41,184 nucleotides of DNA from the NCBI GenBank assembly GCA_003158395.1, contig PMIX01000382.1, positions 604 through 41,787 on the forward strand, read 5' to 3'. The notes under the pieces were generated by a model. It saw only the letters and a program-made list of their open reading frames with translations. It did not search any database and was not told the origin of the DNA. Of the stretch, positions 1 through 41,184 are shown piece after piece. Made by a program: the position numbers and the translations under genes. This DNA comes from Myxococcales bacterium (lineage in GTDB: Bacteria > Myxococcota_A > Polyangia > Fen-1088). Position 1 is the first letter of the stretch, and the number at the start of each line of letters is the position of its first letter.

Positions 1-1
1 C

Positions 2-841
2 ATCGAGGCGGCCGTGAGCAAGATGGAATTTGCCCGCATGCTCTCTGGCCCCTACGACCGGCAGGGCGCTATCGTGAGCATCAATGCCGGCGCCGGCGGC
101 ACCGAATCGCAGGACTGGGCCGAGATGTTGCAGCGAATGTACGTACGTTGGGTGGCGCGTCGGGCCTACCAGGCCGAGATCTTGGACTTGCAACCGGGCG
201 ACGAAGCGGGCATCAAGAGTGTTACGCTGGGAGTCACAGGGGAGTGGGCCTATGGCTACCTGCGCGCCGAATCAGGCGTGCATCGCCTGGTGCGAATCTC
301 GCCCTTTGATGCCCAGGCGCGTCGGCACACATCGTTTGCGAGCGTCTTCGTGTACCCCGACATCGACGAGACGGTAAAGGTCGACATCGACGAGAAGGAC
401 CTGCGCATTGAAACCATGCGCTCAGGTGGGGCGGGCGGCCAGCACGTCAACAAGACCGAGTCCGCTATTCGCATCACCCACATTCCAACCGGCATCGCGG
501 TGCACTGCCAGCAGGAACGATCCCAGCACAAGAACCGATCCACGGCCATGCGTATCCTGCGGTCCAAGCTCATCGAGGTCGAGCAAAAGAAGCAGGAAGA
601 AAAGATGGGTGGCATTCATGCCCAGAAGAAGTCGATCGAGTGGGGCAGCCAGATTCGTTCGTATGTTCTGGCGCCCTATCGGCTGGCGTCCGACCACCGA
701 ACCGGCCTTAAGGTGGGCAACGTGGATGCGGTCCTAGATGGCGATCTCGACCAATTCATGGTCGCGCTCTTGCTTCAGATGGCCGGAGACCCGTCGGCGA
801 GACCTCTGTCCAAGCCGGACGAAGACGACATTGATGCCTAA
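2..841 (+). CDS. prfB: Peptide chain release factor 2 (C-terminal part, 5' end outside window)
   Basis: Class I release factor that reads UGA/UAA stop codons and triggers peptide release on the ribosome. The reading frame is open from the first bases of the window, so the N-terminal domain lies upstream. The part present starts just before the conserved [17 protein letters not shown] block. It contains the RF2-type stop-recognition tripeptide SPF (in [12 protein letters not shown]), the catalytic GGQ loop ([14 protein letters not shown]) and the terminal [10 protein letters not shown] and VLDGDLDQF blocks. SPF rather than PxT identifies RF2, not RF1. The tail after residue 250 ([15 protein letters not shown]) is longer and more acidic than in the E. 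coli protein. lysS follows 115 bp downstream, the same order as E. coli prfB-lysS. Any programmed frameshift site would lie upstream and cannot be examined. Confidence 0.97.
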
Positions 842-956
842 GTCGGGTTTCCTCCCACATTTTGCATCGAACTGTGGATAGGTCATGAAATATGCAGTTA
901 TTTCAAATACTTTCATGGGGTCCCCCTGTGGACAAACCGTGGATAGGGCGTAATCG

Positions 957-2507
957 ATGGCTGACGAACGCGAGTTGATCGCCGAACGGGAGCGCAAGGT
1001 CAGCGAGATCCGCGCGGCGGGTCAAAACCCCTACGCAAACGGTTTCCGCCCGACGTCGACGGCGCGCGCGATTCACGAGTGGTTCACTAGCGGGGCGGAT
1101 CGCGCGCATCCTCCCCAGGGCGCAGGCGAAGACGGCCGCGTCTCGGTCGCCGGTCGCATCGTCGCGATCCGCAGTTTCGGCAAGGCGGCCTTCGCCAAGA
1201 TTCGCGACCGCACGGGCGAAATCCAGGTCTGGGTCAAGCTGGATGTGGTGGGCGAGAAGGACTTTAGCCTGTGGAAGCTCGCCGAGCGCGGCGACTTCGT
1301 CGGGGTCGAAGGACCCACGAGCCTGCTGACCAAGACAAAGGCTGGTGAAGACAGCGTGGTCGCAGAGCGCGTGCACATCCTCACCAAGGCGACTCGCCCG
1401 TTGCCCGAGAAGTGGCACGGCCTGCAGGACACGGAGATCCGCTATCGCCAGCGCTACCTGGATCTGGTGGCCAACCCCGAGGTCTTCGAGGTGTTCCGCA
1501 AGCGCACGCAGATCGTGCACCATCTGCGCCGGTTCCTCGACGAGCGTGACTTCATCGAGGTGGAGACGCCGATGATGCACGCCGTGCTCGGCGGCGCGGC
1601 GGCGCGGCCCTTTCGCACGCACCACAACGCGCTCGCTCTCGACCTCTGCATGCGCATCGCCCCCGAGTTACACCTCAAGCGCTTGGTGGTGGGCGGTTTC
1701 GATCGGGTCTACGAGATCGGCCGCAATTTTCGCAACGAGGGGCTGTCGCGCCAGCACAATCCCGAATTCACCATGTTGGAGTTCTATCAGGCCTATGCGA
1801 CCTACGAAGATTTGATGGCTCTGACCCAGCAGCTTCTCACCGAGCTGGCGCGCGAGATCTGCGGCGGCACGCAGATCACCTATCAAGGCCAGGCCGTCGA
1901 CCTGGACCGCTGGGAACGCATTCCGATGAAAGACGCCATTGTCGCCGCAGTGGTCGCGGGCAAGCTACCCAAGGGGCTGGAGCGGCCGATGCTCGACGAC
2001 GAGGCGGCCTTGCTGGGTTGGGTGGCCGGCTCCGGCGTGCTCGATCGCAAGGATGAGCTGTCGGCGGTGTTGCCCAAGTGCGAGGCGCATGGCCACCGGG
2101 TGGGCGCGCTTTTTGACTACGCCGGCGAGCAGGCGCTGCCGCAGGATCGACCCGTTTTTGTGGTCGACTACCCTGCAGAAACCTCGCCGCTTTCGCGACG
2201 CAACGACGCGGAGCCAGGCAAGGTGGACCGTTTCGAGTTGTTCATCGTGGGTCGCGAACACGCCAACGCCTTTTCCGAGCTGAACGACCCGGTCGACCAG
2301 CGAGCGCGCTTCCAGCGTCAGGTCGAGGCCAAGGCGCGCGGCGCTGAAGAAACCATGGACTACGACGAGGACTATTGCCGCGCCCTCGAATACGGGCTGC
2401 CACCGACCGCGGGCGAAGGCATCGGCGTGGATCGCTTGGTCATGCTGCTCACCGACCAGCCCTCTATCCGCGACGTTATTCTATTTCCGCTCATGAGGCC
2501 GGAATGA
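957..2507 (+). CDS. lysS: Lysyl-tRNA synthetase, class II
   Basis: Charges tRNA-Lys with lysine in the cytoplasm. At 516 aa it has the normal length for bacterial class II LysRS. Residues 1-160 hold the OB-fold anticodon-binding domain ([20 protein letters not shown]). Catalytic motif 1 lies around [13 protein letters not shown], motif 2 in [20 protein letters not shown] and motif 3 in [13 protein letters not shown] near the C terminus. The ATG at 957 is the first start that keeps the whole N-terminal domain; only a weak purine tract precedes it. The stop codon overlaps the next gene's ATG (ATGA), so translation of the Lol permease is probably coupled to lysS. Confidence 0.97.
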
Positions 2508-4066
2508 GTGAAAAGGTCCGCACTGGTTTCGAATGGTTCGTGGCTTGGCGCCATCTGCGTGACCCTGAGCGGCGTTCCCGCCGCGCTCTGTACCTTGGCC
2601 TCGGCGTCTTGCTGCTTGCCATCCTCGATCTGACAGCGCTCAGGCTGTTCGGCCAGCCGGCGCGCTCCCCCTCGGGTCTACTGGCGCTGCAGCCCTCGGT
2701 GACGCTTGAACGTCTGTGGATGGCGGGCGCGGTCGGCGTGATGGCGGGCGCAGTGATCACCTTCCTGGGTGTGCTTTTTGCGTCTTTCACTGTGTTCACG
2801 GCTATCTCAATCTTCGGCGTGTTCTTGGGCACGGCCGCGCCCATCCTGGCTCTTTCCGTGATGTCTGGCTTCGAGGTGGATCTCAAGACGAAGATCCGCG
2901 GAGCCAAGGCCGATGTGGTGATTACCACCACGGACGATCGGCCGTTCCTTGACTGGCGCAAGGTGCGCCAGGCGGTTCTGCGCGAGCCCGGGGTGGTGGG
3001 TGCCACTCCCTACCTGGAGGCAGAGGTGATGGTTCGGGCCGGGGCAGCTCCCGCTGGAATCATGCTGCGCGGGATCGATCCGGAAACCGCGCCGTCCGTG
3101 CTTGACCTCGGACGAACCCTGCGCGAGGGCAGCGTGGACGATCTGCAACACCCAGAGAAGGTCGCTGACGACCCGTTTTCCCGGGATGCCGGGGAGCGCG
3201 AAGCCGGCGACGATGAGCCAGCCCCACGCAAGGGCCAGCGCGCGCGGGCCGATGCGGTGGACGCCGACGGGGTCTTGCCGTCGATCCTGCTGGGCGAAGA
3301 GCTTTTCGCGCGCACACTGCGCGTCTTTCGCGGCGGCCACGTCGATGTCGTCTGTCCGCTCTGCAAGATGGGCCCTTCGGGTCCCATGCCCGGCCTCAAG
3401 GTGTTTCGGGCGGCGGGACACTTCTACAGCGGGATGTACGAGTACGACTCCAAGCTGGCCTACGTGGCGCTGGACGAGGCGCAGAGATTCCTGGGCGCGC
3501 CGGGTGAGGTGACGGGCATCGATCTGCGCACCCGGAGTCCCGACGGCGCTCCCGCCGTGGCCTCTGCCGTCCAGACCACCTTGGGCGATTCCTACGAGGT
3601 TCGTTCGTGGGAGGAGCTCAACAAGGGGCTGTTCATGGCCTTGCGTCTGGAGAAGATCGCCATGTTCGTGGTGATGACTTTCATCGCGCTCGTGGCATCC
3701 TTTTCCATCATTTCGACGCTCATCATGATGGCCACCCAGAAAGCGCGTGAGGTCGCCATCCTCAAGGCCATGGGCGCCGGCGACGGCGCTATCCGGCGGG
3801 TGTTCATCGCCGAGGGCGTGTACATCGGCCTGCTTGGCCTTGCGGTTGGTGTTCCCGCCGGCGTTTTGGGGTGCAAGCTGATCGAGCGGTACGGCCTGCC
3901 TCTGCCCACGGATGTCTACTACATCAGCAAGCTCCCGGTGGTGATGCGGCCGGGTGAGATCCTTGTCCTGGCAGCCTCGGCCATGGCTTTGTGTTGCCTG
4001 GCTACGCTGTATCCGGCGCTGTTGGCGTCACGCATGCGTCCCGTCGACGGCTTGAGGTACGAGTGA
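2504..4066 (+). CDS. Lipoprotein-releasing ABC transporter permease (LolC/LolE type)
   Basis: Inner-membrane permease that, with LolD, extracts mature lipoproteins from the inner membrane for transfer to the outer membrane. It is 520 aa from the ATG that overlaps the lysS stop. The LolC/E N-terminal hallmark [11 protein letters not shown] is present. The canonical first transmembrane helix ([20 protein letters not shown]) followed by SVMSGFE comes about 75 residues later than usual, because an extra segment with one or two hydrophobic stretches ([34 protein letters not shown]) is inserted. The periplasmic domain also carries a charged insertion around residues 220-255. The C terminus has the FtsX-like region ([14 protein letters not shown]) and further helices. 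Only one permease gene is seen, so it may act as a homodimer, as proposed for LolF-type systems. lolD overlaps its stop. Confidence 0.9.
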
Positions 4067-4851
4067 GCGCATTGACACCGCCCACGCCGGTCGCTACGGT
4101 GCCAGTCCCGATGGCAAACCGGAAAGCCGGCGCCGCAGGAACCGAGCCAGATGCGAGCGACGCCCCTGGCGGTGCGCGCGTGCTCGTGCGCGACCTGTGG
4201 AAGGTCTTCGAGCATGGCGGTCGCTCGATCGAAGTCCTGCGCGGAATCAACCTCGACCTGGCGCCGGGCGCCCTGGTTTCGGTGGTTGGTGCGTCGGGGG
4301 TCGGAAAGTCGACCCTGCTGCACCTCCTCGGCACGCTCGATGTCCCGACCTCCGGCCAGATCCTGTTTGACGGGGCAAACGTCACCGACATGTCCCCGGC
4401 CAAGTTGGCCTCTTTTCGCAATCGCGAGATCGGGTTCGTGTTCCAGTTCCACCATCTACTGCCCGAGTTCACCGCGCTGGAGAATGTCATGATGCCCGGC
4501 CTGATCGCGCGCCGGCCGCGCAAGGACTGCCGCGATCGTGCCGAGGCCATTTTGGTGCGTGTGGGCCTGCAGGATCGGCTGCGCCACCGCCCCGGGGAAC
4601 TGTCGGGCGGCGAACAACAGCGGGTGGCACTGGCGCGGGCTCTCGTTCTCTCGCCGCGCCTGCTGCTCGGGGATGAGCCCACCGGCAACCTCGACACCAG
4701 AACCGGGCGCGCCATCCACGATCTGTTCTTCGAGCTGAACCGCGAGCTGGGAATGACCCTTCTTCTCGTGACCCACAACGACGAACTCGCGGGCCGGGCT
4801 TTTCGCAAGCTGCGCATGGTCGACGGTCGCATTCAGGAGGAGGGCGCATAA
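4063..4851 (+). CDS. lolD: Lipoprotein-releasing ABC transporter ATPase LolD
   Basis: Cytoplasmic ATPase that powers the LolC/E-type permease encoded immediately upstream. All ABC motifs are visible: Walker [11 protein letters not shown]-loop [16 protein letters not shown], signature [15 protein letters not shown], Walker [13 protein letters not shown] and the H-loop VTHN. The start chosen is GTG at 4063, which overlaps the permease stop (GTGA) and gives 262 aa with a roughly 45-residue N-terminal extension before the usual LolD start. An ATG at 4111 is an alternative. The [16 protein letters not shown] stretch is typical of LolD rather than of MacB. An AGGAGG sequence inside its 3' end serves the next gene. 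Confidence 0.94.
4835..4840 (+). promoter_or_regulatory. Strong ribosome binding site before the upstream bamA start
   Basis: A perfect AGGAGG lies 10 bases before the ATG at 4851. It favours initiation there, which gives BamA a 70-residue extension, over the internal ATG at 5061 directly before the signal peptide, where no comparable site is seen. Confidence 0.6.
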
Positions 4852-7556
4852 TGATCGCGTTGGCGGCCGGCTTGCGGCACGCGGGTCGCGGCTCGCGAGG
4901 GCGTGAGCGTGAGCGAGTTCGTGGGAGTCTGGCGGCTGGCGGTATGTGGTTCGGGCACCGCGCATCGCTCACGCCTGGGGGGCTTCGGGACGGACAGCCC
5001 ATCCTTCCCACCCCTCGCGCTTCGCGCTCGCCCGTCGCGCTCACGGGAACCGCTCACGCTATGCGCAGTACGCGCACCGCTCACGCGCGCCGGCCTTTCG
5101 GGCTGCTCGGGATCCTCTGCGTCTGGGCAGTGTTCTCGTCCAGCCTTGCGCGCGCTCAGGACGACGCTGCGGAGGCGCCGCAGCGCTTGCGACCGCCCTC
5201 GCTGTCGGTTGAGCCCGAGGCAAAGCCGGAGGCGCCCGTGAAGGTCCCCAGCTTGAAGGTGGTGCGCGTCCAGTTCCGTGGCAACCGCAAGGTCGAAGAC
5301 GACGCCATCCGCGTCACCCTGCACACGCTGCCCGGCTCGTCGCTGAATAAGGACATTCTGCAGGAGGACGTGCGCGCTATCTGGAAGATGGGTTACTTCG
5401 AAGACGTGCAGGTCGAGACCACCGATGCCCCGGGCGGCGTGGTCCTGACCTACGTGCTCAAGGAGAAGCCCGCCATCCGCAAGATCTACGTGTCGGGCCA
5501 CGAGGAGGTCGGGCTTTCCAAGATCAATGAGGTGCTCGACATCAAGAAGGAGCAGGTCCTCGACCTGGCCAAAATCAAGAAGAACGTGGAAAAGATCCGC
5601 GAACTGTACCTGCAGCGCGGCTTCTACATGGCGGATGTCGACTACGAGTTGCGCCGCGACAGCCCGGGCGAGGTGGACGTGTACTTCCACGTGCACGAGA
5701 ACAGCAAGGTGGAGGTGCGCCGGGTCAACTTCACCGGCAACAGGCACGTGACCGATCAGGAACTGCGTGACGTCATGCTGACCCAGGCCGGCGATCTCTT
5801 CTCAGCCGTGACCTCGTCGGGCACCTACCGCGAGGACGTTTTCCAGCGGGATCTGACGCTGATTCAGGGTTACTACTTCGACCGTGGTTACATAAATGTC
5901 AAGGTCGCCGAGCCTCGCCTGGAGCTGTCCGCCGACAAGCGTTCGCTCTACATCAGCATTGCCATCGACGAAGGCGAACAATACCGCATTGGCAGCATCG
6001 AGATGAAGGGCGACCTCCTCGAGAAACCCGAGGTCCTTCTCGGCCGTCTGCAGGCCAAACCGGGCGAGATCTTCAACCGCTCCAAGGTGGCGCAGGATGT
6101 TCAGGCCATCGCCGAACACTACAAGGATAAGGGCTATGCCTATGTGAACTCCACCCCCGAGACCACGGTTAACGAAAAGCAAATGACCGTGAGTTTGTTC
6201 TTTGACATCCAGAAGGGCTCCGAGGTCACCTTCGAACGCATCAACATCCACGGCAACTCGAAGACGCGCGACAAAGTCATCCGACGCGAGCTGCGCATCT
6301 ACGAGGGGGAGCGTTACAGCCAGTCCGCCCTGGACCTGTCCAAGCGCCGAGTCAATGCCTTGGGCTTCTTCGAAAAAGTCGAGACCAGCACCAAGCGTGG
6401 CTCCGGCGACGACGCCATGGAGGTCAACGTGGAGGTGGCGGAGCGGCAGACCGGTGCTTTCCAGATCGGCGCGGGTTTCTCTTCGGTCGAGTCTTTCATC
6501 GCACAGGCGCAGATCTCGCAGAATAATCTCCTCGGCCGGGGCCAGTCGCTCGTCCTCCAGGCCCAGATGTCATCACTGCGGCAGCTCTTCATGTTGCAGT
6601 TCGATGAGCCGTATTTCTTGGATACCAACTGGCACTTTGGCTTCAATTTGTTCGACCAGCAGCGCTACTACCTCGGGTTCACGCGCCAGTCTAAGGGTGG
6701 CAGCCTGACCTGGGGCTACCTCCTCACCGACTATTTGCGGATGTTCCTCACCTATACCTTGCAGGACATCTCGGTCACGACCGGGGGCCGAAGCAACCTG
6801 TTCAGTGGCGGCCAGCGCAGCCCCTTGCCCCAAGGTTCGCTGGCCAATCTCCTACACGCCGGTGTGGTCTCGTCTTGGCGTATCTCGTTGGCTTACGACA
6901 CGCGCAACGACCGCATGTTCCCGCGCAGCGGCTGGTACAACTCGATTTCCGCCGAGTTCGCCGAACCGGCTTTCTTTTCGGAAGCCCAGTTCTCACGGTT
7001 TGAAGGCACGGCGCGCTACTTCTATCCGCTGTTGGGACCGCTGGTGTTGCGCTTGAAAGGCGACATCGGCGCGGTGGTCAGCCGCGCACCTCAGGGCGTG
7101 CCCATCTTTGAGCGCTACTTCGTGGGGGGCATCTACGACGTGCGCGGCTTCCAGTTGGCCTCGCTGGGCCCGCAGATCCGCGTGCCCAGCACGCAGTCGC
7201 CCGATTCTAACCTGCGGACCTTCTCGGTAGGCGGGAACATGCAGGTCGTGGGCAAGATCGAACTCGAAATGCCCATATTCGAGAAGCTCAACATTCGCGC
7301 CGTGGTGTTCACCGACGTTGGCAATGCGTACAACCTGGAGCGTCAGTACTGCCGACTCAAGCCCGCTTCGGCTGATATCTCCGTGGATCCCTGCACGGCC
7401 GTGTTTCCGCTCAACAGCTTGCGTTCAAGTTGGGGGTTCGGACTGCGCTGGTTTTCGCCGATTGGGCCGCTGCGCTTTGAATGGGGGTTCCCCTACAAGC
7501 CGCTGCCGGGCGAGGATTCGTCGGTCTTCGAGTTCACCATTGGGAACGATTTGTAG
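4851..7556 (+). CDS. bamA: Outer membrane protein assembly factor BamA
   Basis: Central subunit of the BAM complex, which folds and inserts beta-barrel proteins into the outer membrane. After the signal peptide come repeated POTRA domains (motifs such as VRRVNFTGNRHVTDQELR and FERINIHGNSKTRDKVIRRE), then an Omp85 barrel with the diagnostic VRGF motif at about residue 764. The reading frame starts at 4851, overlapping lolD and preceded by a strong RBS. The first 70 residues are low-complexity Arg/Gly-rich sequence that does not look like BamA. A conventional signal peptide (positive RSTRTAHARR, hydrophobic GLLGILCVWAVFSSSLA, cleavage near ARAQ) begins at the ATG at 5061. The extension coincides with a dispersed intergenic repeat. 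Mature length (about 800 aa) is normal. skp follows, the classic order. Confidence 0.94.
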   Translation: MIALAAGLRHAGRGSRGRERERVRGSLAAGGMWFGHRASLTPGGLRDGQPILPTPRASRSPVALTGTAHAMRSTRTAHARRPFGLLGILCVWAVFSSSLARAQDDAAEAPQRLRPPSLSVEPEAKPEAPVKVPSLKVVRVQFRGNRKVEDDAIRVTLHTLPGSSLNKDILQEDVRAIWKMGYFEDVQVETTDAPGGVVLTYVLKEKPAIRKIYVSGHEEVGLSKINEVLDIKKEQVLDLAKIKKNVEKIRELYLQRGFYMADVDYELRRDSPGEVDVYFHVHENSKVEVRRVNFTGNRHVTDQELRDVMLTQAGDLFSAVTSSGTYREDVFQRDLTLIQGYYFDRGYINVKVAEPRLELSADKRSLYISIAIDEGEQYRIGSIEMKGDLLEKPEVLLGRLQAKPGEIFNRSKVAQDVQAIAEHYKDKGYAYVNSTPETTVNEKQMTVSLFFDIQKGSEVTFERINIHGNSKTRDKVIRRELRIYEGERYSQSALDLSKRRVNALGFFEKVETSTKRGSGDDAMEVNVEVAERQTGAFQIGAGFSSVESFIAQAQISQNNLLGRGQSLVLQAQMSSLRQLFMLQFDEPYFLDTNWHFGFNLFDQQRYYLGFTRQSKGGSLTWGYLLTDYLRMFLTYTLQDISVTTGGRSNLFSGGQRSPLPQGSLANLLHAGVVSSWRISLAYDTRNDRMFPRSGWYNSISAEFAEPAFFSEAQFSRFEGTARYFYPLLGPLVLRLKGDIGAVVSRAPQGVPIFERYFVGGIYDVRGFQLASLGPQIRVPSTQSPDSNLRTFSVGGNMQVVGKIELEMPIFEKLNIRAVVFTDVGNAYNLERQYCRLKPASADISVDPCTAVFPLNSLRSSWGFGLRWFSPIGPLRFEWGFPYKPLPGEDSSVFEFTIGNDL
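4866..4935. repeat. Dispersed GC-rich intergenic repeat, copy A
   Basis: Shares the blocks GCCGGC, GCGGGTCGCG (4881-4890) and GGGCGTGAGCG...GAGTTCGTG (ending 4923), in the same order, with copies at 10134-10181 and 34307-34370. It lies in the start region of bamA and is probably translated as part of the protein's N-terminal extension. It is followed by further GC-rich simple sequence containing CGCGCTTCGCGCTCG. Confidence 0.55.
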
Positions 7557-7623
7557 GGGTGGCCCCGTGTTCCGGGGCGTGATATCCATGAGGCTCCCTG
7601 TGAACCAAATGGAGATGAAGCGC

Positions 7624-8190
7624 ATGATTCGTTCCACCTTAGTCGGATTGGTGATCGCGGCCGGCTTGATTCGGCCGGCGCTGGCCGAGGACTTGAAGCT
7701 CGGCTACGTGGACCTGCGGCGCGCCCTGTACGAGACTGAGGATGGGCGCAAGGCGCGAGCCTCGCTCAAGAAGGTTTTCGATCAGAAGCAAAAGGAACTC
7801 GACGAGCAGCAGGAAGACGTCAAGAAGGCCATCGAGGACCTGAACAAAAAACGCACCTTGCTTCCGGCGGACACGGTTCGTCAGAAGGAAGGAGAGTTGC
7901 AAGAACGAGTAGCCAAGGTCCAGCAAACCTACCTGCGCCACCAGCAGGATCTGGCCTCTAAGGAGGAGGAGGCGACCCAGCCCATCGTCGAGCGCCTGCA
8001 GCGAATCATCGGCAAGATTGCCGCGGCCGAGAACTTCACCATGATTTTCGACAAGAGCCAGGGCGTCGTGTTCGCCAAGCCTCATCTGGACCTGACCAAC
8101 GAGGTCATCCGGCGCTACAACTCAGGTGAGGAGAAGGGTTCTGCGCCCGCGTCCGCAGGCAGCAAGTCCGCGCCCAGCAAGAAGAAGTAG
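7624..8190 (+). CDS. skp: Periplasmic chaperone, OmpH/Skp family
   Basis: Periplasmic holdase chaperone that binds unfolded outer-membrane proteins on their way to BamA. The 188-aa product has a signal peptide ([20 protein letters not shown], cleavage before EDLKLGYVD), the conserved [10 protein letters not shown] strand of the trimerisation body, a long charged coiled coil (residues 40-115) forming the tentacle, and a C-terminal strand region ([16 protein letters not shown]). A Lys/Ser/Ala-rich tail ends in SKKK. The ATG at 7624 is chosen because GGAG lies 9 bases upstream. In-frame ATGs at 7588, 7609 and 7615 are possible alternatives. It sits 67 bp after bamA and 8 bp before fabZ, so it is co-transcribed. 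lpxD, usually next, is missing. Confidence 0.88.
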
Positions 8191-8198
8191 CGGGGGCC

Positions 8199-8663
8199 AT
8201 GGAGCTCGATAAGCGCGCCATCGAAGCCATCCTGCCGCACCGCGCACCCTTTCTCATGATCGACCATGTCGAGCTGGTCGACGGGGATCGCATTGTCGCG
8301 TCCAAGACTGTGGCCGCGGATGAGCCTCTTCTGCAGGGCCATTTTCCCGGCCATCCCATCATGCCCGGGGTGCTAATCATTGAAGCCATGGCTCAAGCGG
8401 GAGCGGTGTTGGCGGCCCGCCAGTCTTCTTTTGATCCCGCTCGCCAGATCATGGTGTTCATGGCCATCGACAAGGCGAAGTTCCGCAAACCGGTGCTTCC
8501 TGGTGATGTCCTGAGGTTGGAAGTGGTTCCCCTGCGCAAGGGAACCGCGATGTGGAAGATGCGTGGGGAAGCGAAGGTCGGCGATTCTTTGGTCGCTGAG
8601 GCGGAGTTCCTTGCTGGCATCCGGCCCCGTAGCGACGCGGCCTCTGCGCCGGGCGCGGAATGA
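8199..8663 (+). CDS. fabZ: 3-hydroxyacyl-ACP dehydratase FabZ
   Basis: Dehydrates (3R)-hydroxyacyl-ACP to trans-2-enoyl-ACP in the elongation cycle of fatty acid synthesis. The 154-aa hot-dog-fold protein has the FabZ active-site block [20 protein letters not shown] with catalytic His48 and Glu62; the Glu (instead of Asp) separates FabZ from FabA. The N-terminal [14 protein letters not shown] matches the family start, supporting the ATG at 8199. It usually sits between lpxD and lpxA. Here it directly follows skp and overlaps a secreted-protein gene (ATGA), so the neighbouring lipid A genes are absent from this locus. Confidence 0.95.
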
Positions 8664-10102
8664 CCCCCTCGGACGGGCAAGGGGATCGGCCCTCGGTTGC
8701 GGCGGCGGCGCTTGCCCTGCTCGTGGGTTTGGCTGGCCCTTCCTGCCATCGGGCACCGCATCTCATGCGTGGCGATGCGGCGGCAGTCGTGGTGGTGCAG
8801 CGACCGAGGGACGCAGGGGGGCCGCCACCGGTCGCGGAACGCGAGCCCAACAACACGCCAGCCCAGGCCCAGCCATTGACATGGGCCGGCACGCCTCCTG
8901 CCACGGCGGTCAAGGGAACGATCGATCGGACCGGTGCTGGCAGGGTTGCCGACGTGGACGTTTTCAAAATCGTTGTTCCCGGCCAACACACGGTCGTGTC
9001 CTCTGATGCGGGCCACGCTGCCGACGCGCTCATTGAGGCCAAGCGCCTATCCGTGGTTATCAACCCTGAGGCTGGGCTGGCGCTGGCGGTCGAGCTTCTC
9101 GACGATACCGAGCGGGTCGTGAAGACCGTAGCGGGCGGGCCGGGCGAGATGGTCGGGCTACCGAACATGGCCGTGTCGCCGGGCTGCACGTACTACGTAC
9201 GCGCCAAGGGGGCACCAACCAGCAAGGGTCGCGGTTCGGTGGATGCGGGCGCGTTGGGGGGTGGTTCGTACCATATGGCGCTTCTGCTGCTCGACTTCGA
9301 ATTCGCCGACGAGCGTGAGCCCAACGATCGGCCGGAATCTGCCGGGGAGATGTTTTGGCAGGGCCGAAGCGCGCTTGTGGCTGGGCTGTTCGGCTGGCAT
9401 CGCGACGAGGACTGGTACCGGCTGCCGATCGATGCCATCGAACCTGGCTGGGTCTTGAACTTAGACCTTGAGGGCGTGGAAGGCGTGGCCGCAGGGCTAG
9501 CCGTCAACGATTCAGCAGGTAGAAAAATCGTGGTGGTGCGCGGCCGAAAGGGTGAAAGGCTGACTTTGCACAACCTCGTGCTGCCGCACGTGGCTGGTGA
9601 CGCCGGCGTCTCCGCTGTCGGGGGCCGGTGGTGGTACTTGGTCGTGCGCGCAGAGGGCGGGCTCGATCGCGAGCGTCGCTACGTGCTGCACGCAGAGGCC
9701 GCGCTTCCCGACGCGAGGGGCGGTTTCGAAACCGAGCCCAACGACGATGCGGATCATGCATCGTCTCTGGCCGACGGCACGACTACGGGCTACCTACCCG
9801 TGGGCGACGTGGATGTCTTTCGCTATCTCGCTGGAGAGCCGCGCGCGCTGGACATTGACGTTAGCCCGCCGTCCAGGGTGAGGGTCAGGCTCGAAGTCCT
9901 GAGAGCGCGCGGTGGGCAGGTTCTCGCTGAAGCCGTTGCTGCCAAGGGACGCAACACGGTGAGCATCGTGGGGCTGTCCTGTCCGGCCGAACCGATCCTG
10001 ATACGGCTGTCCCAGGGCAAGCATGACGGAAACGCCAGCGAGCCCTATGCGCTGAGGGTGACCAGTCGGCCATTGCACTCAGACGCAGGGAAAGGGGAGT
10101 AG
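8660..10102 (+). CDS. Secreted protein with three PPC-like (pre-peptidase C-terminal) repeats
   Basis: No specific function recognised. The 480-aa product starts with an export signal ([16 protein letters not shown]) that could be a non-canonical lipobox ending at Cys29. It then has three units that each open with an EPN motif: [10 protein letters not shown] (near residue 60), [10 protein letters not shown] (near 220) and [10 protein letters not shown] (near 360). After each EPN comes a hydrophobic beta-rich stretch and a D-x-D-x-F/Y core (DVDVFKI, DEDWYRL, DVDVFRY). That spacing is typical of PPC domains, which are beta-sandwiches common in secreted myxobacterial proteins. No catalytic domain accompanies them, so an extracytoplasmic structural or binding role is possible. 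It overlaps the fabZ stop by four bases. Confidence 0.7.
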
Positions 10103-10117
10103 GGCTGTCCCTGATCA

Positions 10118-10143
10118 GCGGGCCGACCGAAAGGCCGGCCCGC
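10118..10143. terminator. Strong GC hairpin between convergent genes
   Basis: GCGGGCC (10118-10124) pairs with GGCCCGC (10137-10143). The inner GACC/GGCC pairing (one A-C mismatch) closes a GAAA tetraloop. It lies 15 bp after the PPC gene stop and between two converging genes. There is no U-tract, so intrinsic termination is only inferred. It leads directly into repeat copy B. Confidence 0.45.
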
Positions 10144-10181
10144 GGGTCGCGTGGGTGAGCGCGTTCGTGTGGGGGACGCGG
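10134..10181. repeat. Dispersed GC-rich intergenic repeat, copy B
   Basis: Contains GCCGGC, GCGGGTCGCG (10142-10151), GGGTGAGCG, GTTCGTG (10163-10169) and GACGCGG (10175-10181), the same ordered blocks as copies A and C. The remaining sequence to 10285 is GC-rich and shows no gene. Confidence 0.6.
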
Positions 10182-10285
10182 GATGCGTGGGCGAGAGCCT
10201 GAGCGGGCCGCGATCCACGTTCCGCGATCCGCTGGTCGGAGACCCTCTTGTCGTACCGAGTGGCCACACCGCGGAAGCGTGACAC

Positions 10286-10804
10286 CTACTTTTCGTCGAG
10301 GCGGCGGTTCTTTTTGATCTGATCGAGCGCCTTCTGGTACTCGACTTCCCAGGTCGCGGTTCCCTCTTCCAGGTTCTTGATCCGGCGGCGTACCTCGGCA
10401 TCGATCTCGTCGTCAACCAGCATGTGCTTCTTCAGGACTTCGACCATTCGTTTTCGCAGGGTGGCGTCGTCGGCGAAGATCTCCTCTACATGCATGGATT
10501 GCATGAACGACTCGATGATCTGCGTGGTCATCCACTCCAGCCCCTCGTCCCCTAGGCCAAAGCTTTTTTCGCTGGCGAGGGAGCGCTTGACCTTGCCGAA
10601 CTGTTCGTAGGGTAGGTTGCGTTTCTGCAGCAGGTCCTTTGCCTTGTCGGTGATCTCCCGCTCTAGGCGCAGGTATTCCTTCAGGACCGCCTGCACGTCG
10701 AGTTCGGCCTCGGCCCGGTCGGTGACCGAAATCTCCCCCGTGTCGACCAGTGTCTTGATGATTTCGGCACCGATCACGGGGATCTTTCCGGCGTAGAGAC
10801 GCAT
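10286..10804 (-). CDS. DUF507 family protein
   Basis: A 172-aa, highly charged, mostly helical cytoplasmic protein. It matches the DUF507 family by the start MRLYAGKIPVIGAEIIKTLV and the block ELDVQAVLKEYLRLEREITDKA. The family is conserved in deltaproteobacteria and some thermophiles, often as tandem genes, and has no established function. It has no signal peptide or membrane segment. The ATG at the 5' end begins the conserved family start. It is transcribed on its own from the region upstream of the tRNA gene and converges with the PPC-repeat gene. Confidence 0.85.
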   Translation of the reverse strand: MRLYAGKIPVIGAEIIKTLVDTGEISVTDRAEAELDVQAVLKEYLRLEREITDKAKDLLQKRNLPYEQFGKVKRSLASEKSFGLGDEGLEWMTTQIIESFMQSMHVEEIFADDATLRKRMVEVLKKHMLVDDEIDAEVRRRIKNLEEGTATWEVEYQKALDQIKKNRRLDEK

Positions 10805-10967
10805 GGCTCTTGCGGCTTCTATAGGAGCGGAAGGGGCTCCGTCAAGGAATCACGCGCCTTTCGCTCTTCTCTGAGAGCTTGACAGGCGAGTCCAGGTAAG
10901 CAAAAACCCCCCGCGTCTCTTTTTCGTTTGCTTCTTGGCAGGCGAGAGAGCGATGCATCAGACAAAC

Positions 10968-11041
10968 GGCGGGTTAGCTCAGCTGGTTAGAGCAGGCGTT
11001 TCATACGCGCCGGGCCCTCGGTTCGAGTCCGAGACCCGCCA
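10968..11041 (+). tRNA. tRNA with CAT anticodon (Met, or Ile2 if lysidine-modified)
   Basis: A full cloverleaf can be drawn. The acceptor GGCGGGT pairs perfectly with ACCCGCC; the D arm is GCTC/GAGC; the anticodon stem GGCGT/GCGCC has one G-U pair and a 7-base loop with anticodon CAT at 11002-11004; the variable loop is 5 nt; the T arm is CTCGG/CCGAG with loop TTCGAGT; the discriminator is A. No CCA is encoded. The G1-C72 pair rules out a typical initiator, leaving elongator Met or Ile2. It is the likely landmark used by the mobile element that starts just downstream. The 163 bp upstream (10805-10967) contain a TTGACA at 10879 but no convincing -10. Confidence 0.93.
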
Positions 11042-11102
11042 CAAGTACAGGTTCCACGGCAGTCCGCGAACGTCCGGCAACTAGCGCAGATCACGCGGAT
11101 TT

Positions 11103-11139
11103 ACCGTAGAATACGGTCCTGGAACGTCCGGGGCGTTCC
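11103..11139. repeat. Two adjacent inverted repeats between the tRNA and the integrase promoter
   Basis: ACCGTA-GAA-TACGGT (11103-11117) is followed by GGAACG-7 nt-CGTTCC (11121-11139). They lie in the left end of the mobile element just upstream of the integrase -35. They could be excisionase/integrase accessory sites or a tRNA terminator; the role is inferred from position only. Confidence 0.5.
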
Positions 11140-11140
11140 G

Positions 11141-11170
11141 TTGACAGCCGGAAGGGGGTGGGGGTAACTT
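11141..11170 (+). promoter_or_regulatory. Putative integrase promoter
   Basis: A perfect -35 TTGACA (11141-11146) is followed after 18 bp by TAACTT (11165-11170) as a weak -10. The -10 lies inside the first TGGGGGTAACT unit of the direct repeat, so whatever binds the repeat would probably repress this promoter. Confidence 0.5.
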
Positions 11171-11182
11171 TGGGGGTAACTC
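11160..11182 (+). repeat. 23-bp element-end direct repeat, left copy
   Basis: Two tandem units TGGGGGTAACT (11159-11169 and 11171-11181) separated by one T. The 23-bp block is identical to 22500-22522. A third unit is inverted at 11198-11208 (AGTTACCCCCA), just before the integrase ATG. Such G-rich repeats next to P4-type integrase genes are plausible arm-type integrase binding sites. Confidence 0.8.
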
Positions 11183-11222
11183 CAGATTCACGAAGACAGT
11201 TACCCCCAACGAAAGAACCCTC

Positions 11223-12440
11223 ATGCTGACCGACACCGCGATCCGCAAGGTCAAGGCGATGGGCAAGCGAGTCCGGTTGTACGACGGCGCGGGTTTGTAC
11301 CTGGAAGTGGTGCCGGCTGGTGGCAGGTGGTGGAGATTCAAGTACCGTTTCGCTGGCAAGGAGAAGCTGCTCTCGCTGGGCGTCTACCCGGAGGTGAGAT
11401 TGGCCGACGCGCGCGCCCGGTGCGCCGAAGTGCGCAAGCTACTGGCCGACGGCATTGACCCCAGCGTTCACCGCCGGGCGCAGCGTGCCGCCCGGGCCGA
11501 GAACGCCGCCAACACTTTCGAGGTGGTGGCCCGGGAGTGGTTCGAAAAGAACTCGCCTACCTGGGCGCCCAGCCATGCCACGCGCGTCTTGAGCCGGCTG
11601 GAGCGGGACGTGTTCCCCTACATCGGCGGCCGGCCTATCGGGGAACTCGCGCCGCCGGAGGTTCTGCGCGTGCTCCAGCGTATCGAGAACCGCAACGTGC
11701 TCGAAACGGCGCACCGCGTGCGGACTGACATCGGTGCCGTGTTCAGGTACGCCATCGTCACCGGTCGTGCCGATCGGGACGCGGCGGCCGACCTGCGAGG
11801 CGCCCTCAAACCTACCAACCCAGAACACTTCGCGGCCGTGACCGACCCGGGCGAGCTGGGCGAATTGCTGCGTGCGCTGTGGGGCTACCACGACGGAACG
11901 CCGGTGGTGGCGGCAGCCCTCAAGCTGGCGCCCATGCTGTTCGTGCGGCCTGGGGAACTGCGCAGCGCCAAGTGGGCGGACATCGACCTGGAGAACGGCG
12001 AGTGGAAGTTCACCGCGAGCAAGACGAAAACGCCGCACCTTGTCCCGCTGGCACCGCAAGCGGTGGCGATCTTCCGAGAACTGCAACCGCTCACCGGGCG
12101 TGGCCCCTATGTGTTCCCCAGCGCGCGCAGCAACCAGCGGCCCATGAGCAACAACGCCGTCACCGCGGCCCTGCGTCGCATGGGCATCGAACGGGCGGTG
12201 ACGTGCGGGCACGGGTTCCGCGCGACGGCGCGAACACTCCTCGACGAAGCCCTGGGCTACAGGGTCGACTTGATCGAGACGCAGCTAGCCCACGCAGTCA
12301 AAGACGCCAACGGCCGCGCGTACAACCGGACCAGTTTTCTGGCCGAGCGGCGCAAGATGATGCAGGGCTGGGCGGACTACCTCGACAAGTTGCGCGCGAA
12401 CGTGAAGGTGATTCCGTTCAAGCAGGCGGAAGGGGCGTAG
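11223..12440 (+). CDS. int: Tyrosine-type site-specific integrase (P4 family)
   Basis: Catalyses integration and excision of the element. At 405 aa it has the P4-integrase architecture: an N-terminal DUF4102-like arm-binding domain (MLTDTAIRKVKAMGKRVRLY and WWRFKYRFAGKEKLLSLGVY), a core-binding domain around residues 95-185, and a catalytic domain with Arg242 (RPGELR), Lys267 (SKTKT), His330-x-x-Arg333 (HGFR), His357 (LAH) and the nucleophile Tyr367 (AYNRTSF). All active-site residues are present, so it should be functional. It sits about 180 bp after the tRNA gene, as is usual. The promoter region carries three copies of TGGGGGTAACT, which suggests self-regulation. The next gene starts on the last base of its stop codon. 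Confidence 0.95.
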   Translation: MLTDTAIRKVKAMGKRVRLYDGAGLYLEVVPAGGRWWRFKYRFAGKEKLLSLGVYPEVRLADARARCAEVRKLLADGIDPSVHRRAQRAARAENAANTFEVVAREWFEKNSPTWAPSHATRVLSRLERDVFPYIGGRPIGELAPPEVLRVLQRIENRNVLETAHRVRTDIGAVFRYAIVTGRADRDAAADLRGALKPTNPEHFAAVTDPGELGELLRALWGYHDGTPVVAAALKLAPMLFVRPGELRSAKWADIDLENGEWKFTASKTKTPHLVPLAPQAVAIFRELQPLTGRGPYVFPSARSNQRPMSNNAVTAALRRMGIERAVTCGHGFRATARTLLDEALGYRVDLIETQLAHAVKDANGRAYNRTSFLAERRKMMQGWADYLDKLRANVKVIPFKQAEGA

Positions 12441-12892
12441 TGAAGCAATCGAGCGGCCGCGAGCATCCCGCCCCTTGGCGCCTGCATTTCTTCCAGCGCC
12501 ACCCGGCCGACGATCCCGCGCGTGTCGTGCCTGCGCTTGAGTTTCTGCGCACGTGCCCCACCAAGGTCGAGGCCATGATCGTGGCCGTGGTGAAGGCCGT
12601 AGCAGACGCGCCCCCACCGGCTTTCAGCGGTGGCGGGAAGTGGGAGGCCATGCACGGCGATATGTCCGGCTTCTACGAAGTCCGCGTCGATGGACCCAAG
12701 CGCCGCCACTATCGCCTGTTCTGCATCCTGGAACGTGGCGGCGCCTCAGTCGGGCTTGGCGGCCCCAGCGTTGTCTTGATCGCGGGCAAGGACAAGCCCT
12801 TCATGACCGTGCTGTCCGCGGCCGACTACGCCGAGGTGAAGGCTTTTGGTGCCGAATACCGAAAACGGACTCCAAGAAGTGTCATGCCGTAG
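12440..12892 (+). CDS. Putative toxin, HigB/RelE-like (Gp49-related) protein
   Basis: Probably a type II toxin of the RelE/HigB fold, a ribosome-dependent mRNA interferase in characterised relatives. The 150-aa product from GTG 12440 carries GGGKWEAMHGDMSGFYEVRV followed by a basic strand (GPKRRHYRLFCILE) and a C-terminal IAGKDKPF...AADYAEVKAFGAEYRKR. These are the layout and wording of RelE-like phage Gp49-type toxins. The GTG overlaps the integrase stop (TAGTG), so it may be translated from the integrase mRNA. Its 3' end overlaps by 11 bp that of an antitoxin-like HTH gene on the opposite strand; most higB-higA pairs are co-directional. Toxicity is inferred. Confidence 0.65.
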   Translation: MKQSSGREHPAPWRLHFFQRHPADDPARVVPALEFLRTCPTKVEAMIVAVVKAVADAPPPAFSGGGKWEAMHGDMSGFYEVRVDGPKRRHYRLFCILERGGASVGLGGPSVVLIAGKDKPFMTVLSAADYAEVKAFGAEYRKRTPRSVMP

Positions 12893-13247
12893 CGGCGAGC
12901 ACACCGGCGAGCTTGCGCGCTCTGCCTCGTTTCGCACGACCCTGCGCCGGCACAAGCGTCAGGCTGTAGCCGAGAGATCGCACAATGCTCATGACCGTGG
13001 CCAGCGTCGGGTTTGGGGCATCCATGGTGAGCAATCGGCGCATGGCCGCGGGCTGGGTTCCCGTGCGCTTGGCCAGCAACGCCTTCGACACGCCGGCCTT
13101 GCTCCGCATTTCGTCGAGCGAGCGCACGAAAGCGTCCACCGAGTCGATGCCAGCCCGCGCTTCTGTGTAGGCCGCGGCGAACTCCCGATCCTTCATCCTG
13201 TCGGTGAAGTAGCGGTCAAACCCCGTCTTGGCATGCTTGGTCTTCAT
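12882..13247 (-). CDS. Putative HigA-like antitoxin, HTH domain
   Basis: A 121-aa protein from the ATG at 13247 (MKTKHAKTGFDRYFTDRM). Residues 8-45 form a helical arm (FDRYFTDRMKDREFAAAYTE). Residues 48-110 form an XRE-type HTH with the antitoxin-family wording SKALLAKRTGTQPAAMRRLL and NPTLATVMSIVRSLGYSLTL. Proteins of this type pair with RelE/HigB toxins, and a toxin-like gene converges on it with an 11-bp 3' overlap. A -35/-10 pair directly before the ATG would give a leaderless message, and an inverted repeat between those elements could be its own operator. A basic tail (QGRAKRGRARK) follows the HTH. An upstream in-frame start at 13283 lies inside the promoter and is less likely. Confidence 0.75.
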   Translation of the reverse strand: MKTKHAKTGFDRYFTDRMKDREFAAAYTEARAGIDSVDAFVRSLDEMRSKAGVSKALLAKRTGTQPAAMRRLLTMDAPNPTLATVMSIVRSLGYSLTLVPAQGRAKRGRARKLAGVLAATA

Positions 13248-13254
13248 ACGACGG

Positions 13255-13283
13255 AGTGTAACATATGGGTTACGCCGGCTCAA
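13255..13283 (-). promoter_or_regulatory. Antitoxin promoter with overlapping operator
   Basis: On the minus strand, TTGAGC (13283-13278), a 17-bp spacer and TACACT (13260-13255) form a good sigma70-type promoter. The start point would fall at or next to the ATG at 13247. The inverted repeat GTAAC-6 nt-GTTAC (13258-13273) covers the spacer and -10, as expected for autorepression by the HTH antitoxin. Confidence 0.6.
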
Positions 13284-13351
13284 GGAGGGAATGATCGCTC
13301 CGCCCCAAGGCCGCCAGCCCTGCGGAGTAGCGCGCGGCTACGTGGCTTCGG

Positions 13352-13522
13352 CTACCCGCGTCTGGGCGGTGTTCGAGAGTCCCGCGCTACGAGGTCCTCC
13401 GGATCGGCTTCTAGCGCCGCGGCGATACGCCCCAGCCAGTTCAACGTCGGCGATTTTCTGCGGCCAAAGACCTCCCAGAAGTGCGAGCGCGCGACGGCCG
13501 CCCGACTGGCCGCTTCACTGGA
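13352..13522 (-). pseudogene. Out-of-frame XRE HTH remnant
   Basis: This frame encodes a clear second half of an XRE HTH domain: EAASRAAVARSHFWEVF then SPTLNWLGRIAAALEADPED and a stop. It lies in the -1 frame relative to the intact HTH gene at 13441-13758 and overlaps its 3' end, and no start codon or first helix precedes it in frame. A fragment with helix-one character (YFANRPGL) appears in the third frame just upstream. Together these suggest a decayed second HTH gene, or a tandem-HTH protein broken by a frameshift. Confidence 0.5.
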
Positions 13523-13758
13523 GGCCGGGCCGATTGGCGAAGTAATCTCGCCAGCGACACGCCAAAAGCCTCGGCGGCTGCCACGACCGTTCGGAGGGTT
13601 GGATTCAGGGCTGCATATTCGAGTTTTTGCAGGTGCTTGAGGTCGATTCCGACGGCGTCGGCCGCCTGCTGCTGCGACCACCGATGGGCAGCACGGAACC
13701 GCGCCAAGTTCGCGGCAAGGTTCCGCCTTGCGTTCTCGAAGGCCGGCACGGAAGCCAT
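13441..13758 (-). CDS. XRE-family HTH transcriptional regulator
   Basis: A 105-aa DNA-binding protein. Residues 5-70 form an XRE HTH: ARRNLAANLARFRAAHRWSQ, then QQAADAVGIDLKHLQKLEYA with the recognition helix, and NPTLRTVVAAAEAFGVSLARLL. The Pro/Arg tail PPVKRPVGRPSRARTSG resembles an AT-hook. The ATG at 13758 is preferred over 13776. It is divergently oriented from the zinc-ribbon/HEAT cargo gene, with 131 bp between them containing the palindrome GTAATTAC (13806-13813). The simplest reading is a local repressor of the cargo and of itself. Its 3' end overlaps an out-of-frame HTH remnant. Confidence 0.75.
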   Translation of the reverse strand: MASVPAFENARRNLAANLARFRAAHRWSQQQAADAVGIDLKHLQKLEYAALNPTLRTVVAAAEAFGVSLARLLRQSARPPVKRPVGRPSRARTSGRSLAAENRRR

Positions 13759-13889
13759 GCCCACCCGTAGCCCCAAAGCGTCCCATCAAAAACCTCACGG
13801 ATGGGGTAATTACTGACCTGGTCGTAGGAACGTCTTGAGACAGGCGCGCTTTCTGACGATAATTCTCCGAGAAGATTGGAGGTGGCACC

Positions 13890-15389
13890 TTGAGCGATCT
13901 GGAAACTGGTGCGACGAAGGGAGACGACACGAAGAAGTGCCCATTCTGCGCTGAGAGCATCAGTGGGGACGCAGTCAGCTGCCGATTTTGTGGCGCGATC
14001 ACCCAGCAATTCCATGTGTTCGACATGCGCGGTCTTTTGCTCCTTCTGGAGCCTGTCGTTGCGCTGGGCCTCTTTTCGATCTGGTACTACAAGGTCCCGG
14101 TCCTCAGCCTCCCGACCTACGTCGCGGCAGTGATGGCAGCGTTGACGGTGGTAGCGGCCACCACCGTTTCCTGGGACGAGGCCGCACTTGCTTCCTCCGC
14201 GCCGCCTGGCCGGGGGCAACGGCCCCGTCCCTTTGCGTGGTTCCTTTTCGTGCTGTGCCTGTGGGCCATCGCCTACCCCGCGCACATGTTCCGGCGGCGG
14301 CAACGGCTCGCCCCGGGCCTTCAAGCGGTGGCCAGTGCAGGCGTCGCCCTGGCACTCACGGTGACCCTGGTTGCAGGGACGTTGGGGCTGCTGCACCTGA
14401 CCCATCTGAAGCTCGAAGAGCTCCGGATCGGACAGGAGAGGGCCGCAGAGGATGCGAGAGAAGCGCAACGGGCGCTGGCGGCACGGATGGAAAAGATCGA
14501 GAACCCGCCTGTTACGTTGCAAGTGACAGCCACGACTTCTCTGGGGCACATAAACGCAAGGTTTTTCGATGGCAACTACACCCCGGGGAAGGGCAATCAC
14601 TTTCTGCTCGTTCGGGTGAGGGTGCAACTCGCCGAGGACGCGCTGGCCCCGGTTCTTTTTGCGGCGGACTCGTTTGAATTGAGGACTTCGAGCGGAGAGT
14701 TGCTTTCCGAAAACAGCGAACCGGGGATGAATCTGGCGAAGCCGTTCGGTACCCGCACCATCTACCCTGGCAAGTGGAACCAGGGCGATCTGTTATTCAC
14801 CGACGATTCGGCACCGTCGGCAACGTACGAGTTGCAATGGAAAGGACCGCGGGTTTCGGTCACCTTCAACCCAGTCAAGATTGTTGTCGATCTGCTCAAG
14901 TCCTCCAACAAGCAGACCCGCAAATGGGCGACGGAGCAGCTTTCGCAGATCGGCCCGGAAGCTCTGCCCGAGTTGTTGCGGGCGCAGAGGAAGACATTCA
15001 GCGAGGATGAGGAGGTTCAGGCCGGGGTCGCTGGGTTGGTCAAACGACTGGCGGCCCGATCAATTCCGCAACTCGTCGCCGCCCTTCGGGACAGGGAGAT
15101 CGCTGGGCAGGCCGCCTTTGCACTCAGCCAGATAGGAAGACCCGCGGCAGGCGCCGTTCCCGCGCTCACGGAATTGGCCAAGGATAGTGACACCCGGCTA
15201 CGTAGCCTGGCGATCCTCGCCCTTTCCAAGATGGGTGTGGCGGCACGACCAGGGTTCGAGCCCCTGAAAGCTGCTCTTGCCGACCCTGACGAACTGACCC
15301 GGAAGTACGCCGCCGATGCGTTGAAGGGGATTGGGGCCGATGGTCGGGCCGCCGTCGCCGCGGCTGGCAAGGATGGTGAGAAGCCTTGA
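13890..15389 (+). CDS. Zinc-ribbon, four-helix membrane protein with HEAT repeats (element cargo)
   Basis: Not a recognised named family. The 499-aa product starts at TTG 13890 behind a good RBS (GGAGGT). Residues 17-34 form a zinc ribbon (CPFC...CRFCG). Residues 47-165 contain about four hydrophobic helices (RGLLLLLEPVVALGLFSIWY; LPTYVAAVMAALTVVAATTV; FAWFLFVLCLWAIAYPAHMF; VALALTVTLVAGTLGLLHL). Residues 168-200 are a charged coiled coil and 205-325 a beta-rich domain (LQVTATTSLGHINARFFDGN). Residues 330-490 are HEAT-like repeats (LPELLRAQRKTF; IPQLVAALRDREIAGQAAFAL; AVPALTELAKDSD). The HEAT array suggests protein-protein interaction at the membrane. It overlaps the start region of the following lipoprotein-like gene and diverges from an XRE regulator, so it looks like regulated accessory cargo; a defence role is conjecture. 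Confidence 0.75.
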   Translation: MSDLETGATKGDDTKKCPFCAESISGDAVSCRFCGAITQQFHVFDMRGLLLLLEPVVALGLFSIWYYKVPVLSLPTYVAAVMAALTVVAATTVSWDEAALASSAPPGRGQRPRPFAWFLFVLCLWAIAYPAHMFRRRQRLAPGLQAVASAGVALALTVTLVAGTLGLLHLTHLKLEELRIGQERAAEDAREAQRALAARMEKIENPPVTLQVTATTSLGHINARFFDGNYTPGKGNHFLLVRVRVQLAEDALAPVLFAADSFELRTSSGELLSENSEPGMNLAKPFGTRTIYPGKWNQGDLLFTDDSAPSATYELQWKGPRVSVTFNPVKIVVDLLKSSNKQTRKWATEQLSQIGPEALPELLRAQRKTFSEDEEVQAGVAGLVKRLAARSIPQLVAALRDREIAGQAAFALSQIGRPAAGAVPALTELAKDSDTRLRSLAILALSKMGVAARPGFEPLKAALADPDELTRKYAADALKGIGADGRAAVAAAGKDGEKP

Positions 15390-15451
15390 GGCGGGCGCCT
15401 GCTTACGTATGCGCCGCTGCCACTCTTCTTCTGTCTGCAAGGAGGCCCTCT

Positions 15452-16444
15452 ATGGCGCCAGGAGGCTGGATGATGAACATTCGAGACTTCAACGCCTTCC
15501 CTCTGCTGGTGGCAGCCTTGGCAATGGGTGGCCTCGCTTGCGCGGGAATGGTTGTTCGAGAAGCAGAGTCAAACCTCGGGGCGAAATTGCATGCGCACGA
15601 GATGACCTTCGAGGTGACTGCATCGAATCAAGCGGTCGATCTTCGGGTCGCAGACGCTGTCAACGCAGCGATCGAGCAGACCGTGGCCGAACGGGGCCGA
15701 ATGCCGTCCGAACGGCTAGAACCACTGGCATATGCCGTGGTGATGCAAACTGGGATCGCGCCCGGTCTACAACGTCTTTGTGGGAATCGAACGGGCGGAT
15801 TGTGTTGCAGCCTGCTGTGCCGTGTGATGAGGACCGACGCCAAGGCTGTCATGATCGAAGCGCGTGACGATCTCGACAGAGAGTTTCGCGTTGACTCACT
15901 CGAACCCCGCGTTGACCCAACAAGACGTTGTGCGGGAGGCTCGCTATCCCAGCGTCTCCAGTGCTTGCGTGGTCTGGTCACGGCCGAACCTTCGCATGTG
16001 AAGGTCGGCCCGTTTCTCGTCTCGGGACGCATAACCTCCGCAATGGCCAAGGCCTTCGACGTTGATCTCCAGATTGTAAGAGTCCAAGTCCAGTCCGCCC
16101 GCGAGGAGCAAGCCAATAGGGAAGCGAAGGAACAAGAGGCGCATAGAGAATGGCTCTGCAATGTAAAGGTAGACGAGGCTGGCGCGGCCGTTGAGAGATG
16201 GCGGCCCGACGTCGCAAGAGTGCGTGTGGTCTGGGAGAATGCGAAAAGTTCGTGCGGGGATCTCTGGTCGCCAATTCACCAGCAGCGCATGGACAACATG
16301 GTCCGGGAGTCGGCAGATCAAGACGAGCTACGCAAAAACTACCCAGGAGAAGCCGAGAAACTTACGCGGTCACCGCGGCCGAAGAGCCGCCCGCGCAACG
16401 ATCTCGAAGAGAAGAACATCAGAGATCGCGTGCTCGGTCCGTGA
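15452..16444 (+). CDS. Exported lipoprotein-like protein of unknown function (element cargo)
   Basis: No family recognised. The chosen ATG at 15452 has AAGGAGG six bases upstream. A second ATG at 15470 has its own AGGAGG and starts directly at the signal (NIRDFNAFPLLVAALAMGGL). The frame is open back to a TTG overlapping the previous stop. The hydrophobic segment ends in GGLACAG, a possible lipoprotein cleavage site with the Cys as lipid anchor. The mature part contains many cysteines (RLCGNRTGGLCCSLLCRVM; RRCAGGSLSQRLQCLRG), a helical charged region (SAREEQANREAKEQEAHREW) and a basic C terminus (RSPRPKSRPRN). Paired with the upstream membrane/HEAT protein, it could form an envelope complex with it. 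Confidence 0.6.
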   Translation: MAPGGWMMNIRDFNAFPLLVAALAMGGLACAGMVVREAESNLGAKLHAHEMTFEVTASNQAVDLRVADAVNAAIEQTVAERGRMPSERLEPLAYAVVMQTGIAPGLQRLCGNRTGGLCCSLLCRVMRTDAKAVMIEARDDLDREFRVDSLEPRVDPTRRCAGGSLSQRLQCLRGLVTAEPSHVKVGPFLVSGRITSAMAKAFDVDLQIVRVQVQSAREEQANREAKEQEAHREWLCNVKVDEAGAAVERWRPDVARVRVVWENAKSSCGDLWSPIHQQRMDNMVRESADQDELRKNYPGEAEKLTRSPRPKSRPRNDLEEKNIRDRVLGP

Positions 16445-16446
16445 AT

Positions 16447-16463
16447 GTCGGGAAGTCCCCGAC
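16447..16463 (+). terminator. Hairpin directly after the cargo pair
   Basis: GTCGGG-5 nt-CCCGAC begins two bases after the stop of the lipoprotein-like gene. There is no U-tract, so termination is inferred from position. The rest of 16464-16682 shows no gene. Confidence 0.35.
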
Positions 16464-16682
16464 CAGCAACGTGGATAGACCGGCGGCAAGGGCATGCGCC
16501 TGGCGAGCCGCGGCTGTCGCTCGTAGCCTGTCCATCGCGCTTGTATCGTACCGGCGCCGACGCTGAGGTACACTGAGACATCCCAGGCAACCTGCCGGTT
16601 GATCTCCGGCGGGTGGGGCCGCCTCGCACCTTCGACGGCCCCAGCCTGGCTCTCTTTCGCGAAGGCGCATCGAAGGTGCAAC

Positions 16683-17588
16683 TTGTCGAAGGTCGAGAAT
16701 CCCGACGCCGCACGCAAGCGAGGGCGGCCGAGGATTGACCTCACCCCAAACTGGAGCACCAACCCTGCTTTTCGTCGCGTGCGAGCTGCGGAGCGGATAC
16801 AGGCGGAGCTATTCCTCGCTGCGTGCAAGATTCTCGATGGTGAGCCACAGGGGAAGGTTGAAGTCGATCTGCGCCGGCACTTGTCGGAATTTCCCAGCAG
16901 CGTCTGTGAATTGAAGGCGAACGAACAGCAAGCTTTCGCGGTCCGGGCATCGTGTGCCAGCATGGCGAGCCCTGATGCAATTCGGAAGGGAGGCGGCCCG
17001 GCGAAATGGGCAGATGCACAGACGGGAATCCTCATCGGTCACGGGCCGAACTGGTACAAGGACGCCGTTCGGCGCTCACCGTGGCCACCCGGAAAGCGGC
17101 GCCGCTACTCTCCAATTGCAGAAATGCGGCGCGAGATGAAACGGCACCCCAGCCGCTTCGACCGACTCACGGCTGAGGAACGGTGCTTTCTTCGTCTGCC
17201 ACAGGAGGCAAGGAATGCCATTGAGACGGCGGTGAGAGATGCATGGCAAGCCGAACGGGAGGAATGGCGGTGGCGGGGGGAACGACGGGACTTCCCCATC
17301 GTGGACTACTTCGAGCGTGGGCCGAAGGCACGGCAGTCCTTGGGCGTGCCGCCCTCTCTCAGAGACATCGTGGGGAAGGCGGTCGGGCATCTGGACAAGG
17401 GACTTCAGGCCGCCGTGCGTGGAGTGTGTCGTCGATATCTCACCAAGTGGGATGAACGACGCCAGCCCACCAAGAAGGAGGCGCGCAAACTAGGCCTGCC
17501 TGACGATTGGGCAACCGGCGGCGGCCAGCGGCGCCACCACTACGTCGACGTGACGCCGTTGCCCGCGCTGGGCCGGCTCTCGGACTGA
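16683..17588 (+). CDS. Unknown basic protein with AT-hook-like motif (element)
   Basis: Not recognised. The frame is open from 16599, but the TTG at 16683, with GAAGG six bases upstream, is the best start and gives 301 aa. The N terminus holds KRGRPRIDL, an AT-hook-like core (RGRPR) that could contact DNA. The rest is rich in Arg, Trp and charged residues (NWYKDAVRRSPWPPGKRRRY; DAWQAEREEWRWRGERRDF) with no signal peptide or membrane segment. The C-terminal part ends in GGGQRRHHYVDVTPLPALGR. It lies between the cargo pair and the replication module and could be a replication accessory or host-interaction protein; neither is shown. Confidence 0.5.
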   Translation: MSKVENPDAARKRGRPRIDLTPNWSTNPAFRRVRAAERIQAELFLAACKILDGEPQGKVEVDLRRHLSEFPSSVCELKANEQQAFAVRASCASMASPDAIRKGGGPAKWADAQTGILIGHGPNWYKDAVRRSPWPPGKRRRYSPIAEMRREMKRHPSRFDRLTAEERCFLRLPQEARNAIETAVRDAWQAEREEWRWRGERRDFPIVDYFERGPKARQSLGVPPSLRDIVGKAVGHLDKGLQAAVRGVCRRYLTKWDERRQPTKKEARKLGLPDDWATGGGQRRHHYVDVTPLPALGRLSD

Positions 17589-17675
17589 CGGGGCAGTCGA
17601 ACGGCAGGGCGAAGCCCAGGCGGCCGGCTGGTGGTGGGGATTATTACCCCCCGCAGCGCGCTCCCCTTTGCCTTC

Positions 17676-17930
17676 ATGGAACAGAAAGACGCCCCGAAGA
17701 CGGTTATGGACGAACCGCAGTCGGCACACACCCTCCTGCGCCGCCGAGAGGTCGAAATGCGGGTCGGCTTGCGGCGCAGCGCCATCTATCTCCGTCTGAC
17801 CAACGGAACCTTTCCCAAACCCATAAAACTGGGTCCGCACTCGGTCCGCTGGATTGCCCGTGAGGTCGACGCCTGGGTTGCGGCCCGCATCGCTGAGTCG
17901 CGGCCCAGCACGGCCGAGGTGCGGCTATGA
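17676..17930 (+). CDS. alpA: AlpA-family regulator/excisionase-like protein
   Basis: An 84-aa MerR-like winged-helix DNA-binding protein. The diagnostic block is LLRRREVEMRVGLRRSAIYL...GTFPKPIKLGPHSVRWIAREV then DAWVAARIAE, which is the AlpA fold (recognition helix, then F-P-x-P wing and W-x-x-x-E-V-D). AlpA proteins activate integrase/excision or early gene expression in P4-like satellites and phage-inducible islands. ATG 17676 is chosen; 17706 is an alternative just ahead of the domain. Its stop overlaps the primase start (ATGA), making it the first gene of the replication operon and likely its regulator. Confidence 0.88.
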   Translation: MEQKDAPKTVMDEPQSAHTLLRRREVEMRVGLRRSAIYLRLTNGTFPKPIKLGPHSVRWIAREVDAWVAARIAESRPSTAEVRL

Positions 17931-18988
17931 ACGCCGGCAGCAGCCCCGGCGGACCGCCAGACAGAGCCCCAGAGGTGCGGCGCCTTCTGGTTGATGCGCG
18001 CGACGTTTGCCGTCGCCTTGGGCTCGACGAAGGTGCCAAGCCGCAGGCAGGGGGGCTACTCATCCGATGCCTCTGGCACAAGGAGCGCACCCCGAGTTGC
18101 TCCGTGCGACGTGCAGCCGATGGGACACTCGCCGTCCACTGTTTCGCCTGTGACTTTGGCGGCGATGTGTTCGATCTCGTCGCGGTGGCGCACGGGTTGG
18201 AAACTCGACGGGACTTCCCCGAGGTGTTGCGGCTGGCCGCAGAACTGGCCGGCGTACCGTCAGACGGAATCGGCGCCCGCCGAGGCTCCTTCAAACCGCG
18301 GCCTCATTTTCTGGTAGAAGCCAGCTACCCGCCGGCCGAGGAGGTGTCTGGACTCTGGGCCGCCGGCCGCCCCGTGGGCGACGTGCCCAAGGTGGTCGGT
18401 TGGCTGAAGTCGAGGGCACTGGACGCGGGCGCGGTCGAGGACTTCGATCTCGCGCGGGCGTTGCCCTTGGGCGTGCGGCTGCCCTGCTGGGCTGCGTGTC
18501 GGGGGCAGGCGTGGGGCGAAGCGGGCTACCGGCTCCTCCTGCCGATGTTCGACGGGTTGGGCGTCTTGCGGAGCCTCCGCGCCCGGCGGGTGGTGAATGG
18601 CGAGGGACCAAAGAATCTGGCGCCGGCCGGGTTCTCCACCGGCGGGCTCGTGATGGCCGATGCGCTCGGGCGCAAGCTACTGGCGACAGGGCGACGCCCC
18701 GAGGGCTGGCCGGACGCGGTTCCCCTCCAGATCGTAGTCGCAGAGGGGGAGCCAGACTTCTTGACCTGGGGGACACGGTTCTCCGACGGCAACGCGACCG
18801 CGCCCGCCGTCCTGGGCCTGGTCAGCGGCAGTTGGACATCCGGCATCGCGGGCCGCTTGCCGGATGGCGCGCGGGTGATCGTCCGAACACACCTCGACGA
18901 GCCTGGCGAAAAGTACGCGCGCGCCGTCCACGAGAGCCTGCGTGGTCGTTGCACACTTCTGCGCGGGGGATTGCGAGGTGCAGCGTGA
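17927..18988 (+). CDS. DNA primase with CHC2 zinc finger and TOPRIM domain
   Basis: Synthesises RNA primers for element replication. In the 353-aa product, residues 45-85 are a CHC2 zinc finger with ligands Cys48, His51, Cys72 and Cys75 (IRCLWHKERTPSC...HCFACDFGGDVFDLV). Residues 195-350 resemble a TOPRIM region, with the glutamate motif IVVAEGEPDFL and a later acidic pair in RTHLDEPGEKYA. There is no helicase domain in this protein; the next gene probably supplies the ATPase, so the two resemble a split version of phage primase-helicase proteins. Start ATG 17927 overlaps alpA, and its stop overlaps the next gene (GTGA). High GC in this region matches the chromosome. Confidence 0.88.
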   Translation: MNAGSSPGGPPDRAPEVRRLLVDARDVCRRLGLDEGAKPQAGGLLIRCLWHKERTPSCSVRRAADGTLAVHCFACDFGGDVFDLVAVAHGLETRRDFPEVLRLAAELAGVPSDGIGARRGSFKPRPHFLVEASYPPAEEVSGLWAAGRPVGDVPKVVGWLKSRALDAGAVEDFDLARALPLGVRLPCWAACRGQAWGEAGYRLLLPMFDGLGVLRSLRARRVVNGEGPKNLAPAGFSTGGLVMADALGRKLLATGRRPEGWPDAVPLQIVVAEGEPDFLTWGTRFSDGNATAPAVLGLVSGSWTSGIAGRLPDGARVIVRTHLDEPGEKYARAVHESLRGRCTLLRGGLRGAA

Positions 18989-20583
18989 GGCCCACCAGAG
19001 ACGACAGCAAGCTGGACGACAATGCGCGCGTCCAGCGGGGCGCATTTCTTTTCAACCCGGAGGCAGACGCAGAGGAAATGCGCCCAGGCGACGGGCAGTC
19101 GGAGGCGGCGGGACCGACGGCAGTCGTGACCCCGTGGCCGACGATGGTCGACGGCGCGTACTACGGGCCACTCGGCGAAGCTGCGCGGCTGATGGAGCCG
19201 CTGACCGAGGCCGATCCGGCGGCCGTGCTGGTGCATCTGCTGGTCGCCTTCGGTAGTGCCGTTGGCCGCGGTCCGCGATTGGTGATCGGATCCATACGGC
19301 AGACGGCGAATCTGTTTGCAGTCATCGTTGGAAAGTCATCGAAGGCCCGCAAGGGTACCGCCTGGTCAAACGCGCGGGAGATCATCGGCCCGGCCGACGA
19401 GGAGTGGGCAAAAGATCGCATCAAGAGTGGACTGTCCAGCGGCGAGGGTGTCATCCACGCGGTTCGTGATGCCGTCATCGCACGGGAGCCGATTCGCGAG
19501 GGAGGCAAGAAGACGGGCAAAATCGTTGAGTATCAAGAGGTGGAGGTGGACGCCGGAGAGTCTGACAAGCGGCTCCTCGTGGTCGAGCCGGAATTCGCGC
19601 GGACCCTCAAGGCGGCCAGCCGCAGAGAGAGCACACTCTCGCCGGTTCTGCGGGAAGCGTGGGACTCCGGCAGCCTGAGCACCTTGACCAAGTCCCCGTA
19701 CAAGGCAACCGGGGCGCACGTTTCTATCGTCGGGCACATCACCAAGGACGAGCTGAAACGCGAGCTGAGCGTGTGCGACTCAGTGAACGGCTACGCCAAC
19801 CGATTCCTGTGGTGTTGCGCCCGCAGAGCCAGGGAGCTGCCATTCGGCGAAAGACGAGTTGGAGATGCGGCGGCCCCGGCGATGGTGCACATCCAAAGCG
19901 CCATCATGTGGGCACGGGCCAGGGGTGACGACTTCGTGGTTTCGATGGACTCCGGTGCCCGGCAACTGTGGAGGGCCATCTACTCGCGTCTCTCCGCTGA
20001 CCAGCCAGGCCTGGTTGGCAGCGTCCTGGGCCGTGCGGAGGCACAGGTTCTTCGGATCGCGCTGGTCTACGCGCTGGCAGACGAGTCCGATTCCGTCCGG
20101 CGGCCCCATCTGGAAGCAGCGCTCGCACTGTGGCACTTCGTCGAGGAGTCAGCCCAGAACATTTTCGGCGACGCGTTGGGGGACTCCGTGGCTGACGAGA
20201 TTCTGCGCGTCCTGCGGGAGTCCCCGGAGGGGATGACACGGGAAGGGATATGCGACCACTTCAATCGGCACACGTCGGCGCCACGGTTGACGGAAGCCCT
20301 TCGTCTACTCGCAGAGAATGGACTCGCCACCTGCACCAAAGAGGCTGCGCGCGGCGGGATAGGCAGACCCGCCGAACGGTGGTTCGCGGTGGCCAAGCGC
20401 CGCGAGGGAAGCGAGGAAAGCGACGTTAGTGGCATCCGGTCGGCTACTTCCCTCGCTAACCTCGCCAACCTCGCACCCGTGCGGGAAGAGAACCCGCCGG
20501 CCATGCGGCAGGCTCAGAATCCTCAGAACCCTCAGAATCGGGCCGGCGTGGCGTCTGGCGACGCCGAGGAGATCGAGTTATGA
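18985..20583 (+). CDS. DUF3987-type ATPase/helicase-like replication protein
   Basis: A 532-aa protein from GTG 18985, which overlaps the primase stop. It matches the DUF3987 layout seen in satellite and prophage replication proteins. An N-terminal GPLGEAARLMEPLTEADPAA and FGSAVGRGPRLVIG block precedes a P-loop-like segment (VIVGKSSKARKGTAWS, residues 114-128), then a LVVEPEFARTLK strand, an IVGHITKDELKREL segment and the RFLWCCARRA box. A helical region (RAEAQVLRIALVYALAD) and a winged-helix-like C terminus (ESPEGMTREGICDHFNRH) follow. It probably works with the primase in origin opening or unwinding. The tail is Asn/Pro/Gln-rich. The stop overlaps the next gene. Confidence 0.75.
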   Translation: MRPTRDDSKLDDNARVQRGAFLFNPEADAEEMRPGDGQSEAAGPTAVVTPWPTMVDGAYYGPLGEAARLMEPLTEADPAAVLVHLLVAFGSAVGRGPRLVIGSIRQTANLFAVIVGKSSKARKGTAWSNAREIIGPADEEWAKDRIKSGLSSGEGVIHAVRDAVIAREPIREGGKKTGKIVEYQEVEVDAGESDKRLLVVEPEFARTLKAASRRESTLSPVLREAWDSGSLSTLTKSPYKATGAHVSIVGHITKDELKRELSVCDSVNGYANRFLWCCARRARELPFGERRVGDAAAPAMVHIQSAIMWARARGDDFVVSMDSGARQLWRAIYSRLSADQPGLVGSVLGRAEAQVLRIALVYALADESDSVRRPHLEAALALWHFVEESAQNIFGDALGDSVADEILRVLRESPEGMTREGICDHFNRHTSAPRLTEALRLLAENGLATCTKEAARGGIGRPAERWFAVAKRREGSEESDVSGIRSATSLANLANLAPVREENPPAMRQAQNPQNPQNRAGVASGDAEEIEL

Positions 20584-21140
20584 CCCCCGAAGCCAGGAAA
20601 GTCCTGGCCCTCGCAGGCGCTCGCGGCGTTTCGGTCACGCTGGGGCAGGGCGGCCAGACGATCCGCCTTCACGGCCCAAGGGAGGCGCTCGCGGAACTGA
20701 AACCGGAGGTGGCAGCGCACAAGCCCGACCTGCTGCGCCTGCTGCGCGAGCCCCGGCAGGTTGAGGCGTCCCGTGCGTGGGCGGAAACGTTTGCGCGCCT
20801 CGCGGCCCTGTACCCGGACTCGCTGGCCGGCAAGCTGTGGACCGAGGTGGAGGCCACCTTTCCCAACCTGGCCGGGACCATTGATGCAGCAGAGCGAGCG
20901 GCCGACGTGGCCGCACTTGACTACCAGGCCGGCCGAGGAGCTGCTCCAGAGACGTTCCTGGCGTGCCTGGCGACCTGGGAAGCCCGCTGGGGCGAGGCCA
21001 TTGCGGCAGCCACGGCCCGCGGCGGTGCCTGCGACGACTGCGGCCGGGCCGACGCCACCGTCATGGTCACGACGGGCACGGGGCGTTTCTGCCGGCGATG
21101 CCTCAACCCAACGATGAAAGGAGCGCGGCACGATGCCTGA
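20580..21140 (+). CDS. Small protein with TubC-like N-terminal domain and C-terminal zinc ribbon
   Basis: The 186-aa product begins with a region resembling the TubC docking domain (VLALAGARGVSVTLGQGGQ, then LAELKPEVAAHKPDLLRLL). This fold mediates protein docking in myxobacterial NRPS lines and is often found beside phage-type primases. A helical middle precedes a C-terminal zinc ribbon (CDDC near residue 156 and CRRC near 175). No catalytic motif is visible. It is tightly coupled to the upstream DUF3987 gene (ATGA) and to the next gene. A role as an adaptor in the replication complex is inferred. Confidence 0.6.
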   Translation: MTPEARKVLALAGARGVSVTLGQGGQTIRLHGPREALAELKPEVAAHKPDLLRLLREPRQVEASRAWAETFARLAALYPDSLAGKLWTEVEATFPNLAGTIDAAERAADVAALDYQAGRGAAPETFLACLATWEARWGEAIAAATARGGACDDCGRADATVMVTTGTGRFCRRCLNPTMKGARHDA

Positions 21141-21336
21141 AGCCACGTGTCAGCGTGAAGCCTGTTCCTGCTGTGGCAGCTCGACTTGGGCTGAGGCGCA
21201 TTTCGCAGCCGGCGCGCTCGTCTGCCGCGGGTGCTGGTGCGAGATAGAGGCGAGCGGTCGCAAGGGTCCGCCGGCCCAACGTAGTGGCGCCACCGAAGGC
21301 GACACTTGTAAAGAACCAGACAGAAGGAAAGCGTGA
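21133..21336 (+). CDS. Small cysteine-rich (zinc-ribbon-like) protein
   Basis: A 67-aa protein with CSCC near the N terminus and CRGCWC further on, spaced like a small zinc ribbon. It overlaps the preceding gene by 8 bases, and its Lys/Arg/Pro tail (RKGPPAQRSGATEGDTCKEP) is probably disordered. No function recognised. The position inside an unbroken operon supports it being real. Confidence 0.5.
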   Translation: MPEATCQREACSCCGSSTWAEAHFAAGALVCRGCWCEIEASGRKGPPAQRSGATEGDTCKEPDRRKA

Positions 21337-21339
21337 AAC

Positions 21340-21765
21340 ATGGTGAAATCAGATCACAAAACCTCACATCCCGCGGTGTCAGCGAATCAGCAACTTGCCA
21401 TCGACGTCTTGCTGGCCGGTGGCACCGATTCCGAGGCCGCCCAGGCTGCATCCGTCACGCGCGAAACCGTCTGTCGATGGCGGCACTCGGACGCCGACTT
21501 CATAGCCGCCTACAACCGCGAACGGCGGGCGGCCTCCGAGGCCACGGCGGACAGCCTGCGTCAGGCCTCGCTGAAGGCCATCAAGACGCTTTCGGATATC
21601 CTTTCCGACGAAGATTGCTCCTTGCGAATCAAGGCGGCGTCAATCCTCCTGGGACAGTACGACGAGGCGCAAGCGCCGGGTGATACCGACCCCGAGGCCA
21701 TCCGGGCAGGGTGGGACGAAGCCCGCCGCGAGCGTGAGCATCGTGCGTTTTTTGGCCAGCCATGA
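21340..21765 (+). CDS. HTH protein resembling a phage terminase small subunit
   Basis: The 141-aa protein has an N-terminal HTH (NQQLAIDVLLAGGTDSEAAQ, then AASVTRETVCRWRHSDADFI) and a helical region (ATADSLRQASLKAIKTLSDI, then LRIKAASILLGQY). This layout matches phBC6A51-type HTH and terminase small-subunit-like proteins, which recognise pac/cos DNA. In phage satellites a private small terminase redirects the helper phage's packaging machine to satellite DNA; if that applies here, this gene would be the packaging hijacker. A plain transcription regulator cannot be excluded. It starts 3 bases after the preceding stop and overlaps the next gene. Confidence 0.6.
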   Translation: MVKSDHKTSHPAVSANQQLAIDVLLAGGTDSEAAQAASVTRETVCRWRHSDADFIAAYNRERRAASEATADSLRQASLKAIKTLSDILSDEDCSLRIKAASILLGQYDEAQAPGDTDPEAIRAGWDEARREREHRAFFGQP

Positions 21766-21965
21766 CCGCGGCCGAGTCTGACCTGCGCGGCGAAGTCGCC
21801 CTTGCGATCCTGGCCTATCTCTCGTGGGCCGAATACCACGGCGGCACCAAGTCCCTGCTTGACGGTAGCGTTGCGGCCCGGCTCACGGCTGGCCGGCTGT
21901 ACGATTCTGGAATCAGCCGAGCGCTCGTGAAGCTAATGCGCCAGCGCCGGGGTCCTGTTGGCTGA
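21762..21965 (+). CDS. Small protein of unknown function (element)
   Basis: A 67-aa, helix-rich protein (EVALAILAYLSWAEYHGGTK; LTAGRLYDSGISRALVKLM). The ATG overlaps the previous stop (ATGA), and its own 3' end overlaps the next gene. Support comes from operon continuity rather than any domain. Confidence 0.45.
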   Translation: MTAAESDLRGEVALAILAYLSWAEYHGGTKSLLDGSVAARLTAGRLYDSGISRALVKLMRQRRGPVG

Positions 21966-22407
21966 CAAACATCGTCCGGTAGACCCTTTCGACCTAAGCA
22001 CCTGGCATTGCCTTGACTACCGTGGCGAGGGTGCAGAAGATCTCTCGCGAGAGGTAGACATGACGCAAGAAGAACTAGCTGTGGCTTTGGTGAATGCACG
22101 CGCAGATCTCTTGAAAGCGCGACGAGACAGAGACAATGCCCAAAGGGTCAAACAAGACAGCGAAAGCGCCAAGGACAAGTTGTCAGCCTCATTCGACGCC
22201 ATGATTCCAATGAGGGTCGACTCTATCGCTACAGGAGTTACAGCCAAGGCGTGCGCTGACGGCGCCATTCGTTTTGCCAAGGCGGTGGCCACGTGGCAGG
22301 CGGCAGAAACGGCTCTGGTCACAGCTCAGGCATCGCTGGATGCGTGTACGACAGCGGCCGACAATGCACTCGCAGCACTCATAGTCGTTTGTCAGCCGAC
22401 CGGATAA
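21958..22407 (+). CDS. Helical coiled-coil protein of unknown function (element, last gene)
   Basis: Up to 149 aa from TTG 21958; an ATG at 22060 with GAGAGG upstream is an alternative that starts at MTQEELAVALVNARADLLKA. The main body is a long amphipathic helix series (LVNARADLLKARRDRDNAQR; AETALVTAQASLDACTTAAD) suggesting a coiled coil. Base composition is visibly less GC-rich than the neighbours, consistent with recent acquisition. No domain recognised. After it, 22408-22685 (278 bp) contains no gene, only the inverted repeat and the right-end direct repeat. Confidence 0.45.
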   Translation: MADKHRPVDPFDLSTWHCLDYRGEGAEDLSREVDMTQEELAVALVNARADLLKARRDRDNAQRVKQDSESAKDKLSASFDAMIPMRVDSIATGVTAKACADGAIRFAKAVATWQAAETALVTAQASLDACTTAADNALAALIVVCQPTG

Positions 22408-22424
22408 GCATGTAACGTAGTACA

Positions 22425-22473
22425 GGCGTGGACAGCTCGCAGCCGTGCCATCCGGTTTCCTTTGGTCCACGCC
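22425..22473. repeat. 9-bp inverted repeat near the right end of the element
   Basis: GGCGTGGAC (22425-22433) and GTCCACGCC (22465-22473) are perfect inverted copies 31 bp apart, between the last gene and the right direct repeat. It could be a recombination-protein site, a terminator stem or an origin feature. Confidence 0.45.
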
Positions 22474-22499
22474 GGCCGACGTCCCACGGCTCCCTTTCC

Positions 22500-22522
22500 G
22501 GGGGTAACTTTGGGGGTAACTC
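22500..22522 (+). repeat. 23-bp element-end direct repeat, right copy
   Basis: Identical over 23 bp to 11160-11182: two GGGGGTAACT units, one T apart. Unlike the left copy, it is not preceded by a -35 or followed by an inverted third unit. It marks the right end, or an integrase arm site near the right end. 22523-22685 then holds no gene. Confidence 0.8.
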
Positions 22523-22685
22523 ACCGTCGGGCAGATCGAAAAATGTAACGATTCTGCGTCGGTGCGCGGTCAGTTTGGTAGCGAGACCCCACGAGCAGGG
22601 TTGCGCCTTCTGGCACAGCCCTGGGTTGGGACGCGCGATCTCGCGGTCAGCGCCGGGGCAAGCGTGGCGAGGCCTCTGGCTTTCG

Positions 22686-23042
22686 CTACTTTGCTTTCTT
22701 CGGCGCGAGGCGCGCCAAACTGTCGCACAAGTTGCGCCAGTCGTCGCCGGCCTCAGTGAGGAAGATTCCGATGCGTGCCGTGAATCTAGGATCGATGCTT
22801 TCCATCGTGGCGGTATGCACGATGATTCCCGTCACGGTGATCTCGCGCCTTGGCTCCTCGATCCGGACGGTGACCCGGATCCGGGTGCCCACCGGTCGGG
22901 AATCGGGCATGACCAGCTGCATGCCCCGCTGGCTCGCGTTCACGATACGCGAGTGGATGGCCGGGCCCAATACGCCAAACGTGATGAGGGCGGTGGCCTC
23001 AAGTGCCAGCCGGGGTCCATCGCGGCGTCTTTCCATGGGCAC
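22686..23042 (-). CDS. PilZ-domain protein (possible c-di-GMP receptor)
   Basis: A single-domain 118-aa PilZ protein. An N-terminal arginine cluster (ERRRDGPR) matches RxxxR, and NASQRGM matches the D/NxSxxG motif, the two c-di-GMP contact motifs. The rest is the expected beta-barrel (GTRIRVTVRIEEPRREITVT) and C-terminal helix. PilZ proteins couple second-messenger levels to motility, polysaccharide or gliding functions, important in myxobacteria. It lies 29 bp downstream of an Asp-rich repeat lipoprotein on the same strand, so the two probably form an operon. The Lys-rich tail (PKKAK) is short. Confidence 0.85.
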   Translation of the reverse strand: MPMERRRDGPRLALEATALITFGVLGPAIHSRIVNASQRGMQLVMPDSRPVGTRIRVTVRIEEPRREITVTGIIVHTATMESIDPRFTARIGIFLTEAGDDWRNLCDSLARLAPKKAK

Positions 23043-23071
23043 GAGGAAAGCTTCTCCCGTCGCCCGACGGT

Positions 23072-23851
23072 CTACTTCTTCTTTGCCGCCGAACCACTGC
23101 CAGCCGCGGGAGCGGGCGCGGGGTTTGCGGGAGCGGTGCTCTTGGCCGCGGGCGCTGGTGTCGCTTCTGAGGCCGTCTCCGCCGCCTCAGGATTGCGTTC
23201 CCACTTGTCTGCCCGGCCTGATCCAGTCGTGTCCATCCCGATGCGGTCCAGGCGGCCGTTTTCGTAGTACTGCCATTCGTCGGGTTTGCCGTCGCCGTTG
23301 CTGTCGCGCTCGATTCGAACCAGTTTCCCACCTTCGTAGAATTCCACGTAGTCAGGCTTCCCATCGCCGTCCATGTCGCGCTCCATGCGCACCTTCTTGC
23401 CTTCCTGATAGTAGACCCGCTCGTCGAACTTGCCGTCAAAGTCCAGATCGAAATCTTCTGTCATGAGCATTCCGCCCGGACCGTAGGTGTAGACGATGTC
23501 CATCTTGCCGTCGTGGTTCAGGTCTACTTGGCGACAGGTCAGTTGCTGCACCTTTTGCCCACCCTGTTCAACGACCGTGAAGAGCTTGATGACGTCAGAC
23601 TTGCCGTCGCCGTTGGTGTCCGCGCTGACGACTTGCTTTCCCCGGTCGTCGCAACGTGAACGGTCGAACTGGGCGCCGAAGTCGCCCTGACTCACCTTGA
23701 GCCCGCCGGCGGTGGCAGGCGAGGCCGCAGCCGTGCTGCCGCCGCAGCCAGAGTTTCCGAGGGCCATGGCGCAAGAGACCAACGAAAAGGCGAGAACTGC
23801 GCGGGACGCACCCAAGGAGCGCCCGCGTGACGAGGCATGACAATCAAGCAT
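23072..23851 (-). CDS. Lipoprotein with EF-hand/thrombospondin-3-like Asp repeats
   Basis: A 259-aa exported protein. The signal (GASRAVLAFSLVSCAMALGN) is followed by a probable acylation site in GNSGCGG. The mature part has six repeats with a D-x-N/D-x-D-G-K-x-D pattern: DTNGDGKSDV, DLNHDGKMDI, DLDFDGKFDE, DMDGDGKPDY, DSNGDGKPDE and the weaker DTTGSGRADK. Several are followed by YYE-G or YYQEG turns. Such loops bind calcium in thrombospondin type-3 and dockerin-like proteins. The C-terminal 50 residues are Ala/Pro-rich and end in AAKKK. ATG 23851 starts at the signal. Role unknown; it is paired with a PilZ gene. Confidence 0.75.
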   Translation of the reverse strand: MLDCHASSRGRSLGASRAVLAFSLVSCAMALGNSGCGGSTAAASPATAGGLKVSQGDFGAQFDRSRCDDRGKQVVSADTNGDGKSDVIKLFTVVEQGGQKVQQLTCRQVDLNHDGKMDIVYTYGPGGMLMTEDFDLDFDGKFDERVYYQEGKKVRMERDMDGDGKPDYVEFYEGGKLVRIERDSNGDGKPDEWQYYENGRLDRIGMDTTGSGRADKWERNPEAAETASEATPAPAAKSTAPANPAPAPAAGSGSAAKKK

Positions 23852-23959
23852 GGGGCCTAGGCTAGGCCCAAAAAAATGTGACAGCAAGTCCCATTGGTTT
23901 TCGGTGCTGTGCCGCGACAGGCGGTTGACTGCTGGGGTATGGTCATGCATGGTCTTGTC

Positions 23960-24145
23960 ATGGCACGGAAGAAGGTCTCGACAACCGTGTACATCACACC
24001 AGAGCAAGACGAGCTTCTCAAGCTCCTGCACCAGAAGACCAAGGTGCCGGTTGCGGAGTACATCCGCCAGGGAATCGACCTGGTGCTGGACCGGGAAAGG
24101 AGTCATCTTCCCGGGCAACTTTCTCTCGACGTCGTTCGCCGGTAG
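23960..24145 (+). CDS. Ribbon-helix-helix DNA-binding protein
   Basis: A 61-aa protein: basic start ARKK, ribbon KVSTTVYITP, helices EQDELLKLLHQKT and VPVAEYIRQGIDLVLDRE, the standard RHH (CopG/Arc) order. Further ATGs at 23894, 23939 and 23945 would only add non-RHH residues. It ends 6 bp before lepA and so may be co-transcribed and autoregulate this operon; it could also be an antitoxin without a visible toxin. Confidence 0.7.
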   Translation: MARKKVSTTVYITPEQDELLKLLHQKTKVPVAEYIRQGIDLVLDRERSHLPGQLSLDVVRR

Positions 24146-24151
24146 CCGTCA

Positions 24152-25954
24152 GTGCCGACCCCCAGCCAACAGATACGAAATTTTTCTATCATCGCGCACA
24201 TTGATCATGGCAAGTCGACCCTGGCGGATCGCTTGCTCGAGGCGACCGGCGCCCTGACTGAGCGCGAGCAGAAGGCGCAGTTCCTCGACAGCATGGAGCT
24301 GGAGCGCGAGAGGGGTATCACCATCAAGGCCGCTACGGTGCGCCTCAGCTACAAGGCCGCCGACGGCCAAACCTACGAGATGAATCTCATCGACACCCCG
24401 GGCCACGTAGATTTCCACTATGAGGTGTCGCGCTCGCTGGCCGCGTGCGAGGGTGCGCTATTGGTCGTGGACGCTTCGCAAGGCGTGGAGGCCCAGACCC
24501 TGGCCAACGTCTACCTGGCGACCGAGCACAATCTGGCGATCATCCCGGTGATCAACAAGATCGATCTACCCTCGGCTGATCCTGAGGGAGCCAAGCGCCA
24601 GATCGAGGAAGTCATCGGCATCGACGCGTCGGGCGCTATCCTTGCTTCGGCCAAGGACGGGCGTGGCATCGAGGCCATCCTGGAGGCCGTGGTAGCGCGG
24701 ATTCCGCCGCCTGTGGGGTCTTTGGGGAGGCCGCTCAAGGTGTTGCTCCTAGATAGCTGGTACGACAGTTACCGCGGCGTGGTGTTGCTGGTGCGCGTGG
24801 TAGACGGCACCCTACGGCTGAAACAGAAGATTCGCCTCTTGGCGGCAGGACGCGACTACGAGATCGTGACCTTGGGTGTGTTTGCTCCCTTCGCCACGGA
24901 CGTGGCCGAGTTGGGACCGGGCGAGGTGGGATTCCTCACTGCCGCCATCAAGGACGTCGGCGACGCGCGCGTGGGTGACACCATCACCGAAGCGAGCAAG
25001 CCTTGCGAAGCGCCTCTGCCTGGCTTCCAACCCGCCAAGCCCATGGTCTTCGCAGGCATCTTCCCGACCGATCCGGCGCGCTACGAGGATTTGCGTGATG
25101 CTCTCGACAAGCTCCGCCTGAACGACGCCTCGTTCAGCCGCGAGCCAGAGGTTTCGGCGGCCCTCGGGTTCGGCTTCCGCTGTGGCTTTCTCGGCTTACT
25201 TCACATGGAAATCGTCCAGGAGCGGCTGGAGCGCGAGTACAACCTGGACCTGGTTACCACCGCGCCCACCGTGCGTTTCCGGATCGTCCTGCGCGATGGG
25301 GACGTCGTCGACCTGGACAACCCGGCCAAGTTCCCGGCGGAAGGCGAGATCGATCACATTGAAGAGCCGATGATCGCGGCCACCATCCACACGCCCCCTG
25401 AGTACGTGGGCGGGTTGCTTAAGCTGTGTCAGGAGCGGCGAGGCACCCAGACCGGCCTCAGTTATGCCGGCGAGCGACGGGTGATCATTCGCTACGACCT
25501 GCCGCTGACCGAGGTCGTGTTCGGCTTCTATGACCGCATGAAATCCGTGTCGCGCGGCTACGCCTCACTTGACTACGAGCCCAAGGGCTACCAGCCGGCG
25601 GATCTCGTGCGTCTGGACCTCTTGGTCAACGGCGACCGAGTTGATTCGCTCTCCGCGGTGGTTCACCGCGAAACCTCGTACATCAAGGGCCGCGACCTCT
25701 GCATCAAGATGAAGGAGCTGATCCCGATGCAGCAGTTCGAGGTGGCGATCCAGGCTGCCCTTGGCTCGCGCGTGATTGCCAAGACCGTGGTGAAGGCCCT
25801 GCGCAAGAACGTGACCGCGAAGTGCTACGGCGGCGACATCACCCGTAAGCGCAAGTTGTTGGAGAAGCAGAAGGAAGGTAAGAAGCGGATGAAGCAGGTT
25901 GGTAACGTGGAAATCCCGCAAGAGGCCTTTCTGGCCATCCTCAAGGTTGAATGA
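24152..25954 (+). CDS. lepA: Elongation factor 4 (LepA), ribosome back-translocase GTPase
   Basis: Ribosome-dependent GTPase that remodels stalled or mistranslocated ribosomes. At 600 aa it has full family length. G1 is AHIDHGKST, the switch I region ERGITIKA, G3 DTPGH and G4 NKID. The C-terminal LepA-specific domain has [20 protein letters not shown], the [19 protein letters not shown] stretch and the [20 protein letters not shown] signature. The GTG start at 24152 leads directly into the family start [15 protein letters not shown]. Its stop overlaps lepB (ATGA), the same gene order as in E. coli. Confidence 0.97.
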
Positions 25955-26925
25955 ACATGGTGATGAGACTATGGTCCGCATGGCGGATGCACCGGTCCTG
26001 GAACCGGGCCCGAGACGAGAGCAAGCATCTGGTCAAGGAGTCGCGGCGAATTCTGAAGCGGAGGAGCTATCGCATCCCGCAGACCGTGGCCGCGGAGATC
26101 GAGTTGGCCGTGGCCGATGTGGAGTCAGCCGGCAAGGGCGACGACTTCGAGCGCCTGCGCGAGGCCATCACAGCCCTCGACGAGCGGATGGACAAGCACC
26201 TGGCCTTCGCGCGTAAGTCAACCGCGCGTGAGTACGCCGAGTCGATCGGGGTGGCCTTGGCGGTAGCCTTGCTCCTCCGCGCATTCGTGGTTGAGGCCTT
26301 CCAGATTCCTTCGGGGTCGATGATCCCGACGCTGGAGATTGGGGACCACATCTTCGTGTCAAAGTTCGCCTACGGCATCGGGATCCCGTTCACCAACAAG
26401 AAAGTCGTGGAATTCAACGATCCCAAACGCGGCGACATCATCGTCTTCCGGTACCCGCCCGACCCTTCGACAGACTTCATCAAGCGTGTCGTGGGTCTAC
26501 CCGGCGATTCGGTCGAACTTCGCCATAACCAGGTCTTCATCAACGGTCAACCCATGGCGCGCGAACGCACTGCAGGCACCTGCCGCTACAATGAGGGGCG
26601 CAGCCCCGAGGAGGCGCGTGACTGCGAGTTGTGGGTCGAGACCCTCGGCGGCAAAGCCCACCAGGTCTACCAGGACCCGAACCAGCCGCCGCAGGACTGG
26701 GGGCCACGGCTGGTACCCCCGCGCAGCGTCTTCGTCATGGGCGACAACCGCGACAACTCGCGCGATTCTCGGGTCTGGGGCTTCGTGCCCTACGACAATG
26801 TGAAGGGGCGGGCGCTCGTCGTGTGGTGGTCGCGCGATCCAGCGTACGGAGGGTGGTCACCCGCGGGCGTGGCCGATTGGTTCACGTCGATCCGCTTGGG
26901 GCGATTCTTCAGCGTGGTCAGGTAG
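25951..26925 (+). CDS. lepB: Signal peptidase I
   Basis: Inner-membrane protease that cleaves Sec and Tat signal peptides. The catalytic pair is visible: Ser123 in the PSGSM motif and Lys178 in [11 protein letters not shown]. Box E is [14 protein letters not shown]. One membrane helix (residues 98-117, [20 protein letters not shown]) precedes the serine. The N-terminal ~95 residues are a charged, mostly helical cytoplasmic region ([20 protein letters not shown]), longer than usual. The insertion between the Lys and box E domains holds [15 protein letters not shown]. The ATG overlaps the lepA stop. Its stop TAG and the kinase's stop on the other strand lie within the palindrome GGTAGCCTACC. 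Confidence 0.95.
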
Positions 26926-26926
26926 C

Positions 26927-28159
26927 CTACCGTGACAAGAGATAGATAGCGGTCCCCACGACGACCAAGATAGCGCCGACCACCGCCACTACCCGTTTCG
27001 CTTCCCGGCGTACAGGAGCGGCATCCAGGGTCGCGAGTGCCTCCGCGATGTGTTGGCGAAGTGCCCCGGCGCTTTCGTGCCGGTCCTTGCGAGCCTTGGC
27101 CACCATCTTCAGGACCACTTCATCCACCACGGCTGGGATCGCCAGGTCGGGTCGCAGGCTGGACGGGGTGGGAGGCGCCTCTTGCAGATGGAACTGGATG
27201 ATTTCCGTGGTGCTCTTCGCGTCCTTGAAGGGAAGCTGTCCGGTCAGCATCTCATAGGCGACCATACCTAGGGCGTAGACATCCGAGCGCCCATCCAGCG
27301 CCTTGCCACGCAGTTGTTCGGGCGACATGAATTCCAGGGTTCCCACGGTCTGCCCGATTGCGGTCAGGGCGGGTACCTTACTTCCGTCACCCGACAGGAT
27401 CTTCGCGATTCCGAAGTCCAGCACCTTCACAAAGTCCGCCTCGCCACGCCGCTCGACCATGATGTTCTCGGGTTTCATGTCACGGTGGACAATGCCTCTG
27501 TCGTGCGCCTCAGCCAGCGCCTCCGCGACCTGATCCAAGATGGCTAGGGCGCGGGTCGGTTCGATGACGCCGTCCCGGTGCTGGATCTCCTGCAAACTCT
27601 TGCCTCGAACCAGCTCCATGGCTAGGTAGAGGACTCCGTCCTCAGTTTGGTCAAAATCGTAGATGGTGACGGTGTGCGGGTTGCGAAGTTGCGAGCAGGC
27701 CTCGGCTTCGCGCCGGAAACGGGCTACCACAGTGGCATCGGCCACGCTGTGGGGGTGCAGGATCTTGAGCGCCACCGGCCGCCCGGTGGCGAGCTGCTTG
27801 CCTTCGAAGACCGCGCCAAATCCTCCTTCGCCGATCTTGCGTTCGACCCGGTAGCGGTTGTTCAGCGCCCGCCCCACCAGGCTGTCCAAGGAGGTCGGAC
27901 GGGGACCGGTTGCAATCGGGGCCGGCGTGATCGGAGGCGGAGCAAGCGGCACTACGCGACCGGAAAGCGGCACGCTGGCCTGGGCCACGGGAACGCCGGA
28001 TACGGGGCTCATCACGCGTGCAGGCTGGGAAGCGGCGGATTCGAGGGCTCGGTCGACGACGTTCCCAGATACAAGCGGCACAGCCGCACCGCAAACGCCG
28101 CAGAAGCGAGCCTCTGGCTCGGCGGCGGTCTTGCACTGTGGGCATAGCCTGGTCGCCAT
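26927..28159 (-). CDS. Membrane-anchored Ser/Thr protein kinase with N-terminal zinc ribbon
   Basis: Hanks-type kinase, 410 aa. Residues 1-24 form a zinc ribbon (LCPQCK...FCGVCG) and about 70 residues of Pro/Val linker follow. The kinase domain spans roughly 103-370: G-loop GEGGFGAVFEG, catalytic Lys132 (VALKIL), HRDMKPEN (225-232) with the catalytic Asp, DFG (248-250), then GTLEFMSPEQL. A C-terminal helix (VAVVGAILVVVGTAIYLL) anchors it, with the kinase domain cytoplasmic. The absence of a PASTA or sensor domain outside suggests intracellular input. GTG 28171 is an alternative start abutting the phosphatase stop. It sits downstream of PP2C and FHA genes, forming a kinase/phosphatase/reader unit. 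Confidence 0.92.
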   Translation of the reverse strand: MATRLCPQCKTAAEPEARFCGVCGAAVPLVSGNVVDRALESAASQPARVMSPVSGVPVAQASVPLSGRVVPLAPPPITPAPIATGPRPTSLDSLVGRALNNRYRVERKIGEGGFGAVFEGKQLATGRPVALKILHPHSVADATVVARFRREAEACSQLRNPHTVTIYDFDQTEDGVLYLAMELVRGKSLQEIQHRDGVIEPTRALAILDQVAEALAEAHDRGIVHRDMKPENIMVERRGEADFVKVLDFGIAKILSGDGSKVPALTAIGQTVGTLEFMSPEQLRGKALDGRSDVYALGMVAYEMLTGQLPFKDAKSTTEIIQFHLQEAPPTPSSLRPDLAIPAVVDEVVLKMVAKARKDRHESAGALRQHIAEALATLDAAPVRREAKRVVAVVGAILVVVGTAIYLLSR

Positions 28160-28171
28160 GGGTTCTCTCAC

Positions 28172-29428
28172 CTAGGGCTCTCTCCCAGCGTCGGCCGTGG
28201 ACGCCTCAAGTGCCTGTGGACGTGCGGGTGAGGGTGGCGCGATCGACGGGGACGCCACCCCGCTATGCGAGGCGAGGCTGGTCCGGTCGAAGCTGCGGTC
28301 TGGCATCCTTCCGCGCTGAGAAACCAGAAACAGGGCCCCCGCCAAGGCCGCCAGCAGGGTGACCAGAACAAAGGCAAGCAGAGAGCGGGGTTCTGGGATG
28401 GGTTGCGCGGGCAAGCGGGCGGCGCGGGCCCCGGGAGGAGTGCTGTCGATGGGATCCTTGGCCACCGTCAACTCGGTGGTGGCCTGTCGTTCTTGGACAG
28501 CGCTGGTTTCGTCTGCCTTCTCGGTCGAGAGCGGGAGTCCTTCAGGTTCAGGGTCTTCCGGATCCTGCCCCGGGTCGTAGGCCAGGAAGCTCACTTCGTC
28601 ATCGGCGCCCGCCTCGGGCAACCCGGGACCGTCGAATCGGGCAAGGACCACCGTAATGTTGTCGGGGCCATCGTGCTCGTTGGCGCGAGCAATGAGCCGA
28701 TCGCAAGCCTTTCTCACATCGGGCTGATCGAGCAGGATTTGCTTGATTTCGTCGTCGCTGACCGGGCCGTGCAACCCATCGGAGCAAACCAGAACCACAT
28801 CGCCTCGACGGAGCGGGACCTGTGAGAGCACGACCTCGACTTTCTCCTGGACGCCCAGCGCCTGCAGGATGATGTTGGCGTGCTCGAAGCCTTTGGCCTC
28901 CTCCAGCGTCATGGCGCCGGCTTCGATGAGCTGCCAGGCGAGAGATTGGTCCCTGGTTGTCTGGATCAGGCGGCCGCCGCGCAGCAAGTAGCAGCGTGAA
29001 TCCCCAACCTGCCCTATCAGCAAGGCGGCGTCGACCAACCCAACCGCCGTGCAGGTCGTGCCCATACCGCGCTCGCTCTGGTTGTCGCGCGATTGGGTGT
29101 AGATGCCTTCGTTGGCCTCCTCAATGGCGCGGCGCAGGCGACGCGCAAAACGCGCCCGCGACAGAGGGCCGGCGTCGCCGACAGCCGCCGAGATGGACTG
29201 CACGGCCATGGTTGAAGCGACCTCGCCCGCCGCGGCTCCCCCCATACCGTCACACACCAAAAAGAGAGCGCCCTTCTCCTCGAGCGAAAAGTCCAGTGAG
29301 GCGTCCGGCGAGGGCCCTTGCGCACTTGCAAAGTCCACCACGAGGAAGTTGTCCTCGTTGTGCTCACGCATCAGGCCGACGTCGGTCTTGCCGTAGACCG
29401 TGATCTTGATTTCAGAAGGGCTTGCCAT
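28172..29428 (-). CDS. PP2C-family Ser/Thr phosphatase with C-terminal membrane helix
   Basis: Metal-dependent phosphatase, likely partner of the adjacent kinase. In the 418-aa product, residues 1-255 hold the PP2C domain with metal-binding motifs REHNEDNF, VCDGMGG, GDSRCYLLR, CSDGLHGPVSD and DGPDNITVVL, all intact. An acidic linker (DPGQDPEDPEPEG) leads to a membrane helix near residue 360 (SLLAFVLVTLLAALAGALFL) and a Ser/Pro-rich tail. The gene is read on the minus strand after the FHA gene, with the kinase start right behind its stop. Tethering suggests that both enzymes act at the inner membrane. Confidence 0.93.
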   Translation of the reverse strand: MASPSEIKITVYGKTDVGLMREHNEDNFLVVDFASAQGPSPDASLDFSLEEKGALFLVCDGMGGAAAGEVASTMAVQSISAAVGDAGPLSRARFARRLRRAIEEANEGIYTQSRDNQSERGMGTTCTAVGLVDAALLIGQVGDSRCYLLRGGRLIQTTRDQSLAWQLIEAGAMTLEEAKGFEHANIILQALGVQEKVEVVLSQVPLRRGDVVLVCSDGLHGPVSDDEIKQILLDQPDVRKACDRLIARANEHDGPDNITVVLARFDGPGLPEAGADDEVSFLAYDPGQDPEDPEPEGLPLSTEKADETSAVQERQATTELTVAKDPIDSTPPGARAARLPAQPIPEPRSLLAFVLVTLLAALAGALFLVSQRGRMPDRSFDRTSLASHSGVASPSIAPPSPARPQALEASTADAGREP

Positions 29429-29470
29429 CCGCGGGGCTTTGATTTGTCGTCCCTGCCTACAAGCTTCGCC

Positions 29471-30379
29471 TCAACCTATCTCGAAGCGCAAGAGTTCATC
29501 GCCGAGCCGAATCATTTCCCCGGGGACAAGGGCGTGTTGGCCGGTGAGGCGGACAAAAGTGCCATTCGAGCTACCCAGGTCGGAGAGCAGCGCAACGCCA
29601 CTGCGAAACTGAAGCAGGGCGTGGCGGCGGGACATGAACTCGTCGTCTGGGAAAACCATATCGCCCTGTTCGCGGCCGAGCACGAGGTCACTGCGAGTCA
29701 GGTGGTAAATATCGCGGCTTGTCCCCGCCGAAGTGAGCTGGCGCAGGCGTGCCCAGGGCGCCTTGAGCGGCGTGCCGAACAGGACCACGCCGTGTTCGAC
29801 GGCAGGACGCAGGGTCTTCTCGACATCGGATACGAACTCGAAGCGCAGGACCTGTTTGCCGACCAGGATCAGGTTGCCGTCCGCCAGCTCCACTGGTTGG
29901 CTAATGCGCCGGTAGACGCCGTTGCGGGATTCGAGCGGCGTGATCACATGTTGGCCGGCCCGCAGGGTGATGCGGGCATGGCGCGGGGCGAGATGCGGAT
30001 CATCGAAGTGGAGATCGCCTTCGCTGCGTCCAATGTCGACCTGCTCGCCGGGCAGGGGATATGACTCACCGTCACTGCCATCCCGTCGCACCGCCACCAA
30101 CCGTGGCCCGCCGGGCTGGCTGGCGGCTGCGACCGAGGGTCGGGCGGCCGCCGCCGCGGCCAAGGCCGCCGAGGCATCCGCGCTCATCGGAGTGGTGTGG
30201 CCGAGACGGCGCCCACACGCATGGCAGAAGTTGGTCCCCATCGGGTTGCGATTCCCGCACCCCGAGCAAACCAGGAACGAGTCGTCCGCAGGCGGCAGCC
30301 CCACAGGGGCGCCGCAGCGCTGACAGAAGGCAGCGCCATCCGTGAGCGCCCCGCCGCATTGGAGACAGCTAATAAGCAT
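29471..30379 (-). CDS. Double zinc-ribbon, double FHA-domain phosphopeptide-binding protein
   Basis: A 302-aa cytoplasmic reader protein. Two zinc ribbons open it (CLQCG...FCQRCG and CSGCG...FCHACG). An Ala-rich linker follows, then a first FHA-like domain (DIGRSEGDLHFDDPHLAPRH), which keeps the beta-sheet pattern but differs in the Asn-Gly loop. A second, canonical FHA domain near the C terminus has LVLGREQGDMVFPDDEFMSR, RRHALL and GSSNGTFVR. FHA domains bind phosphothreonine. ATG 30379 was chosen because it starts just before the ribbon; the longer frame from 30430 adds no recognisable sequence. It leads the FHA-PP2C-kinase group. Confidence 0.88.
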   Translation of the reverse strand: MLISCLQCGGALTDGAAFCQRCGAPVGLPPADDSFLVCSGCGNRNPMGTNFCHACGRRLGHTTPMSADASAALAAAAAARPSVAAASQPGGPRLVAVRRDGSDGESYPLPGEQVDIGRSEGDLHFDDPHLAPRHARITLRAGQHVITPLESRNGVYRRISQPVELADGNLILVGKQVLRFEFVSDVEKTLRPAVEHGVVLFGTPLKAPWARLRQLTSAGTSRDIYHLTRSDLVLGREQGDMVFPDDEFMSRRHALLQFRSGVALLSDLGSSNGTFVRLTGQHALVPGEMIRLGDELLRFEIG

Positions 30380-30550
30380 CTTCCCTAGTCGTTGCCAGAA
30401 AGGGCCGGCGAACGTTGCAAGGCAGCCCATCCTCTACTAGAAGGCGAGCGGGACATTACCTGTACAGACGGGCATGACACCCACCCATTCACCGTGCAGC
30501 AACTAATACCAACGATTTCGGAGAGCGTCAAATCCGCGCGAAGCGGGCCA

Positions 30551-31660
30551 TTGTCGAGGCTGACCAGGGCCGTCTTGCTTGCCGCCGTTGGATCGGCGTG
30601 TGGTCCCGTGGTGGAGAACGCGCCGTTCTCGGCACGCCCGGACACGCTGCGGCCGGGAGACCTTCTGGGACCCTTCGACGGAGTGGTCGCCGACGGCGAA
30701 ACCGACCGGCCGCTGGGGGGCGTCGTGGTGGCTGGGGCATGGGCATTCGAGCGTGGCATCGGCCTGCAGGGGCCGGCGGCTGCGCTGGAGGCCGCAACCG
30801 AAACGGGCGCGGACGGCCGCTATCGGGTGAGCATCCCCGCCGATCTTCCGAGGGGCGAAGGGGTCCGCCTGCGCCGATTCACCCTCATCGTCTACCGGCG
30901 AGGGTACGTGGCCTGGCGCAGCGACAGCAGCTTCCCGACGGGCGAGCCGCGCCACGACTTCGCCCAACGGGGAAACCGCGTACGCTTGGAAAAATGGCAG
31001 CCCTCCATGTCCCACTACCGGCATTTGGTTTTTCTGGGCGGCGGCCCCGCCGTCCGGACCGCGGCGGCTTGGGAGGTACAACTGGCGGGACTGGAACTCG
31101 ACGGCACCTCGCCTGCAACCACTTCCAAGCGCCCGGCAGAAGACGCGCGGGCTGGCTCGTCGGCCACGCTCGACATCTTGCCTCTCTTGTCCGAGGACGA
31201 AGTGCGCGGCGTGACCGGGTACGCAGGAAAGTTCGAGGTGGGCAAGTTGGCTGACCGAGCCACCAGCGACGTGTATGACAGCCGGCACTTCAAGGCCAGT
31301 GACAAGCCCGAAACCTATGACGTCGGCCTGCGGGTGTGGGCCGTCGGGTCGGAAGCCGCTGAAGCGCAATTCAGGAAGCTGCTCAGCGATCTCCCGAGCG
31401 CAGTTGCGACCGAAGAGATTGGGGATGCATCGCTCCGGGCCAAAGGCGGCGATGTGACCGGGTTCGCTTTCTTGTTGCGCGAGAAAGGAGTCGTGATGCA
31501 ACTGAGTTGCGGCCTTGCTCAGTGCCCTGAATCGTCGATGATCCTGCGTCTCGCCAAGCTGGCGGAAAGCCACCTACCCGAGGTCAGGCTCCCGTCGCCC
31601 GAGAGCACCGGGCTTCTGCCCGTGTCGGCTCCGTCGCTCGCACCGGGAGGCAAGCCGTGA
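30551..31660 (+). CDS. Secreted lipoprotein with carboxypeptidase-regulatory-like domain
   Basis: Unknown function. The start chosen is TTG 30551, giving a short lipoprotein signal (SRLTRAVLLAAVGSAC, Cys17); GTG 30494 is an alternative. The frame is open back to 30392 but without protein-like sequence. Residues 40-130 resemble a beta-sandwich of the carboxypeptidase regulatory type (GVVADGETDRPLGGVVVAGA, then TGADGRYRVSIPA, IVYRRGYVAW). The C-terminal half has a YDVGLRVWAVGSEAAEAQFR segment, possibly a second domain. Its stop overlaps the next gene's GTG, so the two are co-translated and may form a pair. Confidence 0.65.
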   Translation: MSRLTRAVLLAAVGSACGPVVENAPFSARPDTLRPGDLLGPFDGVVADGETDRPLGGVVVAGAWAFERGIGLQGPAAALEAATETGADGRYRVSIPADLPRGEGVRLRRFTLIVYRRGYVAWRSDSSFPTGEPRHDFAQRGNRVRLEKWQPSMSHYRHLVFLGGGPAVRTAAAWEVQLAGLELDGTSPATTSKRPAEDARAGSSATLDILPLLSEDEVRGVTGYAGKFEVGKLADRATSDVYDSRHFKASDKPETYDVGLRVWAVGSEAAEAQFRKLLSDLPSAVATEEIGDASLRAKGGDVTGFAFLLREKGVVMQLSCGLAQCPESSMILRLAKLAESHLPEVRLPSPESTGLLPVSAPSLAPGGKP

Positions 31661-33120
31661 AGTGCACAGGCCTTGTCGCCGGCACGCGGTCCACGCTGGC
31701 AGCATTCGCGTGCGCGGGGGCGCTGTTCAGCTCTCCGGCGGCACGTGCGTATGAGCCAGCTACCACGCATGCTGGCTTGACCGAGCGCGCCCTGGAAGCC
31801 TCCCGACTGCACAACGTGATCGCCCGTCTGGGACGACCGCTGGGACTGCTGGAGCCTTTGCGTCTTGGCCTGGACCTCGTCGATCAGGACGAGCGGCGGG
31901 CCCTGCAGGCCCGGCTCGACTCGCTCGACCCGGCAGGCGGCTACCGGCCCGGGCCTGACGGCGAAGCGGGCGCAGGCCACTGGGTGGTGGCAGGTGCGGT
32001 CTTGGCCATGACGCCGCCTGAGCAGGGTGCGAATCATTTTTTGGATCCGGCGAGTGGGAGGGGACTGAGAGACGATCCGGGGCTGTCAGGTGTCGCCCAC
32101 ACCTTGCGGCTGCTCTTCGACGGCGGCACAAGCGTGCGCGAGCTTGCCGCGGGCACAGCCTTCAGCCTGGACGGCAAGTCCGCGCTGGACTGGATCGAGT
32201 CGCCGGGCAACGACTTGGGCGTTCCCGTGTTCTTCGACAACTGGGAGCGTGCCGTCACCTTGCCTGAACCGCGCGAACGTGAATCAGCCCTGGTGCGGGC
32301 CTTGCTAGCCCTCGGTGGGGTGATGGCGGTGCTCGAAGACGTCGGGGAGCCAGCCTTTGTGCGCAACGACTTCCGGGTTGCATTCCTGCAGCGGAACGAG
32401 GGCTCGGCCTACGAGCAGTTCGTGGCTGAGCGCTATGGCCGCACGGGGCTTCCTCCCGCGGCGACGCTGGTGCCCCGGCCCAATATCGTCAGTTTCTTTG
32501 CGTCCGACGACGGCCAAGGACTAGCCAATCGCACGCAGCGTCGCTTTTTTTCAGAGGGCACGATCCCCACCGACATCTCACTTGAACGAGACACCACGTT
32601 GGCCGACGTGGTTCGCCGGGCGCGCGAGTCGCTCGTGCTTTCCTCGCCCACCCTGTCCGGACTGGTGCTGAGGCCGGCGGAACACCGCCACTATCTGGTT
32701 CTGGAGGGCCGTCGTGTTCTTGCCTACGAAAACAGCGGGACACAAGTGCATTTCCTCCTCGATGACGTCGTCTACGCGGACATGGCGCGCGCTCTCCTGC
32801 CTGAGATCGCTGGCTACGCCGCGGGCTTGCTCAATCATCTCCTGCGAGCGAGCCTGGAGCTGACACTCGCGGGAAACAAGGGCACGACCAAGGTCACTGT
32901 GCGCCTGGGCAGTGATGTCAAGGAGGGCGGGGTTGTGCGCGTGTTTGTCGAGTACGGGAGCGGGCGTCGGCGTGAGCTGCCCGGAACGGCCGCGACACTG
33001 GCGCCGGGCGGTGAGATGGTGGTCGACCTGCCTGCCGGGGTCAAGAAGCTGGCCACGGTGCTGCGCGGTAGCGACGCCGGAGGCCCTTTCGTGGCCGCGG
33101 GGGAAGTGACGGTGCCGTGA
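31657..33120 (+). CDS. Exported PLC/P1-nuclease-like protein, probable pseudoenzyme
   Basis: A 487-aa exported protein with a signal peptide (TRSTLAAFACAGALFSSPAA, cleavage near ARA-YEP). The N terminus YEPATTHAGLTERAL, then NHFLDPASGRGL, matches the ordering seen in zinc-dependent phospholipase C/S1-P1 nuclease relatives. The central block normally reads H-x-L-x-D...P-A-H-x-R-N-D. Here it is GGVMAVLEDVGEPAFVRNDF, so both histidines are replaced (Ala and Phe) while Asp and Arg-Asn-Asp remain. This suggests loss of metal binding. The C-terminal 100 residues form a beta-rich domain (KVTVRLGSDVKEGGVVRVFV). Start is GTG 31657, overlapping the preceding lipoprotein gene. Family assignment is tentative. 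Confidence 0.6.
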   Translation: MKCTGLVAGTRSTLAAFACAGALFSSPAARAYEPATTHAGLTERALEASRLHNVIARLGRPLGLLEPLRLGLDLVDQDERRALQARLDSLDPAGGYRPGPDGEAGAGHWVVAGAVLAMTPPEQGANHFLDPASGRGLRDDPGLSGVAHTLRLLFDGGTSVRELAAGTAFSLDGKSALDWIESPGNDLGVPVFFDNWERAVTLPEPRERESALVRALLALGGVMAVLEDVGEPAFVRNDFRVAFLQRNEGSAYEQFVAERYGRTGLPPAATLVPRPNIVSFFASDDGQGLANRTQRRFFSEGTIPTDISLERDTTLADVVRRARESLVLSSPTLSGLVLRPAEHRHYLVLEGRRVLAYENSGTQVHFLLDDVVYADMARALLPEIAGYAAGLLNHLLRASLELTLAGNKGTTKVTVRLGSDVKEGGVVRVFVEYGSGRRRELPGTAATLAPGGEMVVDLPAGVKKLATVLRGSDAGGPFVAAGEVTVP

Positions 33121-33136
33121 GCTCGATTGCCTCGTA

Positions 33137-34162
33137 CTAGACGCCTAGCGCGCGGGCCGCGAAGTAGGTTACAGCCGCGATGGCGGCCGACGCCGGGATG
33201 GTGAAGATCCAGGCCCACAGAATACGAGTGGCCACGCCCCAGCGGACCCGGCCGGGGTTGGACACAGAGCCCACGCCCAGAATGGCACCGGTAATGGTGT
33301 GCGTGGTCGACACGGGAATCCCCAAGGAAGTTGCGATGAAGATGGCCAGAGAGCCGCCGGTTTCAGCGCAGAATCCGCCAAAGGGACGCAGCTTGGTCAG
33401 CCGCATTCCCAAGGTCTTCACGATGCGCCAGCCGCCCGCCATGGTGCCTAGCCCCATGGCCAGATAGCAGGCAACGACGATCCAGACTGGAATGCGACCG
33501 GCTGTGTGGAACTCCTCGCCCAGCAGACCCTGGGAATAGAGCAGCACGGCGATGATCCCCATGGTCTTCTGCGCGTCGTTGCCGCCATGATTGAGGCTGA
33601 AAGCAGCCGCGGACAGGAGTTGCAGGCGCCGGAACCACTTGTCCACGCGCCCGGGTGTTGACTTGCGGAACAGCCAAGAAGTGGTGACGGCCAGCAGGTA
33701 CGAAGCAAAGAAGCCGATAATCGGAGACAGGAAGATGAAAGCAGCGGTGCTGCCGATCTTCTGCCAGCCCAGGATGCCGAGCCCCGCCTTGGATACGCCC
33801 GCGCCTATCAAGCCGCCCACGAGGGCGTGGGACGAGCTGGACGGCAGACCCCACAACCAGGTGAGCAGGTTCCATGCGATGGCCCCACCCAGGGCGCCGA
33901 CGATCACAGCGACGTCGACCACGCCCGGGTCGATGATCCCCTTGCCAATGGTGCTGGCCACCTGGTGCTTGAAGAGCGCGAAGGCGATGAAGTTGAAGAA
34001 TGCCGCCCACAGCACCGCGCGGAACGGCGTCAAGACGCGAGTCGAGACGATGGTTGCGATAGAGTTGGCCGCGTCGTGAAACCCGTTGATGAAGTCGAAG
34101 GCCAGGGCGGCGACGACCACCGCGACGATCAGGATGATTTGGTTGAGATTCAATGCGTTCAT
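33137..34162 (-). CDS. pit: PiT-family inorganic phosphate transporter
   Basis: Low-affinity phosphate:cation symporter in the inner membrane. In the 341-aa product the two PiT signature repeats are clear: FDFINGFHDAANSIATIVST near the N terminus and SLNHGGNDAQKTMGIIAVLL in the second half. About ten hydrophobic helices and GLPSSSSHALVGGLIGAG and GIPVSTTHTITGAILGVG, the paired S/T-H motifs, complete the fold. ATG 34162 starts at the first helix; the TTG at 34189 is an alternative. The gene converges with the PLC/P1-like gene (16 bp gap). No phoU-like gene is adjacent. Confidence 0.93.
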   Translation of the reverse strand: MNALNLNQIILIVAVVVAALAFDFINGFHDAANSIATIVSTRVLTPFRAVLWAAFFNFIAFALFKHQVASTIGKGIIDPGVVDVAVIVGALGGAIAWNLLTWLWGLPSSSSHALVGGLIGAGVSKAGLGILGWQKIGSTAAFIFLSPIIGFFASYLLAVTTSWLFRKSTPGRVDKWFRRLQLLSAAAFSLNHGGNDAQKTMGIIAVLLYSQGLLGEEFHTAGRIPVWIVVACYLAMGLGTMAGGWRIVKTLGMRLTKLRPFGGFCAETGGSLAIFIATSLGIPVSTTHTITGAILGVGSVSNPGRVRWGVATRILWAWIFTIPASAAIAAVTYFAARALGV

Positions 34163-34294
34163 GAGGACAGTGACACCAAGAGGGGTCAAGGTCGCATTGA
34201 AGCGGATCGCTGTCGTTGGCCCGGCCCCAAGCTGGTGTCGCGTCCCTGTACCACGAACATGACCGTCCTACTAGAGCCTGTCGTGAAACCCGAG

Positions 34295-34312
34295 GCTGGC
34301 CCAAGGGCCGGC
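34295..34312. terminator. GC hairpin preceding repeat copy C
   Basis: GCTGGCC (34295-34301) and GGCCGGC (34306-34312) pair around a CAAG loop. It leads into repeat C, just as the hairpin at 10118-10143 leads into repeat B. Termination of the upstream minus-strand gene is possible but there is no U-tract. Confidence 0.35.
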
Positions 34313-34370
34313 GCGCGGGTCGCGGGTCGCGGGTCGGGTGGGCGTGGGCGAGTTCGTGTGCGCGACGCGG
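34307..34370. repeat. Dispersed GC-rich intergenic repeat, copy C
   Basis: GCCGGC, GCGGGTCGCG (34315-34324, with tandem GCGGGTC echoes), GGGCGTGGGCGAGTTCGTG (ending 34358) and GACGCGG (34364-34370) repeat the ordered blocks of copies A and B. It lies in the 237-bp gap between two minus-strand genes; the rest of that gap shows no gene. Confidence 0.6.
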
Positions 34371-34399
34371 AACCAGCTACGAATGTGCGAGAGGCGGTT

Positions 34400-36274
34400 C
34401 TAGCGCTGCAACACGTTGTCGGGCACACTCACACCGCCCGCTTCCAGCTTGCCAGCCAGGCGTGACGACACGCGGGTGGCAATGAAGCGGCCCTTGCCTT
34501 TGCCTTTGCTCTGCCAGGCGAAGAGGGTCTCGGCGCGCAGTTCACCAGCAGATCCCAAGGTGGGCTCTGCGATCTCCATGACCCGGACACTCCCATCAGT
34601 CTGCGTGACAGCGTAGACCAGCATGTCGAGACTCGATCCGAGGAGGTCATTGGGCGTCGAGGACGGCCCAGAGGCCGCGCCCATCACCCGCAGTCGGTAG
34701 AGGGCATCGTTTGCCGAGCGGGCGATCAGGGCGGTGAGAACGCCATTTTGCCCCCGGGCGCATTCTCGCAGCAAGTCGCCCAAGAGCAGGAATGCCGCCG
34801 CGTCTGCAACGACATAGTCAGGTCGGAGCGCTATTGCAGCCGCGACCAAGTCAGGAGTGCGGGCAGCGACCGGCAGCTTCAACCAAGTGGCTGCGCTGGC
34901 CGGTGGGCTGATGGTCTCGGCCAGCACCACGACCCGTGCCACCCGATCGAGCGACCAGGCCAAGGTGCCTAGAAGCAGGTCGCAAGCCGGTCGGTCGCCC
35001 GCGATGAGGAGGTTCTGCCGAGTGCCTACGCATGCTTCGAGGAGCTGCTGCATCTCGGGTGAGAGGCTTCCGTCGGCCACCAACTCTTCTAGAGTCTTGT
35101 GGCCAACGTTCGGCCGTCGAATTGAGGCGTACACGCGGTCGCACAGTGGCGGAAACAGGGCCGTGATGCGTGTGCCATCGGCCAGGGTCGTGTCAATGAC
35201 CGGCGCATCGGGTTCTGGTCGCGGGACGCCCTTGCCAGCCAGCCTGCGCAGATGGTCCGGCAGCGAGGCCAAATCGGCTGATGCGACGACAGCCGATTCT
35301 CGATGACCGTTCCGCTCAACCTCCACCGACTGCGTTCCGGCAAAGAACGCAGCGGTTGCGTCGTCGCTGTCCAGCAAGTGAGCCAGCCAGCGGGGGTAAT
35401 CTCCGCTTGCCTGTGGGGGTGCCGGAGGAAGGATGGACGGGGAAAAGGCGGCAGAAGAAGGGGCGGCCGAGGAAGGGGCGGTCAGGGCAGGGGCGGCCGG
35501 GGGCGGAGGCACAGGCGGCGGAGCTACCATCGCGGGTCGCTCTGGCTCGTGGACCAGGGGCGCCGGCGTGCCTCGGGGCATGGTCCGGGGCTCGTCGGGC
35601 GACGGCGACGGCGGCAGGACGGGAACCGGCGGCTTGAGGGGAGGGAGGTTCAGGCGCGGTGCCGGGCTAGACAAGCTATCATCGTCATCTAGGCTTATTT
35701 CCGTAGGCAGGGAAGGCGCGAGATGGGCCTCGGCTGTCACCGCAGGCATGGGTTTGCTTTCTCGCTTGGGGGGTGGCGGCGGGACATGGAGCGCGGATCC
35801 GCGTGTGGGCAGGGGCCCGGAACCCTCATCGGCTCCGCGCAAGACAGGGGGTCGTGGTGGCGGGGGAGGGGGAGGAGGCGGCGGCCGCCGGGGCAAGGCT
35901 GTGCTGAGCGAGCCTGCCTCGGGCGCCGAGGACGCGTACGGCGGTGGCGGCGGCAGAATGCCGGGTTGTGATTCGGCTCCGCGCACCCCGCTGGTGACGC
36001 GAATGACGAAATCGCCGACGAAAACCTTGTCGGCGGTGCCAAGCGACGTGGCTTCGGTGATCTTCCGGCCGTTCACATAGGTCCCGTTGGTGCTGCCCAG
36101 GTCTTCGACCACGAGCTGGCCGTCCTGAAGCAGCAGGTGACAGTGGTGCTTGGACACATTGCCCTTGGGAAGCACGATGTCGTTGTCTCGGACTCGTCCC
36201 ACCCGGATTTCAGTCTTATCGAAGCTGAGATCCTTGGAATCTCCACCTTTCTCGGCCAGCGTGAGGATCAGCAT
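34400..36274 (-). CDS. FHA protein fused to a degenerate CpaF/TadA-like ATPase domain
   Basis: A 624-aa cytoplasmic protein. Residues 1-95 are a canonical FHA domain (RVGRVRDNDIVLPKGNVSKH with GSTNGTYVNG). Residues 100-310 are a disordered Pro-rich linker, including ten prolines in a row. Residues 315-610 follow the wording of CpaF secretion ATPases (LADGTRITALFPP, YASIRRPN, then KTLEELVADGSLS). The P-loop position, however, reads LLIAGDRPACDLLLGTLAW without GKT, and the Walker B region (DYVVADAAAFLLLGDLL) lacks the acidic pair. It is probably a non-hydrolysing scaffold that binds phosphothreonine partners, perhaps linking the kinase network to a secretion or pilus system. The ATG is in the FHA start. 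No pilus genes are adjacent. Confidence 0.8.
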   Translation of the reverse strand: MLILTLAEKGGDSKDLSFDKTEIRVGRVRDNDIVLPKGNVSKHHCHLLLQDGQLVVEDLGSTNGTYVNGRKITEATSLGTADKVFVGDFVIRVTSGVRGAESQPGILPPPPPYASSAPEAGSLSTALPRRPPPPPPPPPPRPPVLRGADEGSGPLPTRGSALHVPPPPPKRESKPMPAVTAEAHLAPSLPTEISLDDDDSLSSPAPRLNLPPLKPPVPVLPPSPSPDEPRTMPRGTPAPLVHEPERPAMVAPPPVPPPPAAPALTAPSSAAPSSAAFSPSILPPAPPQASGDYPRWLAHLLDSDDATAAFFAGTQSVEVERNGHRESAVVASADLASLPDHLRRLAGKGVPRPEPDAPVIDTTLADGTRITALFPPLCDRVYASIRRPNVGHKTLEELVADGSLSPEMQQLLEACVGTRQNLLIAGDRPACDLLLGTLAWSLDRVARVVVLAETISPPASAATWLKLPVAARTPDLVAAAIALRPDYVVADAAAFLLLGDLLRECARGQNGVLTALIARSANDALYRLRVMGAASGPSSTPNDLLGSSLDMLVYAVTQTDGSVRVMEIAEPTLGSAGELRAETLFAWQSKGKGKGRFIATRVSSRLAGKLEAGGVSVPDNVLQR

Positions 36275-36418
36275 GGCAACACGCTAAGCAAAAATGTGCT
36301 CCTTGTCCACTTGTGGGTCGTCGTGGCATTGGCGACTATCGTGCGGGCTCGCTCTGTGGTGGAATGATGGACAGCCCGTGGTGGACGCAACTATCAACTG
36401 CCTAGATGGAGGGTGACT

Positions 36419-37012
36419 ATGCGGATCCCGAGAATCGCTGCTTTGGCCGGAACTTTGACCGTGGCGATCAGCTTCGCCGGTCGCGCGAGCGGCGATGCCC
36501 AAAAGCCAAAGTACTACTTTATCATAAGTGGCGTAACCTCTGAAGACAAAAACATTATTCCTTTGGCAAAAGGACTCCTTGCCAAGGATATTTTGAGCCG
36601 CTCCGAGTTCACCCAGGACCTGGGTGGTGCCGAGGGCGAAGCCGCCAGGGCTGCAGCGATGCGCAAGCTAGGGCTACAGGGCTTTCAGGTGAACCTGCGA
36701 ATCACAAACTTTAGGAAGGAAATCAAACCGCCGGCGCCCGGCCGACGCGACAGGCAGATGGCCATCCAGGTCAAGCTGGGTGTGTACGGTACGACCTACC
36801 CCGGAGGAAAGCTCAGCTTCACCGGTGACGGCGAGGCTTCGCTTGTGGGCGATTTTGCGGAGCGACGCATGGAAAGTGACGTCGAGGACATGACGAAGAC
36901 AGCCCTCGCAACTGCGCTGAAACAGGCCGTCAGCACGGCGGTAGCCAAAATGTCAACCGCCACTCTGCCAGATTCACCCCGACGCACGGGCAAGAAGAAC
37001 AAGTCCAGGTAG
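36419..37012 (+). CDS. Small exported protein of unknown function
   Basis: A 197-aa product from ATG 36419 with a strong GGAGGG five bases upstream. A signal peptide (RIPRIAALAGTLTVAISFAG) is followed by KPKYYFIISGVTSEDKNIIP and a mixed alpha/beta body with a VNLRITNFRKEI strand and a helical C terminus (ATALKQAVSTAVAKM). The end is basic (RRTGKKNKSR). No family recognised. It is divergent from the FHA-CpaF gene (144 bp between them) and probably periplasmic. Confidence 0.65.
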   Translation: MRIPRIAALAGTLTVAISFAGRASGDAQKPKYYFIISGVTSEDKNIIPLAKGLLAKDILSRSEFTQDLGGAEGEAARAAAMRKLGLQGFQVNLRITNFRKEIKPPAPGRRDRQMAIQVKLGVYGTTYPGGKLSFTGDGEASLVGDFAERRMESDVEDMTKTALATALKQAVSTAVAKMSTATLPDSPRRTGKKNKSR

Positions 37013-37088
37013 CCTTGTTCTTGCCGCCCCTGCGACTCGAAGCCGGCGAGCCGAGGGACGGTCTGTGACGTAAACTGTGTGCCCCGCT

Positions 37089-37838
37089 ATGTGGTTCAAT
37101 CGCCCAGGCTCCCGAGCCCACACAACCTTAGCGCTTCTCGTTCTGGTCGGTGCTTGCAAGAAGGGGGCGCCGCCGGCTCCACCACCCACGGCCCAGGCCG
37201 AGCTGCCGCCGCTCGAGGTGAGCAAGGATTCGGCGCTGCTCTTTACCCATGTTGGGCCCAACGGAAGCTTCGCCACGACCGACAAGGCCGATAAGGTGCC
37301 CGAGGTTGCCCGGCGTCTAGTGCGGGTCATCGACCCGGCCAAGGGTGTGGCCGAGCGGCGTGACACGTCCAACGTCTATGTCGTTGACCTGCGCGAGTTG
37401 CTTGCCAACGGCAAGGCGCGGGCACGGGCCATGTCCCGCGAGGCCTTCGAGACCGGCGCGTTGGCGCAGTTGCCGCCGGGTGATTCCAGCACGCTGACCG
37501 GCCCTCATGGTCCGCCGTTGCCCGAGGAGCCCGGGGAAGCGGGCTCGGATGCTGGGATCGCGGGTCATGCGTCCGCAGGCGGCCCGCCGGTCGTCATCCT
37601 GTACGGAACACCGTGGTGCGGAGCCTGCAAGGCAGCGCGCCAGTACCTGGCTGCCAAACGCATTCCCTTTGCCTACAAAGACATCGAAAATGATCAGTCC
37701 GCTGCGCGCGAGCTGCAACAGAAGGCGTCGCGGTTGGGAATTCCAGCGGATCGGGTGCCCATCCTCGACGTGCGAGGCCGCTTGCTGGTCGGATTCGACC
37801 GAGCTCGACTGGAGGCACTGTTGGGCGATGCGACGTGA
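37089..37838 (+). CDS. Lipoprotein with C-terminal glutaredoxin domain
   Basis: A 249-aa product from ATG 37089 with a lipoprotein signal (TTLALLVLVGAC, lipobox VGAC). After a Pro-rich spacer, residues 40-140 are an unrecognised domain. The last ~80 residues are a glutaredoxin/thioredoxin-like fold: ILYGTPWCGACKAARQYLA carries the CGAC active site, PFAYKDIEND the next strand and DRVPILDVRGRLLVGFDR the cis-proline. A dithiol redox domain on an envelope lipoprotein suggests disulfide handling in the periplasm rather than cytoplasmic glutathione chemistry. No adjacent dsb genes. Confidence 0.75.
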   Translation: MWFNRPGSRAHTTLALLVLVGACKKGAPPAPPPTAQAELPPLEVSKDSALLFTHVGPNGSFATTDKADKVPEVARRLVRVIDPAKGVAERRDTSNVYVVDLRELLANGKARARAMSREAFETGALAQLPPGDSSTLTGPHGPPLPEEPGEAGSDAGIAGHASAGGPPVVILYGTPWCGACKAARQYLAAKRIPFAYKDIENDQSAARELQQKASRLGIPADRVPILDVRGRLLVGFDRARLEALLGDAT

Positions 37839-37929
37839 GGCTGGAATTCCGGATCGGGACGCCGGCGCCGAAAGCCCGCTTGTCGCGCACGCCGACTTCG
37901 GCCGCATAACCTGGTAGGGTCCCTACTAC

Positions 37930-38805
37930 GTGAATTCTAGCATTCCATTCTCCCGCCTGGCGCTCATCGGCGTCGGCTACATTGGAGGCTCTGCCGCTCT
38001 GGCCGCGCGACGGGCTGGACTGATCGGTTCCGTGACCGGCTACGATGTTGACCCCCAAGCCGGGCCACTGGCTCGTGCGCGTGGCGTGGTCGACGAGATG
38101 GCGGACAGTGCTGAAGCCGCGGCCTCAGGGGCATCGTTGGTCTTGCTGGCCGCGCCGGTGCAGAGCCTGGCCGGGCTGGTTCGTCGCATAGCTGGGAGGC
38201 TGGCGCCCACGGCGACGGTCATCGATGTCGGCAGTGTCAAGCAGCCGGTCGTGCTGGAGGCCGACGCCGCGTTGCCGGGCGGGCGGTTCGTGGGTTGCCA
38301 CCCGATGGCCGGGGCCGAACATATGGGCGTGGGCGCCGCCGATCCCGAGATCTTCGCGGGCCGCGTGTGTTTCCTGTGCCCGAGTGATCGAACCAGCGCC
38401 GAGGCTGCCAGGGCAGCGTCCGTATTCTGGCAGGGCCTCGGCTGCCAGGTGGCATCCATCGAGCCCTCGCTGCACGATCGCCTGATGGCAGCGGTCAGCC
38501 ACTTGCCTCACGTGGCCGCCTTTGCCTTGGCAGCCAGCCTGGCCGATGCCCTCCCGTTGGTCGAGTCGAATGTCCTGCCCGGCAGGCCCACCACCAGCTT
38601 GCGCGATACGATTCGTATCGCCGCGTCCAGTCCGCAGGTTTGGCGGGACATCCTCCTCGCGAACCGGGAGCATCTGCTGCCCCTCGTGCGCGAGTTGGAA
38701 CAACGGGTGAACACCATCGGCGCCGCTATGGCGGCCGGGGATGCAGCGACGCTCGAGGCGGCGTTGGCCTTCGGACAAGCCTGCCGCGAGCGGCTGGTGA
38801 AGTGA
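37930..38805 (+). CDS. tyrA: Prephenate dehydrogenase
   Basis: NAD(P)-dependent oxidative decarboxylation of prephenate to 4-hydroxyphenylpyruvate for tyrosine synthesis. In the 291-aa product, the Rossmann motif GVGYIGGSAALAARRAGL is followed by TGYDVD and the acidic residue for cofactor choice. Residues 120-140 hold the conserved GCHPMAGAEHMG. The helical dimerisation domain contains VSHLPHVAAFALAASL. There is no ACT or chorismate mutase domain, so regulation differs from the fused enteric enzyme. GTG 37930 begins the family start. The stop overlaps the next gene's GTG, giving a tyrA-lipoprotein-aroA group. Confidence 0.93.
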   Translation: MNSSIPFSRLALIGVGYIGGSAALAARRAGLIGSVTGYDVDPQAGPLARARGVVDEMADSAEAAASGASLVLLAAPVQSLAGLVRRIAGRLAPTATVIDVGSVKQPVVLEADAALPGGRFVGCHPMAGAEHMGVGAADPEIFAGRVCFLCPSDRTSAEAARAASVFWQGLGCQVASIEPSLHDRLMAAVSHLPHVAAFALAASLADALPLVESNVLPGRPTTSLRDTIRIAASSPQVWRDILLANREHLLPLVRELEQRVNTIGAAMAAGDAATLEAALAFGQACRERLVK

Positions 38806-39944
38806 GCGTGGCCACAGCTTGCACATTTGACATGGGAACCCTCAAAGGGTTCGCTTCGCCCTTCGGCCCCCCACCCGCCACCCGACCCCACTCGCTTCGC
38901 TCGGCCTCGCCATGCCTTGTCCTGCCGGGCGCGCTTGGCGCCTTGCTGGTCGCATCCTGCGCCACCCCGGCTTGGCCAGGGCCGTCGGCGGTTTCGGCCG
39001 CCACGCGCACCGCTGCCGACGACGATGATCTCTGGGCGCTGGCGCCCGCCGAGGCGGAGCTGCTGGTATGGGCCGACATGGCCCAGCTCCGCGAATCAGC
39101 TTGGACCAAGGCGGCTTTGGGCAAGACGGATTCTGAGGAGCGCGCGGCTCGTGCTGCTGCGCGCGGCTTTGATGAGGTGGACGACGTGGATCGCCTGCTC
39201 TACGCAACAGTACCGCCCTTGCGCGAGGGAGCGAGCATCCTGGTCGCGCAGGGGCGCATGGATCGCGAGCGCCTGAGCGCGGCCTTCCGGCGCCAGCATC
39301 CCCAAACGACGGCGTCCGATTACCGGGGCGTGGGCGTACTGGCCGAGGCTGAGGAGGCCATCGCCTTTCTCACCCAGCGAACCGTTCTGTCCGGCCCGCT
39401 GGTGGCCGTTCGTGCCGCAATCGACTGTGGCTTTGGCTTGGCCCGCAGCGCGGCCAACGAGTCATGGTTGTCCGCTCTCCAGGCCATGCTTCGTGAGGGC
39501 CGGGGTCCGTCGCGGCGCTTGCCGGCAATGGCTGCGGCGGTGCGGGTCAGTCCGACCATGCGCGGCCAGCTCGAAGCTGAGATGGGCGAAGGCGGAACAT
39601 TGGAACAAGTCGGGGCACGCCTCGACCTCGGCCGTGACCTGGATGTGGCCATGGTCGGGCTGGTGCCCACTCATCAGCAAGCCACGGACCTGGCCGCTCG
39701 TGTATCTGCGGTGCTGCGCGAGCAGCGCAACCGGCCGCTGGTCTTGATCCTGGGCCTGCAGCCTATCCTCGACGGCGTTCGTCTCGCAGCTCGCGAGAAC
39801 CGAGTGGAAGCAAGGTTGAGCATTCCCGAGGATCAGCGCGCGGAAATCGCCGACCGCATGGCACTGGTGGCGCAGCAGATTGCGCGTCGTCGTGCCAGCA
39901 TAGCAGGCAAGGGCGAGGGAGCTGTCGAAGGAAGTACCCGATGA
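38802..39944 (+). CDS. Lipoprotein of unknown function between tyrA and aroA
   Basis: A 380-aa product from GTG 38802, overlapping the tyrA stop. The export signal is LVLPGALGALLVASC with a good lipobox (VASC). About 45 residues precede it, including GTLKGFASPFGPPPATRP, which comes from GC-rich simple sequence (38845-38907) and is unusual for a signal peptide. The mature part begins DDDDLWALAPAEAELLVWAD and is mixed alpha/beta with a VRAAIDCGFGLARSA segment and DLDVAMVGLVPTHQQATDLA. No enzymatic motif. An alternative start is the internal ATG at 38830. Placement inside the operon may be for co-expression only. Confidence 0.6.
   Translation: MSVATACTFDMGTLKGFASPFGPPPATRPHSLRSASPCLVLPGALGALLVASCATPAWPGPSAVSAATRTAADDDDLWALAPAEAELLVWADMAQLRESAWTKAALGKTDSEERAARAAARGFDEVDDVDRLLYATVPPLREGASILVAQGRMDRERLSAAFRRQHPQTTASDYRGVGVLAEAEEAIAFLTQRTVLSGPLVAVRAAIDCGFGLARSAANESWLSALQAMLREGRGPSRRLPAMAAAVRVSPTMRGQLEAEMGEGGTLEQVGARLDLGRDLDVAMVGLVPTHQQATDLAARVSAVLREQRNRPLVLILGLQPILDGVRLAARENRVEARLSIPEDQRAEIADRMALVAQQIARRRASIAGKGEGAVEGSTR
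38842..38907. repeat. GC-rich simple sequence, possible relative of the dispersed repeat
   Basis: The complement contains GCGAAGCG and GGGTCGGGTGG. The second matches copy C, and the GCGAAGCG core also appears in the sequence after copy A. It lies in the 5' end of the lipoprotein reading frame. The relationship is weak. Confidence 0.3.
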
Positions 39945-41184
39945 AACAGAAAGACCCGAGGTCGGAACACCTGCTTCGTGTCAACCGCAGTCCTGCGCTC
40001 CGGGGCATGGTGAGTGTACCGGGAGACAAGTCCATCTCGCATCGCGCTCTGCTGTTCGGCGCGCTGGCCGACGGCCCGGTCGAGATCAGCGGCCTGGGCA
40101 TGGGCGGCGACAATGCGAGCACGATGGCGGCCTTGCGTGCGCTGGGTGTGCCCATCCAGCAGGCGGGCACGGACGCGCGTGTGGAGGGAGTTGGTCTGGC
40201 CGGGCTGCAAGAGGCCTCCGCTGCGCTGGATTGCGGGAATTCGGGCACCACGATGCGTCTCTTCTGCGGGCTTCTGGCGGGCCGGCCATTCGTCTCCACC
40301 CTGACCGGCGATTCCTCGCTGTCACGCCGGCCCATGGCCCGGGTGGCAACGCCCCTGCAGCGTATGGGCGCGGTGATCGACGGCCGGCAAGACAGTGCCC
40401 GGCCGGGTGATCTGTTTCCGCCCCTCACGGTGCACGGCGGGACGTTGCAAGGCATCCGGTACGAGCTTCCGGTGGCGAGCGCCCAGATCAAGAGTGCCCT
40501 GCTGCTGGCCGGACTGCAGGCCCGCGGGAGAACCGTCATCAACGAGCCGGGCCCATCCCGCGATCACAGCGAACGCATGCTGCGCTTCTTCGGCGCACCG
40601 GTGAGTACCGAGCCAGAGCAACGGCGTGTCGTGGTGGATCCGACCGGATGGAACGGCCACCTGCGCGCAGGAGCGGTGAGTGTGCCTGGCGACCTGTCTT
40701 CTGCGGCGTTCTTGCTGGTCGCCGCGCTCGTCGTTCCGGAGAGCGACATCACGGTGGAGAACGTGGGGCTGAACCCCACCCGCACCGGGGTGCTGGATGC
40801 CCTGGTCGCGATGGGGGCTGACCTAGAGGCCAAGGTCACGGGCCAGGTCATGGGCGAGCCGGTCGGCACCGTGCGCGCGCGCTGGACCGGAAGACGGCTG
40901 CGCGGCATCACGGTTGCGGGGGAGCTGGCCCTGCGTTCCATCGACGAGATTCCGGTACTGGCTGTGGCGGCAGCCATGGCCAAAGGCACCACCGAGTTCC
41001 GTGACCTGCGGGAGCTGCGCGTGAAAGAATCGGACCGTATCGCCTGCATCGCGCGCGAGTTGCAGCGAGCCGGCGTGACGGTGCACGAGGCCCCGGATGG
41101 GCTTTCTGTGGTGGGCATAAGCGGACAGCCCTCTCAGGGCGGGCGTGTGCAGCCGGATGGTGATCACCGCATTGCCATGGCGGG
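39941..41184 (+). CDS. aroA: 3-phosphoshikimate 1-carboxyvinyltransferase (EPSP synthase), 3' end outside window
   Basis: Transfers enolpyruvyl from PEP to shikimate-3-phosphate in the aromatic pathway. The frame is open from ATG 39941 (overlapping the lipoprotein stop) to the window end, 414 codons. The N-terminal GMVSVPGDKSISHRALLFGA holds the PEP/phosphate-binding lysine. DCGNSGTTMRLFCGLLAG is the substrate loop, with the GNSGTT form also seen in Bacillus-type enzymes. LPVASAQIKSALLLAGL and SRDHSERMLRFFGA follow, and the last residues present match the conserved GDHRIAM. Nearly the complete enzyme is present; only the C-terminal tail is missing. Confidence 0.96.
   Translation, partial: MKQKDPRSEHLLRVNRSPALRGMVSVPGDKSISHRALLFGALADGPVEISGLGMGGDNASTMAALRALGVPIQQAGTDARVEGVGLAGLQEASAALDCGNSGTTMRLFCGLLAGRPFVSTLTGDSSLSRRPMARVATPLQRMGAVIDGRQDSARPGDLFPPLTVHGGTLQGIRYELPVASAQIKSALLLAGLQARGRTVINEPGPSRDHSERMLRFFGAPVSTEPEQRRVVVDPTGWNGHLRAGAVSVPGDLSSAAFLLVAALVVPESDITVENVGLNPTRTGVLDALVAMGADLEAKVTGQVMGEPVGTVRARWTGRRLRGITVAGELALRSIDEIPVLAVAAAMAKGTTEFRDLRELRVKESDRIACIARELQRAGVTVHEAPDGLSVVGISGQPSQGGRVQPDGDHRIAMA

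Follow-up and report, generated by a model that had tools for sequence, protein, structure and literature searches.

A zinc-ribbon membrane protein with seemingly exchangeable C-terminal domains and a probable lipoprotein as accessory genes of a satellite-like element in Myxococcota

New phage-defence genes have repeatedly come from satellites, chiefly those of Vibrionaceae and Enterobacteria, and published satellites hold anti-phage genes in exchangeable slots (PMC9122126, PMC10803314). Here, we analysed a window of 41,184 nucleotides (positions 604–41787 on one contig of a 5.35-Mb draft genome) from a host in the Myxococcota, a phylum with few studied phages. An element integrated in this window resembles the PICI/PICMI satellites, which have int, AlpA, and a DUF3987 primase (PMC10803314). 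It likewise has an integrase, AlpA, a primase/helicase, and a small-terminase-like gene, and further likenesses are its size of ~11.6 kb, an accessory slot, the lack of recognised capsid genes, and defence cargo in sister elements. It differs in its myxococcotal host and in its integration site, which is tRNA-Met, whereas strict PICMIs integrate at fis. Of the functions tied to induction and packaging by a helper phage, its genes show the TerS-like one only. Like the P4/P2 antiviral hotspots (PMC9122126), it has exchangeable accessory genes that include known defence genes in sister elements; unlike them, the cargo of the window is not a recognised defence system. This cargo consists of two adjacent genes, gene 1 and gene 2, and our data support their placement as accessory genes carried by a PICI/PICMI-like satellite that occupies tRNA-Met. 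See Table 1 for all features.

Table 1. Features of the integrated element and its integration site (positions are those of the window)
Feature	Position	Strand	Remarks
tRNA-Met(CAT), integration target	10968..11042	+	ARAGORN; site empty in L094 and L097
Integrated element	11043..22680		Right edge known to ~20 bp; blastn of flanks vs empty sites
Integrase arm-type repeat GGGGGTAACTTTGGGGGTAACTC, copy 1	11160..11182	+	Inverted single unit at 11198-11207
Tyrosine integrase, P4-type	11223..12440	+	Arm-DNA-bind_3 + Phage_int_M + Phage_integrase
Possible YoeB/Gp49-like toxin	12437..12892	+	Weak, E 0.009
XRE / addiction-antidote-like regulator	12882..13283	-	
XRE regulator, RstR-like	13441..13776	-	HTH_3 E 1.5e-9; RstR family E 5.6e-10
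Promoter-like site TTGAGA-17-GATAAT	13835..13863	+	1 found vs 0.5 expected
Gene 1: zinc ribbon, four hydrophobic helices, long helix, DUF4352-like domain, HEAT	13890..15389	+	
Gene 2: probable lipoprotein, orphan, helical C-terminal part	15470..16444	+	Start 15452, 15470 or 15473
6-bp hairpin without T-run	16447..16463		
329-aa ORF of unknown function	16599..17588	+	
AlpA	17631..17930	+	E 9.1e-16
Primase, CHC2 zinc finger	17927..18988	+	
Helicase, DUF3987 kind	18988..20583	+	DUF3987 detected in homologue L035, not in window copy
Small-terminase-like protein	21340..21765	+	PHROG 4044 E 4.6e-7; Sf6_terminase E 2e-5, below cut-off
Integrase arm-type repeat, copy 2	22500..22522	+	

The borders of the element were set by blastn against two genomes of the same genus, L094 and L097, in which the flanks are joined and the tRNA-Met site is empty. 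The left-flank match runs to 11071 or 11042, and that of the right flank resumes at 22676 or 22695, which gives the length of ~11.6 kb for an element that starts directly 3′ of the tRNA-Met gene. No word of at least 9 bases is shared between the tRNA 3′ end and the right edge as an att core. Five exact GGGGGTAACT units are confined to the two ends of the element (11160–11207 and 22500–22522), a count reached in 0 of 100 shuffles even with one mismatch allowed, and these are probably the expected integrase arm sites. The int, alpA, and primase genes lie together within these borders. The empty site in the sister genomes, together with relatives of gene 1 on contigs with element genes, bears out a sequence-only reading that had taken the two genes as cargo of an integrated element. 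Toward the left end, a weak YoeB/Gp49-like ORF is convergent with an antidote-like XRE gene (12437–13283), an unusual layout for a toxin-antitoxin pair.

We traced related elements in the same host family via the helicase and found that their accessory genes differ. Upstream of its AlpA-primase genes, L034 has a full MmeI-like type IIG restriction gene (1719–5162; 1455 bits), and L033 has an AIPR/AbiU gene between integrase and tRNA-Ala (1698–3374; E 1.1e-25). L032, the element with the most similar helicase (80%), is without either cargo gene of the window. This variation mirrors that of published satellites with anti-phage genes in exchangeable slots (PMC9122126, PMC10803314). A dCTP-deaminase-like gene (L034:595–1167; E 3.7e-34) lies beside the restriction gene of L034. 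Nucleotide-depleting deaminases are known in defence.

Gene 1 starts with TTG, 6 nt after GGAGGT, a strong ribosome site, and encodes 499 aa in the sole stop-free frame of the six over its length, which also has the best codon log-odds. The zinc ribbon (C17-x2-C20-x10-C31-x2-C34, residues 17–34) precedes the transmembrane (TM) helices and is assigned by its cysteine pattern, as the match to UPF0547 (E 8.5e-5) scores 23 against a curated cut-off of 29. Four hydrophobic helices follow at residues 47–67, 74–93, 115–134, and 145–170. A long helix continues from the fourth hydrophobic one (residues 142–200), and the earlier description as a zinc-ribbon, four-helix, HEAT-repeat membrane protein was confirmed. 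That description overlooked a beta domain at ~206–335 that is DUF4352-like. All matches to DUF4352 (PF11611) score under the 25.9-bit cut-off, with E 0.15 in gene 1 and E 0.0042 and 0.0033 in two relatives. The HEAT repeats extend to ~490 (HEAT_2, E 2e-13). An AlphaFold model is confident for the HEAT part alone and poor elsewhere (pLDDT 54), and Foldseek returned no match of this model to viral structures at E≤0.001. Weaker Foldseek matches (E 0.02–1), among them DUF4352 proteins and lipoproteins of phages, were not taken as evidence.

In its ribbon, TM helices, and DUF4352-like domain, gene 1 resembles zinc-ribbon/SHOCT membrane proteins (UPF0547, PF09851) and DUF4352 proteins. It differs from them by the HEAT fusion, by a conserved membrane module marked by PxxWFLxxLLLWxIxxPxYxxxRRR, and by the mobile-element setting of its subfamily. 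Superinfection immunity proteins of Klebsiella plasmids also have a zinc ribbon, and tblastn finds 62% over 29 aa in that part, with no similarity to gene 1 outside it. Imm_superinfect (PF14373) is absent from the Pfam matches of gene 1 at E≤1. PADLOC defence profiles match nothing beyond generic HEAT; this includes PDLC01150, a candidate defence family that matches in the HEAT part alone (E 7.1e-5). The earlier reading of the letters of the DNA had likewise matched the pair to no named defence or superinfection-exclusion system. In the literature, we found nothing specific on the domain combination of gene 1.

Among 84,980 species scanned, we found a single full-length relative of gene 1, L038, on a same-genus contig (L038/L053) identical in sequence to record PMZX01000505.1. 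In plasmids and phages, tblastn of gene 1 gave ribbon and generic HEAT matches only, and no relative was confirmed in viral contigs. L038 and gene 1 share 64% identity over 494 aa, and their dN/dS of ~0.24 (a simple NG86 count) shows purifying selection. By part, identity is 74% in the membrane module, 72% in HEAT, 44% in the ribbon, and 40% in the long helix. A two-sequence profile added L051 and L052, both from this genus, and no further strong member among 318 genomes of the class. The four strong members occur one each in 4 of 7 genomes of the genus and in no other genus among these 318 genomes. A four-sequence profile run over the order gave E<1e-76 for the four members, which are themselves in the profile, versus E≥1e-9 for everything else; the next-best matches (E 1e-9) are mostly to the zinc ribbon alone.

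All four members have the ribbon and the membrane module with its conserved motif, and their C-termini differ: DUF4352-HEAT in gene 1, DUF4352 without HEAT in L051, and a VasI-like domain (E 4e-7) in L052. The full domain order of gene 1 occurs in one relative only. An N-terminal SHOCT-containing part is common to L038 (by homology) and L052 (by profile). L038 adjoins HTH_17 and a PriCT_1/AAA_25 replication protein, and L052 adjoins an integrase, an AAA_25 protein, and a TerS-like ORF. The L051 contig is just 5.2 kb, and its element markers are weak: an RHH protein similar to that of L052. In total, three of the four members adjoin clear element genes, and we found no member at a constant position in the chromosome. 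Had homologues been mainly core chromosomal genes, this would have spoken against a cargo role; for the subfamily, profile search and neighbourhoods instead show element contigs. Judged from these sequences, gene 1 belongs to a small, genus-restricted membrane subfamily with exchangeable C-terminal domains, and this subfamily seems adapted to mobile elements.

Gene 1 diverges from the RstR-like XRE regulator, as stated earlier, and is the first gene of a rightward set running on to AlpA and primase. The promoter-like site is placed correctly between the XRE gene and gene 1, yet its count alone is not significant. Behind such an XRE-controlled promoter, gene 1 may be switched on together with the element. 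As to topology, loop 3 (RRRxR) of every member contains 4–5 K/R and lacks D/E. By the positive-inside rule, a positively charged loop is expected to be cytoplasmic, and loop 3 is therefore predicted to lie there. If loop 3 and the zinc ribbon are both cytoplasmic, helix 3, with a proline close to its end, may fail to cross fully, and the C-terminal domains would be periplasmic. Four cysteines after the last helix of L051 fit an exported C-terminus. We infer that the C-terminal domain of gene 1 probably faces the periplasm; four full crossings may instead put it in the cytoplasm.

Gene 2 has ATG candidates at 15452, 15470, and 15473, with Shine-Dalgarno sequences AAGGAGG and AGGAGG, and comprises 323–330 codons (323 aa from 15473). 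Its frame is the sole stop-free one of six over its length and has the best codon log-odds, though weakly (0.044 per codon). The signal segment ends in GGLAC, which the loose PROSITE lipobox pattern admits and the strict one does not (non-canonical Gly at −3), and on this pattern gene 2 is probably an exported lipoprotein. The label “Cys-rich” holds in part: the signal segment is there, along with nine Cys (eight after the presumed anchor Cys), but the Cys content of 2.8% is mild. We found no relatives of gene 2 in phages, plasmids, viral contigs, or 331 genomes of the phylum, nor in the scan of 84,980 species (close relatives only) or the draft genome of L038. A model made without an alignment (pLDDT 54) is confident in the C-terminal helical part only. 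Residues 193–240 matched kinesin light chain and TPR-like repeats in the PDB (E 0.0037), which we regard as helical resemblance and not homology. The hairpin thought to end the two genes is present as a perfect 6-bp stem; it has no T-run, and 27 of 200 shuffles fold at least as well as this stretch, so we rejected it as a terminator.

Since sister elements carry known anti-phage genes, the cargo may shield the envelope of the host from phages, and by this analogy superinfection exclusion is our leading, if tentative, mechanism for gene 1. Gene 1 would be an inner-membrane protein with a cytoplasmic zinc ribbon, the conserved membrane module, and an exchangeable C-terminal domain, most likely acting when mobile elements compete. 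Its exchangeable domain would bind or sense the injection or wall-active machinery of an incoming phage, or a host envelope factor that the phage needs, and the membrane part would then block DNA entry or signal it. The empty tRNA-Met site, the four-member subfamily on element contigs, and 64% identity at an omega of 0.24 argue for this, as do the swapping of C-terminal domains behind a shared membrane module, the AbiU/AIPR and type IIG restriction genes of sister elements, and published satellites with defence slots (PMC9122126, PMC10803314). However, apart from generic HEAT, no profile of a known defence or exclusion family matches gene 1, its model is poor outside HEAT (pLDDT 54), and one relative only has the full domain order. 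Topology also divides the readings. Four full crossings would make the C-terminus cytoplasmic, and the beta and HEAT domains could then sense a phage product there and open the membrane, as in abortive infection. The four hydrophobic helices, the predicted continuous helix into the C-terminal half, and the HEAT repeats that recur in PDLC01150 would suit such a protein, but the HEAT match is generic, and the strongly positive loop 3 and the Cys pattern of L051 speak against an outside loop 3 and for an exported C-terminus, as exclusion would have it. We consider abortive infection quite unlikely.

Related zinc-ribbon-TM proteins in ordinary chromosomal settings (L072, L071, and L054, same genus, with other C-termini) also weigh against exclusion, since they suggest that the cassette may have more general functions in the envelope. 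Gene 1 could then be a lysogenic-conversion factor not directed at phages, an envelope sensor or adaptor (ZnR-TM-X) that alters stress response, adhesion, or surface. For envelope-stress systems, the literature discusses zinc ribbon and SHOCT-like domains as modules of assembly at the membrane (PMC11237479; PMC3581485), and within the genus the same kind of ribbon with a TM is followed by domains read by eye as Sel1-like, Ig/RCC1-like, or PH-like (in L068, L069, L071, L072, L054, and L055, some chromosomal). This reading is possible but somewhat doubtful, as the membrane-module subfamily is small and accessory, and its members, as noted above, were found next to element genes (clear ones for three of four) and not at any constant chromosomal position. 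Within exclusion, a bolder version is unlikely as it stands: a modular family in Myxococcota whose periplasmic recognition domain would be swapped (DUF4352-HEAT, DUF4352, VasI-like) to match phages. If true, a genus-restricted membrane family with swapped C-termini on several myxobacterial elements would offer a testable route to envelope-level immunity. Finally, genes 1 and 2 had been presented as a two-gene unit. They lie on the same strand, 62–83 nt apart, no clear terminator was found between them, and the L052 member also neighbours an unrelated exported Cys-containing gene. Nevertheless, no relative of the lipoprotein lies beside L038, L051, or L052, or in the draft genome of L038; therefore, the two genes are not conserved as a unit, and one obligatory two-component system is improbable. 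Gene 2 is a separate envelope gene, probably a new acquisition, and may assist gene 1 without being an obligatory partner.

The exported neighbour in L052 (9616–10086) encodes 156 aa and lies upstream of the gene 1 relative on the same strand; from this one case, an exported gene beside a gene 1 member may recur. Elsewhere in the genus, zinc-ribbon-TM proteins continue into Sel1-like repeats with cysteines or into other domains (L068:1936–5704, L072:5431–6864, and L071:2604–4562), and L068 has three consecutive zinc-ribbon genes near an integrase.
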